From Stackebrandtia nassauensis DSM 44728 (GTDB taxonomy: Bacteria; Actinomycetota; Actinomycetes; Mycobacteriales; Micromonosporaceae): 64,000 nt of DNA. Location: the NCBI RefSeq assembly GCF_000024545.1, contig NC_013947.1, forward strand, positions 4,092,001 to 4,156,000, in the 5' to 3' direction. Every line of letters starts with the position of its first letter. Positions within the stretch are counted from its first letter, which is position 1. Position numbers and translations under genes: made by a program. Below, piece after piece: positions 1 to 64,000 of the stretch. The notes beneath the pieces were generated by a model that saw nothing but the letters and a program-made list of their open reading frames with translations, had not been told where the DNA came from and did no database searches.

Positions 1-52
1 CCTCACCGTTTCGCTCACCCGCCGGGCAATCGTCGATATCGTCGACAACTGA
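1..52 (+). CDS. 3' end of an unidentified upstream gene (partial)
   Basis: The frame beginning at base 2 stays open to a TGA at 50-52 and reads LTVSLTRRAIVDIVDN. Third codon positions are mostly G or C, as in the genes around it, which suggests this is the tail of a gene cut by the window edge. Sixteen residues are too few to name a family. It lies about 50 bases upstream of the Dps gene on the same strand. Confidence 0.35.
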   Translation, partial: LTVSLTRRAIVDIVDN

Positions 53-100
53 CGGCCTGTGGTGCCGTCCGGCAGACTCAAGCAACGGGGGGTATTCGTC

Positions 101-691
101 GTGGCCACGAAGTCGACGTCCAAGGACAGCAAACCCAGCAGCAGCCAGCCGTGGCTGCACCAGAAGGGCACCGAGATCCAGAAGTTCGGGACGGTGAGGC
201 AGTTCCCGGTCGGGCTGTCGTACGAGACCCGGATGTACTCCTGCGAACGGATCAACCAGATCCTCGCCGACACCCAGATCCTGTTCAACCTCTACAAGAA
301 GCACCACTGGCTGATGCGCGGCCCCACGTTCTACCAGCTGCATCTGTTGCTGGACAAGCACGCCGGTGAACAGCTGGAGCTCATCGACGTGATGGCCGAG
401 CGGGTGCAGACCCTCGGCGGGGTCGCGGTCGGCGATCCCCGGCACGTCGCCGAGATAACCCGGGTGCCGCGCCCGCCCGACGGCGCCGAGGAGGTGCCCG
501 CGATGGTGTCGCGGCTGCTGGAGGCGCACGAGACCATCCTGATCACCTCGCACGACGCCGCCGAGCACGCCGACAAGATGGGCGACGACGGCACCAACGA
601 CATGCTGGTTTCCCAGGTGATCCGGGTCGGGGAACTCCAGTCCTGGTTCCTGGCCGAACACCTCGTGGACACTCCGCTGGTGCGGTCATAG
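101..691 (+). CDS. dps: Dps-family ferritin (DNA-binding/iron-storage protein)
   Basis: Dps proteins form 12-subunit shells that oxidise and store Fe(II) using peroxide and protect DNA in starved or stressed cells. The ferroxidase residues line up exactly with the E. coli Dps pattern: H69 in the HHW motif, H81, D85, D96 and E100 in MAER (numbered from the GTG at 101). The first 35 or so residues are Lys/Ser-rich, as in Dps tails that contact DNA. I chose the GTG at 101 because a G-rich Shine-Dalgarno lies at 87-92; an in-frame GTG at 59 would add 14 residues. An HdeD-like gene and a Clp ATPase follow on the same strand, which fits a stress cluster. Confidence 0.88.
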   Translation: MATKSTSKDSKPSSSQPWLHQKGTEIQKFGTVRQFPVGLSYETRMYSCERINQILADTQILFNLYKKHHWLMRGPTFYQLHLLLDKHAGEQLELIDVMAERVQTLGGVAVGDPRHVAEITRVPRPPDGAEEVPAMVSRLLEAHETILITSHDAAEHADKMGDDGTNDMLVSQVIRVGELQSWFLAEHLVDTPLVRS

Positions 692-707
692 ACATAGAGG
701 GGGATGC

Positions 708-1280
708 ATGAATGAGTTGCTGGCCCGCAGCTGGGGCCTGCTGGTCTTCCGTGGTGTGGTCGGGGTGCTGTTCGGCGTCATGGCGCTGTTCTGGCCGGGG
801 CTGACCGTGTTCACCCTCGTCATCCTGTGGGGGGCTTTCGCCATCGTGGACGGTGTCGCGGGCATCGCCATGGGCGTCGCCGGACAGGCGGGCGATCGGT
901 GGATCCACATATTCTTCGGCGTCTTCAGTCTGCTCGCGGGTGTCGTCGCCTTCGCGTGGCCCGCGATGACGGCGCTGGTGCTGCTGATCTTCATCGCGGT
1001 GTGGGCCATCATCACCGGCGTCACGTACCTGGTGACCGCCTGGCGGGTGCGACACGAGGTCACCGGCGAATGGCTGCTGGCCCTGACCGGGGTCGCGTCG
1101 ATCGCGCTGGGCGTGGTGCTGTTGCTGCAACCCACGGCCGGGGCGCTGGGCATGGTCATGTTCATCGGCGTCCTGGCGATCATCTGGGGTGCCTTCACCG
1201 TGGTGCTCGGCTTCCGGATGCGGTCGCTGGCCAAACATCCGCCCGCCGAGGCGGTGGGCGGCTCCACCCGCACCGTCTAG
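708..1280 (+). CDS. HdeD-family (DUF308) membrane protein
   Basis: This 190-residue protein is almost entirely hydrophobic, with about six membrane helices in pairs and short charged loops, matching the DUF308/HdeD fold in length and pattern. In enterobacteria HdeD contributes to acid resistance at high cell density; in actinobacteria the role is not established. The gene starts 16 bases after dps, with a GAGGGGG element just upstream of the ATG, and ends 15 bases before the Clp ATPase. The three genes probably form one stress operon, although no promoter was identified. Confidence 0.85.
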   Translation: MNELLARSWGLLVFRGVVGVLFGVMALFWPGLTVFTLVILWGAFAIVDGVAGIAMGVAGQAGDRWIHIFFGVFSLLAGVVAFAWPAMTALVLLIFIAVWAIITGVTYLVTAWRVRHEVTGEWLLALTGVASIALGVVLLLQPTAGALGMVMFIGVLAIIWGAFTVVLGFRMRSLAKHPPAEAVGGSTRTV

Positions 1281-1295
1281 GAGAGGTACTTCGCC

Positions 1296-3773
<2,478 letters not shown>

Positions 3774-3828
3774 CGGACTGTGGGATGGTGGTCGTCTCAG
3801 GCGAACCCGACCCCTAGGAGGTCGCCCG

Positions 3829-4467
3829 GTGACCGGTATCCGAACCCAGTTCCTGTCCGCGGCGCGGATCGCGGAGGACCTGCTGCGACAACGCGAGGTC
3901 GTCGAGTCCTGGAAGGAACCCAGCGCGCTGGCCGAGTTCAGCGTCGGCGGCCTGGCGGGCCACCTGGCCTACCAGGTGCTGGCGGTGCGGCAGGCGCTCA
4001 CCGAACCGGAACCGACCCAGGAGACGGTGCCGCTGCTGGGCCACTACGACCGGGTGGAGTGGATCGAGGGCGGCCTCGACGCCGACATCAACGTCCGGAT
4101 CCGCGGCGGCGGCGAGGAACTGGGCGCCCCGGGGCCGCAGGCACTGGTGACCCAGTTGGACGCCGCGATCACCGACCTGGCGGCCGGCCTGCCCGCGCTG
4201 CCGAACCTGCCGGTGCACATCCCACTGTGGCGGGACTGGTCGCTCCTACTCGACGACTTCCTGACCACCCGGATCCTGGAGTTGACGGTCCACTGTGACG
4301 ATCTGGCGGTCAGCGTCGGCATCGACACCCCTGACATCCCCGACGACGTCTACGACACCGTGCTGAGTCTGCTGGCCCGGCTGTCGGCCAAACGGCACGG
4401 CCCCGTTGCGGTACTACGGGCCCTGTCCCGCTCCGAACGCTCCCCCGGCGACATCGCCGCGATGTGA
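3829..4467 (+). CDS. Maleylpyruvate isomerase N-terminal (DinB-like) family protein
   Basis: A 212-residue protein resembling the metal-binding four-helix domain of mycothiol-dependent maleylpyruvate isomerases. Candidate metal ligands are the His in GGLAGHLAY and the His in ELTVHCDDLA, the usual spacing for this family. Many actinobacterial members have no assigned substrate and none can be assigned here. The start is the GTG at 3829, supported by AGGAG at 3816-3820; the frame is open further upstream but that part overlaps the Clp gene. It ends one base before the convergent CorA gene. Confidence 0.75.
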   Translation: MTGIRTQFLSAARIAEDLLRQREVVESWKEPSALAEFSVGGLAGHLAYQVLAVRQALTEPEPTQETVPLLGHYDRVEWIEGGLDADINVRIRGGGEELGAPGPQALVTQLDAAITDLAAGLPALPNLPVHIPLWRDWSLLLDDFLTTRILELTVHCDDLAVSVGIDTPDIPDDVYDTVLSLLARLSAKRHGPVAVLRALSRSERSPGDIAAM

Positions 4468-4468
4468 G

Positions 4469-5443
4469 CTACAGCCAGCCGTTGCGTTTGAAGCCTCGGT
4501 GCAGCAGCCAGCAGATCACGGCCATCAGGAGCAGTACCGCCGGGTAGGAGACCACCCAGTTGAGCTCGGGCATGTGCTTGAAGTTCATGCCGTAGATCCC
4601 GGCGATCATGGTGGGGGCGGCGATGATGGCTGCCCACGCCGAGATCTTGCGCATGTCCTCGTTCTGCCACATGCCGATCTGGCCGAGGTGGGCCTGCAGG
4701 ATCGCGTTGAGCAGGTTCTCGCTGCGGGCCGCCGAGTCGCCGGCGCGTTTGACGCGGTGGGCCAGGGTGCGGACGAACGGGGTGACCGCGTCGCGGCGGT
4801 CGTGGTGTGACAGGAGTTCGTCGGCGATGACGTCCATGGGCTGCACGGCTTCCCGGAACTCCAGGACCTCGCGTTGCAGCGAGTACAGCTGTTCCACCCG
4901 TTTGACCCGGCCGGGGCTGAACACCGCGCGCTCCAGTTCGGTCACGTCGGTCTCGATCTCCTCGGACACCTTGAGGTAGGTGTCCACCATGGTGCCGACG
5001 ACGGCGTAGGCCGCGCCCCGGGTTCCCAGGCGCAGCAGTTTGGGGTTGTGTTCGAGCCGGGCGCGGGCGTCGGGCATCGGGTCGCCGTCGCCGTGTCGGA
5101 CGGTCACCAGCAGCCACCGGTTGAGCAGGAAGGTGACATCACCGGTCTCCACGTCGGAGGTGCCGTCGAGGTACCACACCGATTTGACCACCATGGACAT
5201 GACGTCGCCGTAGGCGTCGAGGCGGGGGCGACGGTGGGCGGAGATCGCGTCGTGGATGACGAACGGTGGTAGCCGCAGCACCGTGACGAGGCGTTCCAGT
5301 TCGGCGGCGTCGGGTTCGGTCAGTTCGACCCACGCGAAACCGCCCGGCGGCAGCGAATCCGGCACGGTGGCGAAATCCACTGACTTCTCCCCCGGCCGGA
5401 TCCCCTCGGCGTCGCAACGCCACCACGTCAGCATGGCCTCCAC
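4469..5443 (-). CDS. corA: CorA-family magnesium/cobalt transporter
   Basis: CorA proteins are homopentameric divalent-cation channels of the cytoplasmic membrane. This 324-residue protein has the long charged N-terminal cytosolic domain, two C-terminal membrane helices and the diagnostic GMN selectivity motif at 285-287, in YGMNF. The tail KRNGWL is basic as in the family. An ATG three codons in (MLTWW) is an equally possible start. The gene begins 15 bases after the stop of the AspT-like gene upstream on the same strand and converges on the maleylpyruvate isomerase-like gene. Confidence 0.92.
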   Translation of the reverse strand: MEAMLTWWRCDAEGIRPGEKSVDFATVPDSLPPGGFAWVELTEPDAAELERLVTVLRLPPFVIHDAISAHRRPRLDAYGDVMSMVVKSVWYLDGTSDVETGDVTFLLNRWLLVTVRHGDGDPMPDARARLEHNPKLLRLGTRGAAYAVVGTMVDTYLKVSEEIETDVTELERAVFSPGRVKRVEQLYSLQREVLEFREAVQPMDVIADELLSHHDRRDAVTPFVRTLAHRVKRAGDSAARSENLLNAILQAHLGQIGMWQNEDMRKISAWAAIIAAPTMIAGIYGMNFKHMPELNWVVSYPAVLLLMAVICWLLHRGFKRNGWL

Positions 5444-5458
5444 CCTAGGCGCGGACGG

Positions 5459-7147
5459 TCAGCCGACGGCTCCCGCCATGGCAACCACGACCGGCCCCAG
5501 CAACGGCAGCACCACATTGGACATGGCGTAGACGATGGTGTAGGCCATCAGCGGGGTCGCGTTGCCCGCCGCCTGCTGCACCGCCGTGATACCCGGCGTC
5601 GAGCACTGCTGCCCGGTCACCGAGCCCAGCGCCAGCGGCGCGGGCAGTTTCATGATCTTCCAGGCCACGAACAGCGAGATGCAGGCTGGTACCAGTGTCA
5701 TGAGGACACCGGCGATGGGCAGCCCGGCACCGAACTCCTTGACAAGGCTGACCGCCTGCGGCCCCGAGGACAGACCCACGGCGCAGATGAACACCGACAG
5801 CCCCAGCGTCTTGATGACGTCGGCGGCGGCCGGGTGGTACTGGCCGATGGTCGGGCGTTTGGCGCGGATCCAGCCGCACACCAGGCCGGTGAGCAGACAG
5901 CCGCCACCGGTGCCCAGCGACAGCGGGATGTCGCCCAGCGGCAGCACCAGCTTGCCGACCAGGAACCCGGCGGTCACACCGATCGCGATGAAGATGAAGT
6001 CGGCCTTGACGCCCTTCTCGATGCGGAAACCGACCCTGGGCGCGAATTCGGCCAGGTCCGATTTGGAACCGGTGAGCCGTACCGTGTCACCGGCGTGGAT
6101 GGACGTCTCCGGTTTCAGCGGCAGCTGGTGGTCCATCCGGGTGATCTCGGTCAGGAACACGCCGTGCCGGTTCTCCGGCGGGATCCGTTCCCGCAGTTCG
6201 GCAAGGCTCGACGGGACGTAGTCCTTGGCGTTGACGACGACGTCGGCGGCGTCCAGGTCGAAGTCCATGCCGTCGGGGACGATCTCGGGACCGATGACGA
6301 CGTCACCGGCCAACAGCGCCTCCCGTTGTCCCACGAGCATCACGATGTCGCCGCGCCGCAGTATCGAGCCGGGTTCCGGCGGCACCGGGTCGCCACCACG
6401 GCGGACCCGTTCCACGGCCACGTCGCCCAGTTCCGACTCCAGGTCGGCGATCGTCTTGCCCTGCGCGGCCTCGACGCGGTGGGCGCGGCCCACCAGGCCC
6501 GGCAGCGCCTTGGTGGAGCCGTCCTCGTCCTCTGAGGAACCGCCGAGCTTGCGCCACAGCTTGTCCGCCTCGTCGCGCAGGTTGATGCGCATGATCAGCG
6601 GGAAGATCTGGCTGGACAGCAGCACGATCGTGATCAGCCCGCAGATGTACGAGATGGAGTAGGCGGTACCCACGTTGGCCTGCAAGGTGGATATCTGCTC
6701 GTCCGACAGCGGCAGTTTCGCAATCGCGTCGGTCGCGGTACCCACCGCGGCCGACTCGGTGGCGCCACCGGCCAGCAGTCCGGCGGCCGTGCCCTGGTCG
6801 AGTCCCATGACGACGGTGGCCGCGGCCGTCAGGCCCAGCACCGTCACCACCTCGATCACCGTGAAGACGCCGTAGCGCAGCGACTTGCGGTTGAGACTGG
6901 CGAAGAAGGACGGTCCGGAGATGTAGCCGAGCGTGAAGATGAACAGCGCGAAGGCGATGTTCTTCACCTCGTCGTTGAGGGTGATGCCGCCGATCATGCC
7001 CACCGCGATGGACACGATCAGTGTTCCGGCGACACCGCCCAGCGACAGTTTCCACACCTTCACCTTGCCGACGGCGAAACCCAGTGCCAGGCAGACGAAC
7101 AAGGCGATCTCGGGCGTGGACTGGAGAAGGTTCTTGACCCATTCCAT
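5459..7147 (-). CDS. aspT: AspT/YidE-family aspartate:alanine exchanger (copy 1)
   Basis: A 562-residue membrane protein with the AspT layout: about five membrane helices, a cytosolic middle of about residues 190-370 carrying two TrkA-C-like domains, then about five more helices. AspT of Tetragenococcus halophilus swaps aspartate in for alanine out, so that cytosolic decarboxylation yields a proton motive force. The gene starts one base after the stop of the aspartate 4-decarboxylase gene, which supports the aspartate/alanine assignment. A second, clearly diverged AspT-like gene lies on the other side of that enzyme. Exact substrate specificity is inferred from context. Confidence 0.85.
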   Translation of the reverse strand: MEWVKNLLQSTPEIALFVCLALGFAVGKVKVWKLSLGGVAGTLIVSIAVGMIGGITLNDEVKNIAFALFIFTLGYISGPSFFASLNRKSLRYGVFTVIEVVTVLGLTAAATVVMGLDQGTAAGLLAGGATESAAVGTATDAIAKLPLSDEQISTLQANVGTAYSISYICGLITIVLLSSQIFPLIMRINLRDEADKLWRKLGGSSEDEDGSTKALPGLVGRAHRVEAAQGKTIADLESELGDVAVERVRRGGDPVPPEPGSILRRGDIVMLVGQREALLAGDVVIGPEIVPDGMDFDLDAADVVVNAKDYVPSSLAELRERIPPENRHGVFLTEITRMDHQLPLKPETSIHAGDTVRLTGSKSDLAEFAPRVGFRIEKGVKADFIFIAIGVTAGFLVGKLVLPLGDIPLSLGTGGGCLLTGLVCGWIRAKRPTIGQYHPAAADVIKTLGLSVFICAVGLSSGPQAVSLVKEFGAGLPIAGVLMTLVPACISLFVAWKIMKLPAPLALGSVTGQQCSTPGITAVQQAAGNATPLMAYTIVYAMSNVVLPLLGPVVVAMAGAVG

Positions 7148-7148
7148 G

Positions 7149-8795
7149 TCAGCCGCCCTTTCGCGCGTCGAAGGCGCGCTTGTACTCCTGACCGATGTTC
7201 CACAGTGCCTTGCCGATGCGTTCGTAGGCGGCCATCGGCAGGTTCGCCAGCGACACTCGCACCGACCACTCCGGACCGTCGAAGCCGCCGCCGTTGAGCA
7301 GCACCACCGAGTCCTCCTCGGCCAGCCGGAAGATCGGGTCGACCGGTTCGTAGTTCTCGCGCATCCAGGTCGCGAACTCGGGACCCCAGTGGCGTTCGGC
7401 CCACGACAGCAGGTCGAGTTCCATGTAGTAGTGCGCCGCCAGCGGGTCGGCGGGCAGGTCGACGCCCAGGCCCCGGGTGAGCGCTTCCAGGCGGCGCGCG
7501 ATGACGGCCTTGCAGGTCGACTTGTAGGTGTCGTCGCCGTCCAGCAGCGCCATCAGCGAGAACAGCGCCATCTGGGTCTGTTGCGGCAGCGACAGTCCGG
7601 CGGTGTGGTTGAGCGCCACCTGCCGGGAGTCGGCGACGATGCGGTCGATGAAGCGCAGTTTCTCCGGCTCCAGCGTCAGCGTCCCGTAGCGTTCGTTGAG
7701 GGTCTGCTTGTCCGCCTTGGGAAGCGTGGCGAGCCGTTCGTCGAAGACGTTGACCTGGTTGACGGCGATGACGCCCAGCCGCCAGCCGGTGCAGCCGAAG
7801 TACTTCGAGAACGAGTACACCCCGATGGTGTTCTTCGGTATCACCGACATGAGGGACCGGAACCCGTCGACGAAGGTGCCGTAGACGTCGTCGGTGATGA
7901 CGGTCAGTTCCGGGTTCTTCTCGTTGACGATGGACGCGATCCGGTCCATCGACTCGCGAGCCAGCATCACCGACGGCGGGTTGGACGGGTTGACGCAGAA
8001 CAGCGCCCTGATACCGGGATCGGCGAGCTTGTCGATCTCGGAGTCCGGGTACTGCCAGGTGTGGAAGCCCTGGTCGTCGACGCGGGTGGCGTTGAGCTCC
8101 ACCACGTCGAACTGGTACCGCTCCAGGTGCGGGATCTCCAGGTAGGGCGTGAAGATCGGCGACATGATCGCGATCTTGTCTCCCTTGTGGAGGAGTTTGT
8201 TGGTCATGCAGGAGTCGAAGATGTAGCACATGGCGGCGGTGCCGCCCTCCACCGCGAACAGGTCGTAGTCGGCCGCGGGCGCCTGCCCGGCGCACATCTC
8301 CTGCACCAGGTAGGCGTGCACGACCTTCTCGAAGTGGGTGAGCATCCGGTCGGGCACCGGGTACTGGTCGCCGATGACCGCGTCGGCCAGTTCGTGGACG
8401 AAGGCGTCGGCGTCGAAGCCGAGCCGGTTGACGCCGTAGTCGAGGCTGTCGCGCAGCAGGTCGGCGCCCGGCGCGTCGGCGTTGCTGTTCAGGAAGGCGC
8501 GGAACCGTTCGGCGATGCCGTCCTTCTGCGGCATGCCGCCCAGGACCTCGAACTCGGACCAGTCGCGGCGCGACTCGGCGATGCCGAAGTTGCCCAGCAG
8601 GAAGAACGCCTCGCGGGGTTTGACCGCGATCCAGTTGGGATTGCCCCGCCCGGCGTTGATCATCTGCATGGCGGTGTTCTTCTGGTGGTCGTCGGCCAGC
8701 GAGATCAGCGAGTCCTTCAGTTCGAAGGGGCTCAGGCCTTCCAGCCGTTTCTGCTCGGTGCGGGCGGTATGGTGCCCGCTTTCCATCATGGTCAT
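7149..8795 (-). CDS. aspD: Aspartate 4-decarboxylase (PLP-dependent)
   Basis: This 548-residue enzyme matches the bifunctional aspartate aminotransferase / aspartate 4-decarboxylase family, which converts L-aspartate to L-alanine and CO2. The fold-type I PLP lysine is in YSFSKYFGCTGWRLG (near residue 329), with ITDDVYGTF upstream supplying the cofactor-binding Asp and Tyr. The frame is open far upstream, but homology begins at the ATG at 8795, preceded by GGGGGA a few bases earlier. The enzyme lies between two AspT-type exchangers with gaps of 14 and 1 bases. Together they should run aspartate uptake, decarboxylation and alanine export. Confidence 0.92.
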   Translation of the reverse strand: MTMMESGHHTARTEQKRLEGLSPFELKDSLISLADDHQKNTAMQMINAGRGNPNWIAVKPREAFFLLGNFGIAESRRDWSEFEVLGGMPQKDGIAERFRAFLNSNADAPGADLLRDSLDYGVNRLGFDADAFVHELADAVIGDQYPVPDRMLTHFEKVVHAYLVQEMCAGQAPAADYDLFAVEGGTAAMCYIFDSCMTNKLLHKGDKIAIMSPIFTPYLEIPHLERYQFDVVELNATRVDDQGFHTWQYPDSEIDKLADPGIRALFCVNPSNPPSVMLARESMDRIASIVNEKNPELTVITDDVYGTFVDGFRSLMSVIPKNTIGVYSFSKYFGCTGWRLGVIAVNQVNVFDERLATLPKADKQTLNERYGTLTLEPEKLRFIDRIVADSRQVALNHTAGLSLPQQTQMALFSLMALLDGDDTYKSTCKAVIARRLEALTRGLGVDLPADPLAAHYYMELDLLSWAERHWGPEFATWMRENYEPVDPIFRLAEEDSVVLLNGGGFDGPEWSVRVSLANLPMAAYERIGKALWNIGQEYKRAFDARKGG

Positions 8796-8809
8796 GCCGT
8801 ATTCCCCCG

Positions 8810-10507
8810 TCAGGCGAGGACCGCGATGATGATCGCGCCCCAAATGGACAACAGTGTGTTCCCGATCGCGTAGGGCACCGTGTAACCCAGTACCGGCACC
8901 TGGCTCTTGGCGGCGTCGGTGATGGCGCCGATCGAAGCCGTGGTCGTGTTGGCTCCGGCGATGACGCCCAGGAGGATCGGGGTGGGGAACCGGAACAGGT
9001 ATCTGCCGAGGTACAGGCAGATGATCATGGGCAGCAGGGTCACCACCAGCCCGGCGAACACCAGGCTCAGACCCTCCTGCTTCAGACCGGACACGAAGGA
9101 CGGTCCGGCGGTGATACCGACGATGCCGACGAACATGCACAGTCCGCCGGTGCTCATCAGCCAGTTCGCGGCGGGCGGGAACTTCCCGAAGGTGGGGTAC
9201 CGGGCGCGCAGCCAGCCGAAGACCAGCCCCATGATCAGGGCACCGCCCGATGTGGTCAGTCCGATGTCGGCACCGGCGATGGCGATGGTGGGCACGCCGA
9301 TGAGCCCGCCGACCACGATGCCGGCGCCGACGTAGGACATGTCGGTGGCGTCGTTGGAACGGTTGGGGTAACCCAGGTCGGCGACGGCGGCCTCGACGTA
9401 CTCCTTGCCGCCCTGGATGGTGATCTCGTCGCCGCGGTGGATCACGGTCGCGTCGCTCCACGGGATGGTCTGGCCGCCGCGCACCAGTTTGTTGACGAAG
9501 ACCTTGGGTGCCCGGTCGGCGAACGCGTCGCCGATGTTGGCGCCGACCAGGGCCTTGTTGGTGATGACTATGGACAGTGTCTCGACCTCGTAGTGCAGCA
9601 GCCGGGGGTCGTCGACCTCGGGACCCCAGTGGCGTTCGACGTCGAGGGCCACCAGGTCGGCGCGCCGGGCCGCGATCGTGACCACGTCGCCCTCGCGCAG
9701 CACCGTGTCGGGGGTGACCGTGGACAGTTCCTCGCCGCGCCGCAGGTCGTGGAACACCACCCGGTGTCCCTGGTCCAGGGCGTCGACCTCGACCTGGGCG
9801 ACGCTCTTGCCGATGACGGCCGCGCCGGTCAGCCGGTAGGTGCGGCGCACCACCGAGTAGTAGGCGGGGGCGGTGTCCTTCTCCTCGGCGACACCGAGGT
9901 CGCGCTCCATCTGGTGGGTTTCCGCGGCCAGGTCCTTGGTGCCGATCAGGCGCGGCGCGACCGAGGACAGGAAGTAGGCCGCGGCGGCGGTGCCGAACAG
10001 ATAGCAGACGGCGTAGCCCACGGCGATCTGGGATTCGTAGGTCTTGATCTCCTTGGCCGACAGCCCAGGCAGGCCCTCGATCGCCGAACCGGCGACACCG
10101 ATGACCGACGACTGCGTCAGTCCCCCGGCCAGCAGCCCGGCGCCCCAGCCGGGCCCGTAGCCGAGCACCTTGGCGGCGGCGATGACGACGCCCAGTCCGA
10201 TCAGGCACGACACCACGGCCAGGATGAGCTGCTTGACACCGTCGCCCTTGAGCCCGGCGAAGAACTGCGGGCCGACGCCGTAGCCCAGCGCGAACAGGAA
10301 CGCCACGAAGGCGGTGGTCTTGACCAGGTCGGGGATCTCGATGTCGGCGCACAGGCCCACCGCGACGCCCGCCAGCAGGGTCCCGGTGACCGGGCCGAGC
10401 GTCAGCGACTTGTAGCGCAGTTTCCCGACGAAGAAGCCCAGGGCCAGCGCCAGGAAGATCGCCAGTTCGGCCTGCGCGACCAGGGTGTCAGTGAACCACT
10501 TCCACAT
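8810..10507 (-). CDS. aspT: AspT/YidE-family aspartate:alanine exchanger (copy 2)
   Basis: A 565-residue member of the same exchanger family as the gene at 5459-7147: two hydrophobic halves of about five helices each and a central pair of TrkA-C-like regulatory domains (about residues 200-380). The aligned second halves of the two paralogues differ at most positions, so this is not a recent duplication. It is the first gene of the operon, 14 bases ahead of the decarboxylase. Whether the two exchangers form one mixed complex or have different substrates or affinities cannot be read from sequence. Confidence 0.85.
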   Translation of the reverse strand: MWKWFTDTLVAQAELAIFLALALGFFVGKLRYKSLTLGPVTGTLLAGVAVGLCADIEIPDLVKTTAFVAFLFALGYGVGPQFFAGLKGDGVKQLILAVVSCLIGLGVVIAAAKVLGYGPGWGAGLLAGGLTQSSVIGVAGSAIEGLPGLSAKEIKTYESQIAVGYAVCYLFGTAAAAYFLSSVAPRLIGTKDLAAETHQMERDLGVAEEKDTAPAYYSVVRRTYRLTGAAVIGKSVAQVEVDALDQGHRVVFHDLRRGEELSTVTPDTVLREGDVVTIAARRADLVALDVERHWGPEVDDPRLLHYEVETLSIVITNKALVGANIGDAFADRAPKVFVNKLVRGGQTIPWSDATVIHRGDEITIQGGKEYVEAAVADLGYPNRSNDATDMSYVGAGIVVGGLIGVPTIAIAGADIGLTTSGGALIMGLVFGWLRARYPTFGKFPPAANWLMSTGGLCMFVGIVGITAGPSFVSGLKQEGLSLVFAGLVVTLLPMIICLYLGRYLFRFPTPILLGVIAGANTTTASIGAITDAAKSQVPVLGYTVPYAIGNTLLSIWGAIIIAVLA

Positions 10508-10593
10508 CGGTTCCCCCCGTCCCCGACTCGCTCCCCGCAGGCGAATCTAACCCAGGGTGGACCCGGCGGGGTCTGAAACGGCGTATTACGAGG

Positions 10594-11181
10594 TCAGCTC
10601 CGTTTCCAGATGATGGTCTGGTCGCCGCTGTTGGCGCCTTTGGCCTTGAGGCGGATCTTGCCGTCGGCGGCGATGGACTCGGGAACCTCGAACACGACGG
10701 TGCCCGAGCGGGTCTTCTTCGACTTCACGGTGCCGGTGAGGGGTTCGCCGACCTCCTGTTTCGACTGTCGGTATTCCTTGTCCTTCTTGTCGATCAGGCT
10801 GAACACGTAGTCGTCGTTGCCGGGGCCGACGGTGTGGCTGCCCTTATAGGAGTGGACCTCGACGTCGGCGACCACGAAGACCTTGCCGGAGCCGGGTTTT
10901 CCGCCGTCGTCGGCCTTGTCGGCGGTGTCGATCTTCGTGACGGCGTAGGTGACCTCGAATTCCTCGCCGTCGGCCTTTCCGGACAGTGACACCGGTGCGC
11001 CGAGGGTCACCGAGGTGGGCTGGGGCGGCGCGTCGGGGTCGCCGCCGCCGTGGTCGTGGTGGTCGTCGGAGGCCGAGGCGGACGCGGACTTCGCGGCCTC
11101 GTCGGGCGGGGTGTCGCCGCCGCATCCGGCCAGCAGCGCCACCGCCGCGGCCAGGGCGAGCACGGGGATCGGGGGCTTCAT
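10594..11181 (-). CDS. DUF4352-like secreted lipoprotein
   Basis: A 195-residue protein with a lipoprotein signal ending in the lipobox LLAGC (Cys about 20), followed by a low-complexity Ser/Ala/Asp/His linker (SASASASDDHHDHGGGD) and a beta-rich domain ending in TIIWKRS. The domain resembles the immunoglobulin-like DUF4352 fold of many actinobacterial lipoproteins, whose function is unknown. The His/Asp cluster could bind metal, which is speculation. The ATG lies only 8 bases after a good -10 element, so the transcript may be leaderless. It stands alone between the aspartate operon and an ABC operon terminator. Confidence 0.75.
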   Translation of the reverse strand: MKPPIPVLALAAAVALLAGCGGDTPPDEAAKSASASASDDHHDHGGGDPDAPPQPTSVTLGAPVSLSGKADGEEFEVTYAVTKIDTADKADDGGKPGSGKVFVVADVEVHSYKGSHTVGPGNDDYVFSLIDKKDKEYRQSKQEVGEPLTGTVKSKKTRSGTVVFEVPESIAADGKIRLKAKGANSGDQTIIWKRS

Positions 11182-11189
11182 GGGGGAAC

Positions 11190-11217
11190 GGTATCGAATC
11201 TGTTAAGTATCCGTCAA
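11190..11217 (-). promoter_or_regulatory. Predicted sigma-70-type promoter of the DUF4352 lipoprotein gene
   Basis: On the minus strand a -35 element TTGACG (11217-11212) is followed, 16 bases later, by GATACC (11195-11190). The ATG at 11181 begins 8 bases after the -10 element and no Shine-Dalgarno fits between, suggesting transcription starts at or next to the start codon. Inferred from consensus only. Confidence 0.5.
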
Positions 11218-11247
11218 GATCTCTGATTCCCGGCCGCCCAACAAAAG

Positions 11248-11289
11248 CCGCCGTCCCCGCAACACCAGCACGTGCTGCGGGGACGGCGG
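11248..11289 (-). terminator. Rho-independent terminator of the PadR/ABC operon
   Basis: A perfect 14-bp inverted repeat (11248-11261 with 11276-11289) encloses a 14-base loop. Read on the minus strand, the hairpin is followed by GCTTTTGT, a short U tract. It lies 17 bases after the stop of the ABC permease gene. Confidence 0.75.
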
Positions 11290-11305
11290 GTTCTCTCCAA
11301 TGGGG

Positions 11306-13618
11306 TCATTCGGTGCGGATGCCGTTGGGGCGCATCATGTGCCACAGCGCGGGCATGCTCAGCAGCGTCACCAGCAGCACCATGGCCGCGCCCGCTCCGG
11401 CGATGGTGGCGACGTTGCCCCAGTCGATCACCGGTTTATAGGGCGTGATCCTGATGAGCGACCAGCCCAGGCCCAGGCCGGTCACCAACGCCGCGGCGAT
11501 ACCGCAGGCCACCGGGATCGCCGTCTGCCACAGCACCGAGAAGGCCAGGGTCCGGCGTCGGGTGCCGAAGGCGACCAGCAGCGACATCAGCCGTCGTCGT
11601 TCCTGCAGCTGTTCCAGGGTGTTGACCAGCATGCTCAGTCCGATGAGGATCATCGTCGCGATCACCCCGACCAGCAACAGCTGCCGCAGGTTGGCGAAGG
11701 TCTCCGACTCGGTCGAGGACATGTACTCCGTCACGGACGCGTGCTGGGACACTCCCGCGGCGACGTTGCGGACGTGCTCGATGGAGTCAGGGTTGGCCCG
11801 GTCCGACTCGAAGACCACGATCTGGTCGGTCAGTTCGAGGATCTTCTCGTCCACGGCCCCGGGCGTCGCCAGGATGGACGTGTACACCTCGTCGTTCTTC
11901 GGCGTCACCCGGTCGCGGTACTCGGGGACCGTCCACTTCTGTGGCTTGTGGAGCGGTTTGCCGTTGACGCCCAGCTCGTTGTAGTTGATGAAATCCAGCT
12001 TGGATCCGGGTTTCGGCGCGGTTTCGTCGGCGCTGAACACGTCGCCCTCGGCGCAGGCTTCGATCTTCGCCAGCGAGGACAGGTACTCGCAGTCGCCGAC
12101 GATCAACGAGGCGTCCTGTTCGGAGTCGATGCTGGAGTACGCCTCCACGACCTTCACGTCGGGTACCTCCTCCACCTTCTCCTTGATCTCCGCCAGCTCG
12201 ACCTTCCCCGACGGGGCGTACAGCTCCGCCTGGTTCTCCTGCTTACCGGTGAAGTTCATCTCCTTGGTCTCGATGGTGGAGAACAGCATCTGCAACGCGA
12301 CCGCCCCGGCCGCGGCCACCGCGACGCCGATGATGGCGCGCGACGCGCTGCCGCCGCTGAGTTGCAGCCTGCGGGTGGCCAACTGCCAGCTCGGCGCTCC
12401 GGCGCCGAACCGGGAGACCACCTTCTCCACGACCCACGGCAGCATCGCCGCGAGGCCCAGCAGCAACAACAGGATCCCGGTCACGACCAGCGTCATGGTC
12501 AGCCAGTTGTCGCGGAAGTCCCCCGTCAGGACCAGCTGTCCCAGGGAGGCGACACCGAGGACGACCAGCGTCAGGCGCCACCACAGCCGTCGGCGGCGGG
12601 GCTTGGCCTGCCGGACCACGCCCAGCGGTTCGACGATGAGGCGGCGCATCGCCAGTTGGGTGGCGAAGACCGCCACCAGGGGGACCGCGATGACGACTAT
12701 GGCGCCCAGGAACGGATCCGGCACGATGTCGGCGGCGAAGGGACGGTCATCCCAGAAGGTGAGGCTCTCGACCAGCTGGGCGATCGCCACCAGCAGCCCG
12801 GCTCCGATCACCAGCCCCACGATGGCGCCGAACATCGACTCGCCGCCCGCGATGCGGCGCGCGGCGGCGGCGTCCGCGCCGATCAGCCGCAACGCGGCCA
12901 GTCGCCGGTCGCGTTGCTCCCCTCCGAAGCGCACCGCGACCGCCACGAACATGACCACCGGCAGCAGCATCACGATGACCGCGACGATCACCAGCAGCAC
13001 CAGGAAGATGGATTCGATGGGGTTATCAGGGAACTTCTCGCCGAAGTTGTCGATGCGGTAGGCGCCCGCCGTGTCGAGGTTCTCGCCACCGGCGTAGTAC
13101 CGCAGGTCGCCCGGACTCTCCAGCCCCTCGTCGGCGATGACGCCGACGATCTTGTGATCCAGCCGCGGCTTGAGCAGCTTGCCCTCCTCAGAGGACAGCA
13201 GGTCCGCCAGCGGCTGGGAAACGTACATCTCTCCCGGCTTGGGAAGCTTGTCGATCCCCGGCGGGATCGGCGGGTTGTCCCCCTCCGGCACGATCTCGGT
13301 ACCGCTGACGGCCATGTCCCGGTAGGAATCCCACCTCTCCACCAGCAGCGCGGTGTCGTCGCCGGGCTTCTCGATCGGGCTGTCGCCGTACAGGTCTCCG
13401 ACAGCGATCGACTCCTGCCGCTCCTCCATCGAGGTCAGCACGGTCGGTACCGAGGCCGCGGCCAACAGCATCGCCACTCCCAGGCCCACGCCCAGGGCTG
13501 TCAGCGCGGCCCGGATCCAGCCCGAGGGCCCGCCCGCGACGGCGAACCGGCACCCCATCGCCACGTCGGCGATCCACGCGCGGACGCCTCGGCGCTTCTT
13601 CGTCACGGTGTTGGTCAT
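11306..13618 (-). CDS. FtsX-like ABC transporter permease
   Basis: A 770-residue permease with the MacB/FtsX-type layout of actinobacterial exporters: an N-terminal membrane helix (ALTALGVGLGVAMLLAAAS), a first extracytoplasmic domain, a block of helices near the middle, a second extracytoplasmic domain (about residues 460-640) and a final FtsX block of three to four helices. It partners the ATPase encoded just upstream, with a 4-base stop/start overlap. Substrate is unknown; such pairs often export antimicrobial peptides, lipids or drugs. Control is probably by the PadR repressor encoded first in the operon. Confidence 0.88.
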   Translation of the reverse strand: MTNTVTKKRRGVRAWIADVAMGCRFAVAGGPSGWIRAALTALGVGLGVAMLLAAASVPTVLTSMEERQESIAVGDLYGDSPIEKPGDDTALLVERWDSYRDMAVSGTEIVPEGDNPPIPPGIDKLPKPGEMYVSQPLADLLSSEEGKLLKPRLDHKIVGVIADEGLESPGDLRYYAGGENLDTAGAYRIDNFGEKFPDNPIESIFLVLLVIVAVIVMLLPVVMFVAVAVRFGGEQRDRRLAALRLIGADAAAARRIAGGESMFGAIVGLVIGAGLLVAIAQLVESLTFWDDRPFAADIVPDPFLGAIVVIAVPLVAVFATQLAMRRLIVEPLGVVRQAKPRRRRLWWRLTLVVLGVASLGQLVLTGDFRDNWLTMTLVVTGILLLLLGLAAMLPWVVEKVVSRFGAGAPSWQLATRRLQLSGGSASRAIIGVAVAAAGAVALQMLFSTIETKEMNFTGKQENQAELYAPSGKVELAEIKEKVEEVPDVKVVEAYSSIDSEQDASLIVGDCEYLSSLAKIEACAEGDVFSADETAPKPGSKLDFINYNELGVNGKPLHKPQKWTVPEYRDRVTPKNDEVYTSILATPGAVDEKILELTDQIVVFESDRANPDSIEHVRNVAAGVSQHASVTEYMSSTESETFANLRQLLLVGVIATMILIGLSMLVNTLEQLQERRRLMSLLVAFGTRRRTLAFSVLWQTAIPVACGIAAALVTGLGLGWSLIRITPYKPVIDWGNVATIAGAGAAMVLLVTLLSMPALWHMMRPNGIRTE

Positions 13619-14292
13619 ACGGCGAACTCCGGGGCGCGGGTCTTGCCGTCGCGCACGACGATCTCGCGGTCGGAGTACGCGGCCACCCGGGCCTCGTGGG
13701 TCACCAGCACCACGGCGGCGCCGGATTCCTTGGCCGCCTTGGTCAGCAGCGTCATGACCTGTTCGCCGTTGAGCGAGTCGAGCGCCCCGGTCGGTTCGTC
13801 GGCGAACACGACCCGCGGTTCGATGGCCAGTGCCCGCGACACCGCGACCCGCTGTCCCTGGCCGCCGGAGACCTCACCTGGGCGTTTCTTGGTCACGTCG
13901 CCGATCTCCAGCCGTTCCAGCCACTGCGCGGCGCGGCGCTCGGCCTCGCGGCGTTTGACGCCGTTCATGCGCAGCGGCAGCGCGACGTTCTCCAGGCAGG
14001 TCAGTTCCGGCACCAGCTGTCCGAACTGGAACACGAAGCCGAACTCGCTGCGGCGCAGCTGGCTGCGTTCGCCGTCGGACATGGCCGTCAGGTCGCGGCC
14101 GCCGTACATGATGCGCCCGGAGTCGGCGGGCAGGATCCCGGCCGCGCAGTGCAGCAGGGTGGACTTTCCGGAGCCGGACGGCCCCATGATCGCCAACACC
14201 TCGCCGGGGGAGACGCTCATGTGAGCTCCCGCCAGTGCGTGGGTGGGGCCGAAGCTCTTGTGGACGTCGGTCGCTTCCAGTATCGCGGTCAT
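13615..14292 (-). CDS. ABC transporter ATPase (MacB/LolD type)
   Basis: A 225-residue nucleotide-binding subunit with Walker A GPSGSGKST (about 36-44), the signature VSGGQGQRVAVSRAL, Walker B VVFADEPTGALDS and the switch His in VLVTHEARV. Size and motifs are those of the LolD/MacB group that partners FtsX-like permeases. It overlaps by 4 bases both the PadR gene before it and the permease gene after it, so the three are translationally coupled. Confidence 0.93.
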   Translation of the reverse strand: MTAILEATDVHKSFGPTHALAGAHMSVSPGEVLAIMGPSGSGKSTLLHCAAGILPADSGRIMYGGRDLTAMSDGERSQLRRSEFGFVFQFGQLVPELTCLENVALPLRMNGVKRREAERRAAQWLERLEIGDVTKKRPGEVSGGQGQRVAVSRALAIEPRVVFADEPTGALDSLNGEQVMTLLTKAAKESGAAVVLVTHEARVAAYSDREIVVRDGKTRAPEFAV

Positions 14293-14813
14293 GCCGTGAC
14301 CTCCGCGGTCAGTTTGTCGAGGCGGTCGCTGGTCAGTTCCAGCCAGCGCAGGTCCGCCTCGAGGTGGAAGAGTGCGTGGTCGCAGATCAGTTGATCGGCG
14401 AAGTCTCCTTGGGTTTTGCGTTTGGTCAGCTCACGCATGAGCCGCAGGTGCTCGCTGCGCTGTACGTCGAGCAGTTCGGCCGCGTCGCGTCCGGTCAGGA
14501 TCGCCATCACGACCTTGGTGTAGAGGGTGTTCTGTAGATACGGCTCGGGCTTCTCCGGTTGCCGCAGCCAGGTGGCCACGTCGGTGATGCCCGCGTCGGT
14601 GACGGCGTAGCGCTTGCGCTCGGGGCCGCCCCCGGCCTCGACGCCGTCGACCTCGACCAGGCCGTTCTTCAACAGCCGTTGCAGGGTCGAGTACACCTGG
14701 CCGTAGTGCAGCGGGTGGTCGCCTCCGAAGCGTTCGTCGTAGGCGCGTTTCAGGTCGTATCCGTGGCGGGGCTGCTGCTCCAGCAGCCCCAGCAGGGTGT
14801 GTCCAACAGACAT
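14289..14813 (-). CDS. PadR-family transcriptional repressor
   Basis: The N-terminal winged helix (residues 3-80, with GQVYSTLQRLLKNGLVEVD and YAVTDAG) is typical of PadR regulators, followed by a C-terminal helical dimerisation domain (Vir_act_alpha_C-like), total 174 residues. PadR proteins commonly repress an adjacent exporter until a ligand binds. Here the next two genes are an ABC ATPase and permease, each overlapping by 4 bases. I start at the ATG at 14813; a GTG at 14822 would add three residues. A perfect inverted repeat lies directly upstream, as expected for autoregulation. Confidence 0.9.
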   Translation of the reverse strand: MSVGHTLLGLLEQQPRHGYDLKRAYDERFGGDHPLHYGQVYSTLQRLLKNGLVEVDGVEAGGGPERKRYAVTDAGITDVATWLRQPEKPEPYLQNTLYTKVVMAILTGRDAAELLDVQRSEHLRLMRELTKRKTQGDFADQLICDHALFHLEADLRWLELTSDRLDKLTAEVTA

Positions 14814-14822
14814 GGCGGCCAC

Positions 14823-14839
14823 TATACACGAGATGTATA
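14823..14839. promoter_or_regulatory. Predicted PadR operator overlapping the PadR promoter
   Basis: TATACA-CGAGA-TGTATA is a perfect 6-bp inverted repeat with a 5-base spacer, 9 bases upstream of the PadR start codon. It overlaps a minus-strand -10-like TATAGT (14826-14821). PadR family operators are typically AT-rich ATAC/GTAT dyads of this kind. Bound repressor would cover the -10 region. Inference from sequence and position. Confidence 0.6.
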
Positions 14840-14933
14840 CACCGTGTTTATAGCTGAGGCTCGCGGCCGGACACGGCGCCTGCCTGCTAAGAAGGACCGA
14901 CTCACCTCAACCACCTCGCGACGGGAGCCCACC

Positions 14934-15389
14934 ATGACCGACCCAGCCGAATCGTCGATCTTTCCGGCCGAAGTCATCAAGCAGTTCGCCGACGTCGGCG
15001 TCGATTTGGTGTCGCTGTTCTCCGCCGGAGCGCTGGGCGAACGCATGGGCATCGAGGTCACCCACGCCGAGCCGGGCCGGGTCGTGGGCACCATGCCGGT
15101 CAAGGGCAACACCCAGCCCTACGGGCTGCTGCACGGCGGCGCCTCGGCGGTGCTGGCCGAGACCCTCGGCTCGGTGGGCGCGATGCTGCACGCCGGGCCC
15201 AAGCGGTTGGCCGTGGGCGTCGACCTCAACGTCACCCACCACCGGGCCGCCCGCGAGGGCACCGTCACCGGCGTGGCCACCCCGGTCCACGCCGGTCGGA
15301 CCACCACTACCTACGAGGTCGTCATCTCCGACGAGGACGGCAAACGCGTCTGCACCGGCCGCATCACCTGCCTCATCCGGGGTGAGTGA
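14934..15389 (+). CDS. PaaI-family hotdog thioesterase
   Basis: A 151-residue hotdog-fold protein of the PaaI/DUF4442 thioesterase group. The diagnostic segment GLLHGGASAVLAE contains the HGG turn and the acidic residue on the central helix used for catalysis; VGVDLNVTHHRAAREG and TYEVVISDEDGKRVCTGRIT form the following strands. Such enzymes hydrolyse acyl-CoA esters, often phenylacetyl- or hydroxybenzoyl-type; no substrate can be assigned. The ATG at 14934 has GGGAG at 14923-14927. The open frame upstream overlaps the divergent PadR gene and is not coding. Confidence 0.88.
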   Translation: MTDPAESSIFPAEVIKQFADVGVDLVSLFSAGALGERMGIEVTHAEPGRVVGTMPVKGNTQPYGLLHGGASAVLAETLGSVGAMLHAGPKRLAVGVDLNVTHHRAAREGTVTGVATPVHAGRTTTTYEVVISDEDGKRVCTGRITCLIRGE

Positions 15390-15409
15390 CCGGCCTCACT
15401 TTCGGTGAC

Positions 15410-15436
15410 TGTCACGTTCGGCCGCTCCGGCTTGTC
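15410..15436 (+). promoter_or_regulatory. Predicted ECF41-type sigma-factor promoter
   Basis: TGTCACG (15410-15416), then 16 bases, then TGTC (15433-15436). The promoter motif I recall for ECF41 sigma factors is TGTCACA-N16-CGTC upstream of the linked AhpD-like/oxidoreductase gene; this differs at two positions. It lies 40 bases before the AhpD-like gene whose operon encodes an ECF41 sigma factor. Confidence 0.6.
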
Positions 15437-15475
15437 TCAGGGGTATCCACTCAAGAGATGAAGGAGTGAGCCGAC

Positions 15476-16030
15476 ATGGCCCGCATATCGCTCGAACCGC
15501 CCCGCACGCTCACCAACCGGCTGGTGTCCTGGTACTCCAAGCGCAAGTTCGGCCGCGACCTGGGCCCGACCCTGGCGGCCGGGCACAACCGCCGGGTGCT
15601 GATGACCATGGGCAAGGTGGAGATGGGTTCGGCGAAGTGGAACGCGCTGGACCCGCAGCTGAAGATCATGGTCACCATGAAGGCCGCGATGACCATCGGC
15701 TGCGAGTGGTGCGTCGACTTCAGCTACTGGCTCGGCCGGGAGGCCGGACTGGACGCGGACAAGATCCACGCCGTCCCCGGCTGGCGGAACTCGACGCTGT
15801 TCACGCCGCTGGAGCGGCTGGCGCTGGAGTACGCCGAGGCGATGAGCACCACACCGGTGACCGTCACCGACGAGCTGGTCGCCGGTCTGGGCGAACATCT
15901 CGACGACGCCCAGCTGGTGGAGCTGACCGCGACCATCGCGCTGGAGAACCTGTACGGCCGCAACAACCTGGCCCTGGGGCTGGCACCCGAGGGACTCAAG
16001 GAAGAATGCGCGCTGCCCGCCCGCGACTGA
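15476..16030 (+). CDS. Carboxymuconolactone decarboxylase (AhpD-like) family protein
   Basis: A 184-residue all-helical AhpD-like protein with the redox motif C76-E-W-C79 in GCEWCVDF, as in alkylhydroperoxidase-type members where the two cysteines reduce peroxide or disulfides. A partner His follows in the family pattern. The next gene, 13 bases later, is an ECF41 sigma factor; family knowledge says ECF41 factors are almost always linked to and activate such genes. An ECF41-like promoter lies upstream, so this is probably both target and operon partner of that factor. SD AAGGAG precedes the ATG. Confidence 0.9.
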   Translation: MARISLEPPRTLTNRLVSWYSKRKFGRDLGPTLAAGHNRRVLMTMGKVEMGSAKWNALDPQLKIMVTMKAAMTIGCEWCVDFSYWLGREAGLDADKIHAVPGWRNSTLFTPLERLALEYAEAMSTTPVTVTDELVAGLGEHLDDAQLVELTATIALENLYGRNNLALGLAPEGLKEECALPARD

Positions 16031-16043
16031 CCAGGGAGACGAC

Positions 16044-16922
16044 ATGGCAACGGCGACCGAGCTCTTCGAGCAACACCGGAACCTGCTGTTCTCGGTGGCG
16101 TACCGGATGCTCGGCTCGGCCGCCGACGCCGAGGACGTCGTCCAGGACTCCTGGCTGAAGTGGTCGGCCGTCGACCTGGACACGGTGGACTCGCCCAAGG
16201 CGTACCTGGTGCGCATCGCCAGCAACACCGCGCTCAACCGGCTGAAGTCCGCCCAGGTGCAACGCGAGTCCTATGTGGGGCCGTGGTTGCCGGAACCGAT
16301 ACTCACCTCCCCCGACATCGCCGAGGACGTGGAAATGGCCGACTCCGTCTCGATGGCGATGCTGGTCGTCCTCGAATCGCTGACCCCCGAGGAGCGGGCG
16401 GTGTTCGTGCTGCGGGAGGTCTTCGGGTTCCCGCACACCGAGATCGCCAGCGCCCTGGACCGTCCCGAGGCCAGCGTGCGGCAGTTGGCGCACCGGGCCC
16501 GCTCGCACGTGCAGGCCCGCAGGCCCCGCTTCGACGCCGACCGCGAGAAGCAGAAGCAGGCCACCGAGGAGTTCCTGTCGGCCGCCGCGGGCGGCGACAT
16601 CAACCGCCTCATGGAGATCCTCGCCCCCGACGCGGCACTGTGGACCGACGGCGGCGGCAAGGTCAAGGCACCGCTGCGCGACATCCACGGCGCGCACAGG
16701 ATCGCGAACTTCTTCGTCAAGGTCGCGACCCAGCCGTGGCAGGGCTACCGCCCCGAACAGTGGGAGTTCGCCGCCGCGCAGATCAACGGGGCCAACGGCG
16801 TCCTGATCCGGGTCGAGGGCAAGGTCGTCACCGCGTTCACCACCGAGGTCCTCGACGGCCGCATCACGGCGATCCACCTGGTCGGCAACCCGGACAAACT
16901 GGCCCACCTCGACGAGGATTAG
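16044..16922 (+). CDS. ECF41-family (SigJ-like) RNA polymerase sigma factor
   Basis: A 292-residue extracytoplasmic-function sigma factor. Sigma region 2 covers about residues 8-75 and region 4 about 105-160, joined by a linker with the ECF41 signature WLPEP (81-85). A fused C-terminal SnoaL-like domain carries the other two ECF41 hallmarks, DGGGK (202-206) and NPDKL (282-286). In studied ECF41 factors this extension both restrains and is needed for activity, replacing an anti-sigma factor. SD AGGGAG precedes the ATG. It forms a two-gene operon with the AhpD-like gene and ends 4 bases before the convergent pntB. Confidence 0.95.
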   Translation: MATATELFEQHRNLLFSVAYRMLGSAADAEDVVQDSWLKWSAVDLDTVDSPKAYLVRIASNTALNRLKSAQVQRESYVGPWLPEPILTSPDIAEDVEMADSVSMAMLVVLESLTPEERAVFVLREVFGFPHTEIASALDRPEASVRQLAHRARSHVQARRPRFDADREKQKQATEEFLSAAAGGDINRLMEILAPDAALWTDGGGKVKAPLRDIHGAHRIANFFVKVATQPWQGYRPEQWEFAAAQINGANGVLIRVEGKVVTAFTTEVLDGRITAIHLVGNPDKLAHLDED

Positions 16923-16926
16923 CCCC

Positions 16927-18323
<1,397 letters not shown>

Positions 18324-18327
<4 letters not shown>

Positions 18328-18635
18328 GACGCGGACCCCTCCTTCGCGGCCGGGCGGGCCTTGAACATGTGCAGCATCCGGTCGGTGACGACGTATCCGC
18401 CGACGACGTTGGCGAAGCCGAAGGCCACCGCCAGGAACGCCAGCAGGTAGCCGAGGAATCCGTCGGCGGTGGCGGTGATGAGCATGGCACCGATGACGAC
18501 GATGCCGTGGATCGAGTTGGCCCCCGACATCAGCGGGGTGTGCAGGGTCGCGGGCACCTTGCTGATCACCTCGAAGCCCACCAGGACGCCGAGCACGAAC
18601 ACGGTGACCGCGGTCAGAAGATCGAGTTCCATCAC
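18324..18635 (-). CDS. pntAB: NAD(P) transhydrogenase subunit alpha, membrane part (PntAB)
   Basis: A 103-residue protein with three membrane helices. It is the stand-alone version of the C-terminal membrane segment of E. coli PntA; motifs such as HTPLMSGANSIHGIV and FGFANVVGGYVVTDRML are typical. The three-polypeptide arrangement (PntAA, PntAB, PntB) is common in actinobacteria and alphaproteobacteria. Four-base overlaps with both neighbours indicate coupled translation and fixed stoichiometry. Confidence 0.95.
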
Positions 18636-19774
18636 GCCGCCTCCGCGTCCGCCACGATTTTGTTCACAAAGGACCTGTTGTGGGTGATGATGACTCCCGC
18701 GTTGATCTCGTCGTCGAGGTCGATGGCGACCGAGCCCTCGTCAATGAGGTGGCTCAGGAACGCGAACATGTTGCGGGAGTAGGCCGCCGACGCGGCCGAG
18801 GCCATGACCGACGGCAGGTTGCCCGCCCCGATCACCCGCACCCCGTCGATGTCTATCGTGGACTCGGGTTCCGAACCGGCGACGTTGCCGCCCAGGTCGG
18901 AGGCGGCGAGGTCCACCACCACCGAGCCCGGCCGCATCCCCGCCAGCGCCTCCCGCGTCACCAGCAGCGGCGGCGTTTTGCCGGGCACCTTCGCGGTCGT
19001 GATGACGACGTCGAACTTCCCGATGCGCGTCGACAGTTCCCGTTGCTGGGCGGCGCGTTCGTCCTCGGTCAGCGCGCGGGCGTAGCCGCCGGTGCCCGAC
19101 GCCGCGACGGTGGTCTCCAGTTCCAGGAACCGCGCCCCCAGCGATTCCACTTCGGCGCGCGACTCGGGCCGCACGTCGTAGGCGGTCACGACGGCGCCGA
19201 GCCTGCGGGCGGTGCCGATGGCCGACAGGCCCGCCACCCCGGTGCCCAGGATGAGCGCGTTGGCGGGCGGCGAGGTTCCGGCGGCGGTGGTGAGCATCGG
19301 GAAGTAGCGGCCGTAGTTGTCGGCGGCCAGTACCGCGGCCTTGTAACCGGCGATGTTGGCCTGCGAGCTGAGCACGTCCATGGACTGGGCCCGCGACAGC
19401 GTCCTCGGCAGCATGTCGAGGCTGGCGGTGGTGATGTTGTTCGCGGCGAGCTCGCGCATGATGTCCAGGTACCGCAACGGTTCCAGCAGCCCGGCCAGCA
19501 GCTGGCCGTCGCGCAGCCGTTTCGCGTCGGCGGCGCTGAGGGCGCTCACGCGGGTGATGATGTCGGCGCGTTCGTACAGTTCGTCGACGGCAACGACGGC
19601 CGCTCCGGCGGCCGTGTACTCCTCGTCGGCGATGTGGGCGCCGTGTCCGGCCGCGGACTCGACCACGACGTCGAGCCCGCTGGTTTTGAGCCGCGAGACC
19701 TGCTCCGGGATAAGCGAAACCCGGCTTTCGCCGGGTGAGGGTTCCTTGACGACGCCTACAGTGGTGGAAACCAT
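18632..19774 (-). CDS. pntAA: NAD(P) transhydrogenase subunit alpha, soluble part (PntAA)
   Basis: A 380-residue soluble NAD(H)-binding dI subunit related to alanine dehydrogenase. It opens with the family motif GVVKEPSPGESRVSLIPEQV; the Rossmann turn ILGTGVAGLSAIGTARRLGA sits near residue 170, and TTAKVPGKTPPLLVT plus GSVVVDLAASDLGGN follow as expected. First gene of the pnt operon. A 20-base imperfect dyad (19785-19804) lies just upstream of the ATG, where it could bind a regulator. Confidence 0.96.
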   Translation of the reverse strand: MVSTTVGVVKEPSPGESRVSLIPEQVSRLKTSGLDVVVESAAGHGAHIADEEYTAAGAAVVAVDELYERADIITRVSALSAADAKRLRDGQLLAGLLEPLRYLDIMRELAANNITTASLDMLPRTLSRAQSMDVLSSQANIAGYKAAVLAADNYGRYFPMLTTAAGTSPPANALILGTGVAGLSAIGTARRLGAVVTAYDVRPESRAEVESLGARFLELETTVAASGTGGYARALTEDERAAQQRELSTRIGKFDVVITTAKVPGKTPPLLVTREALAGMRPGSVVVDLAASDLGGNVAGSEPESTIDIDGVRVIGAGNLPSVMASAASAAYSRNMFAFLSHLIDEGSVAIDLDDEINAGVIITHNRSFVNKIVADAEAA

Positions 19775-19784
19775 CCTGACGCCA

Positions 19785-19804
19785 CCTCACAATCAGTTGT
19801 CAGG
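19785..19804. promoter_or_regulatory. Inverted repeat upstream of pntAA (possible operator)
   Basis: CCT-C-ACAA-TCAG-TTGT-C-AGG: outer CCT/AGG and inner ACAA/TTGT arms pair around a 4-base centre, starting 11 bases before the pntAA start codon. It contains or abuts the ribosome binding site, so it could be an operator or an RNA hairpin. No family can be assigned. Confidence 0.3.
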
Positions 19805-20042
19805 GTACGGTCGATGAAGCGCCTGCGTATCGGGGCGGATGCGGCGCTTTGAGTCTGAATTGGATTTATGCTCGCCGATCACGGCGAGGTTCTTGGTATG
19901 ACTGTACTGTTTTATGGCTTCGGGGGACAGTCCCCCATCGTTCCCAATTTTCGGTGTATGCCTGACGAGTTTTCGCGGCGCGGGCGTTCCGTTTCGATTC
20001 CCGGCGCATCTGGGTGGTGTAGGGCGAGGACGAGGAGAACCC

Positions 20043-20555
20043 ATGCGACCCGAGCACGAATCCGAGTACTGCGATTACGCCGCCAACCGGCTGGTGCCGA
20101 TGCGGCGGTTCGCGTACCTGGTGTGCGGTGACTGGCATCGCGCCGAGGACGCGGTCCAGAACGCGTTCGTGAAGCTGTACCTGGCCTGGGCCCGCGCGCA
20201 GCGAGCCGACTCGCTGGACGCGTACACCCGGCGGATCGTGCTCAACTGCGTCAAGGAGGTGCAGCGGCGGCACTGGTTCACGCGCGAACGGTCGACGAGC
20301 GAACCGCCCGATCGCGCCGCGACCGGTGACACCGGCTCCGAGGAGCGGCGGCTGGTGCTGGATGCCTTGGCCCAGTTGCCGATGCGCCGCCGGGCGACGC
20401 TCGTCCTGCGTTACTGGGAGGACCTGTCGGTCGAGCAGACCGCGCGCGTCCTGCGCTGTTCTCCCGCCACCGTCAAGAGTCAGACCGTGCGAGGCCTGCG
20501 AACACTGCGCGGTCTGCTGACGGACTCGTTTCGCGAACAGATCGAAAGGACCTGA
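20043..20555 (+). CDS. SigE-family ECF sigma factor (pair 1)
   Basis: A 170-residue ECF sigma factor of the actinobacterial SigE family (TIGR02983-like): region 2 opens with MRRFAYLVCGDWHRAEDAVQNAFVKLY and region 4 has LPMRRRATLVLRYWEDLSVEQTA with CSPATVKSQTVRGLRTLR as recognition helix. The start is the ATG at 20043, with GGAG about 7 bases before it; the frame is open further upstream but is not conserved. A membrane protein that is its likely anti-sigma partner follows after 2 bases. A close paralogue of both genes lies at 22929-24415. Confidence 0.92.
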   Translation: MRPEHESEYCDYAANRLVPMRRFAYLVCGDWHRAEDAVQNAFVKLYLAWARAQRADSLDAYTRRIVLNCVKEVQRRHWFTRERSTSEPPDRAATGDTGSEERRLVLDALAQLPMRRRATLVLRYWEDLSVEQTARVLRCSPATVKSQTVRGLRTLRGLLTDSFREQIERT

Positions 20556-20557
20556 CC

Positions 20558-21421
20558 ATGAACGATCAGCTGCGCCGCGCCTTCTCCACGGCGCTGGGCG
20601 ACACCGAACCCCCCTCCACGATCACTCCGTCGGAACTGGCCGGAACCGGACGCCGTAAGCAGCGAAACCGCCGGATCGCGCTGGCAGGTTCGGGCACCGC
20701 GCTGACCCTGGCCGCGGTCACCGGGATCGCACTGGTCCTGTCTCCGGCGACCGGAGGACTGGGCGACGACAGTGCCACGGACATGCCCGGCGGCGACTCC
20801 GGCGAATCGCCCGGAGAGAGTTCGGTGGAGGGGCTTCCGGATGACTCCTTCAAGTACGCCACCCACTTCGCCCAGATCAACTTCGAGAAGGTCTACGACG
20901 AGGTGGAGTACAAGGCCGACGGCGGCGATGAACCGTTGCAGCTGGAGCCGTACGGCGAGGACGACCCGAGCTCACCGGCTGTGGGCCGCGCGGTCTTTCC
21001 CGACAGCGAGAACGAGAACATGCAGGTCGTGCTGTATCCGCCGGGCGACTGGTCCAGCAAGGCGGGGGACATCAACCCCGAGAACCCGGAATCCAGCAGA
21101 TATCCGGTCAACTGCTGGAGCGGTGAGACCCAGGGCTCTGAGGTCACCACCTCCTGCGACAAGAAGGACCTCGGCGATGACGGGCTACTGCGCACCGCCG
21201 TGATCAAGGAGGAATGGGCCAACTCCGGCATCGTGATCACTTACCGCACGGCACTGTTCCGCACCGACGGCACCGCCGTCGTGGTCGACACGAAGTGCAG
21301 CACCACCAACGACGATGAACGGTCGCAGTGCGATCGCGACAACCTGTTGACCGCCGACGCGGACAAGACTGAGAAGTTCGTGACCAGCCTGCCGCCGATT
21401 CCCAAGGAATGGCGGGACTGA
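20558..21421 (+). CDS. Single-pass membrane protein, probable anti-sigma partner (pair 1)
   Basis: A 287-residue protein: about 40 cytosolic residues with basic RRKQRNRR, one membrane helix (about residues 44-65) and a large extracytoplasmic acidic domain with four or five cysteines. No recognised catalytic motif or zinc-binding anti-sigma motif is visible. Position directly after an ECF sigma gene, topology, and the same arrangement in the paralogous pair downstream argue for a regulator of that sigma factor; this is inference. A strong terminator follows at 21436. Confidence 0.7.
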   Translation: MNDQLRRAFSTALGDTEPPSTITPSELAGTGRRKQRNRRIALAGSGTALTLAAVTGIALVLSPATGGLGDDSATDMPGGDSGESPGESSVEGLPDDSFKYATHFAQINFEKVYDEVEYKADGGDEPLQLEPYGEDDPSSPAVGRAVFPDSENENMQVVLYPPGDWSSKAGDINPENPESSRYPVNCWSGETQGSEVTTSCDKKDLGDDGLLRTAVIKEEWANSGIVITYRTALFRTDGTAVVVDTKCSTTNDDERSQCDRDNLLTADADKTEKFVTSLPPIPKEWRD

Positions 21422-21435
21422 GCCCAGCCGTCCCG

Positions 21436-21461
21436 GGCCCCGCGACCTCGGTCGCGGGGCC
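21436..21461 (+). terminator. Hairpin terminator after sigma pair 1
   Basis: A perfect 12-bp stem (21436-21447 with 21450-21461) with a 2-base minimal loop starts 15 bases after the stop codon, followed by TTCGCT. The stem is strong but the U tract is weak, as is common in high-GC actinobacteria. Confidence 0.7.
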
Positions 21462-21573
21462 TTCGCTCGCCCGGCACGGTTAAGTCATGCCCTAAGTCGT
21501 TCAACCGATGCCACCCCACCTGGTCCTTCGTACGTTTTCGGTACCACAGCGAAACGACACGAAGGAAACGACA

Positions 21574-22848
21574 ATGACCCTTTCGGTATCGATCATCGGC
21601 GGCGGCATCGGCGGCCTGACCCTCGCGCACGGGCTGCGGCGCCGCGGCGTTAACGTCCGGGTCTTCGAACGCGACCAGTCCAAGACCGAAAGGCTACAGG
21701 GCTATCGGGTTCACCTGTCCCCCAAGGGATGCCAGGCACTGCACGAATGCCTGCCGCCGGAGCTGTACCAACGGTTCCTGGCCACCACCGGAAAATCCAA
21801 CTCCAGTCTCGGCTTCTACGACAAGGACCTGCGCGAACTGCTGGTCGTCGAGTCGGAGGAACTCAAGACCGAGCACGACACCGCCAACTACCGGTCGGTG
21901 AACCGGATGGCGCTGCGCGAGGTCCTGATCTCCGACCTGCGTGAGTCGCTGGAACTGGGCAAGAAGTTCGTCCGCTACGAGAAGTTGACCGACGGCCGGG
22001 TGCGGGCGCACTTCGACGACGGCAGCCACGCCGACGCCGACCTGCTGGTGGCCGCCGACGGCGCCGGTTCGCAAGTGCGGCAACAGTACCTGCCGCAGGC
22101 GCCCCGAGTGGACACCGGCGCGTTCGTCATCTCCGGGAAGGTGCCGCTGACCGACGCGACGATGGGCCTGCTGCCCCCGCAGGCGGACACCGGGCCGTGC
22201 ATGATCTTCGGGCCGAACGGGCGCATGGGTTTCGTCGCCGCGCACCGGGTCCGCGACAGTGGACACTCCGAGGGTGAGCGGGATCTGCTGTGGGACGACG
22301 CGGCCGACTACATCATGTGGAACATCGTCACCACCTGGGACGGCCAGGATCACCGCGACACCCTGATGGCGCACTCCCCCGAGCGGCTGCTGGAAACGGC
22401 ACTGTCCTCGGTGGCGGGATGGTCGCCGCAGCTGGCGGAACTGTTGCGCGCCAGCGACCTGGGCACCGTCATGATCTACCCGTTCAGCCGGGCCACGACG
22501 CTGGAGCACTGGCCCGCCAGCAACGTCACGCTGCTGGGCGACGCGATCCACTGCATGCCGCCGACCGCCGGGCAGGGCGCCAACACCGCGATCCGCGACG
22601 CCGCGCTGCTGCGCGACACCATCGTGTCCGTGGTGGACGGTGAACGCGACCTGGTCGCCGCGGTGGCCGACTACGAACAACGGATGCGCGGCTACGCGTA
22701 TCCGATCGTCGAGGAGGCCATGCGCAACCTGCGCGGCGGTATCTCCAAGAGCCGCGTCGGCCACGCCGCGACCAAGTCGGTGTTCAGGATGATCAATAGG
22801 ATCGGTCCGGTCAAACGCCGCATGGCGCGGGCGATGACCTCCGACTGA
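21574..22848 (+). CDS. FAD-dependent aromatic monooxygenase-like protein
   Basis: A 424-residue group A flavoprotein monooxygenase. The N-terminal dinucleotide-binding motif IIGGGIGGLTLAHGLRRRG (residues 7-25) binds the ADP part of FAD; DLLVAADGAGSQVR is the DG motif and LLGDAIHCMPPTAGQGAN (about 320-336) the GD motif that contacts the flavin ribityl chain. Relatives hydroxylate aromatic or polyketide substrates or inactivate antibiotics such as tetracyclines or rifamycins; the substrate is unknown. I start at the ATG at 21574 with GAAGGA at 21561-21566. It is flanked by two sigma/anti-sigma-type pairs. Confidence 0.85.
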   Translation: MTLSVSIIGGGIGGLTLAHGLRRRGVNVRVFERDQSKTERLQGYRVHLSPKGCQALHECLPPELYQRFLATTGKSNSSLGFYDKDLRELLVVESEELKTEHDTANYRSVNRMALREVLISDLRESLELGKKFVRYEKLTDGRVRAHFDDGSHADADLLVAADGAGSQVRQQYLPQAPRVDTGAFVISGKVPLTDATMGLLPPQADTGPCMIFGPNGRMGFVAAHRVRDSGHSEGERDLLWDDAADYIMWNIVTTWDGQDHRDTLMAHSPERLLETALSSVAGWSPQLAELLRASDLGTVMIYPFSRATTLEHWPASNVTLLGDAIHCMPPTAGQGANTAIRDAALLRDTIVSVVDGERDLVAAVADYEQRMRGYAYPIVEEAMRNLRGGISKSRVGHAATKSVFRMINRIGPVKRRMARAMTSD

Positions 22849-22928
22849 GGAATTTTCCGGCCCGGCGCGACAACCTCCCGCCCTGTCGCCCTCGTACGTA
22901 TCGCGGCAGTCATGAGACAGGAGTGTGT

Positions 22929-23447
22929 ATGCGAGCCGAGCAGGAAGCCGAGTTTCGCGAATACGTCGCCGCCCGGGCCGGGCAGTTGCGTCGGTGCGCC
23001 TATCTGGTGTGCGGCGACTGGCATCGCGCCGAGGACGCCGTCCAAATCGCCTTCGTGAAGCTTTACGGCGCCTGGAATCGGGCGCGGCGATCCGGGCTGG
23101 ACGCCTATGCCCGGCGCATCGTCCTCAACTCGGTCATCGACGACCACCGGCGGGCGTGGTTCCGTCGGGAACGGTCGAGCGAACGGCTTCCCGAGCGGCC
23201 GCTGGGCGACCACAGCCAGGCCAGCGCCGACAGACTCACGATCATGAATGCCCTCGCCCTGCTGCCGGTGCGGCAGCGGGCGGTCATCGTCCTGCGGTAT
23301 TGGGACGACCAGCCGGTCGAGCAGACCGCACTCATCATGCGCTGCTCGACCGGCACCGTCAAAAGCCAGACCGCGCGAGGCTTGCGAACACTGCGCGGCC
23401 TGCTGACGGAATCGATCCACGAACGAATCGAGGGAATTACATCATGA
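22929..23447 (+). CDS. SigE-family ECF sigma factor (pair 2)
   Basis: A 172-residue paralogue of the sigma factor at 20043. Both share the region 2 block AYLVCGDWHRAEDAVQ and the region 4 ending VKSQTARGLRTLRGLLT, with differences spread over the rest. The ATG at 22929 is preceded by ACAGGAG at the right distance. Its stop overlaps the start of the following membrane-protein gene by 4 bases (ATGA), so the pair is translationally coupled, more tightly than pair 1. Confidence 0.92.
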   Translation: MRAEQEAEFREYVAARAGQLRRCAYLVCGDWHRAEDAVQIAFVKLYGAWNRARRSGLDAYARRIVLNSVIDDHRRAWFRRERSSERLPERPLGDHSQASADRLTIMNALALLPVRQRAVIVLRYWDDQPVEQTALIMRCSTGTVKSQTARGLRTLRGLLTESIHERIEGITS

Positions 23448-24415
23448 CCGAACAGATCAAGGCAATGCTGGATGAGGCCGCGCGTTTCGACGAACCGCCG
23501 TCGGGCATCAATGGCGACGACGTGGTTGTCAAGGGCCGCAAGCGAAACCGGACGAAGCGACTCGGCCTCGCCGGTGGCGCGACGCTCAGCGTGGCGGCGG
23601 TGACGGCGCTGGCGCTGGTGCTGGCTCCGACCGCGGGCGGCACTGAGAAGGGCGACAACGCGGCGGCCGACGCGATCGAACAGCCCGAGTTCGAGCTTCC
23701 CGACCTCGACGCGAAACCCGGTGACAAGTTCGAGTGGATGCCCAAGGAGGACGGAAAGGCCGGGCCGACCGACGAGACCCGCGAGTTCGACGCCGCGTTC
23801 TGGGAGTACCTGGAGGACAACTTCGACCAGGTCGACGTCGCTCCGGACATGAAGAAGGTCAAGTTCGAACCGCTCACCGACACCAATCGGACCGAAATGA
23901 CCCGCGAGCACATGTGGGTCAACTACGTCGACGGCGAGCAGGTTCCGGTGCCGGTCTATCACGACGAGATCCCGTGGTACCGGTTGCAGGCCAACCTGAG
24001 TCTCGACCGTGAGGGTGTCGCCGACTTCATCGACGTCACCGTCCATCCGAAGGGGAGCTTCGAGCCGGGACCGGGTGAGGACTACGGGTACCGCAACCTG
24101 TACACCTGCGACCGCCGCGAGGCCGGTCCGGGCGGGCACCAGCCCGCCGAGGCCGACCGAGACTGCTCGGAGAAGACCGGCCCCGACGGCGAGAAGATCG
24201 CGCGGATCACCACCGAGTACAAGTCCGGGGACGTCCTGGGCGAGGAGCGGCGCGTCATCGTCTACCGCGCCGACGGCACCGCGATCTCCGTCAAGGACTG
24301 GGGTGCGACCCGGTACGAGGACGGCGAGATGACCGGATCGGAGGAACCGGCGCTCGACTTCGAGCAGCTGACCGAACTGGCGCTGGCGCTGCCCGACGAC
24401 GTGCTCGTCAAGTAA
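23444..24415 (+). CDS. Single-pass membrane protein, probable anti-sigma partner (pair 2)
   Basis: A 323-residue protein with the same plan as the product at 20558: a short cytosolic N-terminus ending in basic KGRKRNRTKRLG, one membrane helix (GLAGGATLSVAAVTALALVL, about residues 45-64), then a large acidic extracytoplasmic domain. The shared RKRNR-type basic block and helix suggest common descent with pair 1, but the outer domains differ. Role as sensor or anti-sigma factor is inferred from coupling to the sigma gene. It ends 4 bases before the convergent ABC exporter gene. Confidence 0.7.
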   Translation: MTEQIKAMLDEAARFDEPPSGINGDDVVVKGRKRNRTKRLGLAGGATLSVAAVTALALVLAPTAGGTEKGDNAAADAIEQPEFELPDLDAKPGDKFEWMPKEDGKAGPTDETREFDAAFWEYLEDNFDQVDVAPDMKKVKFEPLTDTNRTEMTREHMWVNYVDGEQVPVPVYHDEIPWYRLQANLSLDREGVADFIDVTVHPKGSFEPGPGEDYGYRNLYTCDRREAGPGGHQPAEADRDCSEKTGPDGEKIARITTEYKSGDVLGEERRVIVYRADGTAISVKDWGATRYEDGEMTGSEEPALDFEQLTELALALPDDVLVK

Positions 24416-24419
24416 GCGC

Positions 24420-26357
24420 TCAGACCGCCGATTCCAGGGGCCCGGCCTTGCCGGGCCCCGTCAGCGTCGCCGGGGAATCGGTGCGCACGAACTGGGTGTG
24501 GTACAGCTCGGCGTACAGGCCGCCGCGTTCGACGAGTTCGGCGTGGCTGCCGCGTTCGGCGACCCGGCCGTCGTCCAGCACCACGATCTCGTCGGCGTCG
24601 CGCACCGTCGACAGCCGGTGCGCGATCACCAGCGCGGTGCGTCCCTCCAGGGCTTCGGCGAGCGCCCGCTGCACGGCGGCCTCGGATTCGCTGTCCAGGT
24701 GGGCGGTGGCCTCGTCCAGGATCACCACCCGCGGCGACTTCAGCAGCAGCCGGGCGATGGCCAGCCGCTGTTTCTCGCCGCCGGAGAACCGGTAGCCGCG
24801 CTCCCCCACCACGGTGTCCAGCCCGTCGGGCAGTCGGCGCACCACCTCGGCGATGTGGGCGCGTTCCAGCGCGTTCCACAGCTGGGCGTCGGTGGCGTCG
24901 GGACGGCCGTAGCCGAGGTTGGCGCGGATCGAGTCGTGGAACATGTGGGCGTCCTGGGTGACGACGCCGATGGTGTCGGTCAGCGACCGGGCGGTCGCCT
25001 CGCGGACGTCGAGCCCGTTGATGCGCACCGCGCCGGAGCTGACGTCGTAGACGCGGGGCACCAGCAGCGAGGTGGTGGTCTTGCCCGCGCCCGACGGGCC
25101 GACCAGGGCCACCATGGTGCCGGGTTTGACGTCGAAGGTCACTCCGTTGAGGACGGTTCCGTTCTCGGTGGTGTCCAGTGTGGCCACGTCCTCCAGCGAG
25201 GCCAGCGACACGTCCTTGGCGTCCGGGTAGGCGAAGGTGACGTCGTCGAACTCGACCCTGGCGGGGCCCTCGGGCACCGGCTTGGCGTCAGGGGCGTCGG
25301 CGATCAGCGGTTTGAGGTCGAGGACCTCGAAGACCCGCTGGAAGCTCACCAGCGCGCTCATGACGTCCACGCGGACGTTGGACAGCGCGGTCAGCGGACC
25401 GTACAGCCGGGTCAGCAGCAGCGCCAGTGTCACGACGGTCCCGGCGCTGAGCGAGCCGGTGATGGCCAGCCAGCCGCCCAGCCCGTAGGTGACGGCCTGG
25501 GCGAGCCCGGCCACCAGGGTCAGCGCCACGATGAAGGTGCGGCCGTACATGGCGGTGGTGATGCCGATGGAGCGCACCCGGTCGGCGCGCTCGGCGAACT
25601 GGCCCACCTCGTGTTCGGGCCGTCCGAACAGTTTCACCAGCAGGGCGCCGCCGACGCCGAAACGCTCGGTCATCTGGGCGTTCATGCCCGCGTTGAGTTC
25701 GAAGCTCTCTCGGGTCAACGTCGCCAGCTTGCGTCCGACCATTTTGGCCGGGATCAGGAACAGCGGCAGCATCACGAGCGACAACAGCGTGATCTGCCAC
25801 GACTGGGTCGCCATGACCGCCAGGGTCAGCACCACGGCGATGACGTTGGACACCAGGCCCGACAGCGTGGACGTGAACGCGCGCTGGGCGCCCATGACGT
25901 CGTTGTTGAGCCGCGACACCAGCGCGCCGGTCTGAGTGCGGGTGAAGAAGGCCAGGGGCATCGACTGCACGTGCCCGAAGACCTTGCGCCGCAACTCATA
26001 GATGAGCCCCTCCCCCACCCGGGCGGAGAACCAGCGGCTGGCCAGCGAAAGACCCCCGTCGATGACGGCCAACAGCGCGATGAGTCCGGCGATGCGCACG
26101 ATAGCGCCCAGGTCGTCACCCGCGTTGATCTCGTTGACGACGTCCCCGGCCAGCACCGGGGTGGCCACCCCGATCCCCGCCGCGGCCACGACCGTCACCA
26201 GGAAGATCGTGATGTCGCGCCGGAACCCGGCGGTGAACCGCATGATGCGCGCGAACATGCCCTTGGACAGTTTCGTCGCGGCCAGCTTCTCGTCGCCACG
26301 GTGCAGGGCGCCCATCATCCGCATGCCGCCCCCGCCCATCATCGCCAATACGCTCAC
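24420..26357 (-). CDS. ABC exporter, fused permease and ATPase (MsbA/multidrug type)
   Basis: A 645-residue half-transporter, working as a dimer. About residues 45-340 form six membrane helices (ABC type 1 exporter fold). The ATPase follows with Walker A GPSGAGKTT (about 425), the Q-loop VVTQDAHMF, signature FSGGEKQRLAIARLLL, Walker B VVILDEATAHLD and switch His in IAHRLSTV. Export of lipids, drugs or peptides is typical; no substrate can be assigned. The Met/Gly-rich N-terminus (MMGGGGMRMMG) is unusual. The end of the gene contains a perfect GC hairpin. Confidence 0.9.
   Translation of the reverse strand: MSVLAMMGGGGMRMMGALHRGDEKLAATKLSKGMFARIMRFTAGFRRDITIFLVTVVAAAGIGVATPVLAGDVVNEINAGDDLGAIVRIAGLIALLAVIDGGLSLASRWFSARVGEGLIYELRRKVFGHVQSMPLAFFTRTQTGALVSRLNNDVMGAQRAFTSTLSGLVSNVIAVVLTLAVMATQSWQITLLSLVMLPLFLIPAKMVGRKLATLTRESFELNAGMNAQMTERFGVGGALLVKLFGRPEHEVGQFAERADRVRSIGITTAMYGRTFIVALTLVAGLAQAVTYGLGGWLAITGSLSAGTVVTLALLLTRLYGPLTALSNVRVDVMSALVSFQRVFEVLDLKPLIADAPDAKPVPEGPARVEFDDVTFAYPDAKDVSLASLEDVATLDTTENGTVLNGVTFDVKPGTMVALVGPSGAGKTTTSLLVPRVYDVSSGAVRINGLDVREATARSLTDTIGVVTQDAHMFHDSIRANLGYGRPDATDAQLWNALERAHIAEVVRRLPDGLDTVVGERGYRFSGGEKQRLAIARLLLKSPRVVILDEATAHLDSESEAAVQRALAEALEGRTALVIAHRLSTVRDADEIVVLDDGRVAERGSHAELVERGGLYAELYHTQFVRTDSPATLTGPGKAGPLESAV
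24437..24459. terminator. Perfect GC hairpin at the convergent gene end (possible bidirectional terminator)
   Basis: A 10-bp perfect inverted repeat (24437-24446 with 24450-24459) with a 3-base loop lies inside the last codons of the ABC exporter and 21 bases after the stop of the convergent gene. There is no U tract on either side, so termination is only possible, not shown. Confidence 0.35.
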
Positions 26358-26410
26358 CTACTCACTGTCGGGGATGTAAGCGAGTATGCCCAGCGCATAC
26401 GACGCGGTGG

Positions 26411-27169
26411 TTATTCCTCCTCGACGGGGACGCGGGAGCGCAGCAGTCGCAGTTGGGCGGCGCGTTCGGCGGCCAGCTGGGTGGAGTCGTCGTTTCCGGC
26501 GGCCTGCAGCAGCAGCGCCTTGGTCTCGATGGCGGCGTCGCGCGGCACGGAGAGGACCGCGAGGGCGAGGTCTTCGGCGGCGTCGTCCAGTTCCTCCACC
26601 GGGACGGTCACGGTGGCCAGGCCGAGGGCCATGGACTCCTCGGCGGTGACGGTGCGGCCGGTCAGGCACAGTTCCATGGCGCGGGAGTAGCCCACCAGGG
26701 AGACCAGCCGCTTGGTGCCACCGAGGTCGGGCACCAGTCCCAGGCCGGGTTCTCCCACCCGCAGCCTGGCGTCGGCGGCGATGACCCGCAGGTCGCAGGC
26801 CAGTGCCAGTTGCAGGCCCGCGCCGATGGCGTGGCCCTGGACGGCGGCGATGGAGACCAGGTCGGGGCGGCGCAGCCAGTCGAACGCCTCCTGGAACGAC
26901 CACAGGCGTGCCTCGGCGTCGTCATCCGACATCTCGGCCAGCTCACGTGGTAGCGGTCCCGACAGGATCTCGAAGTCGAGCCCGGCTGAGAACGCCGGGC
27001 CCTGTCCGGCGACGATGACGCAGCGGATGTCTCCAGGCAGGTTGCGGCCGGCTTCGCGCAGCTCTTGCCACATGTCCGGCGTCTGCGCGTTGCGCACCTG
27101 CGGACGCATCAGGGTTATCCGCGCCACGGGTCCGTCGATGTCCGTCTTTATCGTCGCCGAATCGGTCAT
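26411..27169 (-). CDS. Enoyl-CoA hydratase/isomerase family protein
   Basis: A 252-residue crotonase-fold protein. The two oxyanion-hole segments GPAFSAGLDFE and QGHAIGAGLQLALACDLRV are present, followed by GLGLVPDLGGTKRLVSLVG. The usual catalytic Glu positions are only partly matched, so hydratase versus isomerase activity is open. In actinobacteria this gene type often lies next to a small HTH gene, as it does here. It probably acts in fatty-acid or branched-chain acyl-CoA metabolism; no operon partner helps to define it. Confidence 0.88.
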   Translation of the reverse strand: MTDSATIKTDIDGPVARITLMRPQVRNAQTPDMWQELREAGRNLPGDIRCVIVAGQGPAFSAGLDFEILSGPLPRELAEMSDDDAEARLWSFQEAFDWLRRPDLVSIAAVQGHAIGAGLQLALACDLRVIAADARLRVGEPGLGLVPDLGGTKRLVSLVGYSRAMELCLTGRTVTAEESMALGLATVTVPVEELDDAAEDLALAVLSVPRDAAIETKALLLQAAGNDDSTQLAAERAAQLRLLRSRVPVEEE

Positions 27170-27279
27170 AGCTCGCCTTCACCAGTTAGAAAGAAATATC
27201 GCCGAGGCTGTGGAGCCGCTGCGATGTTAGCGGCATACGCGAAAGCGACGACGCGGGCTACCGGCGAGTAGACAGGTCG

Positions 27280-27507
27280 TTATGTCACGGCGGGGCCACG
27301 GCGACCGCCGCGTTTGCGAAGTTTTACTCCGGCTTCGGACAGAACACGGTGGACGAAACCGTACGATCTGTCCACCGAGGCCGCCAGACTGCGGATACTG
27401 TGGCCTTCGCTGTACCCGGCCACAAGCTTCTTGATCAAAGCCAAGCGCTCTTCCCCATTGATCCGGCGACTCCGGCCGTCACCAATCCGGGTGTCATTGT
27501 GTCCCAT
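27280..27507 (-). CDS. Small helix-turn-helix protein
   Basis: A 75-residue basic protein, essentially one homeodomain-like HTH: VAGYSEGHSIRSLAASVDRSYGFVHRVL holds the two helices, followed by the basic tail KLRKRGGRRG. This small HTH protein is widespread in actinobacteria, usually near an enoyl-CoA hydratase gene; its role is not established. The HTH resembles those of resolvases but no catalytic domain is present and no mobile-element ends flank it. Confidence 0.8.
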   Translation of the reverse strand: MGHNDTRIGDGRSRRINGEERLALIKKLVAGYSEGHSIRSLAASVDRSYGFVHRVLSEAGVKLRKRGGRRGPAVT

Positions 27508-27638
27508 GCGTTTCCCTTAACCCTCCTCGCATGCGTTCTGTTCGTGAAGTTACGGGTGATCTTGTGCCCGGGCCCAGTTTTAGCTCTTCGGCAAGGCGGA
27601 AACAAGTTTCTGTCGGATACCCGATAGCGTGGAATCCC

Positions 27639-28970
27639 GTGGCAGGACTACAGACCCGAAATCGGGTCCAAGCGAGCGGTGTCGGCAACCGCGAACGGCT
27701 CGACGCGACCGTGTGGATGGTGCTGGTCGCGGCCGGACTGTTGATCACTGTGCTCGCCGTGGCACTGGGAGCCCAGCTCGGAACCGACGCGCCGCCGTTT
27801 CTGCTGGGCTACCAACTGGAAGCGTCGCCGGGGCTTGTGGCGCCGCTGCTGGTCATCGTCGGTGTGTTGTGGACGGTGCGGCGGCGGTTCGCCGTGCGGT
27901 GCCATTGGCCCAGCCTGCTCGCACTGTCCTATGTCGGCGCTTTCGCGTGGCTGGTGGCGCTGTCGCTGCCGCACGGTGCCGACGGCCTGACCCGCTACGT
28001 CCGCGACGCCGACGGCTACACGCCACCGGTCAACGCGGGATCAATCAGTGAAATATTGACATCGCTGGCGCAACCGGATGGTCACGCTTCCACGGCGGTA
28101 ACCGGACATCCGCCCGGCCCGGCGGTGCTGCTGTGGCTGCTGCGCTGGCTGCCGCTGTCCGACACCGCGATCGCGCTGGTGTGGACGGCGCTGGCCGCGG
28201 CCACCGTGCCGCTGGTGCTGCTGGCGGCCCGCTCCACCTGCGGGCCGGTCGCCGCCCGCCGGATGGCGCCGCTGCTGGTGCTGGCGCCGTACGGGCTGTG
28301 GATGGCGGTGGGTCCCGACGCGATCACCGCGATGCTGGGCGCCGGTGCCCTGGCCGCGGCCTGCCACGCCAGTCACCGCCGGTGTCGCGGCTGGTCGGCC
28401 ACCGGCTGGGCGCTGCTGGCCGGGGTACTGCTGGCGGCGGCCACCATGTTCGCCTATGTCGCCGCCTGGCTGGGGCTGTCGATGGTGTGCCTGTACTTCG
28501 CCCGCCGCCGCCCCTGGCACAACCTCGCCACCGGTGCGGTGACCCTGGTGCCGCTGGCCTGGTTGCAGGCCGCCGGGTTCGACTGGGTCACCGGCCTGAC
28601 CGACGCGTACCACGGTTTCCTGGGCCGGGTCGAGGAGGGACGGTCGCTGTGGTGGTGGATTCCGTTGAGCCTGACCGTCCTCATCATCGCCTGCGGGCCC
28701 GCCATCGTGGCCAGTGCCCGCAAGTTCCGCAACACCCCGGCCTGGCCGTTTCTGGTCGGCGCCTGCGCCGCGATCGTGTTCTCGGTGGTGGCGGGCATCG
28801 CGCGCGGCGGCGTCGAACAGACCTGGCTGGTGTTCTTCCCGTGGCTGACGATCGCCGCCACCGCCCCGGCGGTCCAGGCCGGGCGACCGCTGCCGGTCCC
28901 GGCGCGGCTGGCGGCCCTGGGGGGACTGGGCGCGGTGGCGCTGGCGGCGGTGCTGATCTCACCGTGGTGA
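27639..28970 (+). CDS. Polytopic membrane protein, possible GT-C glycosyltransferase
   Basis: A protein of about 443 residues with roughly ten to twelve membrane helices. The outer loop after the second or third helix holds YVRDADGYTPP and later TAVTGHPPGPAVLL; acidic residues in the first loop and HPPG-type motifs are seen in actinobacterial GT-C-like (ArnT/PMT-like) membrane enzymes that use polyprenyl-linked sugars. Assignment is tentative. The start is uncertain: the frame is open from 27531 and I use the GTG at 27639 because earlier sequence looks non-coding. The gene precedes a small two-helix membrane protein. Confidence 0.65.
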   Translation: MAGLQTRNRVQASGVGNRERLDATVWMVLVAAGLLITVLAVALGAQLGTDAPPFLLGYQLEASPGLVAPLLVIVGVLWTVRRRFAVRCHWPSLLALSYVGAFAWLVALSLPHGADGLTRYVRDADGYTPPVNAGSISEILTSLAQPDGHASTAVTGHPPGPAVLLWLLRWLPLSDTAIALVWTALAAATVPLVLLAARSTCGPVAARRMAPLLVLAPYGLWMAVGPDAITAMLGAGALAAACHASHRRCRGWSATGWALLAGVLLAAATMFAYVAAWLGLSMVCLYFARRRPWHNLATGAVTLVPLAWLQAAGFDWVTGLTDAYHGFLGRVEEGRSLWWWIPLSLTVLIIACGPAIVASARKFRNTPAWPFLVGACAAIVFSVVAGIARGGVEQTWLVFFPWLTIAATAPAVQAGRPLPVPARLAALGGLGAVALAAVLISPW

Positions 28971-29004
28971 CGAGCCGCGCGAACCCGCGTCGATACTGGG
29001 ACAC

Positions 29005-29208
29005 GTGAAGTTCTCTCGCCGTATCGCCGGATTCGTCCTCGCCGTCGCCGCGTTCATGGTCTTCGAGTGGGTCATGCTCGGGTTCAACCTGCAACCCGGG
29101 CACCCGACCGCGTTCTACGTCGTGCACGGCGTCCTCATCGGGGTCAACCTGCTCATCGCCGTCGCGCTGGCCGTCGTCGGCGTGCGCGCGTGGCGGTCGG
29201 CGCGCTGA
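29005..29208 (+). CDS. Small two-helix membrane protein
   Basis: A 67-residue protein from a GTG start, with two membrane helices (about 7-27 and 40-60) separated by the loop NLQPGHPTAFYVVHG. No family recognised. It begins 34 bases after the polytopic membrane protein gene and probably shares its transcript. Coding status rests on hydrophobic pattern and GC3 bias. Confidence 0.6.
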   Translation: MKFSRRIAGFVLAVAAFMVFEWVMLGFNLQPGHPTAFYVVHGVLIGVNLLIAVALAVVGVRAWRSAR

Positions 29209-29286
29209 GCGTCGAGTACCTTTGCCTACGGTCGTGACGGCCACACGGATAGACGGCAGTGACGATGGGTAACCGGCGGAGGTACC

Positions 29287-29871
29287 GTGCGATTCGCGAT
29301 ACTGGGTCCACTTGAGGTCCACAATGGGGACGAGCGGGCGCGCATCGTCTCGCCGCTGCAACAGCTGCTGCTGGCCGTCCTGATCGCGCGCGGCGGCCAG
29401 CCGGTTCCGGCCGACACCCTCATGGACACACTGTGGGGCGGCAGTCCGCCCGGCGACGCCCGCAAGGCGCTGGGCTGGCACATGCACGCGTTGCGCAAAG
29501 CCTTGGGCGGCAAGGACCACATCGTCCACCACAGTGCCGGTTACGTGCTGCGGTGCGAACCGGGCGACGTGGACGCGACCGTCTTCGAGAACCTGCTGCG
29601 CGAGAACGCCGACCTCGTGGACGACCAGCCCGAGACCGCCAGCCGGAACCTGGCCACGGCACTGGGGCTGTGGCGCGGCCCGGCCTACGCCAACCTCACC
29701 GACCCGCCCGCGCTGCGCGACGAGGCCAACCGGCTGGAGGAACTGCGACTGTCCGCACTGGAGAAGTACGCCGCCGCCGAGCTGAACCTGGGCCACCACA
29801 CCGGGATCGCGGCCGAGCTGGCCGGCTGGTCGCCGAGAACCCGTACCGGGAACGGTTCCGGGAGCAGCTGA
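29287..29871 (+). CDS. AfsR/SARP-type regulator, N-terminal part (frameshifted)
   Basis: The first 95 residues form the OmpR-like winged helix of SARP regulators (RFAILGPLEV, then GWHMHALRKALGG and HHSAGYVLRCEPGDVD); the bacterial transcriptional activation domain begins after that. At about base 29825 the homologous frame changes: here GIAAELAG is followed by WSPRTRTG, while the paralogue pattern (VAENPYRERF) continues in another frame, as if one base were missing. The frame ends at a TGA that overlaps an ATG (TGATG). On its own this 194-residue product would be a SARP DNA-binding domain with a truncated activation domain. A sequencing error is possible. Confidence 0.75.
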   Translation: MRFAILGPLEVHNGDERARIVSPLQQLLLAVLIARGGQPVPADTLMDTLWGGSPPGDARKALGWHMHALRKALGGKDHIVHHSAGYVLRCEPGDVDATVFENLLRENADLVDDQPETASRNLATALGLWRGPAYANLTDPPALRDEANRLEELRLSALEKYAAAELNLGHHTGIAAELAGWSPRTRTGNGSGSS

Positions 29872-32282
29872 TGCTGGCGCTGTACCGATCCGGTCGCCAG
29901 GCCGAGGCCCTGGAGTCGTTCCGGCAGGGCCAGGCGCTGGTGGCCGACCGGCTCGGACTCGACCCGGGACCGGGTTTGCGGCAGTTGCAGCAGCGCATCC
30001 TCAACAACGACCCCGAACTGGACGCCCCAACGCAGCGGGCCGCGTCGCGGCACCGCCCGGCGACGGTGATCCCGCAGCAGTTGCCCGCCGACATCAGCAC
30101 CTTCACCGGCCGGGCCCGGGAGGTCGCGGCGCTGTTGGACGCGTCGCGCGAGGGCGGGTCCATCGTGGTCACCGCGCTGGACGGAATGGCCGGGATCGGC
30201 AAGACCACACTGGCCGTCCACATCGCCCACCAGTTGGCGCCGCACTTCCCCGACGGCCAGCTGTTCATCGACCTGCACGGCTTCTCCGGCGAGGTCGCGC
30301 CGGTCACCGCCGCCGAGGCCCTGGACCGGATGCTGCGGGCGCTGGGGGTCGACGCCCAGCAGATCCCCGGCCACATCGACGATCGCGCGGCCCTGTTCCG
30401 CAGCGTGCTGTCCGGGAAACGGGTGCTGCTGTTGCTCGACAACGCCGCCGGTGAACAGCAGATCCGGCCGCTGCTGCCGGGCACGCCGGGCAATCTCGCG
30501 TTGATCACCAGCCGCCGCCGCTTCGGCGAACTCGACGACGCCCGGCTGGTCTCGCTGGGACTGTTGAGTGTGGAGCACGGCGTCGACTTCTTCGTGCGGG
30601 CCTCGGGACTGCGCAAACCCGACGCCGCCCAGCTGGACGTCATCGGCCGGATCGTCGAGCAGTGCGGTCGGTTGCCGCTGGCGATCCGGATCGCCGCCCA
30701 CCAGTTGCGGCGCCGTTCCTCGTGGACCCTCGACGAACTGCACGTCCGGCTGTCCCACGAGTCGCGGCGGCTGGAGACCTTGAGCGTGCGCGACCGCAGT
30801 GTCTCGGCGGCATTCCACATCTCCTATCAGGACCTCGACGTCGAGCAGCAGCGCACCTTCCGGATGCTGAGCGTCTTCCCGCAGCCGCTCTTCGACGCCC
30901 AGGCGGCGGCCACCGTCGCCGACATCCCGCTGCACACCGCGCAACGCCAGCTCGACGACATGGTGGACGCCCACCTTCTGGACAGTCCGCAGCCGGGGGT
31001 GTACACGTTCCACGACCTGATGCGGCAGTTCGCGGCCGCGGCGTCCCGGCACGTCGAGACCGACACCGGCCGCGAGGCGGCCAGCTTCCGGCTGCTGGAC
31101 TCCTACCGCAACTCGGCCTTCGCCGCCTCGGCGAAGCTCACCACCCGGCTGCGGGCCGAACCGGGACCCGACTCCCCCGCCGCGGCAATGGAACCGCCCA
31201 CCGGCGACGTCGACTTCGGACACGGCGAGCAGCCCAGTCCCGAAGCCGCCATCGCCAAGGCGATCGAGCTGGGCGTCGACACCCACATGTGGCAGATCGG
31301 CGACGTCGCCCGGGAACTGGCCGTCGACCGCGGCCGCGCCGAACTGCTCACCCTGCTGGAACGCGCCACCGAATCCTGCGAGGCCGCCTCCGATCCGATG
31401 GCGCGCGCCATCGCGCTCAACAACCTCGCCGCCACCCACCTGCTGCTCAACCAGTACCCCGAGGCGATCGAGAACTTCGAACGTTCGCTGCGCACCCGTG
31501 AGGAACTGGGCGACGTGCGCGGCCAGGCCGCCGTCCTCAACAGCCTCGGCGTGGCCCACAGCCAACTGGGCAGTCTGGACGCCGCCGCGTCCTGTTTCGA
31601 CCGTGCCATGGCTTGCGCGTTCCAGGCGGGCGCCGATCAGACCGAGGCCCACGCCATCACCAACTACGTCATCCTGGCCGACTATCTCGACATGCACGAG
31701 CAGGCGCTGCCGCTGCTCAACCGGGCCCGCGACATCTTCAGCCGCAACGCCCATCCCCGGCAGCAGGCGCGGTTGTCGTTCTGCTTCGGCGTCGTCTACG
31801 GCGGGCTTGGCCAGCCCGACCGGGCGCTGAAACACCTGCACCGGGCCCGGCAGTCCGCCGAGGAGTCGTCCGAGCACTTCGATCTGTCCCATGTGCTCAC
31901 CGCTATCGCGGTGAACCAGCGGCGGCTGGGCAACCACGCCGATGCGGTGGTCAGTCACCGCAAGGCGATCCGGGCGGGCGTGCTTGCCGACGACGAAGGG
32001 CTCAAGGCCCGCAACCTGATCGAGTTCGGCCGCACCCGGCTGGCGCTGCGCGAGTACGACGCCGCGCTCGACAACTTCCGCAAGGGCGCTCGGCTGGCCG
32101 CCACGGCGACCTACCGCTACGAACAGGCCCGGGCCGAACACGGTCTCGCCGACTGCCACAAGGCACTCGGCGACATGGTCAAGGCCGAGAGCCATCTGCG
32201 CGAGTGCGTCCGCATCTACACCGACATGGGCGCGCCGGTGGCCCGGGAGCTGCGGAAACGACTGGCGACCGCCAGCAGCTGA
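29871..32282 (+). CDS. AfsR/SARP-type regulator, C-terminal part: rest of BTAD, NB-ARC ATPase and TPR
   Basis: Starting from the ATG of a TGATG overlap, with GGGAG 6 bases before it, this 803-residue frame holds the rest of the activation domain (LMLALYRSGRQAEAL to QQRILNND), an NB-ARC ATPase (P-loop DGMAGIGKTT near 105, then LLLLDNAAGEQQI and LITSRRR) and TPR-like helical repeats from about 500 on (NNLAATHLLLNQYPEAIENF and others). In intact AfsR proteins the ATPase/TPR part controls the DNA-binding domain. Either the two halves are made as coupled polypeptides or the gene is a frameshifted pseudogene. Codon bias and motifs remain intact after the break. Confidence 0.75.
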   Translation: MLALYRSGRQAEALESFRQGQALVADRLGLDPGPGLRQLQQRILNNDPELDAPTQRAASRHRPATVIPQQLPADISTFTGRAREVAALLDASREGGSIVVTALDGMAGIGKTTLAVHIAHQLAPHFPDGQLFIDLHGFSGEVAPVTAAEALDRMLRALGVDAQQIPGHIDDRAALFRSVLSGKRVLLLLDNAAGEQQIRPLLPGTPGNLALITSRRRFGELDDARLVSLGLLSVEHGVDFFVRASGLRKPDAAQLDVIGRIVEQCGRLPLAIRIAAHQLRRRSSWTLDELHVRLSHESRRLETLSVRDRSVSAAFHISYQDLDVEQQRTFRMLSVFPQPLFDAQAAATVADIPLHTAQRQLDDMVDAHLLDSPQPGVYTFHDLMRQFAAAASRHVETDTGREAASFRLLDSYRNSAFAASAKLTTRLRAEPGPDSPAAAMEPPTGDVDFGHGEQPSPEAAIAKAIELGVDTHMWQIGDVARELAVDRGRAELLTLLERATESCEAASDPMARAIALNNLAATHLLLNQYPEAIENFERSLRTREELGDVRGQAAVLNSLGVAHSQLGSLDAAASCFDRAMACAFQAGADQTEAHAITNYVILADYLDMHEQALPLLNRARDIFSRNAHPRQQARLSFCFGVVYGGLGQPDRALKHLHRARQSAEESSEHFDLSHVLTAIAVNQRRLGNHADAVVSHRKAIRAGVLADDEGLKARNLIEFGRTRLALREYDAALDNFRKGARLAATATYRYEQARAEHGLADCHKALGDMVKAESHLRECVRIYTDMGAPVARELRKRLATASS

Positions 32283-32372
32283 CGGGATTCGGCGGAATTG
32301 TCCGCGTGTACGCTCCACCGTGGTTTCGGTTAGGTTTAGTGCCAGTCAAGTGTTCGAACCCGTGGAGGCGAC

Positions 32373-35318
32373 ATGCAGTTCTCGGTCTTGGGACCGGTGT
32401 CGGTGTCCACGTCGGAGGGACCGGTGACCGTCGAGGCACCGAAACAGCGGCTGCTGCTGGCGCACCTCATCAGCCGGACCAACCACCCGCTGCCGCCCGA
32501 CAGCCTCATCGAGCTGCTGTGGAGCCACAATCCGCCGTCCTCGGCGCGCAAGGCGCTGGCCTGGCACGTCATGCAGCTGCGCAACGTCCTGGGCGGCAAG
32601 GAACGACTGGCCTGGCACGGCAACGGATACGTCCTCAACACCGAACGTGACGAAGTGGACGCCGCCCGCTTCGAGGAACTGCACCGGCAGGCCACCGCCG
32701 TGCGCGACGCCGATCCCCGGCGGGCCGCGCAACTGCTGAACCAGGCGCTGGGCCTGTGGCGCGGCACCGCGTACGGGGAACTGCCCGAGTCGGGTGCGCT
32801 GCTGGAGGAGGCCAACCGGCTCAACGAACTGCGGCTGGTGGCGCTGGAGGCGCGGTGCGACATCGACCTGGAGCTGGGACGGCACGGCGACATCGTGCCC
32901 GAACTGACCGGTCTGGTGGCCGATCACCCGTTCCGGGAGAAGTTCCGGGCCGCGTTGATGCTGGCGCTGTACCGCTGCGGCCGCCAGGCCGACGCCCTGC
33001 GCAGCTACCGGGAGGGCCGGACGCGGTTCGCCGAGGAGCTCGGCCTGGAACCGGGACCGAGTCTGCGACAACTGGAACAGCGCATCCTCAACGCGGACCC
33101 CGGTCTCGACGCGCCGGTCGCCGAGACCGCGACGATCGCGTCGGTGGTCCCGGCGCAGCTGCCCGCCGACCTGCGGTCGTTCACGGGACGGGAGCCGGAG
33201 GTGGCGCGGTTGCTGGACCTGTCCACCGTGGACACCAATCGGCCCGGGGCCATCGTGGTCGGTGCCCTGGACGGGATGGCGGGGATCGGCAAGACGGCGC
33301 TGGCGGTGCATGTCGCGCAGCGGCTGACGGCCAGCTACCCCGGTGGGCAGCTGTTCATCGACCTGCACGGTTTCACCGAGGGCGTCACGCCGGTGACGCC
33401 GGGGCAGGCCCTGGATCGCATGCTGCGGACGCTGGGGGTGGCGTTGCAGCAGATCCCGCCCGACGTCGACGAACGCGCGGCGCTGTACCGCAGCCTGCTG
33501 GCGGACCGGCGGATGCTCATCGTCCTGGACAATGCGGTCAACGAGGCCCAGGTGACGCCGCTGCTGCCGGGGGCTTCGGGGAGCCTGGTGCTGATCACCA
33601 GTCGTCGGCGGCTGGTGGGGCTGGAGGGGGCGCAGTATCTGCAACTGGACGTGCTGTCGCCCGACGAGGCCGTGTCGCTGCTGCTGCGACTGGCCGAGAT
33701 CTCGCAGCCGTCCGACGCGGATCGGGAGCTGGCGGCCGAGATCGTGACGCTGTGCGGGCGGCTGCCGCTGGCGGTCCGGATAGCGGCGGCGAAGCTGCGG
33801 CACCGTCGGCACTGGTCACTGCGGACCGTCCGGGACCGGCTGCTGGATGAACGCGACCGGCTGCACCAGCTGGAACTGGGTGAGCGCAGCGTGTCGGCGG
33901 CGTTCACGATGTCTTATGAGGACATCGATGCCGAGGCGCGGCGAGTCTTCAGGTTGTTGAGCCTGTTCCCCGGTTCCCATTTCGACGTACTGGTCGCGGC
34001 GGCGCTGGCCGATCGCTCCGTCGCGGTGGTCGAGGAGCTGCTGGACGTCCTCATCGAGGCCAATCTGCTGACGGTGCTGGGGCCAGGCCGGTTCGCGTTC
34101 CATGACCTGTTGCGGCGGTTCGCGAACCAGGCCCACGAGGCGGCGGCCGACTACGCGACTGAGACGGCCGAGCTGCACAGCAGGTTGCTCAACTACTACC
34201 GCCACGCCGTCTACTCGGTGGCGACCACCATCGACCCCGGCATGGTGAACCTCGCCGAACCCCCACAGACCGCCTTGGCGCTTCCCGAACTGCCCACCAC
34301 CGAATCGGCTCACGACTGGTACCAGGCCGAGCACCTCAACGTCTTCGCCGTCATCGACCTGGCACCCGACTGGGGGCTGGACGAACAGCTGTGTCAGCTG
34401 GTCAACGCGGTGAGCACCGTGTCGATCATCTTCTCGCACTACCAATGGCAGTACGACATGTGCGAGCGCGGCCTCCAGGCGGCGCGGCGCTGCGGCGACC
34501 GGGACTGCGAGGCCCGGCTGTTGAACCACCAGGCGCTGGCGCTGCGAAAACTCGACCGCGTCCCCGAGGCCGTCGCACTGCACGAACAGTCGCTGCTGCT
34601 GCGGCGGGAACTGGGCGACAGACTTGGCGAGGCCGCGATACTCAACAATCTCGGTCTCATCCACCGGCGAGCCGGTGCCCTCGACAAGGCGATCGCGACC
34701 TACGAACAGGCGCTGCGGCTGGGTGACGACGCGCGCATGATGTCCATACACGCGCTGCTGCGCAGCAATCTGGCCGAGTGCTGGATCCGGCTGGAGCGTT
34801 TCGACGCGGCGCTGGAGCAGGTGCGGCTGGCCGAACCGATCATCACCGAGCTCGGCAGCGAACGCCAGACCGCCCGGCTCCAGCACTACTACGGGTCGGT
34901 GTACTACCACCTCGGCGAGTACGACCGGGCGCTGCGGCACTTCGCCCGGTCTCTCGAATACTGCGAGCGGGTCATGGAACCGTACGGGCATGCCAGTGTC
35001 CTCAACGGCATGGCCAATGTGTACCGGGATCGGGGCGACATTCCCACCGCGGTCGACTTCCATGAGCGTGCCCTGCTGCTGTGCCGTTCGATCAGCGACA
35101 CCGATCTGGAGGCGCTGATCCTGTACGGCCTGGGTCGCACCCACCGCGCGGCCGGTCACCGCGAGCTGGCGTTGAGCAACCTGCGCGCGGCCGTCGCGGC
35201 GGCCACCCAGACCGGGGACGCCTACCAGCTGGAACACGCGAACCGGGAGCTGGCCGACACGCAGGCGGCGGACCATCCGCAGCGGCTGGAATCCAGCGAC
35301 ACCCCGGCCGTCAACTGA
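32373..35318 (+). CDS. AfsR/SARP-type regulator with NB-ARC and TPR domains
   Basis: A 981-residue regulator: winged helix at about 1-95, bacterial transcriptional activation domain at 96-245, NB-ARC ATPase with P-loop GMAGIGKTA near 300 and LIVLDNAVNEAQV and LVLITSRRRL downstream, then TPR repeats at about 690-960. It is an intact paralogue of the split gene just upstream and shows what that gene should look like. SARP/AfsR proteins activate secondary-metabolite or development genes by binding short direct repeats. The ATG at 32373 has GGAGG shortly before it. Targets are unknown; no biosynthetic cluster lies in the window. Confidence 0.92.
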   Translation: MQFSVLGPVSVSTSEGPVTVEAPKQRLLLAHLISRTNHPLPPDSLIELLWSHNPPSSARKALAWHVMQLRNVLGGKERLAWHGNGYVLNTERDEVDAARFEELHRQATAVRDADPRRAAQLLNQALGLWRGTAYGELPESGALLEEANRLNELRLVALEARCDIDLELGRHGDIVPELTGLVADHPFREKFRAALMLALYRCGRQADALRSYREGRTRFAEELGLEPGPSLRQLEQRILNADPGLDAPVAETATIASVVPAQLPADLRSFTGREPEVARLLDLSTVDTNRPGAIVVGALDGMAGIGKTALAVHVAQRLTASYPGGQLFIDLHGFTEGVTPVTPGQALDRMLRTLGVALQQIPPDVDERAALYRSLLADRRMLIVLDNAVNEAQVTPLLPGASGSLVLITSRRRLVGLEGAQYLQLDVLSPDEAVSLLLRLAEISQPSDADRELAAEIVTLCGRLPLAVRIAAAKLRHRRHWSLRTVRDRLLDERDRLHQLELGERSVSAAFTMSYEDIDAEARRVFRLLSLFPGSHFDVLVAAALADRSVAVVEELLDVLIEANLLTVLGPGRFAFHDLLRRFANQAHEAAADYATETAELHSRLLNYYRHAVYSVATTIDPGMVNLAEPPQTALALPELPTTESAHDWYQAEHLNVFAVIDLAPDWGLDEQLCQLVNAVSTVSIIFSHYQWQYDMCERGLQAARRCGDRDCEARLLNHQALALRKLDRVPEAVALHEQSLLLRRELGDRLGEAAILNNLGLIHRRAGALDKAIATYEQALRLGDDARMMSIHALLRSNLAECWIRLERFDAALEQVRLAEPIITELGSERQTARLQHYYGSVYYHLGEYDRALRHFARSLEYCERVMEPYGHASVLNGMANVYRDRGDIPTAVDFHERALLLCRSISDTDLEALILYGLGRTHRAAGHRELALSNLRAAVAAATQTGDAYQLEHANRELADTQAADHPQRLESSDTPAVN

Positions 35319-35341
35319 ACCAGGTACGGCAGGATGTCGGC

Positions 35342-36276
35342 ATGCTGACGACCTTGGACGACATCACGAGGGCCGCCGCCGCGATCGAGGGACTCGCGCT
35401 GCGGACCCCGCTGCTGGAAGCGCCGTGGGCGGGTTCGCTGTGGCTCAAACCGGAGAACCTGCAACCCGTGGGCGCCTTCAAGATCCGGGGCGCGGGCAAC
35501 GCCGTGGCCCGGCTCGGCGACGCAGGCGGCGTCATCACGCACTCCTCCGGCAACCACGGCCGGGCCCTGGGTTACGTGGCCGCGCGGCTGGGCGTGCCCT
35601 GCGTCGTCGTGGTTCCCGACGCCGCGCCGCCGGTGAAAGTCGCGGCGATGCGCGACACCGGGGCGGAGGTCGTTCTCGTGCCGGGCGCGAAACGGGAGGA
35701 GACCGCGCTGACGCTGGCCGCCGAGCGGAAACTGACGCTCATCCCGCCCTACGACCACCCCGACGTCATCGCCGGTCAGGGAACCGTCGCCGTCGAGATC
35801 CTCGCGGACATGACCGATGTGGACACGATCCTGGTGCCGGTGGGCGGCGGTGGGCTCGCCTCGGGCGTCGGGGCCGCCGTCAAGGCGCTGTCACCGTCCA
35901 CGAGGGTCATCGGCGTCGAACCGGAACTGGCCGCCGACGCCGCCGACAGTCTGCGGGCCGGAAAGCGGGTGTCGTGGCCGATCGAGGACCGGTACCGCAC
36001 CATCGCCGACGGCGTGCGCGTCGAACCGTCCGATTTGACCTTCGCGCACCTCAAGGCGTTCGTGGACGACATCGTCACCGTCTCCGAGGACGAGATCGGT
36101 GCCGCCGTGGGCATCGTGGCCCGCGAGGCGCGCCTGGTGGCCGAGCCGTCCGGAGCCCTGACCGTGGCGGCGTTCCGGCGCCACGGCGTCGACTTCGGAC
36201 GGACGGTCGCGGTGATCAGCGGCGGCAACCTGGAGCCGTCGCTGCTGGCCCGGCTGGTCGCCGACGGCGAGTTATC
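35342..36276 (+). CDS. Threonine/serine dehydratase-like PLP enzyme (domain extent; no stop codon at its end)
   Basis: A fold-type II PLP enzyme like catabolic threonine dehydratases and serine racemases, turning threonine or serine to a 2-oxo acid and ammonia. The Schiff-base lysine is K47 in GAFKIRG, the substrate loop SSGNHGRALG follows, and the glycine loop GGGGLASG binds the cofactor phosphate. The family ends at about residue 311, where I place the end, but there is no in-frame stop there: the frame runs on to 37258, antisense through the siderophore-interacting gene. Shifting frame by one base near 36270 would give stops at 36302-36312, so a recent indel or a sequence error is likely. 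GTG/ATG choice: ATG at 35342. Confidence 0.75.
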
Positions 36277-37210
36277 AGTACTCGGCCTTACCGCGCCGCC
36301 AGTAACCCATGAAGGCCACCGACTTGCGGTCGACGCCGCGTTCCGACACCAGGTGGCGGCGCAGCGTCTTGATGACGGCGGCCTCACCGGCGAGCCACGC
36401 GTACAGGCCGTGGGAGGTCCGGGCCTCGGCGCCGGGCGATTCCCACAGCAGCGTGGTGTCCACGTCGACGTCCTCGACCTCGGTACCACTCGCGGTGTGC
36501 GGCAACAACCGCGTCATCACCTCGCGCACCGCCGGGATCAGCTTCGCGCCGTGCTCGGCGCCGTCGCGCGGCAGCACCGCCACCCGCACGCACGCGGGGG
36601 TTTCGGGCAGGTCGGCCTCGATCGCGCGGGCGTCGGCGGTCTCGGGGACCTCCAGCAGCACCTGGGTCTCGATGTGACCCGGCAGCCGTTCCACAATGGC
36701 GCAGGCGGCGGGCACGGCGGTCTCGTCGCCGACGATCAGCACCCGGTGGGTGGAGTCGGGCGGCTGGAAGTCCATGCCGCCGTGGAAACCGTCGAACTCG
36801 CCGTTCGGTCCCAACAGGACGATCTCGTCGCCGGTCTGGATGCGGCGGGCCCACGTCGCCACCGGTCCGTCGCCGCCGGGGGCCTCGGGGTGGATGACGA
36901 TGTCGACGTCCACTTCGCGCCGCGTCTGCCGCACCGCGCGAACGGTGTAGGTGCGCAGTGGACACTGCTCCTCGACCGGGAGCGCGCGCAGTTTGGTGAA
37001 CCAGTCGGCTCCGTCGGGAAGCTTCGACAGCCCGCACGCGGGCGCCGGGAGCAGCAGTTTGACGCGGACGTCGAAACCGTTGTCGGCGAAGCGGTCCAGG
37101 TCGTCACCGGTGAAGGTGACCCGCAGGAACGACGGGCTGAGCCTTCGCAGCCGCCGCACCGTGACGGGGAAGGTCCGCCAGGAGGGGATCTCGGTTGTCA
37201 CCGTACTCAT
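36275..37210 (-). CDS. Siderophore-interacting protein (flavin ferric-siderophore reductase)
   Basis: A 311-residue NAD(P)H:flavin reductase of the ViuB/YqjH type that releases iron from imported ferric siderophores by reducing it. Residues 1-130 form the FAD-binding barrel with the flavin motif PLRTYTVR; the NAD(P)-binding domain includes VLIVGDETAVPAA, and the C-terminal GYWRRGKAEY is the family signature. The true start is the ATG at 37210, overlapping the permease stop by 4 bases; the longer open frame upstream is spurious. Last gene of the iron operon. Confidence 0.93.
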   Translation of the reverse strand: MSTVTTEIPSWRTFPVTVRRLRRLSPSFLRVTFTGDDLDRFADNGFDVRVKLLLPAPACGLSKLPDGADWFTKLRALPVEEQCPLRTYTVRAVRQTRREVDVDIVIHPEAPGGDGPVATWARRIQTGDEIVLLGPNGEFDGFHGGMDFQPPDSTHRVLIVGDETAVPAACAIVERLPGHIETQVLLEVPETADARAIEADLPETPACVRVAVLPRDGAEHGAKLIPAVREVMTRLLPHTASGTEVEDVDVDTTLLWESPGAEARTSHGLYAWLAGEAAVIKTLRRHLVSERGVDRKSVAFMGYWRRGKAEY

Positions 37211-39318
37211 ACGATTGTCCCTTTCGTACGTGAGCGCCACAGGAGCCAGAGGAAATAGGGGGTGCCGATGATCGCGGTGACCAGTCCGGCGGGTATCTGG
37301 GCCGGGGCGATCACGGTGCGGCCGAGGCTGTCGGACAGGCTCACCAACAGCGCGCCCAAGAGGGCCGCGACCGGCAGAACCCGGACGTGTCGGCTGCCGA
37401 CCAGTGCCCGGGCGGCGTGCGGTGCCACCAGTCCGACGAATCCGATGACGCCGACGGCGGCCACGGCGGTGGCGGCCAGCAGTGCCGCGGCCACCAGCAG
37501 CCCCAGCCGGGTGCGTTCCAGCCGGACGCCCAGCACCCGGGGGGTGTCCTCGTCGAGCGCCAGCAGGTCCATCTCGCGGCGGGCGGTGAAGACCAGCGGC
37601 GCGATGACGGCCAGCGCCAGGCCGACCGGGACCAGCTGGTCGAGGGTGCGGCCGTAGGTGGTGCCCGACAGCCAGGTCAGCGCCTTGCCGGAGTTCCACG
37701 GGTCGGTGTAGACGATGATGAAGGTGACCAGGGCCATCACCCCGGTCGAGACCCCGACGCCGATGAGGATCAGCCGGTCGGAGTTGAGGCCGCCGCGCCA
37801 GGCCAGTCCGTACACGAGCGCGAAGGCCAGCAGGGCGCCCAGGATGATGGCGACGGTCATGACGCCGATTCCGGCCGCCGGGTACAGCGAGATCACGATG
37901 ACGGCGGCCAGTCCGGCGCCGCCGGTGATGCCGAGGATCCCGGGGTCGGCCAGCGGGTTGCGGCCCACCGACTGCACCACGGTTCCCGAGATCGCCAGTG
38001 CGGCTCCGCCCAGCAGGGCGGCCAGTACCCGGGGGAACCGCTGGTCGAGCATGTGGGTGAAGCCGGGGCCGGTGTTACCGGTCAGCCAGTTGAGCACGTC
38101 GCCGGTGAGGACCCAGGTGTCGCCGCCGAGCATTCCCAGCGTGAATCCGGCGACCACCGCCACCAGCAGTCCGGTGACCAGGACGGTCACGAACACCCGT
38201 GAGCGCAGCATCGCGATGCGGGCGGTGGCGGGTTGCCGGGCGCCACCGGCGTCGCGGTGCCGACGTGCCAGCCACACCAGCACGACGGCGCCCAGCACGG
38301 AGGTGGCCACGCCGACGGGGATGACGATTCCGGCGGCGGCGCCGAAGATCGCCCGCACCACCACGTCGGCGCCGATCACGATCACGACCCCGGCCAGTCC
38401 GGCCATCGGGATCAGCACCCGGTGCCGGGCCAGTCCCGGGGCCAGCCGCGACAGCAGCCGCACCACGACCGGCGCGCACAGGCCCACGAAGCCGACCGGC
38501 CCGGCCACGGCGACGGCCGTGGCCGCCAGCAGCACCGCGAGCACGGTGGCGATGACGCGAGTGCGGGTCACCTTGACGCCCAGGACGGTCGCGGTGTCGT
38601 CGCCGAGGGTCAGGATGTCGAGCTTGGGCGCGAGGAACAGGCAGGCCAGCACCGCCACGCCGATGACGGGGACCGCCTGCCAGAACCCGGCCATGTTGGT
38701 CTGCAACAGCGATCCGCTGCCCCACGCGAACAGCCCCACGGTGGTCTGGTCGTTGAGGATGATGAGCAGCATCGTCAGCGAGTGGAACGCCAACGCGGTC
38801 GCGGTTCCGGCGAGGATGAGCCGGGTGGTGCCCGACCCGCCTCCGGCCATCGCCATCACCAGCCCCGCCGCGGCCAGCCCACCCGCGAAGGTCAGCATCC
38901 CGGCGGGCAGCATCGGCAGGCTCAGCCCCACCACGGCCGCGAACGTCACCGTCAGGTGCGCACCGGCGTTGACGGCCAGCGTGTCCGGCGAGGCCAAGTG
39001 GTTGCGCGCCACCGATTGCAGCACCGCGCCCGAGACCCCCAGGGCGATGCCGACCGCGAGTGCTGCGGCCAGTCGCGGCATCCGGGACGCCACCAGCACC
39101 CGCAGCGCCTGCTGGTCCTCGCCGCCGAAGACCAGTCCCAGCAGGTCGGTCGCGTTGACACCCGAGGTGCCCTGGGTGATGTGAACCGCCGCGAGCACCA
39201 CGATCGCGGCGAGGACGGCGAGAAACAGCGTCGCCACCAGCAGGCGGCGCGGTGGTCTGCCGGAAAGGGTCGCGGCGACCCCGTCTGGGGCCGCCGCGGG
39301 GGTCCTCATCGAACTCAA
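37207..39318 (-). CDS. Ferric-siderophore ABC permease, two FecCD domains fused
   Basis: A 703-residue protein made of two BtuC/FecCD-type permease domains in tandem (about 20-350 and 375-700), each with about ten membrane helices. Each half has the early motif (ASRMPRLAAALAVG with GAVLQSVARNHLASPD; DQRFPRVLAALLGG with GTVVQSVGRNPLADPG). Most siderophore importers use two separate permeases; the fused form is known from FhuB. It overlaps both neighbours by 4 bases. Partners are the binding protein before it and the ATPase at 40333. Confidence 0.94.
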   Translation of the reverse strand: MSSMRTPAAAPDGVAATLSGRPPRRLLVATLFLAVLAAIVVLAAVHITQGTSGVNATDLLGLVFGGEDQQALRVLVASRMPRLAAALAVGIALGVSGAVLQSVARNHLASPDTLAVNAGAHLTVTFAAVVGLSLPMLPAGMLTFAGGLAAAGLVMAMAGGGSGTTRLILAGTATALAFHSLTMLLIILNDQTTVGLFAWGSGSLLQTNMAGFWQAVPVIGVAVLACLFLAPKLDILTLGDDTATVLGVKVTRTRVIATVLAVLLAATAVAVAGPVGFVGLCAPVVVRLLSRLAPGLARHRVLIPMAGLAGVVIVIGADVVVRAIFGAAAGIVIPVGVATSVLGAVVLVWLARRHRDAGGARQPATARIAMLRSRVFVTVLVTGLLVAVVAGFTLGMLGGDTWVLTGDVLNWLTGNTGPGFTHMLDQRFPRVLAALLGGAALAISGTVVQSVGRNPLADPGILGITGGAGLAAVIVISLYPAAGIGVMTVAIILGALLAFALVYGLAWRGGLNSDRLILIGVGVSTGVMALVTFIIVYTDPWNSGKALTWLSGTTYGRTLDQLVPVGLALAVIAPLVFTARREMDLLALDEDTPRVLGVRLERTRLGLLVAAALLAATAVAAVGVIGFVGLVAPHAARALVGSRHVRVLPVAALLGALLVSLSDSLGRTVIAPAQIPAGLVTAIIGTPYFLWLLWRSRTKGTIV

Positions 39319-40292
39319 GAGGTGTAGACCTCGACGATCGCGTCGATCATCTGCTCACCGGACTTGGGGCCGCCGAACATCCAGATGCCGTCGGGCAGTT
39401 TGTGGGTCTCGCCGTCCTTGACGAACGTCAGTGAGTCCCAGATCTTGTTGCCCTTGAGCTTCTTGGTGAACACGCCGAACTTGCCGGAGTCGTCGTACAT
39501 GAACTTGAGCTTCTTGTCCTCCAGGTAGGACAGTGCCTCCACGTCGACGGTGTCGAGTCCCCACACCTTGTCGTAGGCGACCTTCTTGGTCCAGGCGTTC
39601 TTCAGGCCGAGTCCGGTGGCCACCTCGTCGTACATGGATCCGGTGGAGTGGACCCGGATCGAGATCTTGCCGTCGGCGTCCCAGCCGTCGGCCATCAGGA
39701 ACGGGGTGTCGGCGGCGTCGCCGAGGGCCTTCTTGCCTTCGGCCAGTTTGGACTCGAAGTCCTCCATGAGCGTGTCGGCCTCGTCGGTCCTGCCGACGGC
39801 CTCGGCGATCATGTCCAGGTCGGATTCCATGCGCTTCAGGTTGCCGCTCTTGGCATCGCTGCCCTTGACGACCAGCACCGGCACCGACTTCTCCAGCTGC
39901 TTGAGTGTCGAGTCGGGACGGTCGGAGGTGGTGATGACGAGGTCGGGGTTGAGGCCCGAGATCGCGTCCTCGCTGGGCTCGTTGCGGTCGCCGACGTCCT
40001 TGACCTTCTTGTCGAGCTTGACGGCGGTGTTCCAGGTGCCGAACTCCTTGGACTGCGCGACACCCACGGGCATGACGCCGAGGCTGACCAGCATCTCGGT
40101 CTCGGCCCACTCCAGCGAGACCACCCGGTCGGCGGGAGACTTGAGCTTGACCTCCTTGCCGCGCGCGTCGGTGACGGTGACCGGACCACCCTTGTCGTCC
40201 TTTTCGGAGTCGGCACCGGGTTCGGAGGTGCCGCAGGCGGTCAGCAACACGGCGGCGGCCACCATTCCGGCGGCACAGCGAAGCAATCTCAT
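39315..40292 (-). CDS. Iron-siderophore ABC transporter substrate-binding lipoprotein
   Basis: A 325-residue periplasmic-binding-type protein of the FepB/FhuD class. The signal peptide ends in lipobox LLTAC (Cys about 20), anchoring it to the outer face of the membrane. The mature part begins VTVTDARGKEVKLKSPADRVVSLEWAETEML, standard for cluster A-II/III proteins, with ISGLNPDLVITTSD and a long backbone helix linking two lobes. It delivers a ferric siderophore to the fused permease encoded next. Confidence 0.93.
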   Translation of the reverse strand: MRLLRCAAGMVAAAVLLTACGTSEPGADSEKDDKGGPVTVTDARGKEVKLKSPADRVVSLEWAETEMLVSLGVMPVGVAQSKEFGTWNTAVKLDKKVKDVGDRNEPSEDAISGLNPDLVITTSDRPDSTLKQLEKSVPVLVVKGSDAKSGNLKRMESDLDMIAEAVGRTDEADTLMEDFESKLAEGKKALGDAADTPFLMADGWDADGKISIRVHSTGSMYDEVATGLGLKNAWTKKVAYDKVWGLDTVDVEALSYLEDKKLKFMYDDSGKFGVFTKKLKGNKIWDSLTFVKDGETHKLPDGIWMFGGPKSGEQMIDAIVEVYTS

Positions 40293-40332
40293 CTCTCTTC
40301 TTTCAGGTTGGGGGATCTAACGGGCGGTTGTC

Positions 40333-41172
40333 TCAGGCCGGGACGCGGCGTCGAGAACTGTGTTTGCCCACCGGGCAGGTGGTCAACTGGCCGGTGTTGG
40401 CATCGGTGCCGACCAGCACCTCGATGCCATAGGCGGCGCTGAGGTGCTCCGACGTCAGGACCTCGCGCGGTTCGCCGTCGGCCATGACCCGGCCGTCGCG
40501 CAACAGCACCACCCGGTCGGCGATCGCGGCGGCCTGGTTCAGGTCGTGCAGCACCACACCGACGGCGACGTCGTGGTCGTCCGCCAGGTCACGCGCCAAG
40601 TCCAGGATCTCGACCTGATACCGCAGGTCCAGATGGTTCGTCGGCTCGTCCAGCAACAGGATCCCGGTCTCCTGGGCCAGGCACGTCGCCAGCCACACCC
40701 GCTGCCGCTCCCCGCCCGACAACTCGTCCACGGGCCGCTCGGCCATCGCCGCCACCCCGCAGACCTCCATGGCCCACTCCACCTTCGCCGGCCCGTTGAC
40801 GTCGCCATCCCGCCACCGCCCCCGATACGGATGCCGCCCGTACCCCACGACATCCCGCACCCGCACCCCACTGGGCGTCGGACGGCTCTGGGCGAGCAGC
40901 GTCACACGCTTGGCGAACTCCTTCGCGGACAACGCCAACGCCCCGGTACCGTCGGTGAAGTCCACCGAACCGGCATCGGGGCGGTGCAGCCGGGCCAGGC
41001 AACGCAACAGCGTCGACTTCCCACTACCGTTGGGGCCGACCAACGCGGTGACCTCACCCGCGGCCAACGCGATCGCGGCACCCTCCACCACGGTCACCCC
41101 GTGATAACTGAGCCGCAAACCGTCACCGCGCATGCCCTCGGGCACGGTCACCTCATCACTCAACCCACTCAC
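40333..41172 (-). CDS. Ferric-siderophore ABC transporter ATPase
   Basis: A 279-residue FepC-type ATPase: Walker A GPNGSGKST (about 47-55), signature ELSGGERQRVWLA, Walker B GILLLDEPTNHLDL and switch His in GVVLHDLNQA. First gene of the operon; the binding protein begins 40 bases later. The GTG at 41172 begins one base from an iron box, so the message may be leaderless from there; an ATG at 41133 (MRGDGLRLSYHG) is an alternative start. Confidence 0.92.
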   Translation of the reverse strand: MSGLSDEVTVPEGMRGDGLRLSYHGVTVVEGAAIALAAGEVTALVGPNGSGKSTLLRCLARLHRPDAGSVDFTDGTGALALSAKEFAKRVTLLAQSRPTPSGVRVRDVVGYGRHPYRGRWRDGDVNGPAKVEWAMEVCGVAAMAERPVDELSGGERQRVWLATCLAQETGILLLDEPTNHLDLRYQVEILDLARDLADDHDVAVGVVLHDLNQAAAIADRVVLLRDGRVMADGEPREVLTSEHLSAAYGIEVLVGTDANTGQLTTCPVGKHSSRRRVPA

Positions 41173-41191
41173 AAAGGTTAGGCTAACCTAC
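41173..41191. promoter_or_regulatory. IdeR/DtxR iron box upstream of the siderophore uptake operon
   Basis: AAAGGTTAGGCTAACCTAC matches 16 of 19 positions of the consensus TTAGGTTAGSCTAACCTAA and has a perfect 13-bp core GGTTAGGCTAACC. It adjoins the first codon of the ATPase gene, so iron-bound IdeR would block the operon promoter when iron is plentiful. Confidence 0.88.
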
Positions 41192-41263
41192 CTTCCCCGC
41201 ATGTCAAGTCGGGGTGGGTTGATCTCGACGAGAGTCTCCCCACCCACCCCGGCCACACGAAAG

Positions 41264-41304
41264 GGCCCCGGCGACGCGTTCGTGGCGGGAACGTCACCGG
41301 GGCC
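41264..41304 (-). terminator. Terminator of the WXG/YbaB operon
   Basis: A stem pairs 41264-41276 with 41292-41304 (12 of 13 pairs) around a 15-base loop and, on the minus strand, is followed by CTTTCG. It begins 10 bases after the stop of the last operon gene. A second GC-rich dyad at 41211-41250 may add to it. Confidence 0.65.
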
Positions 41305-41313
41305 GGTTCTGAC

Positions 41314-42426
41314 CTATTTGTTTGACAGGTAGGTCAAGTCGATGGTCTGCGCGTTCTTGGTGTCGACCGCCCCATAGGACTGAGCGACCTTCTCCAGCAG
41401 GTTGCCCAGTTGCTGCAACCGCGGTTCGCTGTACATGTACGTCGAGTGGCGCCGGGCCAGCACCGTGTTCAGGTTCGCGTAGAACTCCCCCGAGTCGGCC
41501 AGCAACGTCGAGAACGCCGATTTCGGCAGGTGATTCAGCCACGCTGTGATCAGGAACTGGTCGGCGAGCTTCCAGTACTTGCCGTTGTCGCGTACGGCTT
41601 TGACCATTCCCAGGAACGGACCGTGATCGATCTTGAACTCCGAACCCGAGTATTGCCAGTACTTCTTGGTCTGGTTCTTCGACCAGTCCGGGTTCACCGC
41701 CGTCTTCAGATTGGGCATCGGAACCTGCTGACCGTCGGGCCCCACGGAGTGTCGCGGGTCGTCGTTCGTGACGGTCGGAAGGCCGTCGATGTGCTGAAGG
41801 TCAACGGCCTTGTCGATGAGGTCCTTGACCTTGACATTCGCTGCCTCCTTCGCCCCCCAACCCGCGATGAGCCCCGAGATGACCGAGGAGAGACCACCGA
41901 CCTTGGCTTTGACCTTGGCCTTGGCCGCCTCCTTGGTCCCGGATTCCTCCGACGAGAGATTTCCCATCTCGGCGGAGACCGAGGTGGCCGTTTCCGCCGC
42001 GATCTTGATCAGCTCGATTCTCAGGTTGTCGAGCGCCGACGCGTAGTCCGAAATGGAATCAGCGATAGTGGCGGCGTCCTCTTTCAAGGTCTGCACCGCG
42101 GGCATCAGCTGCTGGTCCTTGTAGTCGAAGAACGACTGCGCACCGCTGCCCTTCCATTCGCTGCGGAAGTTGACTCCGGCGATTCCCTCCTTGAGCCGCG
42201 TCTCGGACTCCTCGATGTTTCCTTTCACGTTCGCCAGGATCATCCGGGCTCCGGCACGCAGCGAGGTCGGATCCCCGAACATGTTCGTCATCTTCTTGAA
42301 GGACTTGTTCGCCGAACCACTGATGGTGCCCAGCAACATCGCTCCAATACCACCGCCATCGGCCTTTCGAGCGGCGTCCATTGTCGTGGAATACGAGTCG
42401 GAGAGTTGCGGGTGAATGTCGTTCAT
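41314..42426 (-). CDS. WXG-motif helical protein, possible type VII-like secreted protein
   Basis: A 370-residue protein of unknown function. Residues about 50-160 form a long helical hairpin with a WXG motif (W91-K-G93, in SEWKGSGAQSFFDY), like WXG100 and LXG proteins exported by type VII systems. Residues 160-205 contain an Ala/Lys-rich helix, and 210-370 a separate domain (GLPTVTNDDPRH, KKYWQYSGSEFKIDHG, ARRHSTYMYSEPRLQQLG) with no family I recognise. GC content looks lower than in neighbouring genes, hinting at acquisition. Last gene of a five-gene operon with two YbaB-like and two other WXG-type genes; no ESX core genes are in the window. Confidence 0.7.
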   Translation of the reverse strand: MNDIHPQLSDSYSTTMDAARKADGGGIGAMLLGTISGSANKSFKKMTNMFGDPTSLRAGARMILANVKGNIEESETRLKEGIAGVNFRSEWKGSGAQSFFDYKDQQLMPAVQTLKEDAATIADSISDYASALDNLRIELIKIAAETATSVSAEMGNLSSEESGTKEAAKAKVKAKVGGLSSVISGLIAGWGAKEAANVKVKDLIDKAVDLQHIDGLPTVTNDDPRHSVGPDGQQVPMPNLKTAVNPDWSKNQTKKYWQYSGSEFKIDHGPFLGMVKAVRDNGKYWKLADQFLITAWLNHLPKSAFSTLLADSGEFYANLNTVLARRHSTYMYSEPRLQQLGNLLEKVAQSYGAVDTKNAQTIDLTYLSNK

Positions 42427-42476
42427 GTCATCTGTCCTGAATTCTGAGAAGACTGTTTCTGGGATGGGATCAAGGT

Positions 42477-42842
42477 TCAGTCGCCGAACACTCGACGCAA
42501 TATCTCGTCGGCTGTCACGGAATGCCGCAACCGGTCACCGACCTTGTCGCCGTCCATTTCCAACCCGTTGAGGAATTTCTCTCTGGCCACGTTCCCGGCG
42601 TTTCGGGCCGAGTTCAAGGTCTGGACCAGTTCTCGACTCAACTGTCGGTGGTCGACATCGTGCGGCACCGCGCGATTGAACTGGATACTGTGGATGTTTC
42701 CCACTGAATCACAGGTCATGCGGACGTGATTTCCCGGCGACGTGACCGTGATCTCGGCGGCGGCGAGTTTCTCCTCGAACTCTCGGATCTTCCGGGAGTT
42801 CTCCGCGATCTCGGCCACTACCGCTTCCTCGGCGCTGGTCAT
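42477..42842 (-). CDS. YbaB/EbfC-like nucleoid-associated protein (copy 1)
   Basis: A 121-residue protein with the YbaB plan: an N-terminal coiled-coil helix (EIAENSRKIREFEEKLAAAE), a short beta sheet (ITVTSPGNHVRMTCDSVGNIHSIQFN) and a C-terminal helix (ELVQTLNSARNAGNVAREKF). YbaB/EbfC dimers bind DNA as tweezers with little specificity. Here a C-terminal tail of 25 residues is added. It overlaps the second YbaB-like gene by 4 bases and lies between WXG-type genes, suggesting a dedicated role in this cassette. Confidence 0.75.
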   Translation of the reverse strand: MTSAEEAVVAEIAENSRKIREFEEKLAAAEITVTSPGNHVRMTCDSVGNIHSIQFNRAVPHDVDHRQLSRELVQTLNSARNAGNVAREKFLNGLEMDGDKVGDRLRHSVTADEILRRVFGD

Positions 42843-43168
42843 GTCTCGCCTCCTTGCTTGAGCACGAAACTCTCGTGGAGCCGCTTCGCCGCCGCGTTGG
42901 CCTCGGTTCTCGCGTTCCGCCAGGCCTCCAGCACCGCGTCCGCCAGATCCTCCCGGCTCAGAGCCGCGTACCGACGTGCGGAGATCTCAACGTCCTTGAC
43001 CTCGCCGGTGGCGAAGCTGGTCACCGTCACAAGCCCGTTGGCGTCACGAGCGGTGACGACGTGCTCGTCGAGCTTCCTCAGATAGGCCCTGTCGGCGGCC
43101 TCGCTTTCCGCGAGTGCCTGATGTGGATCGACTTCCGCCATGGCGTCGTCTTCGATGTTGACCGTCAT
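42839..43168 (-). CDS. YbaB/EbfC-like nucleoid-associated protein (copy 2)
   Basis: A 109-residue YbaB-like protein: N-terminal helix ALAESEAADRAYLRKLDEH, strand pair VTARDANGLVTVTSFATGEVKDVEIS and C-terminal helix REDLADAVLEAWRNARTEANAAAKRL. The strand and helix order matches its neighbour at 42477, but identity is low, so the two could form a heterodimer. It overlaps both adjacent genes by 4 bases (ATGA). Confidence 0.72.
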   Translation of the reverse strand: MTVNIEDDAMAEVDPHQALAESEAADRAYLRKLDEHVVTARDANGLVTVTSFATGEVKDVEISARRYAALSREDLADAVLEAWRNARTEANAAAKRLHESFVLKQGGET

Positions 43169-44832
43169 TGATCGTTCTCTTTCGTCGCCCTCGAGATGAC
43201 GCCGCGTCCCGCGTTCGTTCGCGGTGTCCAGTAACCGTTCAAACGCTCGTCATCGCTTCCCGAATCGTCTCGCGGCATGGAAAGCCGGTCGATCGTCGAC
43301 CGCTCGTCGACCTGAGCGATCTGTGGCGCTTCCATTCCAGCGACGAATCCCGGGTTGTGTTCGACGCCTTTCCAGCTGCCGCCGGTGATCACCGAGGGCA
43401 CGGTGCGCTGTTCGATTCGCCAGTCATAGTCGCCGCCGGTCGGTACGGTCTCCGTTTCGGATTGTTCCTGCCGTTTCCCGGCCTTGGAGCTGTTCGTGCC
43501 AGCCCAGGTCGCCTTCGGTGCCTTGTTGTTGGAGATCACGGATCGGTTCGTCGTACTACCGCCGAAACGCGCTTTGGGAGTCCGCACCGCGCGAACTGTC
43601 CGTTGCGGATTCGCGACGACGCCGTTGTTGCCGATCAGAGATCTTCCCGGCATGGGTCGTGGGACGGGGCTTCCCGAGTTCGTCGGTGACACGTTGGATG
43701 TGCCCGGCACTCCCATGGGACCGGGACGACCGCCGATGACCGGACGGTTTATGCCGTTGCCACCGGAACGAGGTCCAGCGCCGGTGGGCGCCATTCCGGT
43801 CGAGCCCGGACGTGAACCGATCACGGGCTTCACCGTCGACTGTGGCGGTCGGGGACCGCTGGCGGGAGGCTTGCCACCCGGCGTGGTACCGAGTGGGGGT
43901 TTGGTGCCGGGCAGGCCGGTGTTGGGGGGTTTGAGGCCGGGGGTGCCGGTCGGGGGTTTGGCTCCCGGGGGCAGGGGGCCCGGTTTGGGTGGGAGCGGGG
44001 GTTTGGCGCCCGGCGGGAGGGGTGGTTTGGTGCCGCCCGGGGGAAGCGGGGGTTTGGTGCCGGGGGGTGGCAGCGGTCCGGGTGGGAGGACGGGCGGGGG
44101 CGGCGGGGTGCCGGGGGGCGGTGCCGGAACGCCCGGGGGTGGCCCGGCGGGGCCGGGCAGGTGTGGGGACGGGGGCGGGTTCTGAAGTTCGGGGCTGGTG
44201 CCGCCGCCGTTGAAGTGGCCGCCGTTGTCGGGGCGGGGGGACGGGCGGCCGTCGGGTGTGGAGCCGCCGGGGCCGGAACCGCCCGGGGAGGTGCCGTTCG
44301 GGGAGGTGGTGCCGGGGGCGCTGTCGACGGTGGAGGACGCGCCGCTGATGTCGGGCATCGGCTGGTACTCGTCCGGGGGTTTCATCGTTTCGGCCTTGAC
44401 CGCGACGCCCGTGACCGCCGTGTCCATCGCCGCGGTCGCGACCACGTCGTACGGCCACCGGATCGACTCCAGTTCCGCTTCGGTCTTGCCCTTGTTCTCC
44501 GGTTTGTTCTTCTCGGTCTCCCAGTCCTGGTGGGACTTGACGATCGCGTTCTTGTTGTCCTGCACCAGTTGCGCGACGCCCCGCCAGGCGGTGGAGTTCG
44601 TCGCCGCGACGGTGGCGGCCTCGTCGAGTCGCTTGTGGCGCTCCTTCAGCGCCTCCACGTAGGCCCGGCCCGAGTCACTGTCCAGTCCCGACTCGTAGGA
44701 GTCGATCTGGTGCTTGAGGCTCATCGCCTGCAGTTTCAGCGCCCCGGCCATCGAGTTCCACTGGTCGGCCTCGGTGAACAGCGGCTGCGCGTCGTCGTTC
44801 TTGACCATCTCGTAGGCGGTCTTGATGTCCAT
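43165..44832 (-). CDS. WXG/PPE-like protein with long proline-rich region
   Basis: A 555-residue protein. Residues 1-165 are helical with a WXG motif (W83-R-G85) in a hairpin like that of WXG100/PPE proteins. Residues about 190-400 are an extended Pro/Gly-rich region with repeats of the PPLPPGAKPP type. The C-terminal 150 residues (SNNKAPKATWAG, DYDWRIEQRTVPSVITGG, LNGYWTPRTNAGRGVIS) include a short Trp-containing motif near WRIEQ that recurs in actinobacterial WXG-operon proteins, as far as I can judge. Proline-rich tails of this kind occur in ESX-associated Esp proteins. Function unknown; export is inferred, not shown. Confidence 0.72.
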   Translation of the reverse strand: MDIKTAYEMVKNDDAQPLFTEADQWNSMAGALKLQAMSLKHQIDSYESGLDSDSGRAYVEALKERHKRLDEAATVAATNSTAWRGVAQLVQDNKNAIVKSHQDWETEKNKPENKGKTEAELESIRWPYDVVATAAMDTAVTGVAVKAETMKPPDEYQPMPDISGASSTVDSAPGTTSPNGTSPGGSGPGGSTPDGRPSPRPDNGGHFNGGGTSPELQNPPPSPHLPGPAGPPPGVPAPPPGTPPPPPVLPPGPLPPPGTKPPLPPGGTKPPLPPGAKPPLPPKPGPLPPGAKPPTGTPGLKPPNTGLPGTKPPLGTTPGGKPPASGPRPPQSTVKPVIGSRPGSTGMAPTGAGPRSGGNGINRPVIGGRPGPMGVPGTSNVSPTNSGSPVPRPMPGRSLIGNNGVVANPQRTVRAVRTPKARFGGSTTNRSVISNNKAPKATWAGTNSSKAGKRQEQSETETVPTGGDYDWRIEQRTVPSVITGGSWKGVEHNPGFVAGMEAPQIAQVDERSTIDRLSMPRDDSGSDDERLNGYWTPRTNAGRGVISRATKENDQ

Positions 44833-44838
44833 GGCTCG

Positions 44839-45243
44839 TCACTCCGCTCCGGGTCGGGGAGTGGAGTCCTCGGACCGGTTCGGGAGTTTGCCGACCATCT
44901 GGTTCAGCAGGTCGCCGTTGCCGTGGTCCTGGCCCAGCAGGGTGTGTTTGAGGAAGGACGTGTTGCGGCTCATGATCGCCAGGTCGTCGGTGACGGCGGC
45001 CATGAACTTCTCGGCGTCGCGCATCTTCGTGCGGTGCTTCTCGATGGCGGTCTGCAGCGCCGGGAAGTTCGAGGCGGAGTTCCAGCCGGTGGTGCCGTTG
45101 CTCATCGCCTGCCGGATCGGCCCGACCTGGCCGTCGAAGTCGTCGGCGTCCTGGAGGAACCGTCGCGCCAGGTCGTCCATGTTGTCGGGGTCGAGTTGGA
45201 TCCGTTTGCCGGGTCCGGTACTGCTCGCGGAATGGTCGTTCAT
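44839..45243 (-). CDS. WXG100-like small helical protein
   Basis: A 134-residue, mostly helical protein. The first helix (NMDDLARRFLQDADDFDGQVGPIRQAM) is followed by the turn GWNSASNF (W54, a WXS variant of WXG) and a second helix (LQTAIEKHRTKMRDAEKFMAAVTDDLAIM), the WXG100 hairpin. Family members are exported as dimers by type VII systems and lack signal peptides, as here. First gene of the operon, 6 bases before the proline-rich WXG protein, which could be its dimer partner. A GGAGAAG element precedes the ATG. Confidence 0.75.
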   Translation of the reverse strand: MNDHSASSTGPGKRIQLDPDNMDDLARRFLQDADDFDGQVGPIRQAMSNGTTGWNSASNFPALQTAIEKHRTKMRDAEKFMAAVTDDLAIMSRNTSFLKHTLLGQDHGNGDLLNQMVGKLPNRSEDSTPRPGAE

Positions 45244-45317
45244 GTCCGCTTCTCCAATGTCTGTCCACCGCGTCCGCCCGCCGCGGACGCGTTTGAGCCA
45301 AGTGTCGCCAGCCCCAC

Positions 45318-45350
45318 CTAGGCGGCGTCTAGGTTTCGTCTAGGTCTAGG
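45318..45350. promoter_or_regulatory. SARP-type operator: direct CTAGG repeats with 11-bp period
   Basis: CTAGG occurs at 45318, 45329 and 45340, exactly 11 bp apart, plus a fourth copy at 45346; two copies are full TCTAGGT heptamers separated by TTCG. SARP regulators bind heptameric direct repeats with 4-bp spacers (11-bp period) near the -35 position. The site lies between the divergent WXG/YbaB operon and an AfsR-type gene and may control either or both. Confidence 0.65.
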
Positions 45351-45435
45351 CCCGGGTGGACGGACGGTGGAGTCCGATCTCGTCGTTCGAGCCTAGGATT
45401 GCTTGCGGCACAACGGAAAGTGAATGGGAGTTCTC

Positions 45436-48243
45436 ATGCGCTTCGTGGTACTTGGCAACGTCGAGGTCCACGGTGACGACGGGCCGGTGGCCATCGACGC
45501 CCACAAACAGCGGCTGCTGTTGGCCGTGCTCCTCAGCCGCGCCGGTCGCCCGATCCCCTCCGACGCGCTGGTCGAGACGCTGTGGCACGGCAACCCGCCC
45601 TCGGCGGTGCGCAAGGCGCTGAGCTGGCATGTGCTGAAGTTGCGCGAGGCACTGGGTGACCGGGAGCGGGTACGGTTCCGGTCCGGCGGGTATGTGCTGG
45701 CCGCCGAGCCGGACGAGGTGGACGCGCGACGATTCGAGCGGCTGTACCGGGAGGCGCTGGCCGGTGCCGGTTCCGATCCGCGCGCCGCCGCCCGGACGCT
45801 GGCGCGGGCGTCGGAGCTGTGGCGCGGGAACAACGCCTACGGCGATCTGGCCGACGTCGGGGAGCTGCGGGACGAGTCGAACCGGCTCAACGAACTGCGG
45901 CTGGCCATGCTGGACAAACGGTACGAACTGGAACTGGCGCTGGGGCGGCACGACGAGAGCGTCCCGGCGCTGCGGGCGCTGGTGGCCGAGTACCCGTACA
46001 CCGAGGTCTTCCGGGCGCACCTGATGCTCGCGCTGTACCGCGGCGGGCGCCGGGCCGAGGCGCTGCGGGTGTACCGCGAGGCGCGTGAGCTGCTGGTCGG
46101 TGACCTGGGCTTGGAGCCGGGTGAGCGGTTGCGGCGGCTGCACGAGGACATCCGGGCCTCGGCGGCCTCGCTGGATCTGGGCGCCGACGCGACGGCCGTG
46201 GCGGCGGCTCCGATCGCCGAGCTGCCCGCCAACATCTCCACTTTCACCGGACGCGACGGGGAGGTCACCGAGCTGCTGGAGTGGTTGCGGCCCGGCGATC
46301 GCGACTCCCCCGTCACCGCGGTGGTGTCGGGCGGCGGCGGGGTCGGCAAGTCGGCGCTCGCGGTGCGGGTGGCGCACCGGCTGGCCGCGCGGTACCCGGA
46401 CGGGCAGCTGTACCTGAACCTGCACGGCAACACCCCGGACGTGAAGCCGCTGGCGCACGCCGAGGCGCTGTCGCGGGTGCTGCGCTCGCTGTCGGTGGCG
46501 CCGCCGCCGGGTGGGCATGACGTGGACGAGTTGGCCGGGCTGTTCCGCACCGCGACGGCGGGGCAGCGGATGCTGTTCCTGTTCGACGACGCCCGCGACG
46601 CCGCGCAGCTGCGGCCGCTGTTGCCGTCGGGCAAACACTGTGGCGTCATCGTCACCAGTCGCGATCCACTGTACTCACTGGACGATGTCCGGCACCTGGA
46701 GCTGGAACCGTTGGGCCCGGCGGATTCGGCCGCGCTGTTCCGGCGGCTGCTGCCGGGCCGCCGCCTCGCCGACGAACCGGTGGCGGCCGACCGGATCGTG
46801 GAGCTGTGCGCGAGTCTGCCGCTGGCGCTGTGCATCGCGGCGGCCCGGATCAACTCGCGACCCCGCTGGCCGCTGGCGGACTTCGCCGAGCGGCTGGCCG
46901 ACAGCGACCGGCGACTGTCCGAACTGGCCATCGACGACCGGGCGGTACGGGCCAGTTTCGCCACCAGCTACGAGGACCTGGACGCGATGCAGTCACGGCT
47001 GTTCCGGCTGTCGAGCCTGCTGGAGTCGCCGGACTTCACCGTCGAGCTGGCCGCCGCCGCGCTGGACTGGCGCGCCGAGGCGACCGAGGAACTGCTGGAC
47101 GACCTGGTGACCTTCCACCTCGTCGACTCCCCCACCCCGGGCCGCTACCGGATGCACGACCTGATCCGGCTGTACGCGCGCGAACGCGCCGAGACCGACG
47201 AACCGGCCGCCGACCGCGACGCCGCGCTGCGCCGGGTGTTCCTCCGGCTCGCCGCGGCCACCCGCTCGGCGCTGCTGGCGGTGCAGCCGCTGGCCGAATG
47301 GCGCCTGGCCATCGGCCTGGACGAGGACGCGACCGGACCGTCGTTCGCCGATGCCGCCGAGGCCGAGACGTGGATCGACGCCGAGGCCCAGAACCTCATC
47401 GCACTGTCCAAACAGGCTTCCCGGGCACCCGACACCGGCGCGGCGGCGGTCGCGATCGCGGTGCGCACCTTCACCGCCCTCATGCCCCGGGGACACTGGC
47501 GCGAGTCGGTGGCGATCGCCGAGGTGGCCGTCGCGGCGGCCCGCACGGCGGGTGACCCCTATGGACTCGCGGTCGCACTGCGCGACCTGGGCCAGGCCCA
47601 GCGCGCCATGAAGCTGCGGCCCGAGGCGACCACGACCCTCACCGAGGCGCTCAAAGTGTGTCGCGACAACGGCTTCCACGAACGCGTGCCCGGCATCCTG
47701 AACTTCCTGGCCGACGTGCACCGGCAGGAGGGCGAGTACGACACCGCGATCGGCCTGCTCCGCGAAGGACTGGCCGCGTGCGACGAGCATGTCGCCGACG
47801 AACGCATCGCCATCGAGATCAAGAACGGCCTGCTCACTTCCCTGGGCTTCAACTACGAGCAGACCGGCCAGTTCGACCACGCCGCCGAAGCCCATCGGGA
47901 GGCGATCGCCATCAGCCACGGCGACCCGCCCGCCCACGCCATCGCCCTGGGCAACCTCGCCCACGTGCTGCGCCGCCAAGGCGAAGCCACCCAGGCGATC
48001 CCGCTGCTGGAGGAAGCCCTGCAACTGCTGAACGACAGCGGCAACTCCCGCACCTTCGCCGCCGCCCACAAGCACTGGGTACTGGCGGACGCCAGCGACG
48101 ATCTCGCCGACCCCGCGCGGGCTCGCGAGCACTGGAACCTGGCCGCCGAGATCCTCGGCGAACTGAAGCTGATAACCCTGGAGGAGGAAGCCGGAATCCG
48201 CTCCGCACCCCGTCCGGAAATGCCGCAGCCCCTACGGTTCTGA
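45436..48243 (+). CDS. AfsR/SARP-type regulator with NB-ARC and TPR, divergent from the WXG/YbaB operon
   Basis: A 935-residue regulator: winged helix (RFVVLGNVEVHGDDGPVAIDAHKQRLLLAVLL, then SWHVLKLREALGD), activation domain to about 245, NB-ARC ATPase with P-loop GGGGVGKSA near 300 and FLFDDARDAAQL, then TPR-like repeats from about 680 to 920. The start is the ATG at 45436, preceded at 5 bases by GGGAG; an ATG at 45424 is less likely. CTAGG repeats 90-120 bp upstream have SARP-site geometry, so autoregulation and control of the divergent cassette are both plausible. A 7-bp repeat array begins 20 bases after its stop. Confidence 0.92.
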   Translation: MRFVVLGNVEVHGDDGPVAIDAHKQRLLLAVLLSRAGRPIPSDALVETLWHGNPPSAVRKALSWHVLKLREALGDRERVRFRSGGYVLAAEPDEVDARRFERLYREALAGAGSDPRAAARTLARASELWRGNNAYGDLADVGELRDESNRLNELRLAMLDKRYELELALGRHDESVPALRALVAEYPYTEVFRAHLMLALYRGGRRAEALRVYREARELLVGDLGLEPGERLRRLHEDIRASAASLDLGADATAVAAAPIAELPANISTFTGRDGEVTELLEWLRPGDRDSPVTAVVSGGGGVGKSALAVRVAHRLAARYPDGQLYLNLHGNTPDVKPLAHAEALSRVLRSLSVAPPPGGHDVDELAGLFRTATAGQRMLFLFDDARDAAQLRPLLPSGKHCGVIVTSRDPLYSLDDVRHLELEPLGPADSAALFRRLLPGRRLADEPVAADRIVELCASLPLALCIAAARINSRPRWPLADFAERLADSDRRLSELAIDDRAVRASFATSYEDLDAMQSRLFRLSSLLESPDFTVELAAAALDWRAEATEELLDDLVTFHLVDSPTPGRYRMHDLIRLYARERAETDEPAADRDAALRRVFLRLAAATRSALLAVQPLAEWRLAIGLDEDATGPSFADAAEAETWIDAEAQNLIALSKQASRAPDTGAAAVAIAVRTFTALMPRGHWRESVAIAEVAVAAARTAGDPYGLAVALRDLGQAQRAMKLRPEATTTLTEALKVCRDNGFHERVPGILNFLADVHRQEGEYDTAIGLLREGLAACDEHVADERIAIEIKNGLLTSLGFNYEQTGQFDHAAEAHREAIAISHGDPPAHAIALGNLAHVLRRQGEATQAIPLLEEALQLLNDSGNSRTFAAAHKHWVLADASDDLADPARAREHWNLAAEILGELKLITLEEEAGIRSAPRPEMPQPLRF

Positions 48244-48263
48244 CCGGCGGACACCATCTGCCC

Positions 48264-48494
48264 GGTTCGCGGTTCGCGGTTCGCGGGTCGCGGGTCGCGG
48301 GTCGCGGGTCGCGGGTCGCGGGTCGCGGGTCGCGGGTCGCGGGTCGCGGGTCGCGGGTCACGGGTCACGGGTCACGGGTCACGGGTCACGGGTCACGGGT
48401 CACGGGTCACGGCTCACGGCTCACGGCTCACGGCTCACGGCTCACGGCTCACGGCTCACGGCTCACGGCTCACGGCTCACGGCTCACGGCTCAC
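48264..48494. repeat. Pure 7-bp tandem repeat array, 33 units in four ordered variant blocks
   Basis: The array consists of 3 x GGTTCGC, 10 x GGGTCGC, 8 x GGGTCAC and 12 x GGCTCAC with no interruption. Each block differs from the one before by one base (position 3, then 6, then 3). It fills the convergent space between the AfsR-type gene and aroE, and its last units hold the aroE stop codon. Seven is not a multiple of three, so copy-number changes would shift frames; slippage is the expected way such an array grows. Confidence 0.97.
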
Positions 48495-49460
48495 GGCTAG
48501 TCTGGCGCAAGTTCTTCGCCGTCCCGGCCCCGGGCCACCGACCTCCTCCCCACTTTTGACGGTAGTCAGGTTTGGCTTAAGCCAGGCTTGGCCCGGCTGA
48601 GCGAGGCTTAAGAAATTCCAGCGGCGGACAAGTCCGCTGTGGTCGGCGGATAAGTCCGCTGTGGTCGGCGGCAGCGCGGCGCGCATCGCTTCGACCGGAG
48701 CATCGACGCCGGTGAACAGCCGGAACTGAACCACCGCCTGCCACAGCAGCAGCGACAGTCCACTCACGATCCGGCAACCAGCGGCCTGGGCCAAGCGCGC
48801 GAACTCGGTGGGCCACGGGTCGTAGACGACGTCGAACGCCACCGTGTCCGGCTTCCAGTCGATGGCCAGCGCGTCACTCACGCCTTTGGGCATGGTTGAC
48901 ACCACGAGATCGGCGTCCCCGCAACCCTCCGCCGACTCCCACGGGGCGGCCGTCAGTGGCAGGCCGAGCCGCTGGGCCACCGGTTCCAGTTCCGCGACGG
49001 CTTCGGGGCGACGGGCGTAGACGGTGACCGACGTGGCCGACAAGCTCGCGGCCGCCCCCAGCGCGGCGCGGGCCGTGCCGCCCGCGCCCAGGATCGCCAC
49101 CCGGGAGGCGTGTCGCATCCCGACCTCGGCCAGCGCGTCGACCATGCCGGGGGCGTCGGTGTTGTAAGCGACCCGGCCGCCCTCGCCAAACACCAGCGTG
49201 TTGGCCGCGCCCAGCGCGGTAGCGGTGTCGTCGGCGGAGTCGGCAAGCGCGAGCGCGCGTTCCTTCAGCGGCATCGTCACCGACAGTCCGGCCCACTCGG
49301 GCCCCAGCGAGTCCAGGAACGACGCCAGCGTGTCCTTGCCGCACTCGTGCGCGGTGTACGTCCAGTCGCTCAGCCCCGCCGCCGCGTAACCAGCATTGTG
49401 GATCGCCGGTGACAGCGAGTGCGCGATGGGTGAGCCCACCACGGCCGCGCGTCTGGTCAC
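48477..49460 (-). CDS. aroE: Shikimate dehydrogenase with extended C-terminus ending in the repeat array
   Basis: AroE reduces 3-dehydroshikimate to shikimate with NADPH in aromatic amino acid synthesis. Seen: substrate motif GSPIAHSLSPAIHNAGY (residues 9-25), catalytic Lys and Asn in VTMPLKERAL and AANTLVF, Asp in NTDAPG, and Rossmann turn ILGAGGTARAAL near 125. The GTG at 49460 overlaps the mltG stop by 4 bases. The family normally ends near FRLFTGVDAPVEAMRAAL; here about 50 extra residues follow, first over a 22-bp duplication and then into the 7-bp array, whose units supply the TGA. The tail looks like read-through of junk DNA after loss of the original stop. Confidence 0.92.
   Translation of the reverse strand: MTRRAAVVGSPIAHSLSPAIHNAGYAAAGLSDWTYTAHECGKDTLASFLDSLGPEWAGLSVTMPLKERALALADSADDTATALGAANTLVFGEGGRVAYNTDAPGMVDALAEVGMRHASRVAILGAGGTARAALGAAASLSATSVTVYARRPEAVAELEPVAQRLGLPLTAAPWESAEGCGDADLVVSTMPKGVSDALAIDWKPDTVAFDVVYDPWPTEFARLAQAAGCRIVSGLSLLLWQAVVQFRLFTGVDAPVEAMRAALPPTTADLSADHSGLVRRWNFLSLAQPGQAWLKPNLTTVKSGEEVGGPGPGRRRTCARLAVSREP
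48630..48671. repeat. 22-bp-period tandem duplication inside the aroE tail
   Basis: A 20-base block at 48630-48649 recurs exactly at 48652-48671, a period of 22. Each copy includes GTCCGC preceded by a GGACAA or GGATAA variant, forming short GCGGAC/GTCCGC-type dyads. It lies just past the conserved end of AroE and shifts the frame between copies. Confidence 0.85.
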
Positions 49461-50644
49461 AGGACGCCGTTCTTCCTGGCCTCTTCCACGTTCGCGTCGT
49501 GTTCCTCTTTGGTCTCGGCGAAGGCGGAGTTGCCCTCCTTGTCGATGGCCACAAAGAACTTCCACTTGCCCGACGGCGGGTCGGCGGCGCCTTCCAGCGC
49601 GCTCTTGCCCGGGCTGTTGATCGGAGTCGGCGGCAGTCCGGCACGCACGTGCGTCGACCACTTGTTGCTCTCGTCGTTCAACTCCGCGTCGGTGAGGTCC
49701 TTGGAGTTCTTGCTGCCCTTGCCCGCCTCGATGAGGCCGTAGTTCGTGGTGGTGTCGAACTCGAGGCAGTTCTCCAGACCGCCGTGGCACCAGTACTCAC
49801 CGTCCATGCGGTTGTACGCCACCCGCGCGATCTTGCCGAGGTCCTTGGGGACACCCGCCTCGGCCTCCGACAGCGACGCCACGATCAGCACCTCGTAGGG
49901 GCTGTAGTTCGAGCGCTGCGCCTCCACGGTCTCCTTGAACCCGATCGAGTCGGTGACCTTGAGGAAGTTGCTCACCATCGCCTTCAGCATCTCCTCGGCG
50001 GTGGCGCCCTTCTTGAACTCGTAGGTGGCGGGAGACAGGAAACCCTCGACGGACTTGACGACGTCCTTGCCGTCCTTGCGCTCGAACCAGTCGCTGGTGA
50101 TGCCGAGCGCTTCGGGATCCTCGGCGGCGGCGGTGAAGTCCTCGAGCGGCACCCCGGTGTTCTCCGACAGCTTCTTGAACGTCCCCCACATGGTCAGACC
50201 CTCACGGATCGTGACGCCGGAAACCTTGCGGGACTTCGGGTCCAGCATCCGTTCGAGCGCCGCCTCGCCCGACATCTGCTTCTCCATGGCGTAGGTGCCC
50301 GGCCCGATCTGGTTCGACTTCGGGTTGGCCTCGGCGGCGTTGACGAAGGCGTTGGCGCTCTTGACGACGTCCTTCTTGTACAGTGCGTCACCGATGTCGG
50401 ACAGCACCGAGCCCTCGGCGATCTCGACCTGCACCTTGACGCCGTTGCCGTCACCGGCGTAGTCGGGCGCGGAGAAGATGTTCTTGATCTTGTCGAAGCC
50501 GACGAACCCGACCACACCAACGGTTCCCAGCAACACGAACACCAGCAGCAACGCGAAAACGGTGCGGCCCTTGCGGCGACGGCGGTGCCTGCGTCGGCGA
50601 GGCTGAGAGGGATCCATGGTCTCGTACGGCCTCTCGTCCAACAT
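49457..50644 (-). CDS. mltG: Endolytic murein transglycosylase MltG
   Basis: A 395-residue YceG-family enzyme that cleaves nascent peptidoglycan strands and may set their length. An Arg-rich cytosolic start (RRRRHRRRRKGR), one membrane helix (TVFALLLVFVLLGTVGVVGFVGF), a LysM-like domain and the catalytic domain follow. The catalytic Glu is in IVASLSEAEAG (near 258); YNRMDGEY and LPPTPINSPGKSALEGA are family motifs. The ATG at 50644 is used; one at 50617 is possible. It sits between ruvX and aroE, the usual actinobacterial order. Confidence 0.93.
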   Translation of the reverse strand: MLDERPYETMDPSQPRRRRHRRRRKGRTVFALLLVFVLLGTVGVVGFVGFDKIKNIFSAPDYAGDGNGVKVQVEIAEGSVLSDIGDALYKKDVVKSANAFVNAAEANPKSNQIGPGTYAMEKQMSGEAALERMLDPKSRKVSGVTIREGLTMWGTFKKLSENTGVPLEDFTAAAEDPEALGITSDWFERKDGKDVVKSVEGFLSPATYEFKKGATAEEMLKAMVSNFLKVTDSIGFKETVEAQRSNYSPYEVLIVASLSEAEAGVPKDLGKIARVAYNRMDGEYWCHGGLENCLEFDTTTNYGLIEAGKGSKNSKDLTDAELNDESNKWSTHVRAGLPPTPINSPGKSALEGAADPPSGKWKFFVAIDKEGNSAFAETKEEHDANVEEARKNGVL

Positions 50645-50650
50645 CGTCGT

Positions 50651-51106
50651 CTATGCCTTCCGCTGCTTCTCCAGCCACAGCTGCAGAATCTCCACCGCGG
50701 CCGCCTGGTCGACCACGGCTTTGCGGCGCTTTCCTTTCACGCCACGCTCGGACAACCTACGCGACGCCACTGCGGTGGTCAAACGCTCGTCGACGAACCG
50801 CACCGGTACGTCGCCGACGGCCGCCGTGACCTGTTCGGCGTACGCGCGAGACTCGGCGGCCGCATAGCTTTCCTCACCTGAAAGCGTAACCGGAAGCCCT
50901 ATGACGATTTCCACGACCGAATGCTCGTTGACAAGGTCGGCTATTCGGCTGATATCCGCGGGCGGCACGGACTTTCCGGACATATCTCTGGGGACCGTCT
51001 CCAGTGGAGCGGCGAGTATGCCGTCGGGGTCGCTCAAAGCGACCCCGACGCGTACTTTTCCGACGTCTACTCCGAGGCGACGGCCCCTGGGCGGGGTGTC
51101 GTTCAC
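50651..51106 (-). CDS. ruvX: YqgF/RuvX family Holliday junction resolvase-like protein
   Basis: A 151-residue RNase H-fold protein. [18 protein letters not shown] holds the first catalytic Asp, [16 protein letters not shown] the central strand and [10 protein letters not shown] the acidic motif near residue 105. YqgF proteins are implicated in 16S rRNA 5'-end processing and resolve branched DNA in vitro. It overlaps alaS by 4 bases and lies 6 bases before mltG. Confidence 0.93.
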
Positions 51107-53760
51107 TCCCCGGCGACCTGCGCGGACACGGCCTGAAGCAGCGCGCTCGCCTGGTCGGCGGGAACCCCGCCGCCCTGGGCGACCTCGTCGTTGCCGCCGC
51201 CGCGTCCCGACAGCGCGCCCTTGACGAGGGCCTGCGCCGACAGGCCCTGGGCGGTGCCGGTCTTGTTGACGATGACCACCAGCGAGGCCTTACCGCCCGC
51301 CGTGGCCGCGACCGCGGCGATGCCCGGTTTGTTCGGGTCGAGGTGGCCCCGGATCTCGGTGGCGAGCTTGCGGGCGTCGCCGCCGCCTGTGCCGTCGGGC
51401 GCCTGCACCGCCGCCACCGCGACGTCGCCGATCTTCTTGGCCTGCGCGGCGAAGGTGGCGGCGCTGTCGCGCAGTTCCTTGGCGCGCAGGTTGGCCAGTT
51501 CCTTCTCGGCGTCCTTGGCGCGCTGCATCAGGGCGGAGATCCGCTCCGGCAGCTCGGCGCGCGGGGCGCCCAGTTCGTCGGCGATCTGGGAGACCAGGTC
51601 GCGTTCGCGGGCCAGGTAGTGGAACGCCTCCAGGCCGGTGACGGCCTCGACGCGTCGCTGCCCCGAACCCACCGAGGCCTCCGAGGTGATCACGACCGGC
51701 CCGATCTGGGCGGCGTGCTGCACGTGGGTGCCACCGCACAGTTCCCGGGACCACTCGCCGCCGATCTCGACGACCCGGACGGTCTCGTCGTAGGTCTCGC
51801 CGAACAGCGCCAGCGCGCCGAACTCGCGCGCCTCGGGCAGCGTCATGTACTTGACCGCGACCGGCAGGTCCTTGCGGACCGCGCGGTTGGCGGCTTCCTC
51901 GACCTCACTGCGGGACTCGTCGGACAGCTTCGACCGCCACGAGAAGTCCAGCCGCAGGTAACCGGGCCGGTTGAACGAACCCGACTGCAACGCGGCCGGG
52001 CCGAGCACCTCGCGCAGCGCCGCGTGCACCACGTGGGTACCCGAGTGCGCCTGCCGCGCGCCCAGCCGCCACTCGGGGTCGACGTCGGCCTTGACGGCGG
52101 TACCGACCGCGAGCTCGCCCTTGAGCACCCGCACCTGGTGCACGACCAGGCCCTTGATCGGGCGCTGCACGTCGACGACCTCGGCCGAGACCGACGCACC
52201 GGTGATGGTGCCCGCGTCGGCGTGCTGACCACCCGACTCGGCGTAGAACGGGGTCTTGTCGAGGACGACCTCGACGAGCTGCCCCTCCTTGGCGACCTGG
52301 ATCGGGCTGCCCTCGGCGAGCATGCCCAGCACCGTCGATTCGGTGTTGAGGGTCTCGTAGGCCTTCCAGTCGGTGGGGCCGCCGGCGGTGAGCAGCTCGC
52401 GGTACGCCGACATGTCAGCGTGCGCGGTCTTGCGGGACTGGGCGTCGGCCTTGGCGCGACGCCGCTGCTCGGCCATGAGCTGGCGGAAGCCCTCTTCGTC
52501 GACCTTGAGCCCCTGCTCGGCCGCCATCTCCAGCGTCAGGTCGATGGGGAAGCCGTAGGTGTCGTGCAGTTCGAAGGCCTTGGCGCCGGGCAGCAGCGTG
52601 CCGCCGCTGGCCTTGGTGTCCTTGACCGCGGTGTCCAGGATGGTGGTTCCCTGGCGCAGTGTGGAACGGAACGCCTCCTCCTCGCCGTAGGCGTAGGACG
52701 AGATCCGCTCGAAGTCCTCCGACAGCTCCGGATAGGACGGCGACATGCAGTCGCGGGCCACCGGCAACAGTTCCGGAAGCGCCTTGTCCTCGAAGCCCAG
52801 CAGCCGGATCGCGCGGATCGCGCGGCGCAGGATGCGGCGCAGCACGTAGCCGCGGCCCTCGTTGGACGGCGTGACGCCGTCGCCGATGAGCATCAGGCCG
52901 GTGCGGACGTGGTCGGCGATGACGCGGAACCGGACGTCGTCGGGACGCGAGGCCCCGTAACGCTTCCCGGTCAGTTCGCTGGCCCGGTCGATGAGCGGCC
53001 GCACCTCGTCGATCTCGAACATGTTGTTGACGCCCTGGAGCATGTAGGCGACGCGCTCCAGCCCCATGCCGGTGTCGATGTTCTTGGCGGGCAGGTCGCC
53101 CAGGATCTCGAAGTCCTCTTTGTTGGTGCCCTCGCCACGCAGGTTCTGCATGAACACGAGGTTCCACAGCTCCATGTACCGGTCGCCGTTGAGGAAGTCG
53201 CCCTCCTCGCCGAACTCGGGGCCGAGGTCGAGCAGGATCTCCGAGCACGGACCACACGGACCGGGGATGCCCATGGACCAGAAGTTCTCCGACTTGCCCA
53301 GCCGGGGGATCCGCTCGTCGGGCAGGCCCGCGATACGCTTCCACAGGCCGATCGCCTCGTCGTCGTCCACATAGACCGACGGGTACAGTTTGGACTCGTC
53401 GAATCCGAGCCCACCCTGCGACTGCGGCCGGGTCATCAGATCCCAGGCCAGCTCGATGGCCTTCTCCTTGAAGTAGTCACCGAAGGAGAAGTTGCCGTTC
53501 ATCTGGAAGAACGTGCCGTGCCGGGTGGTGATCCCGACTTCCTCGATGTCCGGGGTGCGGATGCACTTCTGCACCGAGGTGGCGCGGGTCCACGGGGGCG
53601 TCTGCTGCCCGGTGAAATAGGGGACGAACTGAACCATCCCCGCGTTGATGAACAGCAGGTTCGGGTCCTCGATGGCCGGAAGCGGTGCGCTCGGTACCAC
53701 CGTGTGCCCATTGGCCTCGAAGTGTGCCAGGAACCGCCTCTTGATCTCGGCCGTCCTCAT
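51103..53760 (-). CDS. alaS: Alanyl-tRNA synthetase
   Basis: A full-length 885-residue AlaRS that charges tRNA-Ala. The class II catalytic core is at 1-240 ([39 protein letters not shown]), followed by the tRNA-binding domain. The editing domain has [12 protein letters not shown] (near 575) and CGGTHV (near 675), the zinc ligands that remove Ser and Gly; the C-terminal C-Ala domain has [14 protein letters not shown] strong AAGGAGG precedes the ATG. No T-box leader is seen in the 33 bases to the gene upstream. Confidence 0.98.
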
Positions 53761-53793
53761 CGGATGATACCTCCTTGTCCGCTGTAGATAGTG

Positions 53794-54057
53794 CTATCGG
53801 TCATCGTCGTCTTCGAGCAGCTCGCCGACCGGCTCTCCGGCCGCGATCGCCTCGTGGAGCTCGGCTTCCTTCTCGTGCATGCCCTCGCCGACGTCGGACA
53901 TAAAGCTACGCACTCCGGACCCGGCTGTCACGGCGGTATTCCGCAGCCGCTCGCCGATGCCCGCCGGGGACAACGCGTCGGCGCCGCGCGCGAGCTTGCG
54001 CACGACGATCACGCCGACCGCGACACCCGCGGCCAGCCACAACAGTCTTTTAACCAT
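53794..54057 (-). CDS. Small membrane-anchored protein next to alaS (DUF6167-like)
   Basis: An 87-residue protein with one N-terminal membrane helix (LLWLAAGVAVGVIVVRKLA) and an acidic helical rest (EGMHEKEAELHEAIAAG, ending LLEDDDDR). Proteins of this size lie between a DUF948 gene and alaS in many actinobacteria; function unknown. It starts 9 bases after the DUF948 stop. Confidence 0.75.
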   Translation of the reverse strand: MVKRLLWLAAGVAVGVIVVRKLARGADALSPAGIGERLRNTAVTAGSGVRSFMSDVGEGMHEKEAELHEAIAAGEPVGELLEDDDDR

Positions 54058-54066
54058 TTTCTCGTT

Positions 54067-54570
54067 TTACCCGTTCTTAGAACGCTTACGGCGGGACTTC
54101 TTGTCCTTCAACAGGTTTCGCACTTCGCGCTCGTCGTCGTCGGCGCGGCGCTTGGCCAGCGCCTTGCGCAGCCCGAAGCCGAAGGCGGCCAGTTTCACCA
54201 GCGGTGTGGTGGCCGCGGCCCCGACGAGGCTGGTGATGTTGGCGACGTTGCCGGTGACCTGCTGCGCGTGGCCGGTGATCGTGTCGACCCGTTCCAGCTG
54301 GGTGTTCACCGCGTCCAGCGACGTGTGGGCCTGCGTCAGCGCGGTGTTGACATGATCCATTGTGGTGTTGGCTTTTTGCAGCAGCGGGCCGGTGCGCGCG
54401 TTGAGGTCGTTGACGGCGCGGGTCGCGGCGTTGACGGTCTTGCGCAGACCGAGCAGCACATAGGCCAGCACCAACGCCAGAGCCGCGAAGGCGCCCGCGG
54501 CTATCAGGGCCGCCAGTTCTCCACCGGTGGTCACGAACTCGCTGGCGGCGGCATAGGCCTGACCCGACAT
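54067..54570 (-). CDS. DUF948-family membrane protein
   Basis: A 167-residue protein with one membrane helix (about residues 18-40), then a long coiled-coil-like stretch (TVNAATRAVNDLNARTGPLLQKANTTMDHV onward) typical of DUF948, and a basic tail KDKKSRRKRSKNG. The start is the ATG at 54570, with GAGGGG just upstream; the longer frame is unlikely. Role unknown; the position beside alaS is conserved in actinobacteria. Confidence 0.82.
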   Translation of the reverse strand: MSGQAYAAASEFVTTGGELAALIAAGAFAALALVLAYVLLGLRKTVNAATRAVNDLNARTGPLLQKANTTMDHVNTALTQAHTSLDAVNTQLERVDTITGHAQQVTGNVANITSLVGAAATTPLVKLAAFGFGLRKALAKRRADDDEREVRNLLKDKKSRRKRSKNG

Positions 54571-54697
54571 CGGTCCCCCTCGTTTCGATCGCGAAGTTAC
54601 CTGGACACTGTGTTGCCTGGAAATCGGCAACGGAACCGACCTTACCGTCCGAGTTCAGTGAACTTCCGCTTGGCCCGCGCCGGGGCGAGCCGCGTTT

Positions 54698-55237
54698 TCA
54701 CTCGGCTTCGGGTGTCGGCCGGATCACCGCCGAGACCGTCGAGCCCGGACACAGCTGTTTGACGTCGGGGCACTCGGCCGGGCGGACCCACAGGTCCAAT
54801 GCGTACTCGTCGCGGTGGTAACAGCGGTACTGGCCCAGCTGTGTCCGGGTTGGACACCTGCCGGAGTCGAGCCGGTGCCAGTGCTCGGTGGAAAGCGCCC
54901 CGGCGTACACCTTCACGGTGTCGTCGACGCCGCGTTTCGACTGCCACACCCGTTCGCGGACCCGGCACCGCCCGACGCACCAGCGGCTGCCCGCCGCGGC
55001 GTCGCGCGGCTTGGCCGAGGCCCAGTGCGGCAGCGCCAGTTCGTCGAGGGCGACGAAGGCCGGGTCGCGGGTGACGTCGTCGAGCCGCAGCGCCACCGGG
55101 ACCGCGGCCACGACGGCGGCGGCGACCACGCCGAAGGTGGCCAGTTTGAGGCGGCGGATCCGGGTGAACTCGGTGACCAGCTGGGCCCGGACCTGTCCGG
55201 GACGTTGCCGACGCTCGCGCCGGTGGCCTCGGTTCAC
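54698..55237 (-). CDS. Hypothetical single-pass membrane protein, Cys-rich outer domain
   Basis: A 179-residue protein: an Arg-rich cytosolic start ([19 protein letters not shown]), one membrane helix ([19 protein letters not shown]), then an outer domain with six cysteines (WCVGRC, GRCP, YRCY, ECPD, LCPG) that could form three disulfides. No family recognised. It overlaps rarA by 4 bases. Confidence 0.65.
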
Positions 55238-56580
55238 TCGTTACTCCCCCACACGATCGCGCGAAGCTTCTCCATCCGGGAGGCCAGTCCGTTCTCGGCG
55301 CCGTGGTCGGTGGGCCGGTAGTAGACGTTGCGGTGCACCGCGTCGGGCGCGTACTGCTGGGTGACGACGGCGCGCGGGTCGTCGTGGGGGTACCGGTAGG
55401 TCTCGCCGTGGCCGAGGTTCTTGGCGCCCGCGTAGTGGCTGTCGCGCAGGCCCGGCGGCACCGGGCCGGTGTGTCCGTTCTTGACGTCGGTGATGGCCGC
55501 GCCGATCGCGGCGGTGACCGCGTTGGACTTGGGGGCGGTGGCCAGGTGGACCACGGCGTGGGCCAGGGTCAGCTGTCCTTCGGGCATGCCGATGAACGCG
55601 ACCGCCTCGGCGGCGGCCACGGCGGTCTGCAGCGCGGTCGGGTCGGCCATGCCGACGTCCTCGCTGGCGAAGATGACCAGCCGACGGGCGATGAAGCGCG
55701 GGTCCTCGCCCGCGACGATCATCCGGGCCAGCCAGTGCAGCGCGGCGTCCACGTCGGAGCCGCGCAGGCTCTTGATGAGGGCGCTGGCGATGTCGTAGTG
55801 GCTGTCGCCGTCGCGGTCGTAGCGCACCGCGGCGACGTCCACGGCCGATTCGGCGGTGGCCAGGTCGACCACGGTGGTCCCGGCGGCCTTGGCGCTGGCG
55901 GCGGCGGCCTCCAGCGCGGTCAGGGCCTTGCGGGCGTCCCCGGCGGCCAGCCGGACCAGGTGGTCGGCGGCCTCGGGTTCCAGTGCGACCTCGCCGCCCA
56001 GGCCGCGTTCGTCGCTGAGGGCGCGGTCGACGAGGGCGCGGATGTCGTCCTCGGTCAGCGGTTCCAGGGTCAGCAGCACGCACCGCGACAGCAGCGGCGA
56101 CACGACCGAGAAGTACGGGTTCTCGGTGGTGGCGGCCAACAGCGTGATGGTGCGGTCCTCGACGGCGGCCAGCAGCGCGTCCTGCTGGGTCTTGGTGAAG
56201 CGGTGCACCTCGTCGATGAACAGGACGGTGGGGGCGCCGCCGCGGCGGCGGGTGGCGCGGGCGGTCTCGATGACGGCGCGCACGTCCTTGACGCCCGCGT
56301 TCAGCGCCGACATCGGCACGTAGCGGCGGTCGGTGGCGCGCGCGACCAGGTTGGCCACGGTGGTCTTGCCGCAGCCGGGCGGGCCCCACAGGATCACCGA
56401 CAGCGGGGCGTCGCCGCCGACGAGCTGCCGCAACGGCGAGCCGGGGGTCAGCAGGTGCTGCTGGCCGACGAGTTCGTCGAGCGTCGCCGGGCGCATCCGG
56501 GCCGCCAGCGGAGCGTCCGCGGCGGGCTCTTCGGTGCGCGGCGCGGTTTCGGGAATGTCGAACAGTCCGGGCCCTTCCAT
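55234..56580 (-). CDS. rarA: Replication-associated recombination protein A (RarA/MgsA AAA+ ATPase)
   Basis: A 448-residue clamp-loader-like AAA+ ATPase that acts at stalled replication forks. Walker [10 protein letters not shown] (about 66-74), Walker [18 protein letters not shown] and sensor [11 protein letters not shown] are seen, followed by the C-terminal tetramerisation region with [23 protein letters not shown] and the family-typical [11 protein letters not shown]. Gene order rarA - small genes - alaS is common in actinobacteria. Confidence 0.95.
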
Positions 56581-56649
56581 GGGGGGACACGTTACCGTCC
56601 GGCTACGACACTCCCGCGCGCGTGCGGCCTTCCCGAGCGCGGTTCCGAC

Positions 56650-57153
56650 TCAGGTGGGTTCGCTCAGACCGTCCTCGACGACCGAGGCGACATCGCCGGA
56701 GCCGAACAGGAACCACAGCGTGTCCTCCACGGCCATGGCCGACAGCCAGCTGTCGTCGACGTCGGAGCCGCCGGTCACGGCGCCGCCGCTGTCGGAGACG
56801 CCCTCGGCCACCCGGTCGTAGCGTCTGGTCTGGGAGCCTTCGGCCATCGACACGATCACCATCACCTCGCCGTCGCGGCGGGCCTTGGCCAGCAGTTCGC
56901 GCTGCGACTGCGACAGGCCGTCGGTCGCGTCGTCGGACGCGGAGGGTTCGGGTTCTGTCGTCTTCGCCGATTCCGGCGCCGAACCGGGTTCGTCCTCCTT
57001 TTCGGACGCCCCCGCGTCGGTGTCGGGCCGGGTGGCCGTGGTCGGATCGGCTGTGGCCGACGGGTTCGCGGCGGCGTTGTCGCCGGAGTCGCAGGCTCCC
57101 GCCGACAGTGCGAGGACCAGGGCGACGAATCCCAGCCGGGTGGGTGTGCGCAT
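56650..57153 (-). CDS. Hypothetical lipoprotein
   Basis: A 167-residue protein from the ATG at 57153 with a signal peptide ending in lipobox LSAGAC (Cys about 21), an acidic Asp/Glu/Ser/Thr-rich linker of about 60 residues and a small C-terminal domain (REVMVIVSMAEG-like strand, ending VASVVEDGLSEPT). No family recognised. The frame is open 25 codons further upstream but the signal peptide fixes the start. Confidence 0.68.
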   Translation of the reverse strand: MRTPTRLGFVALVLALSAGACDSGDNAAANPSATADPTTATRPDTDAGASEKEDEPGSAPESAKTTEPEPSASDDATDGLSQSQRELLAKARRDGEVMVIVSMAEGSQTRRYDRVAEGVSDSGGAVTGGSDVDDSWLSAMAVEDTLWFLFGSGDVASVVEDGLSEPT

Positions 57154-57334
57154 GTGGCGTTGACGGCCGCGACCGTCCGCGAGGTTGCCCTCATGACCGG
57201 CACGAGTTGCGCCCGGGAACTCGTGCACCCCGCGTGAGCCGTCCGGAGATGCTGGATCACGTGCGGCAAACGCAGGAGAGGCTGTTGCTACGGCGTCGGT
57301 TCAGCCTTCCGCACGTCAAATGACGCCACAAAGC

Positions 57335-57394
57335 TCGGTCACGGCGCCTCGCGGTCGATCCCTTGGACGCTGGTAGGCGTGGCGCCGTGACCGA
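57335..57394 (-). terminator. Terminator-like inverted repeat after the AfsR-type gene
   Basis: TCGGTCACGGCGCC at 57335-57348 pairs perfectly with 57381-57394 around a 32-base loop. On the minus strand the hairpin is followed by GCTTTGTGG. It starts 11 bases after the stop of the 57406-60378 gene. The large loop is unusual for a terminator. The remainder of 57154-57334 shows no feature. Confidence 0.55.
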
Positions 57395-57405
57395 TTCCCC
57401 GGCGG

Positions 57406-60378
57406 CTATCGGGTCTCGAACGCGGTGACGCCGAGCCGTTCGAAGATCGCCTCGGCCGCCGCCCGATGCTCGGCGGCTTCCGGCACCCCCAGACCCGTCA
57501 GCGCCCGGGCCAGCGCCACAAGGGAGCGTCCGTGCCGCAGCGGTTCGGACATCGACGCGAACAATCGGCACGCCTCGCGCGCGAAGGTCGCCGCGGTGGC
57601 GTAGTCCTCCTGCCGGGCGTGGATCGTGGACAGCAGCAGACTGGCGGCGGCCTCGTCTCGGCGGATGCCGCTGGATCGGCCCCACTCCAGGCATTCGCGG
57701 GCGTGTTTGAGGGCGGACTGCGCCTCGCCGCGTTCGCTGAGGCAGTGCGCGTACGGGATCAGCAGGTCCGCGGCCTCACCCACGTACCGGTTCTGGCGTT
57801 CCACCGCGAAGGACTCGGTGAAGTCGGCGTAGGCGGCGTCCAGGTCGCCCATGGCCAGCCGCAGCGATGCCCGCAGGCACAGCGCCCGCGGATGGTGCCG
57901 GGACATCGCCTCGGCCAGGATGAGTTCGACGTATTCCAGGCCCTCGGTGTAGCGGCCGGTGTCCAGGCACAGGTGGGCCAGTTTGGACGGGGTCTTGGGC
58001 CAGCGTTTGCCCGGCGGCTGCGGCGGACGTACCGCCAGCGATCGCCGCAGGTGGGTCTCGGCTTCGGCGTATTGTCCCAAATGGATGCACAGTTCGCCGA
58101 GGCTGTCGAGCCGGGCGGAGATGGCCCACGGGTCGGCGGACTCCTCGGCGATCTTGAGCGACTCGTCGAGGATCCTCCGGGCGGCCAGGTTGTCGCCGCT
58201 CAGCGAACGGAACGACGCCATGTTGTTGAGGTGGCGCGCGATCAGGAGCGGGTCGCCGCTGCGCCGCGCCGTCTCCAACGCGAGCTCCCCGGCCGCCACG
58301 GCCTCGGGCAACCGTCGCGCCGCCCAGTAGGTGCCCGCGACCAGGTTGTGCATCCACGCCTGACCGGCGGCGTCGTCGTGGGCTTCGGCGACGCCGAGCG
58401 CGATCCTGACGACCCGGCGGATCTCGTCGGGGTCGTAGCCGTCGTGGACCGAGGCGTGGAAGTTGGTGGCGGCCTTCCACACCCGGGGATGGTCGACCAG
58501 CGCCAGCACCGTGGCCACCCGGTCCTCGTGCCGCAGTTTGGTCTGGGAGTCGGCGTACCAGTCCAGCAGCCGCTCCATCGCCGCGTCGCGGTCGGCAGGT
58601 TTCAGGTCGTCGGCGGCCCGGGCGTGGGCGTACAGCCGCACCAGGTCGTGGAAGCGCCAGTGCTCGTCGCTCTGCGGGTCGATGAGGTGCGCGTGGGCGA
58701 GCCGACCCAGCAGCCTGCGGGCCTCGGCCTCGGTGCCGTCAACGACCGCGGCGGCCATGCTCGCCGAGATCTCGGTGCCGGGCACCAGTCCCAGGTGCAG
58801 GAAGAACCGCCGGGTGTTCTCGTCGATGGACGGCAGCGACAGCGTGATGCAGTCGGCGACGGCGGCGCGGGTGTCGCCCGGCACCACCATCCGTTCCAAG
58901 CGGTCGGCTCCGGCCAGTTCGGCGGCGACCTCGGCGAGCCGTTCGGAGGGGCGGGCGGCCAGGTTGGCGCCGACGACGCGCAGCGCCAGCGGCAGTCGTC
59001 CGCACAGTTCGGTGATGGCGGTGGCGGCCTCGACTTCGGCGTCCAGACGGGACTGTCCGATCAGGTCGGCCAGCAGCCTCAGCGACTCGCGCGGCCCCAG
59101 GGTGTCGACCTCGACGCGCCGGGCGCCGTCCAGGGCTGTCAGGCCCGCCAGTGAGTCGCGGCTGGTGACCAGGGCGAAGCAGCCGGGACCGGCGGGCAGC
59201 AGCGGCCGGACCTGGTCGACCCGGGCGGCGTTGTCCAGCAGGATCAGGACCCGTTTGCCGTGCAGGTAGGTGCGGTACAGCGCGGCGGCTTCGTCCAGGT
59301 CGGACGGTATCGCCTCGGAGTTGAACCCGAAGCCGCGCAGGAACCGGGTCAGCACGTCGTGGGCCGACAACGGGGCACTGTGGTCGAAGCCGCGCAGGTT
59401 GACGAACAGCTGCCCGTCGGGGAAGCGGTCGGCGCGCAGCCGGGCCCAGTGCACCGCCAGCGCGGTCTTGCCGATGCCGCCGGCACCGGCGACGGTGGCC
59501 AGCACCGAGGCGCCGTCGGCCTGGTCCAGCATGGCGTCCAGCGCCGCCAGTTGCGAGGCGCGGCCGGTGAATCCGGCGATGTCGGCGGGCAGCTGCGCCG
59601 GGACCTCCCCGACGGACTGCCGGGCCGGAGCGGAGGTCCGGGCGCCCTCGCCGTCGGCGCGCAGGATCTCCAGGTGCAGGTCGCGCAGCGCCCGGGTCGG
59701 GTCGATGCCCAGTTCCTCGGCCAGCCGGGACCGCAGCGTCGCGTACACCTCCAGCGCCTCGGTGCCGCGTCCGCACTGGTGCAGCGCCCGCATCAGCAGC
59801 GCGGCCATGTCCTGCCGGTACGGGTGCTCGGTCAGCAGCCGCCGCGCCTCCTCGACGATGCGGCCGGGCTGTCCCAGCCGCAGCTCGATGTCCATGCGGG
59901 TCTCGAAGGCCCGCAGCCGCGCCTCCTCCAGCTGCTCGGCGAAGGCGCGCAGCACCCGGCCGTTCATGCCGGTCAGCACCTCGCCGCGCCACAGTTCCAG
60001 GGCCTGGCACAGTCGGGTGTGGGCCTCGGCGAGCCGGTTGTTCTCGGCGGCGGCAGCTGCCTGCCGGACGTAGTCGTTGAACTGGAGCGAGTCGAGGTGG
60101 GCGGTGGACAGCCGGTAGCCCTCGCCGACGGCGGTGATGAGCGGGCCCTCGGCCACCGACAGGGTGCGCCGCAGCGCCGCGACGGTGTTCTGCACCTGGC
60201 GGCGGGCGGTGGCGGGCGGATCGTCGTCCCACAGCGCGTCCACGAGCCTGTCGACGGACACGACGTGACCGGCCTGCAGCAGCAGCATGGCCAGCACCTT
60301 GGGTTGCTGACGCCCCCGAACCGGGATCACGGCACCGTCGTGCCGCACTTCGAGGGAGCCGAGGATGCGAAAGTCCAC
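57406..60378 (-). CDS. AfsR/SARP-type regulator with NB-ARC and TPR domains
   Basis: A 990-residue regulator: winged helix (MDFRILGSLEVRHDGAVIPVRGRQQPKVLAMLLLQAG), activation domain to about 250, NB-ARC ATPase with P-loop GAGGIGKTA near 300, LILLDNAARVDQV and FALVTSRDSL, then TPR-like repeats at about 690-970. Its winged helix differs from the other three in the window (GRQQPKVLAML versus KQRLLLA), so it belongs to another subgroup. Downstream on the strand is only a lipoprotein; upstream is the peptide deformylase gene. Targets unknown. Confidence 0.92.
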   Translation of the reverse strand: MDFRILGSLEVRHDGAVIPVRGRQQPKVLAMLLLQAGHVVSVDRLVDALWDDDPPATARRQVQNTVAALRRTLSVAEGPLITAVGEGYRLSTAHLDSLQFNDYVRQAAAAAENNRLAEAHTRLCQALELWRGEVLTGMNGRVLRAFAEQLEEARLRAFETRMDIELRLGQPGRIVEEARRLLTEHPYRQDMAALLMRALHQCGRGTEALEVYATLRSRLAEELGIDPTRALRDLHLEILRADGEGARTSAPARQSVGEVPAQLPADIAGFTGRASQLAALDAMLDQADGASVLATVAGAGGIGKTALAVHWARLRADRFPDGQLFVNLRGFDHSAPLSAHDVLTRFLRGFGFNSEAIPSDLDEAAALYRTYLHGKRVLILLDNAARVDQVRPLLPAGPGCFALVTSRDSLAGLTALDGARRVEVDTLGPRESLRLLADLIGQSRLDAEVEAATAITELCGRLPLALRVVGANLAARPSERLAEVAAELAGADRLERMVVPGDTRAAVADCITLSLPSIDENTRRFFLHLGLVPGTEISASMAAAVVDGTEAEARRLLGRLAHAHLIDPQSDEHWRFHDLVRLYAHARAADDLKPADRDAAMERLLDWYADSQTKLRHEDRVATVLALVDHPRVWKAATNFHASVHDGYDPDEIRRVVRIALGVAEAHDDAAGQAWMHNLVAGTYWAARRLPEAVAAGELALETARRSGDPLLIARHLNNMASFRSLSGDNLAARRILDESLKIAEESADPWAISARLDSLGELCIHLGQYAEAETHLRRSLAVRPPQPPGKRWPKTPSKLAHLCLDTGRYTEGLEYVELILAEAMSRHHPRALCLRASLRLAMGDLDAAYADFTESFAVERQNRYVGEAADLLIPYAHCLSERGEAQSALKHARECLEWGRSSGIRRDEAAASLLLSTIHARQEDYATAATFAREACRLFASMSEPLRHGRSLVALARALTGLGVPEAAEHRAAAEAIFERLGVTAFETR

Positions 60379-60467
60379 GAAGTCTCCGTCGGGGGCACAG
60401 TCGGTTGAGGGCCTCTAACAATACCCAGCATCCGGGATTACCGGGTATGCCCCGCTTTGGTGGGGTT

Positions 60468-60989
60468 TCAGCCCAGTCCGGCCTCGGCGAGCAGGCGCTT
60501 GCGGATCTTCTTGGGCAGCTTGTCCACGTAGACGATGCCGTTGAGATGGTCGGTCTCGTGTTGCAGGCACCGGGCGGCCTCGCCGGTGCTGGTGAGGGTG
60601 ATCGGCTTGCCGGTCTTGTCGAAGCCGTCGACGGTGGCGGTCTGGGTGCGGGCCACGTCGGCGTACTGGCCGGGCACCGACAGGCAGCCTTCGGGGCCGA
60701 CGTTGAGTTCGCGCGGCGGCGGTTCCTCGCGCAGCGTCGGGTTGACGATGTGGCCGTACAGGCGACCGCCGTCGTCGTCGCGGCAGTCGATGACGAACAC
60801 CCGCGCGTCGACGCCGATCTGGTTGGCCGCCAGGCCCACCCCGTTGGCGGCGTACATGCTGGCGAACATGTCGTCGACCAGCCGCGCCAGCTCGTCGTCG
60901 AAGTCGGTGACCGTCCTACAACGACGGTGCAGCACCTCGGTGCCGTGGTACACGATGTCGTGCACGGTTCCCGACTCGGTTTCTGTCAT
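60468..60989 (-). CDS. def: Peptide deformylase
   Basis: A 173-residue metalloenzyme that removes the N-formyl group from new proteins. All three motifs are present: GVGLAANQIG, EGCLSVPG (metal-binding Cys) and QHETDHLNG (HExxH with catalytic Glu). Downstream toward 60420 an ATACCC/GGGTAT dyad (60421-60448) lies between it and the AfsR-type gene. A single-gene unit as far as can be seen. Confidence 0.97.
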   Translation of the reverse strand: MTETESGTVHDIVYHGTEVLHRRCRTVTDFDDELARLVDDMFASMYAANGVGLAANQIGVDARVFVIDCRDDDGGRLYGHIVNPTLREEPPPRELNVGPEGCLSVPGQYADVARTQTATVDGFDKTGKPITLTSTGEAARCLQHETDHLNGIVYVDKLPKKIRKRLLAEAGLG

Positions 60990-61047
60990 GACTCACGCCT
61001 TCCTGACTACTTACCCCGAGAATGCTAGCCAAGGCGCGCGAAAGCGC

Positions 61048-61077
61048 CGACCCCGGCCGCTCGGCGAGCGGAGGTCG
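61048..61077 (-). terminator. Possible terminator after the KDPG aldolase gene
   Basis: CCGCTC-GGC-GAGCGG (61057-61071) with flanking CGACC/GGTCG pairs forms a hairpin 14 bases past the aldolase stop on the minus strand. The T-rich stretch that follows is short and interrupted. Confidence 0.4.
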
Positions 61078-61090
61078 TTGTGGCGGAGGG

Positions 61091-61699
61091 TCAGTCGCGG
61101 GTGGTGTCGGCCACCAGCCGGGCCAGGCCCGCGACGGCCTGCGGGTCGGCCAGCGCCGAACCCAGGGCCGCGACCGAGGCCCCGGCCGCCAGGAAGTCGG
61201 GGGCCGAGGCGACGGAGACGCCGCCGGTGGCGACGATGTTCAGGTGCGGGAACGGGCCGTGCATGGCGCGAAACCAGCTGGTGCCCAGGGCCGCGGCCGG
61301 GAAGGCCTTGACCCAGTCGCAACCGGCGGCCAGTGCCCGCTGGATCTCCGAGGCGGTGGCCACGCCGGGAAGGTGCGGCATTCCGGCGTCGAAGCTCGCG
61401 GCGGCCACGTCGGGGTCCAGGCCGGGCGCGACGGTGTAGGCGGCCCCGGCGGCGGCAGCAGCGTCGACGTGGGCGCGGCTGACCACGGTCCCGGCGCCGA
61501 CGTCCAGGCCGCGTTCGGCCCCGGCCGCCACGGCGGCGGCCAGCGACTTCTCCTGTCCCGGTTCGCCGATGGGAACCTCCAGCAGGTTCACCCCGGCGTC
61601 CCAGGCGGTGTGGGCCAGGGCGACGGTGTCCTCCGGCGGCAGCCCGCGCAGGATCACCATGACCCGGTCGTCGCCGAACAGTTCCTCGAAGCTCATCAT
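61091..61699 (-). CDS. eda: 2-dehydro-3-deoxyphosphogluconate (KDPG) aldolase
   Basis: A 202-residue class I aldolase splitting KDPG to pyruvate and glyceraldehyde 3-phosphate, the last step of Entner-Doudoroff and hexuronate catabolism. Seen: RVMVILRGL at the start of the barrel, catalytic Glu region LLEVPI, GAGTVVSRAHVDAAAAAGA, Schiff-base Lys near 131 in DWVKAFPA and phosphate-binding NIVATGGVSV. Its ATG overlaps the upstream kinase stop by 4 bases, forming a two-gene operon. Confidence 0.93.
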   Translation of the reverse strand: MMSFEELFGDDRVMVILRGLPPEDTVALAHTAWDAGVNLLEVPIGEPGQEKSLAAAVAAGAERGLDVGAGTVVSRAHVDAAAAAGAAYTVAPGLDPDVAAASFDAGMPHLPGVATASEIQRALAAGCDWVKAFPAAALGTSWFRAMHGPFPHLNIVATGGVSVASAPDFLAAGASVAALGSALADPQAVAGLARLVADTTRD

Positions 61700-62640
61700 G
61701 GTGTCCCGTCGTTGAGTGCGGCCGTGATCCACGCCTGTCCCGGCAGCGGTCCGATGTCGCCGGAGACCCGCAGCGCACCGCCCGCGATCAGGTGGCCCAT
61801 CCGCAGCCGGGCCCGGGGAACGGCGCCCTTGAGCACCGCGAACAGGTACCCGGCGGCGAAGGCGTCCCCGGCGCCGACCGGTTCGACGACCTTGACGATC
61901 GGCGACTCCATGAAGATGCCGTCGGCGGTGCCCTCGAAGATGGTCGCGCCGATCTCGCCGTTCTTGACCACCAGGGTCTTGGGCCCGGTCAGGTGGTAGC
62001 GGACGTCCTCGGGCCGGGTGATGCCCCACAGGGTCTCGGCCTCGTCCAGACCGACGAACACCAGGTCGGAGGCGCTGGCGAGCGTGCGGATCACCGACGA
62101 GGCGGTCTCCACCGGCCACAGCTTCGGCCGGTAGTTGACGTCGAAGCTCATCAGCGCGCCCGGCCACGGCCGTTCGATCAGCGCGTGCACCATCAGGTCC
62201 AGACAGGAGTCCGACAGCGCGGCGGTGATGCCGGTCAGGTGGACGATCTTGGCGCGGGGCAGGCTGTCGACCAGCTTGCGTCCCATGCCGGTGGCCGCCG
62301 AACCCTTGCGGTAGTAGTAGACCCGCGTGTTCATCTTGTCGGGGTCCTTGAAGTACACCCCGGTCGGCAACGCGGGGTCGACCTCGATGAAGCTGGTGTC
62401 GGCGCCCACGGCGGCCAGCTGGCGGCACACCAGTTCACCGAAGGGGTCGTCGCCGACGCGTCCGGCCCAGGCGGCTTTGGCGCCCAGCAACGAGAAGTAC
62501 GTCACCACATTGGACTCCGCTCCGGCGACCCCCATGCGCAGCTTCGGTCTTTCGCGCAACGGCGCGGGCGGATCGGGGGCGACCAAGGCCATGGATTCAC
62601 CAATGCCGATGAGGTCGAAGTCCGTGCGGGGTGTATTCAA
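61696..62640 (-). CDS. kdgK: 2-keto-3-deoxygluconate kinase (PfkB family), TTG start
   Basis: A 314-residue ribokinase-fold sugar kinase. GVAGAESNVVTYFSLLGAKAAWAGRVGDDPFG is PfkB motif 1 and GAGDAFAAGYLF near 257 is motif 2 with the catalytic Asp. Coupling with KDPG aldolase shows KDG as the likely substrate, giving KDPG for the next enzyme. I start at the TTG at 62640 because AGGAG sits 6 bases before it and homology begins there (LNTPRTDFDLIGIGESM); the ATG at 62718 would add 26 low-complexity residues. Confidence 0.9.
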   Translation of the reverse strand: MNTPRTDFDLIGIGESMALVAPDPPAPLRERPKLRMGVAGAESNVVTYFSLLGAKAAWAGRVGDDPFGELVCRQLAAVGADTSFIEVDPALPTGVYFKDPDKMNTRVYYYRKGSAATGMGRKLVDSLPRAKIVHLTGITAALSDSCLDLMVHALIERPWPGALMSFDVNYRPKLWPVETASSVIRTLASASDLVFVGLDEAETLWGITRPEDVRYHLTGPKTLVVKNGEIGATIFEGTADGIFMESPIVKVVEPVGAGDAFAAGYLFAVLKGAVPRARLRMGHLIAGGALRVSGDIGPLPGQAWITAALNDGTP

Positions 62641-62725
62641 GTGTGGCTCCTGCGGTGGGGCGTCGCCGCGTGGTGCTGGGTCGCTGCTGCCCTGCACCCT
62701 AGTGCATCGCCGCCCCACGCCGCAG

Positions 62726-63643
62726 CTATCTCCCTGTCGTTTCGGCCTGTGTCACCTTCGCGGTGATCGCGTCCCGGTTGGCGGCCAGCCATGCCTCGAA
62801 GTCGAGCAGTCCCGGATGCCATTTCCGCAGGCCCTCGATGTCGACGTTCATGGCGACCCGGTTCATCATGTCCAGTCCCTCGGCGAGTGCCTCGCTGATG
62901 GCGCGCAGTTGTTCGATGGGCACCTGGACGTAGGGCACCTCGCGTCCGGCGGTCCGGCCGAGGGCGGCGGCGATGTCGGTCTGGGTCAGTTGGTCGCCGG
63001 CGAGTTCGTGCACGAGGCCGTCGTGCGCCTTCGGGTCGGCGAAGGCCAGCGCGACGAAGGCGGCGATGTCGGCCACGGCGATCAGCGGCTCGGCCATGGT
63101 GGGGGCCAGCGGCGTCACCAGGGCACCGTCGCGCAGTCCCCGGATGGCGCCCAGGTAGTTCTCCATGAAGGACGTCGGCCGCAGGATCGTGTACGAGATG
63201 CCCAGCGAGCGGATGTGCGCCTCGACGGCCTTCTTGTGCGCCAGGATCGGCAGCACGCCCACCATCTCGGGGTTGTCGACGCCCGTCGACGAGGAGTAGA
63301 CGAGGTGGCTGGCCCCGGCGACCTTGGCGGCGTCGGCGACGTTGACGCCGCTGCGGACCTCGTGTTCGGGGTCGTCGGCGTACTCGGTGCCGTCGAAGGC
63401 GCCAGTGTGGACACTGTAGACGCCCCAGGCGCCCGCGAAGGCGGCGTCGAGGCTGGCGCGGTCGTCCATGTCGGCGGCCACGACCTCGGCTCCGGCGGCG
63501 GCCAGTGCCCTGGCGGCGGGTTTGGCGGGATCGCGGCTGATGGCCCGCACCCGCCAGCCCTCGGCCAGCAGCCGTTTCGCCACGGCACCGCCCTGCTGTC
63601 CGGTGGCTCCGATGACGGCGACGATCTTGTCCTTGGTGGTCAT
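62726..63643 (-). CDS. NmrA-like NAD(P)-binding protein
   Basis: A 305-residue atypical short-chain dehydrogenase with Rossmann turn VIGATGQQGGAVAKRLLAEG (residues 10-29), HLVYSSSTGVDN, and TILRPTSFMENYLGAI, the NmrA/HSCARG pattern. The Tyr-x-x-x-Lys catalytic pair of true dehydrogenases is not evident, as in NADP-sensing NmrA proteins. A TetR-family gene starts divergently 115 bases away and probably controls it, a common arrangement. Confidence 0.88.
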   Translation of the reverse strand: MTTKDKIVAVIGATGQQGGAVAKRLLAEGWRVRAISRDPAKPAARALAAAGAEVVAADMDDRASLDAAFAGAWGVYSVHTGAFDGTEYADDPEHEVRSGVNVADAAKVAGASHLVYSSSTGVDNPEMVGVLPILAHKKAVEAHIRSLGISYTILRPTSFMENYLGAIRGLRDGALVTPLAPTMAEPLIAVADIAAFVALAFADPKAHDGLVHELAGDQLTQTDIAAALGRTAGREVPYVQVPIEQLRAISEALAEGLDMMNRVAMNVDIEGLRKWHPGLLDFEAWLAANRDAITAKVTQAETTGR

Positions 63644-63758
63644 GGGGGTCCTTTCGGGAATCGCAACGGCCGCCGCCGGGTTAGTATCGGGGGCGGCGAC
63701 CCGGTTAACAAACGGAACGCTACACCCGCTTATTCGCGATCGTCAAGGAGGCCCGCGC

Positions 63759-64000
63759 ATGACCGCAGCCACCCCGCGCGCCGACGCCCGCCGCAACCGT
63801 GCCAACGTGCTGGCCGCCGCCGAGGACCTGTTCGCCAGCCAGGGCCTTTCGGTCCCGCTCGACGAGATCGCCCGGGCCGCCGGGGTCGGCGCCGGTACCG
63901 TCTACCGCCACTTCCCCACCAAGGACGCCCTGTTCGAGGCGGTCATGGCCCAGCGGATCGAGCAGCTGGGAGCCAGCGCCGTGTCAGCCCTGGAGTGCGA
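63759..64000 (+). CDS. TetR-family transcriptional regulator (partial, cut by window end)
   Basis: The first 80 residues are a TetR winged HTH: RRNRANVLAAAEDLFASQG, then LDEIARAAGVGAGTVYRHFPTKDALFEAV, the recognition helix and Tyr/His/Phe cap. AAGGAG at 63745-63750 precedes the ATG. The ligand domain lies beyond the window. It is divergent from the NmrA-like gene, its probable target. The 115-base space contains GGTTAAC but no clear long dyad. Confidence 0.9.
   Translation, partial: MTAATPRADARRNRANVLAAAEDLFASQGLSVPLDEIARAAGVGAGTVYRHFPTKDALFEAVMAQRIEQLGASAVSALEC

What the first reader, a model, noticed from the sequence alone, without database searches (positions are those of the whole stretch)
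41314..45435. Five-gene WXG/YbaB cassette divergent from an AfsR-type regulator, without ESX core genes
Three proteins with WXG-type helical hairpins (W54 WXS variant, W83-R-G85, W91-K-G93), one carrying about 200 residues of Pro/Gly-rich sequence, are encoded with two YbaB/EbfC-like proteins in one operon with 4- to 7-base junctions over most of its length. WXG proteins are known type VII cargo; YbaB proteins are known DNA-binding dimers. Their co-transcription is not a standard ESX locus: no EccB, EccC, EccD or mycosin is in the window. The pairing with a large signal-sensing NB-ARC regulator suggests a regulated secreted or surface system, or a use of the WXG fold inside the cell together with YbaB-like DNA binders. 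GC content looks lower in the 41314-43500 part.
Basis: partly seen in the sequence, partly recalled or inferred. Interest (0 to 1): 0.8.

Follow-up and report, generated by a model that had tools for sequence, protein, structure and literature searches.

The report
Orphan type VII substrate cassette
Five adjacent genes look like cargo of a bacterial export machine (type VII secretion) packed together with two small helper proteins that databases label as DNA-binding, and related genomes suggest that many such 'DNA-binding' proteins are really helpers of secreted proteins.

Summary
The operon is real: E-D-C-B-A, minus strand, 41314-45243, divergent from an AfsR-type SARP regulator. It is best read as an orphan ESX (type VII) substrate cassette made of two separately conserved modules. 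E-D is a WXG/PPE-like pair with a Pro/Gly-rich tail, found at six places in this genome (window included) and at the matching site in a congener. C-B-A is two distinct YbaB-fold proteins plus a protein with an invariant WXG and an invariant YxxxD. In Virgisporangium aurantiacum both modules lie on a contig with EccB, EccE, mycosin and a WXG100 pair, the two YbaB units fused. The window genome has four ESX machines elsewhere. Over 21 genomes, 43 of 102 non-canonical YbaB hits lie within 3 kb of an EspC/WXG100_2 hit (0.6 expected); 0 of 20 canonical ones do. This extends the published proposal that ESX-1 YbaB-like proteins (EspH/EspD/EspL) are substrate chaperones. The AfsR|E region holds three heptamers at 11-bp spacing, like a SARP operator, with similar repeats in two related loci. 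Secretion, chaperone action and regulation are inferred, not shown.

The parts
44839..45243 (-). E: 134 aa, short helical partner (TIGR03930 E 1.9e-4, below cut-off); first gene of the operon; W54-N-S
   Evidence: aligned with 10 family members
43165..44832 (-). D: 555 aa, WXG100_2/PPE-like N-terminal hairpin (WXG turn degenerate, L50-D51-S52), Pro/Gly-rich residues about 151-400, C-terminal tail shared with paralogs
   Evidence: WXG100_2 E 0.0017 and PPE E 0.0032, both below cut-off
42839..43168 (-). C: 109 aa YbaB-fold protein, counterpart of the first YbaB (y1) of related modules
   Evidence: Pfam PF02575 42.0 bits, over cut-off; its only BLAST partners among 11 compared are y1 of L048 and L049, E 7e-9 to 1e-8
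42477..42842 (-). B: 121 aa YbaB-fold protein, counterpart of the second YbaB (y2), with its C-terminal tail
   Evidence: Pfam PF02575 34.0 bits, over cut-off; best BLAST partners are y2 of L049 and L048, E 6.5e-15 and 1.8e-10
41314..42426 (-). A: 370 aa, two helical regions; invariant W91-x-G93 in the first and invariant Y351xxxD355 after the second
45317..45345 (.). Three heptamers at 11-bp spacing (CCTAGGC, TCTAGGT, TCTAGGT), SARP-type operator candidate between E and the regulator
45436..48243 (+). AfsR-type large SARP regulator (BTAD, NB-ARC, TPR), divergent from E (an upstream ATG at 45424 is also possible)
   Evidence: Pfam BTAD E 1e-36; NF053617 AfsR 493 bits, below its equivalog cut-off of 1430
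41258..41304 (-). G+C-rich hairpin followed by T's after A: likely end of the operon (coordinates approximate, read by eye)
   Evidence: sequence printed; no terminator scan was run

Best explanation
An orphan ESX (type VII) substrate cassette under a large SARP regulator. When the AfsR-type protein is activated it binds the 11-bp repeats and turns on E-D-C-B-A. E and D pair as a WXG/PPE-like helical bundle with a disordered Pro-rich tail. C and B form a YbaB-fold heterodimer that acts as a dedicated cytosolic chaperone or adaptor for A, like EspH for EspE in ESX-1. A, which carries both halves of the usual bipartite signal (WXG and YxxxD) in one chain, and E-D are then exported by one of the four ESX machines encoded elsewhere in the genome. 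Shown here: operon layout, fold families, conservation of both modules, ESX synteny in a relative, genome-scale YbaB-substrate adjacency, operator-like repeats. Inferred: pairing, chaperoning, export, direct regulation.
For: V. aurantiacum contig NZ_BOPG01000118.1 holds EccB, EccE, mycosin and a WXG100 pair together with fused YbaB-YbaB plus A and an E-D pair (D-family HMM E 4.9e-22, E-family HMM E 8.7e-8, HMMs built without them). YbaB-YbaB-A recurs in Phytomonospora endophytica, Actinorhabdospora filicis and a second locus of this genome; C matches y1 and B matches y2. In that second locus (L009) the A homolog has a WXG100_2 hit in its first half and an EspC hit just over the cut-off in its second half (23.8 against 23.5 bits). 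E-D stands at six own-genome places, window included, and at the matching site in G066; one (L052) lies next to a mycosin-like protease. Four EccC over cut-off and four EccB in the genome. 43 of 102 non-canonical YbaB hits within 3 kb of EspC/WXG100_2 hits, 0.63 expected; 0 of 20 canonical. WXG and YxxxD invariant in A (4 of 4; 5 of 5). Operator repeats.
Against: A, D and E stay below the curated WXG family cut-offs. The model of A is weak (mean pLDDT 54, pTM 0.51) and finds no PDB match at E <= 0.001. D has lost the WXG turn, and neither D nor E has a YxxxD/E. No ESX core gene is linked in this genome, so the exporting machine is unknown; on the V. aurantiacum contig no EccC or EccD was seen among the proteins tested, and the contig ends inside D. 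G066 keeps E-D and an AfsR without YbaB or A, so the two modules need not work together. 59 of 102 non-canonical YbaB hits have no substrate hit nearby at the threshold used. In the M. tuberculosis work EspL bound EspD and its loss lowered EspE/F/H levels, but binding to those substrates was not detected (PMC6319747, passages read).
Confidence: 0.7

Rival explanations
1. C and B are DNA-binding nucleoid-type regulators that work with or against the AfsR regulator, and the WXG proteins are their intracellular ligands.
For: Pfam names PF02575 a DNA-binding family and the profile matches solved EbfC/YbaB chains such as Rv3716c. Deleting espL lowered whiB6 expression in M. tuberculosis (PMC6319747, passages read).
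Against: The canonical EbfC of this genome sits before a RecR-like gene (L001). C and B belong to the other class, which tracks type VII substrates. Both are acidic, pI 4.8 and 5.7, but so is EbfC (4.2), so charge does not decide.
Confidence: 0.12
2. Two unrelated modules happen to be neighbours: E-D is the SARP-controlled type VII pair, and C-B-A was inserted later and has its own role.
For: G066 has E-D and AfsR at the matching site without C-B-A or the siderophore genes. C-B-A occurs without E-D in three other loci (L009, L048, L049). A and B have low GC (59.8 and 59.6 against 68.9).
Against: 4-bp overlaps join D-C and C-B; V. aurantiacum has both modules on one ESX contig; another own-genome cassette (L051) has AfsR | E-D-YbaB-(109 aa)-(287 aa) in the same order, its last two genes without a relevant Pfam hit.
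Confidence: 0.15
3. A polymorphic-toxin type cassette in which A or D is an antibacterial or surface effector and the small proteins are immunity factors.
For: Several YbaB neighbours in relatives are WXG100_2 domains in open frames of 2000-8442 aa, a size seen in polymorphic toxins (recalled).
Against: A and D match no enzyme family; YbaB proteins are not a known immunity family (recalled).
Confidence: 0.06

Closest known systems
EspH / EspD / EspL of mycobacterial ESX-1 (YbaB-like accessory proteins)
   Same: Small YbaB-fold proteins encoded with type VII substrates; EspH binds EspE and is needed for its secretion, and the authors propose that YbaB-like ESX-1 proteins are dedicated chaperones (PMC6107294, passages read)
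   Different: Here two distinct YbaB proteins form a conserved pair (fused in V. aurantiacum), outside mycobacteria, in an orphan operon away from the ESX loci. No direct sequence comparison with EspH/EspD/EspL was made
EspB / PE-PPE type ESX substrates
   Same: A has WXG and YxxxD in one chain as EspB does (recalled); D has a PPE/WXG-like helical head and a Pro/Gly-rich tail
   Different: No significant structural match was found; D lacks the WXG turn; E and D lack YxxxD
EbfC/YbaB nucleoid-associated protein
   Same: Same fold and Pfam family
   Different: No recR neighbour, low similarity (TIGR00103 19.3 and 24.4 bits against cut-off 49.45), and the class tracks type VII substrate genes
AfsR and large SARP regulators
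   Same: Domain order and 11-bp direct repeats as in SARP promoters (PMC10936776, PMC5930380, passages read)
   Different: Proposed target is a type VII cassette, not an antibiotic cluster

Membership tests
ESX (type VII) substrates, WXG100/PE-PPE superfamily | WXG turn in a helical hairpin | tested here: met
   A only: W91-x-G93 invariant in 5 of 5 homologs, TIGR03930 E 5.3e-7 but below cut-off, best PDB profile hit ESAT-6 E 0.0074. Not met for D (LDS); variant W-N-S in E
ESX (type VII) substrates, WXG100/PE-PPE superfamily | C-terminal YxxxD/E signal after a helix-turn-helix | tested here: met
   A: Y351xxxD355 invariant in 4 of 4 and 5 of 5. D and E have none
ESX (type VII) substrates, WXG100/PE-PPE superfamily | Encoded with ESX core genes | tested here: met
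   Not in this window, but homologs of E, D, YbaB and A lie with EccB, EccE and mycosin in V. aurantiacum
ESX (type VII) substrates, WXG100/PE-PPE superfamily | Secretion dependent on EccC | not testable with these tools
   Needs secretome of eccC mutants
YbaB-like ESX chaperones (EspH/EspL type) | YbaB fold | tested here: met
   Pfam over cut-off for B and C; fused homolog modelled as two helix-three strand-helix units, mean pLDDT 76 but pTM 0.39; Foldseek best YbaB hits E 0.003-0.02, none <= 0.001
YbaB-like ESX chaperones (EspH/EspL type) | Encoded next to a type VII substrate | tested here: met
   A is adjacent; general statistic 43 of 102 against 0.63 expected, in which the window's own two YbaB genes do not count because A scores below the threshold
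YbaB-like ESX chaperones (EspH/EspL type) | Binds or stabilises the substrate | not testable with these tools
   Needs co-purification or a knock-out
EbfC/YbaB nucleoid-associated protein | recR neighbourhood and equivalog score | tested here: not met
   Neighbours within the operon are D and A, not recR; TIGR00103 far below cut-off; the canonical copy is at 6506488 before a RecR-like gene
Complete ESX locus | EccB, EccC, EccD, mycosin present | tested here: not met
   EccC, EccB and mycosin matches all lie elsewhere in the genome; EccD not searched separately
Large SARP (AfsR-like) regulation | 11-bp direct heptamer repeats in the target promoter | tested here: met
   Window, G066 and L051: 7 of 7 match at 11 bp. 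In own-genome loci 2 of 83 intergenic regions have this, both AfsR|E; spacings 9, 10, 12 and 13 give 1 of 83 each. Binding itself untested

The most novel reading that the evidence does not exclude
In the order of this genome, a large share and perhaps most of the YbaB-family paralogs other than the recR-linked EbfC are not DNA-binding proteins but a general class of type VII substrate chaperones, often working as heterodimers of two specialised YbaB subunits. They would be a third chaperone type beside EspG and the Esx/PE partner proteins, and some of them would serve orphan cassettes switched on by SARP regulators.
Probability: 0.45. Interest if true: 0.72.

Novelty: new variant of a known kind. 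Interest (0 to 1): 0.52.

Why it matters
Databases name the YbaB family after DNA binding. If the paralogs next to WXG-type genes are secretion chaperones, that annotation misleads, and type VII cargo could be found genome-wide by its YbaB partner even when its own sequence is too divergent to recognise. It also ties type VII substrate cassettes to SARP regulators, known mainly as antibiotic switches, which gives a direct way to induce them for study in a soil bacterium.

Tried and rejected
Rejected: a complete hidden ESX locus in the window. Rejected: D's W83-R-G85 as the WXG motif. Plasmid carriage: tblastn of A against PLSDB gave no match. Rejected: the siderophore ABC genes downstream as part of the operon; they follow a hairpin and T's and have an iron-box-like sequence of their own (read by eye). 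A weak match of the E-family HMM at window 54067-54570 (E 0.0017) looks like a membrane-anchored coiled protein and was taken as noise.

Led nowhere: genome-contig scan with E (0 confirmed of 69 stretches); Foldseek of the A model (0 of 98 matches at E <= 0.001); Foldseek of the fused YbaB model (0 of 299 at E <= 0.001, though YbaB structures and trypanosomatid mitoribosome chains fill the top of the list). L050's 181-aa protein looks like a double YbaB by BLAST to L055 and L051 (E 2e-11, 4e-8) but has no Pfam hit at E <= 0.1. The G004 locus (L055) has an AfsR gene but no 11-bp repeat (best 5 of 7). L012, L013, L014 and L015 were read less closely: L012 has an EspC-like gene over the cut-off and a WXG100_2-like gene, L014's two neighbours and L015's 288-aa protein had no relevant Pfam hit, and the one L013 neighbour tested is a polysaccharide lyase.

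Limits: gene calls in fetched loci come from my own simple codon-composition finder, so starts are uncertain; in the window it missed C and D and called a spurious ORF over D. The adjacency expectation is a density estimate from hits at E <= 0.001 of three families; genomes are related, so its P value is not to be taken literally. The six E-D loci are all the own-genome places. The organism name Stackebrandtia nassauensis is recalled from the genome size; the four ESX clusters listed for DSM 44728 in PMC4791881 (passage read) agree with it.
Full report
What is there. Five minus-strand genes, called here E (44839-45243), D (43165-44832), C (42839-43168), B (42477-42842) and A (41314-42426), run as one operon: 6 bp between E and D, 4-bp ATGA overlaps at D/C and C/B, 50 bp before A. 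A G+C-rich hairpin with T's follows A, and the siderophore ABC operon beyond it has an iron-box-like sequence of its own (read by eye). An AfsR-type regulator (BTAD, NB-ARC, TPR) is divergent from E. B and C are over Pfam's YbaB cut-off; A, D and E match WXG100, WXG100_2/PPE and WXG100 models only below the cut-offs. GC is 59.8 (A), 59.6 (B) and 64.8 (C) against 68.9 for the window; related genes elsewhere vary (L009's A homolog 73.2, L051's 287-aa protein 62.3), so composition alone does not prove transfer.

Motifs corrected by homologs. In E, W54-N-S is matched as W-x-S by the G066 ortholog; 7 of the 11 aligned members have an (aromatic)-(G/A)-x-D-x-R-N motif in that loop, 3 of them with a tryptophan (read by eye). 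A has an invariant WXG (W91-x-G93) and an invariant C-terminal YxxxD (Y351-D355) in 5 of 5 homologs. In the second own-genome copy (L009) the first half of A scores as WXG100_2 (below cut-off) and the second half as EspC, PF10824, just over the cut-off (23.8 against 23.5 bits), so A looks like a WXG protein and an EspC-like partner in one chain. None of the five has a membrane-spanning or signal-peptide-like hydrophobic stretch (maximum 19-residue Kyte-Doolittle mean 1.12).

Two conserved modules. Module 1, E-D: the D head has a match in 12 of 250 family genomes, this one included, with six places in this genome; E itself is found in 2 of 250, this genome and G066. In G066 the pair sits at the matching chromosomal site (threonine dehydratase on one side, shikimate dehydrogenase on the other, named by eye) with a divergent AfsR gene, but without C, B, A or the siderophore genes. 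E-like genes precede D-like genes at all six own-genome places. Module 2, YbaB-YbaB-A: A matches in 4 of 250 genomes, this one included; in named genomes it was found in Phytomonospora endophytica, Actinorhabdospora filicis and Virgisporangium aurantiacum (3 confirmed of 47 candidate stretches), and there is a second copy in this genome at 5.10 Mb. In each, two YbaB genes, or one fused gene in V. aurantiacum, precede A. By BLAST, C is the partner of the first YbaB and B of the second of L048 and L049; the fused protein's two halves match the same two in the same order (B and C do not themselves match the fused protein at E <= 0.01, and B also matches the first YbaB of L009). So this looks like a specialised heteropair rather than a recent duplication.

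The link to type VII secretion. The V. aurantiacum contig NZ_BOPG01000118.1 (26.8 kb; a 7-kb core of L062 is identical to L047) carries EccB (295 bits, cut-off 154), EccE (110.7, cut-off 108), mycosin (298.8, cut-off 278.75), two WXG100 proteins, the fused YbaB-A pair and an E-D pair. E and D there were found by HMMs built without them (E 8.7e-8 and 4.9e-22 among 372 proteins). No EccC or EccD was seen among the proteins tested, and the contig ends inside D. An AfsR-type gene is on the same contig, not next to the cassette. In the window's own genome EccB and full-length EccC each occur four times, all outside the window, and one E-D locus (L052) lies next to a mycosin-like protease (122.9 bits, below cut-off).

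YbaB and type VII substrates in general. In 21 genomes (this one and 20 relatives; 13 from its family, 8 from other families of the order) there are 122 YbaB hits: 20 canonical (over 90 bits) and 102 others. Of the others 43 lie within 3 kb of an EspC (PF10824) or WXG100_2 (PF25547) hit, 0.63 expected from hit density, in 14 of the 17 genomes that have such YbaB genes; of the canonical ones 0 of 20 do. Without the window's genome it is 40 of 91. The remaining 59 of 102 have no such neighbour at this threshold. In this genome 3 of 11 count (both of L009 and that of L012). The window's two do not, because A scores too low; nor do those of L010 and L011, whose neighbours match EspC only below its cut-off, nor those of L013, L014 and L015. 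Ten tandem YbaB pairs were seen.

Literature. EspH of M. marinum binds EspE and is needed for EspE and EspF secretion; its authors note its YbaB similarity and propose that YbaB-like ESX-1 proteins are dedicated substrate chaperones, perhaps EspL too (PMC6107294, passages read). EspL of M. tuberculosis is YbaB-type, stabilises EspE, EspF and EspH, interacts with EspD and affects whiB6; EspE/F/H were not detected in its pull-downs (PMC6319747, passages read). A review of EbfC/YbaB holds no mention of type VII, paralogs or heterodimers by word search (PMC9610160). Annotation tables show YbaB/EbfC genes near EccD in several mycolicibacterial ESX-1 regions (PMC11206017, passages read). Searches for 'YbaB'+'WXG100'+'type VII secretion' (3 papers), 'EspL'+'YbaB' (3), 'YbaB'+'polymorphic toxin' (0), 'YbaB'+'T7SS' (1, the EspH paper), 'YbaB-like'+'ESX'+'chaperone' (1, the same), 'EbfC'+'WXG' (3), 'AfsR'+'type VII secretion'+'WXG100' (0), 'Stackebrandtia'+'WXG100' (1) and 'SARP'+'type VII secretion' (5, listing only, titles unrelated) showed no report of the general pattern or of SARP control. 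The library holds open papers only, and of these papers only listings or passages were read.

Regulation. SARP targets have direct repeats spaced 11 or 22 bp with the 3' repeat 8 bp from the -10 element (PMC10936776, passage read), as heptamers with 4-bp spacers (PMC5930380, abstract and passages read). The E|AfsR region has CCTAGGC, TCTAGGT, TCTAGGT at 45317, 45328 and 45339. G066 has GCTAGGT-CGCG-GCTAGGT. The own-genome L051 cassette, also divergent from an AfsR gene, has ACCAAAT-CACT-ACCAAAT. Perfect heptamers at 11 bp are reached by 25, 25 and 16 of 2000 shuffles of the three regions. Among 83 own-genome intergenic regions of 80-300 bp only 2 have them, both AfsR|E; but spacings of 9, 10, 12 and 13 bp also give 1 region each, and the window and G066 regions also hold a perfect heptamer at 17 and 26 bp. 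In the window and in G066, reading toward E, a -10-like sequence follows the last repeat by about 8-10 bp (read by eye). Three of the six own E-D loci have a BTAD gene nearby (within 3.5 kb: 0.40 expected, P 0.005; within 5 kb: 0.51 expected, P 0.010, by random placement); 46 distinct BTAD genes exist in the genome (47 matches, two of them pieces of one). Against: the G004 locus has an AfsR gene without repeats; V. aurantiacum's AfsR upstream region has repeats but is not beside the cassette; and the G066 regulator is closer to the window's other AfsR gene (40%) than to the divergent one (34%).

Structure. A (4 sequences) is modelled as all-helical with hairpins at about 53-157 and 268-350, but with mean pLDDT 54 and pTM 0.51, and Foldseek gives nothing at E <= 0.001; the profile's best solved relatives are ESAT-6 chains at E 0.007-0.008. 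The fused V. aurantiacum protein is modelled as two helix-three strands-helix units (pLDDT 76, pTM 0.39); YbaB structures are among the top hits with E 0.003-0.02, and the YbaB profile finds Rv3716c at E 7.8e-8. The relative arrangement of the two units is not established.

Mechanism proposed. The activated SARP turns on the operon; E-D and A are type VII cargo; C-B is a heterodimeric YbaB-fold chaperone or adaptor for A; one of four distant ESX machines exports them. These steps are inference; the anatomy, conservation, ESX synteny and adjacency statistic are shown. What the cargo does outside the cell is unknown; the Pro-rich tail of D suggests a wall-spanning or surface role (inference).

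Novelty. The kind (YbaB-like partner of ESX substrates) is published for mycobacterial ESX-1. New here, as far as the named searches go: the conserved y1-y2-A module outside mycobacteria, its orphan SARP-linked cassette, and the genome-scale association.

Noticed in passing
window 48263-48498: About 33 tandem copies of a 7-bp unit (CGGGTCA/CGGGTCG/CGGCTCA) directly downstream of the AfsR gene, reaching the end of the shikimate dehydrogenase ORF (number of copies from the array length).
   Followed up: no
window about 29569-30002 (G000 4121569-4122002): One BTAD domain is split over two reading frames, which looks like a broken AfsR-type gene.
   Followed up: no
window about 41171-41190: Iron-box-like sequence (TTAGCCTAACCTT, minus strand) before the siderophore ABC operon, so that operon is probably iron-regulated and separate from the cassette (by eye).
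   Followed up: no
G003:C1:1619977, G006:C3:157136, G251:C1:1657640, G009:C3:2565759: WXG100_2 domains in open frames of 3692-8442 aa, three of them within 1.5 kb of a YbaB hit (the G009 one about 6.7 kb from one): possible giant type VII effectors with a YbaB partner.
   Followed up: no
L009, L048, L049: The YbaB-YbaB-A module is followed in three genomes by a conserved 380-386 aa regulator that looks PucR/CdaR-like (name recalled), in place of a SARP.
   Followed up: no
L052 (G000 5832537-5838752): Two E-D pairs in a row, flanked by a mycosin-like protease on one side and two S1-type proteases (named by eye) on the other, away from the four ESX loci.
   Followed up: partly
window 32373-35318: A second AfsR-type gene lies about 10 kb away; it is closer to the G066 locus regulator (40% identity) than the divergent one is (34%), so the regulators at the two sites are not simple orthologs.
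   Followed up: partly
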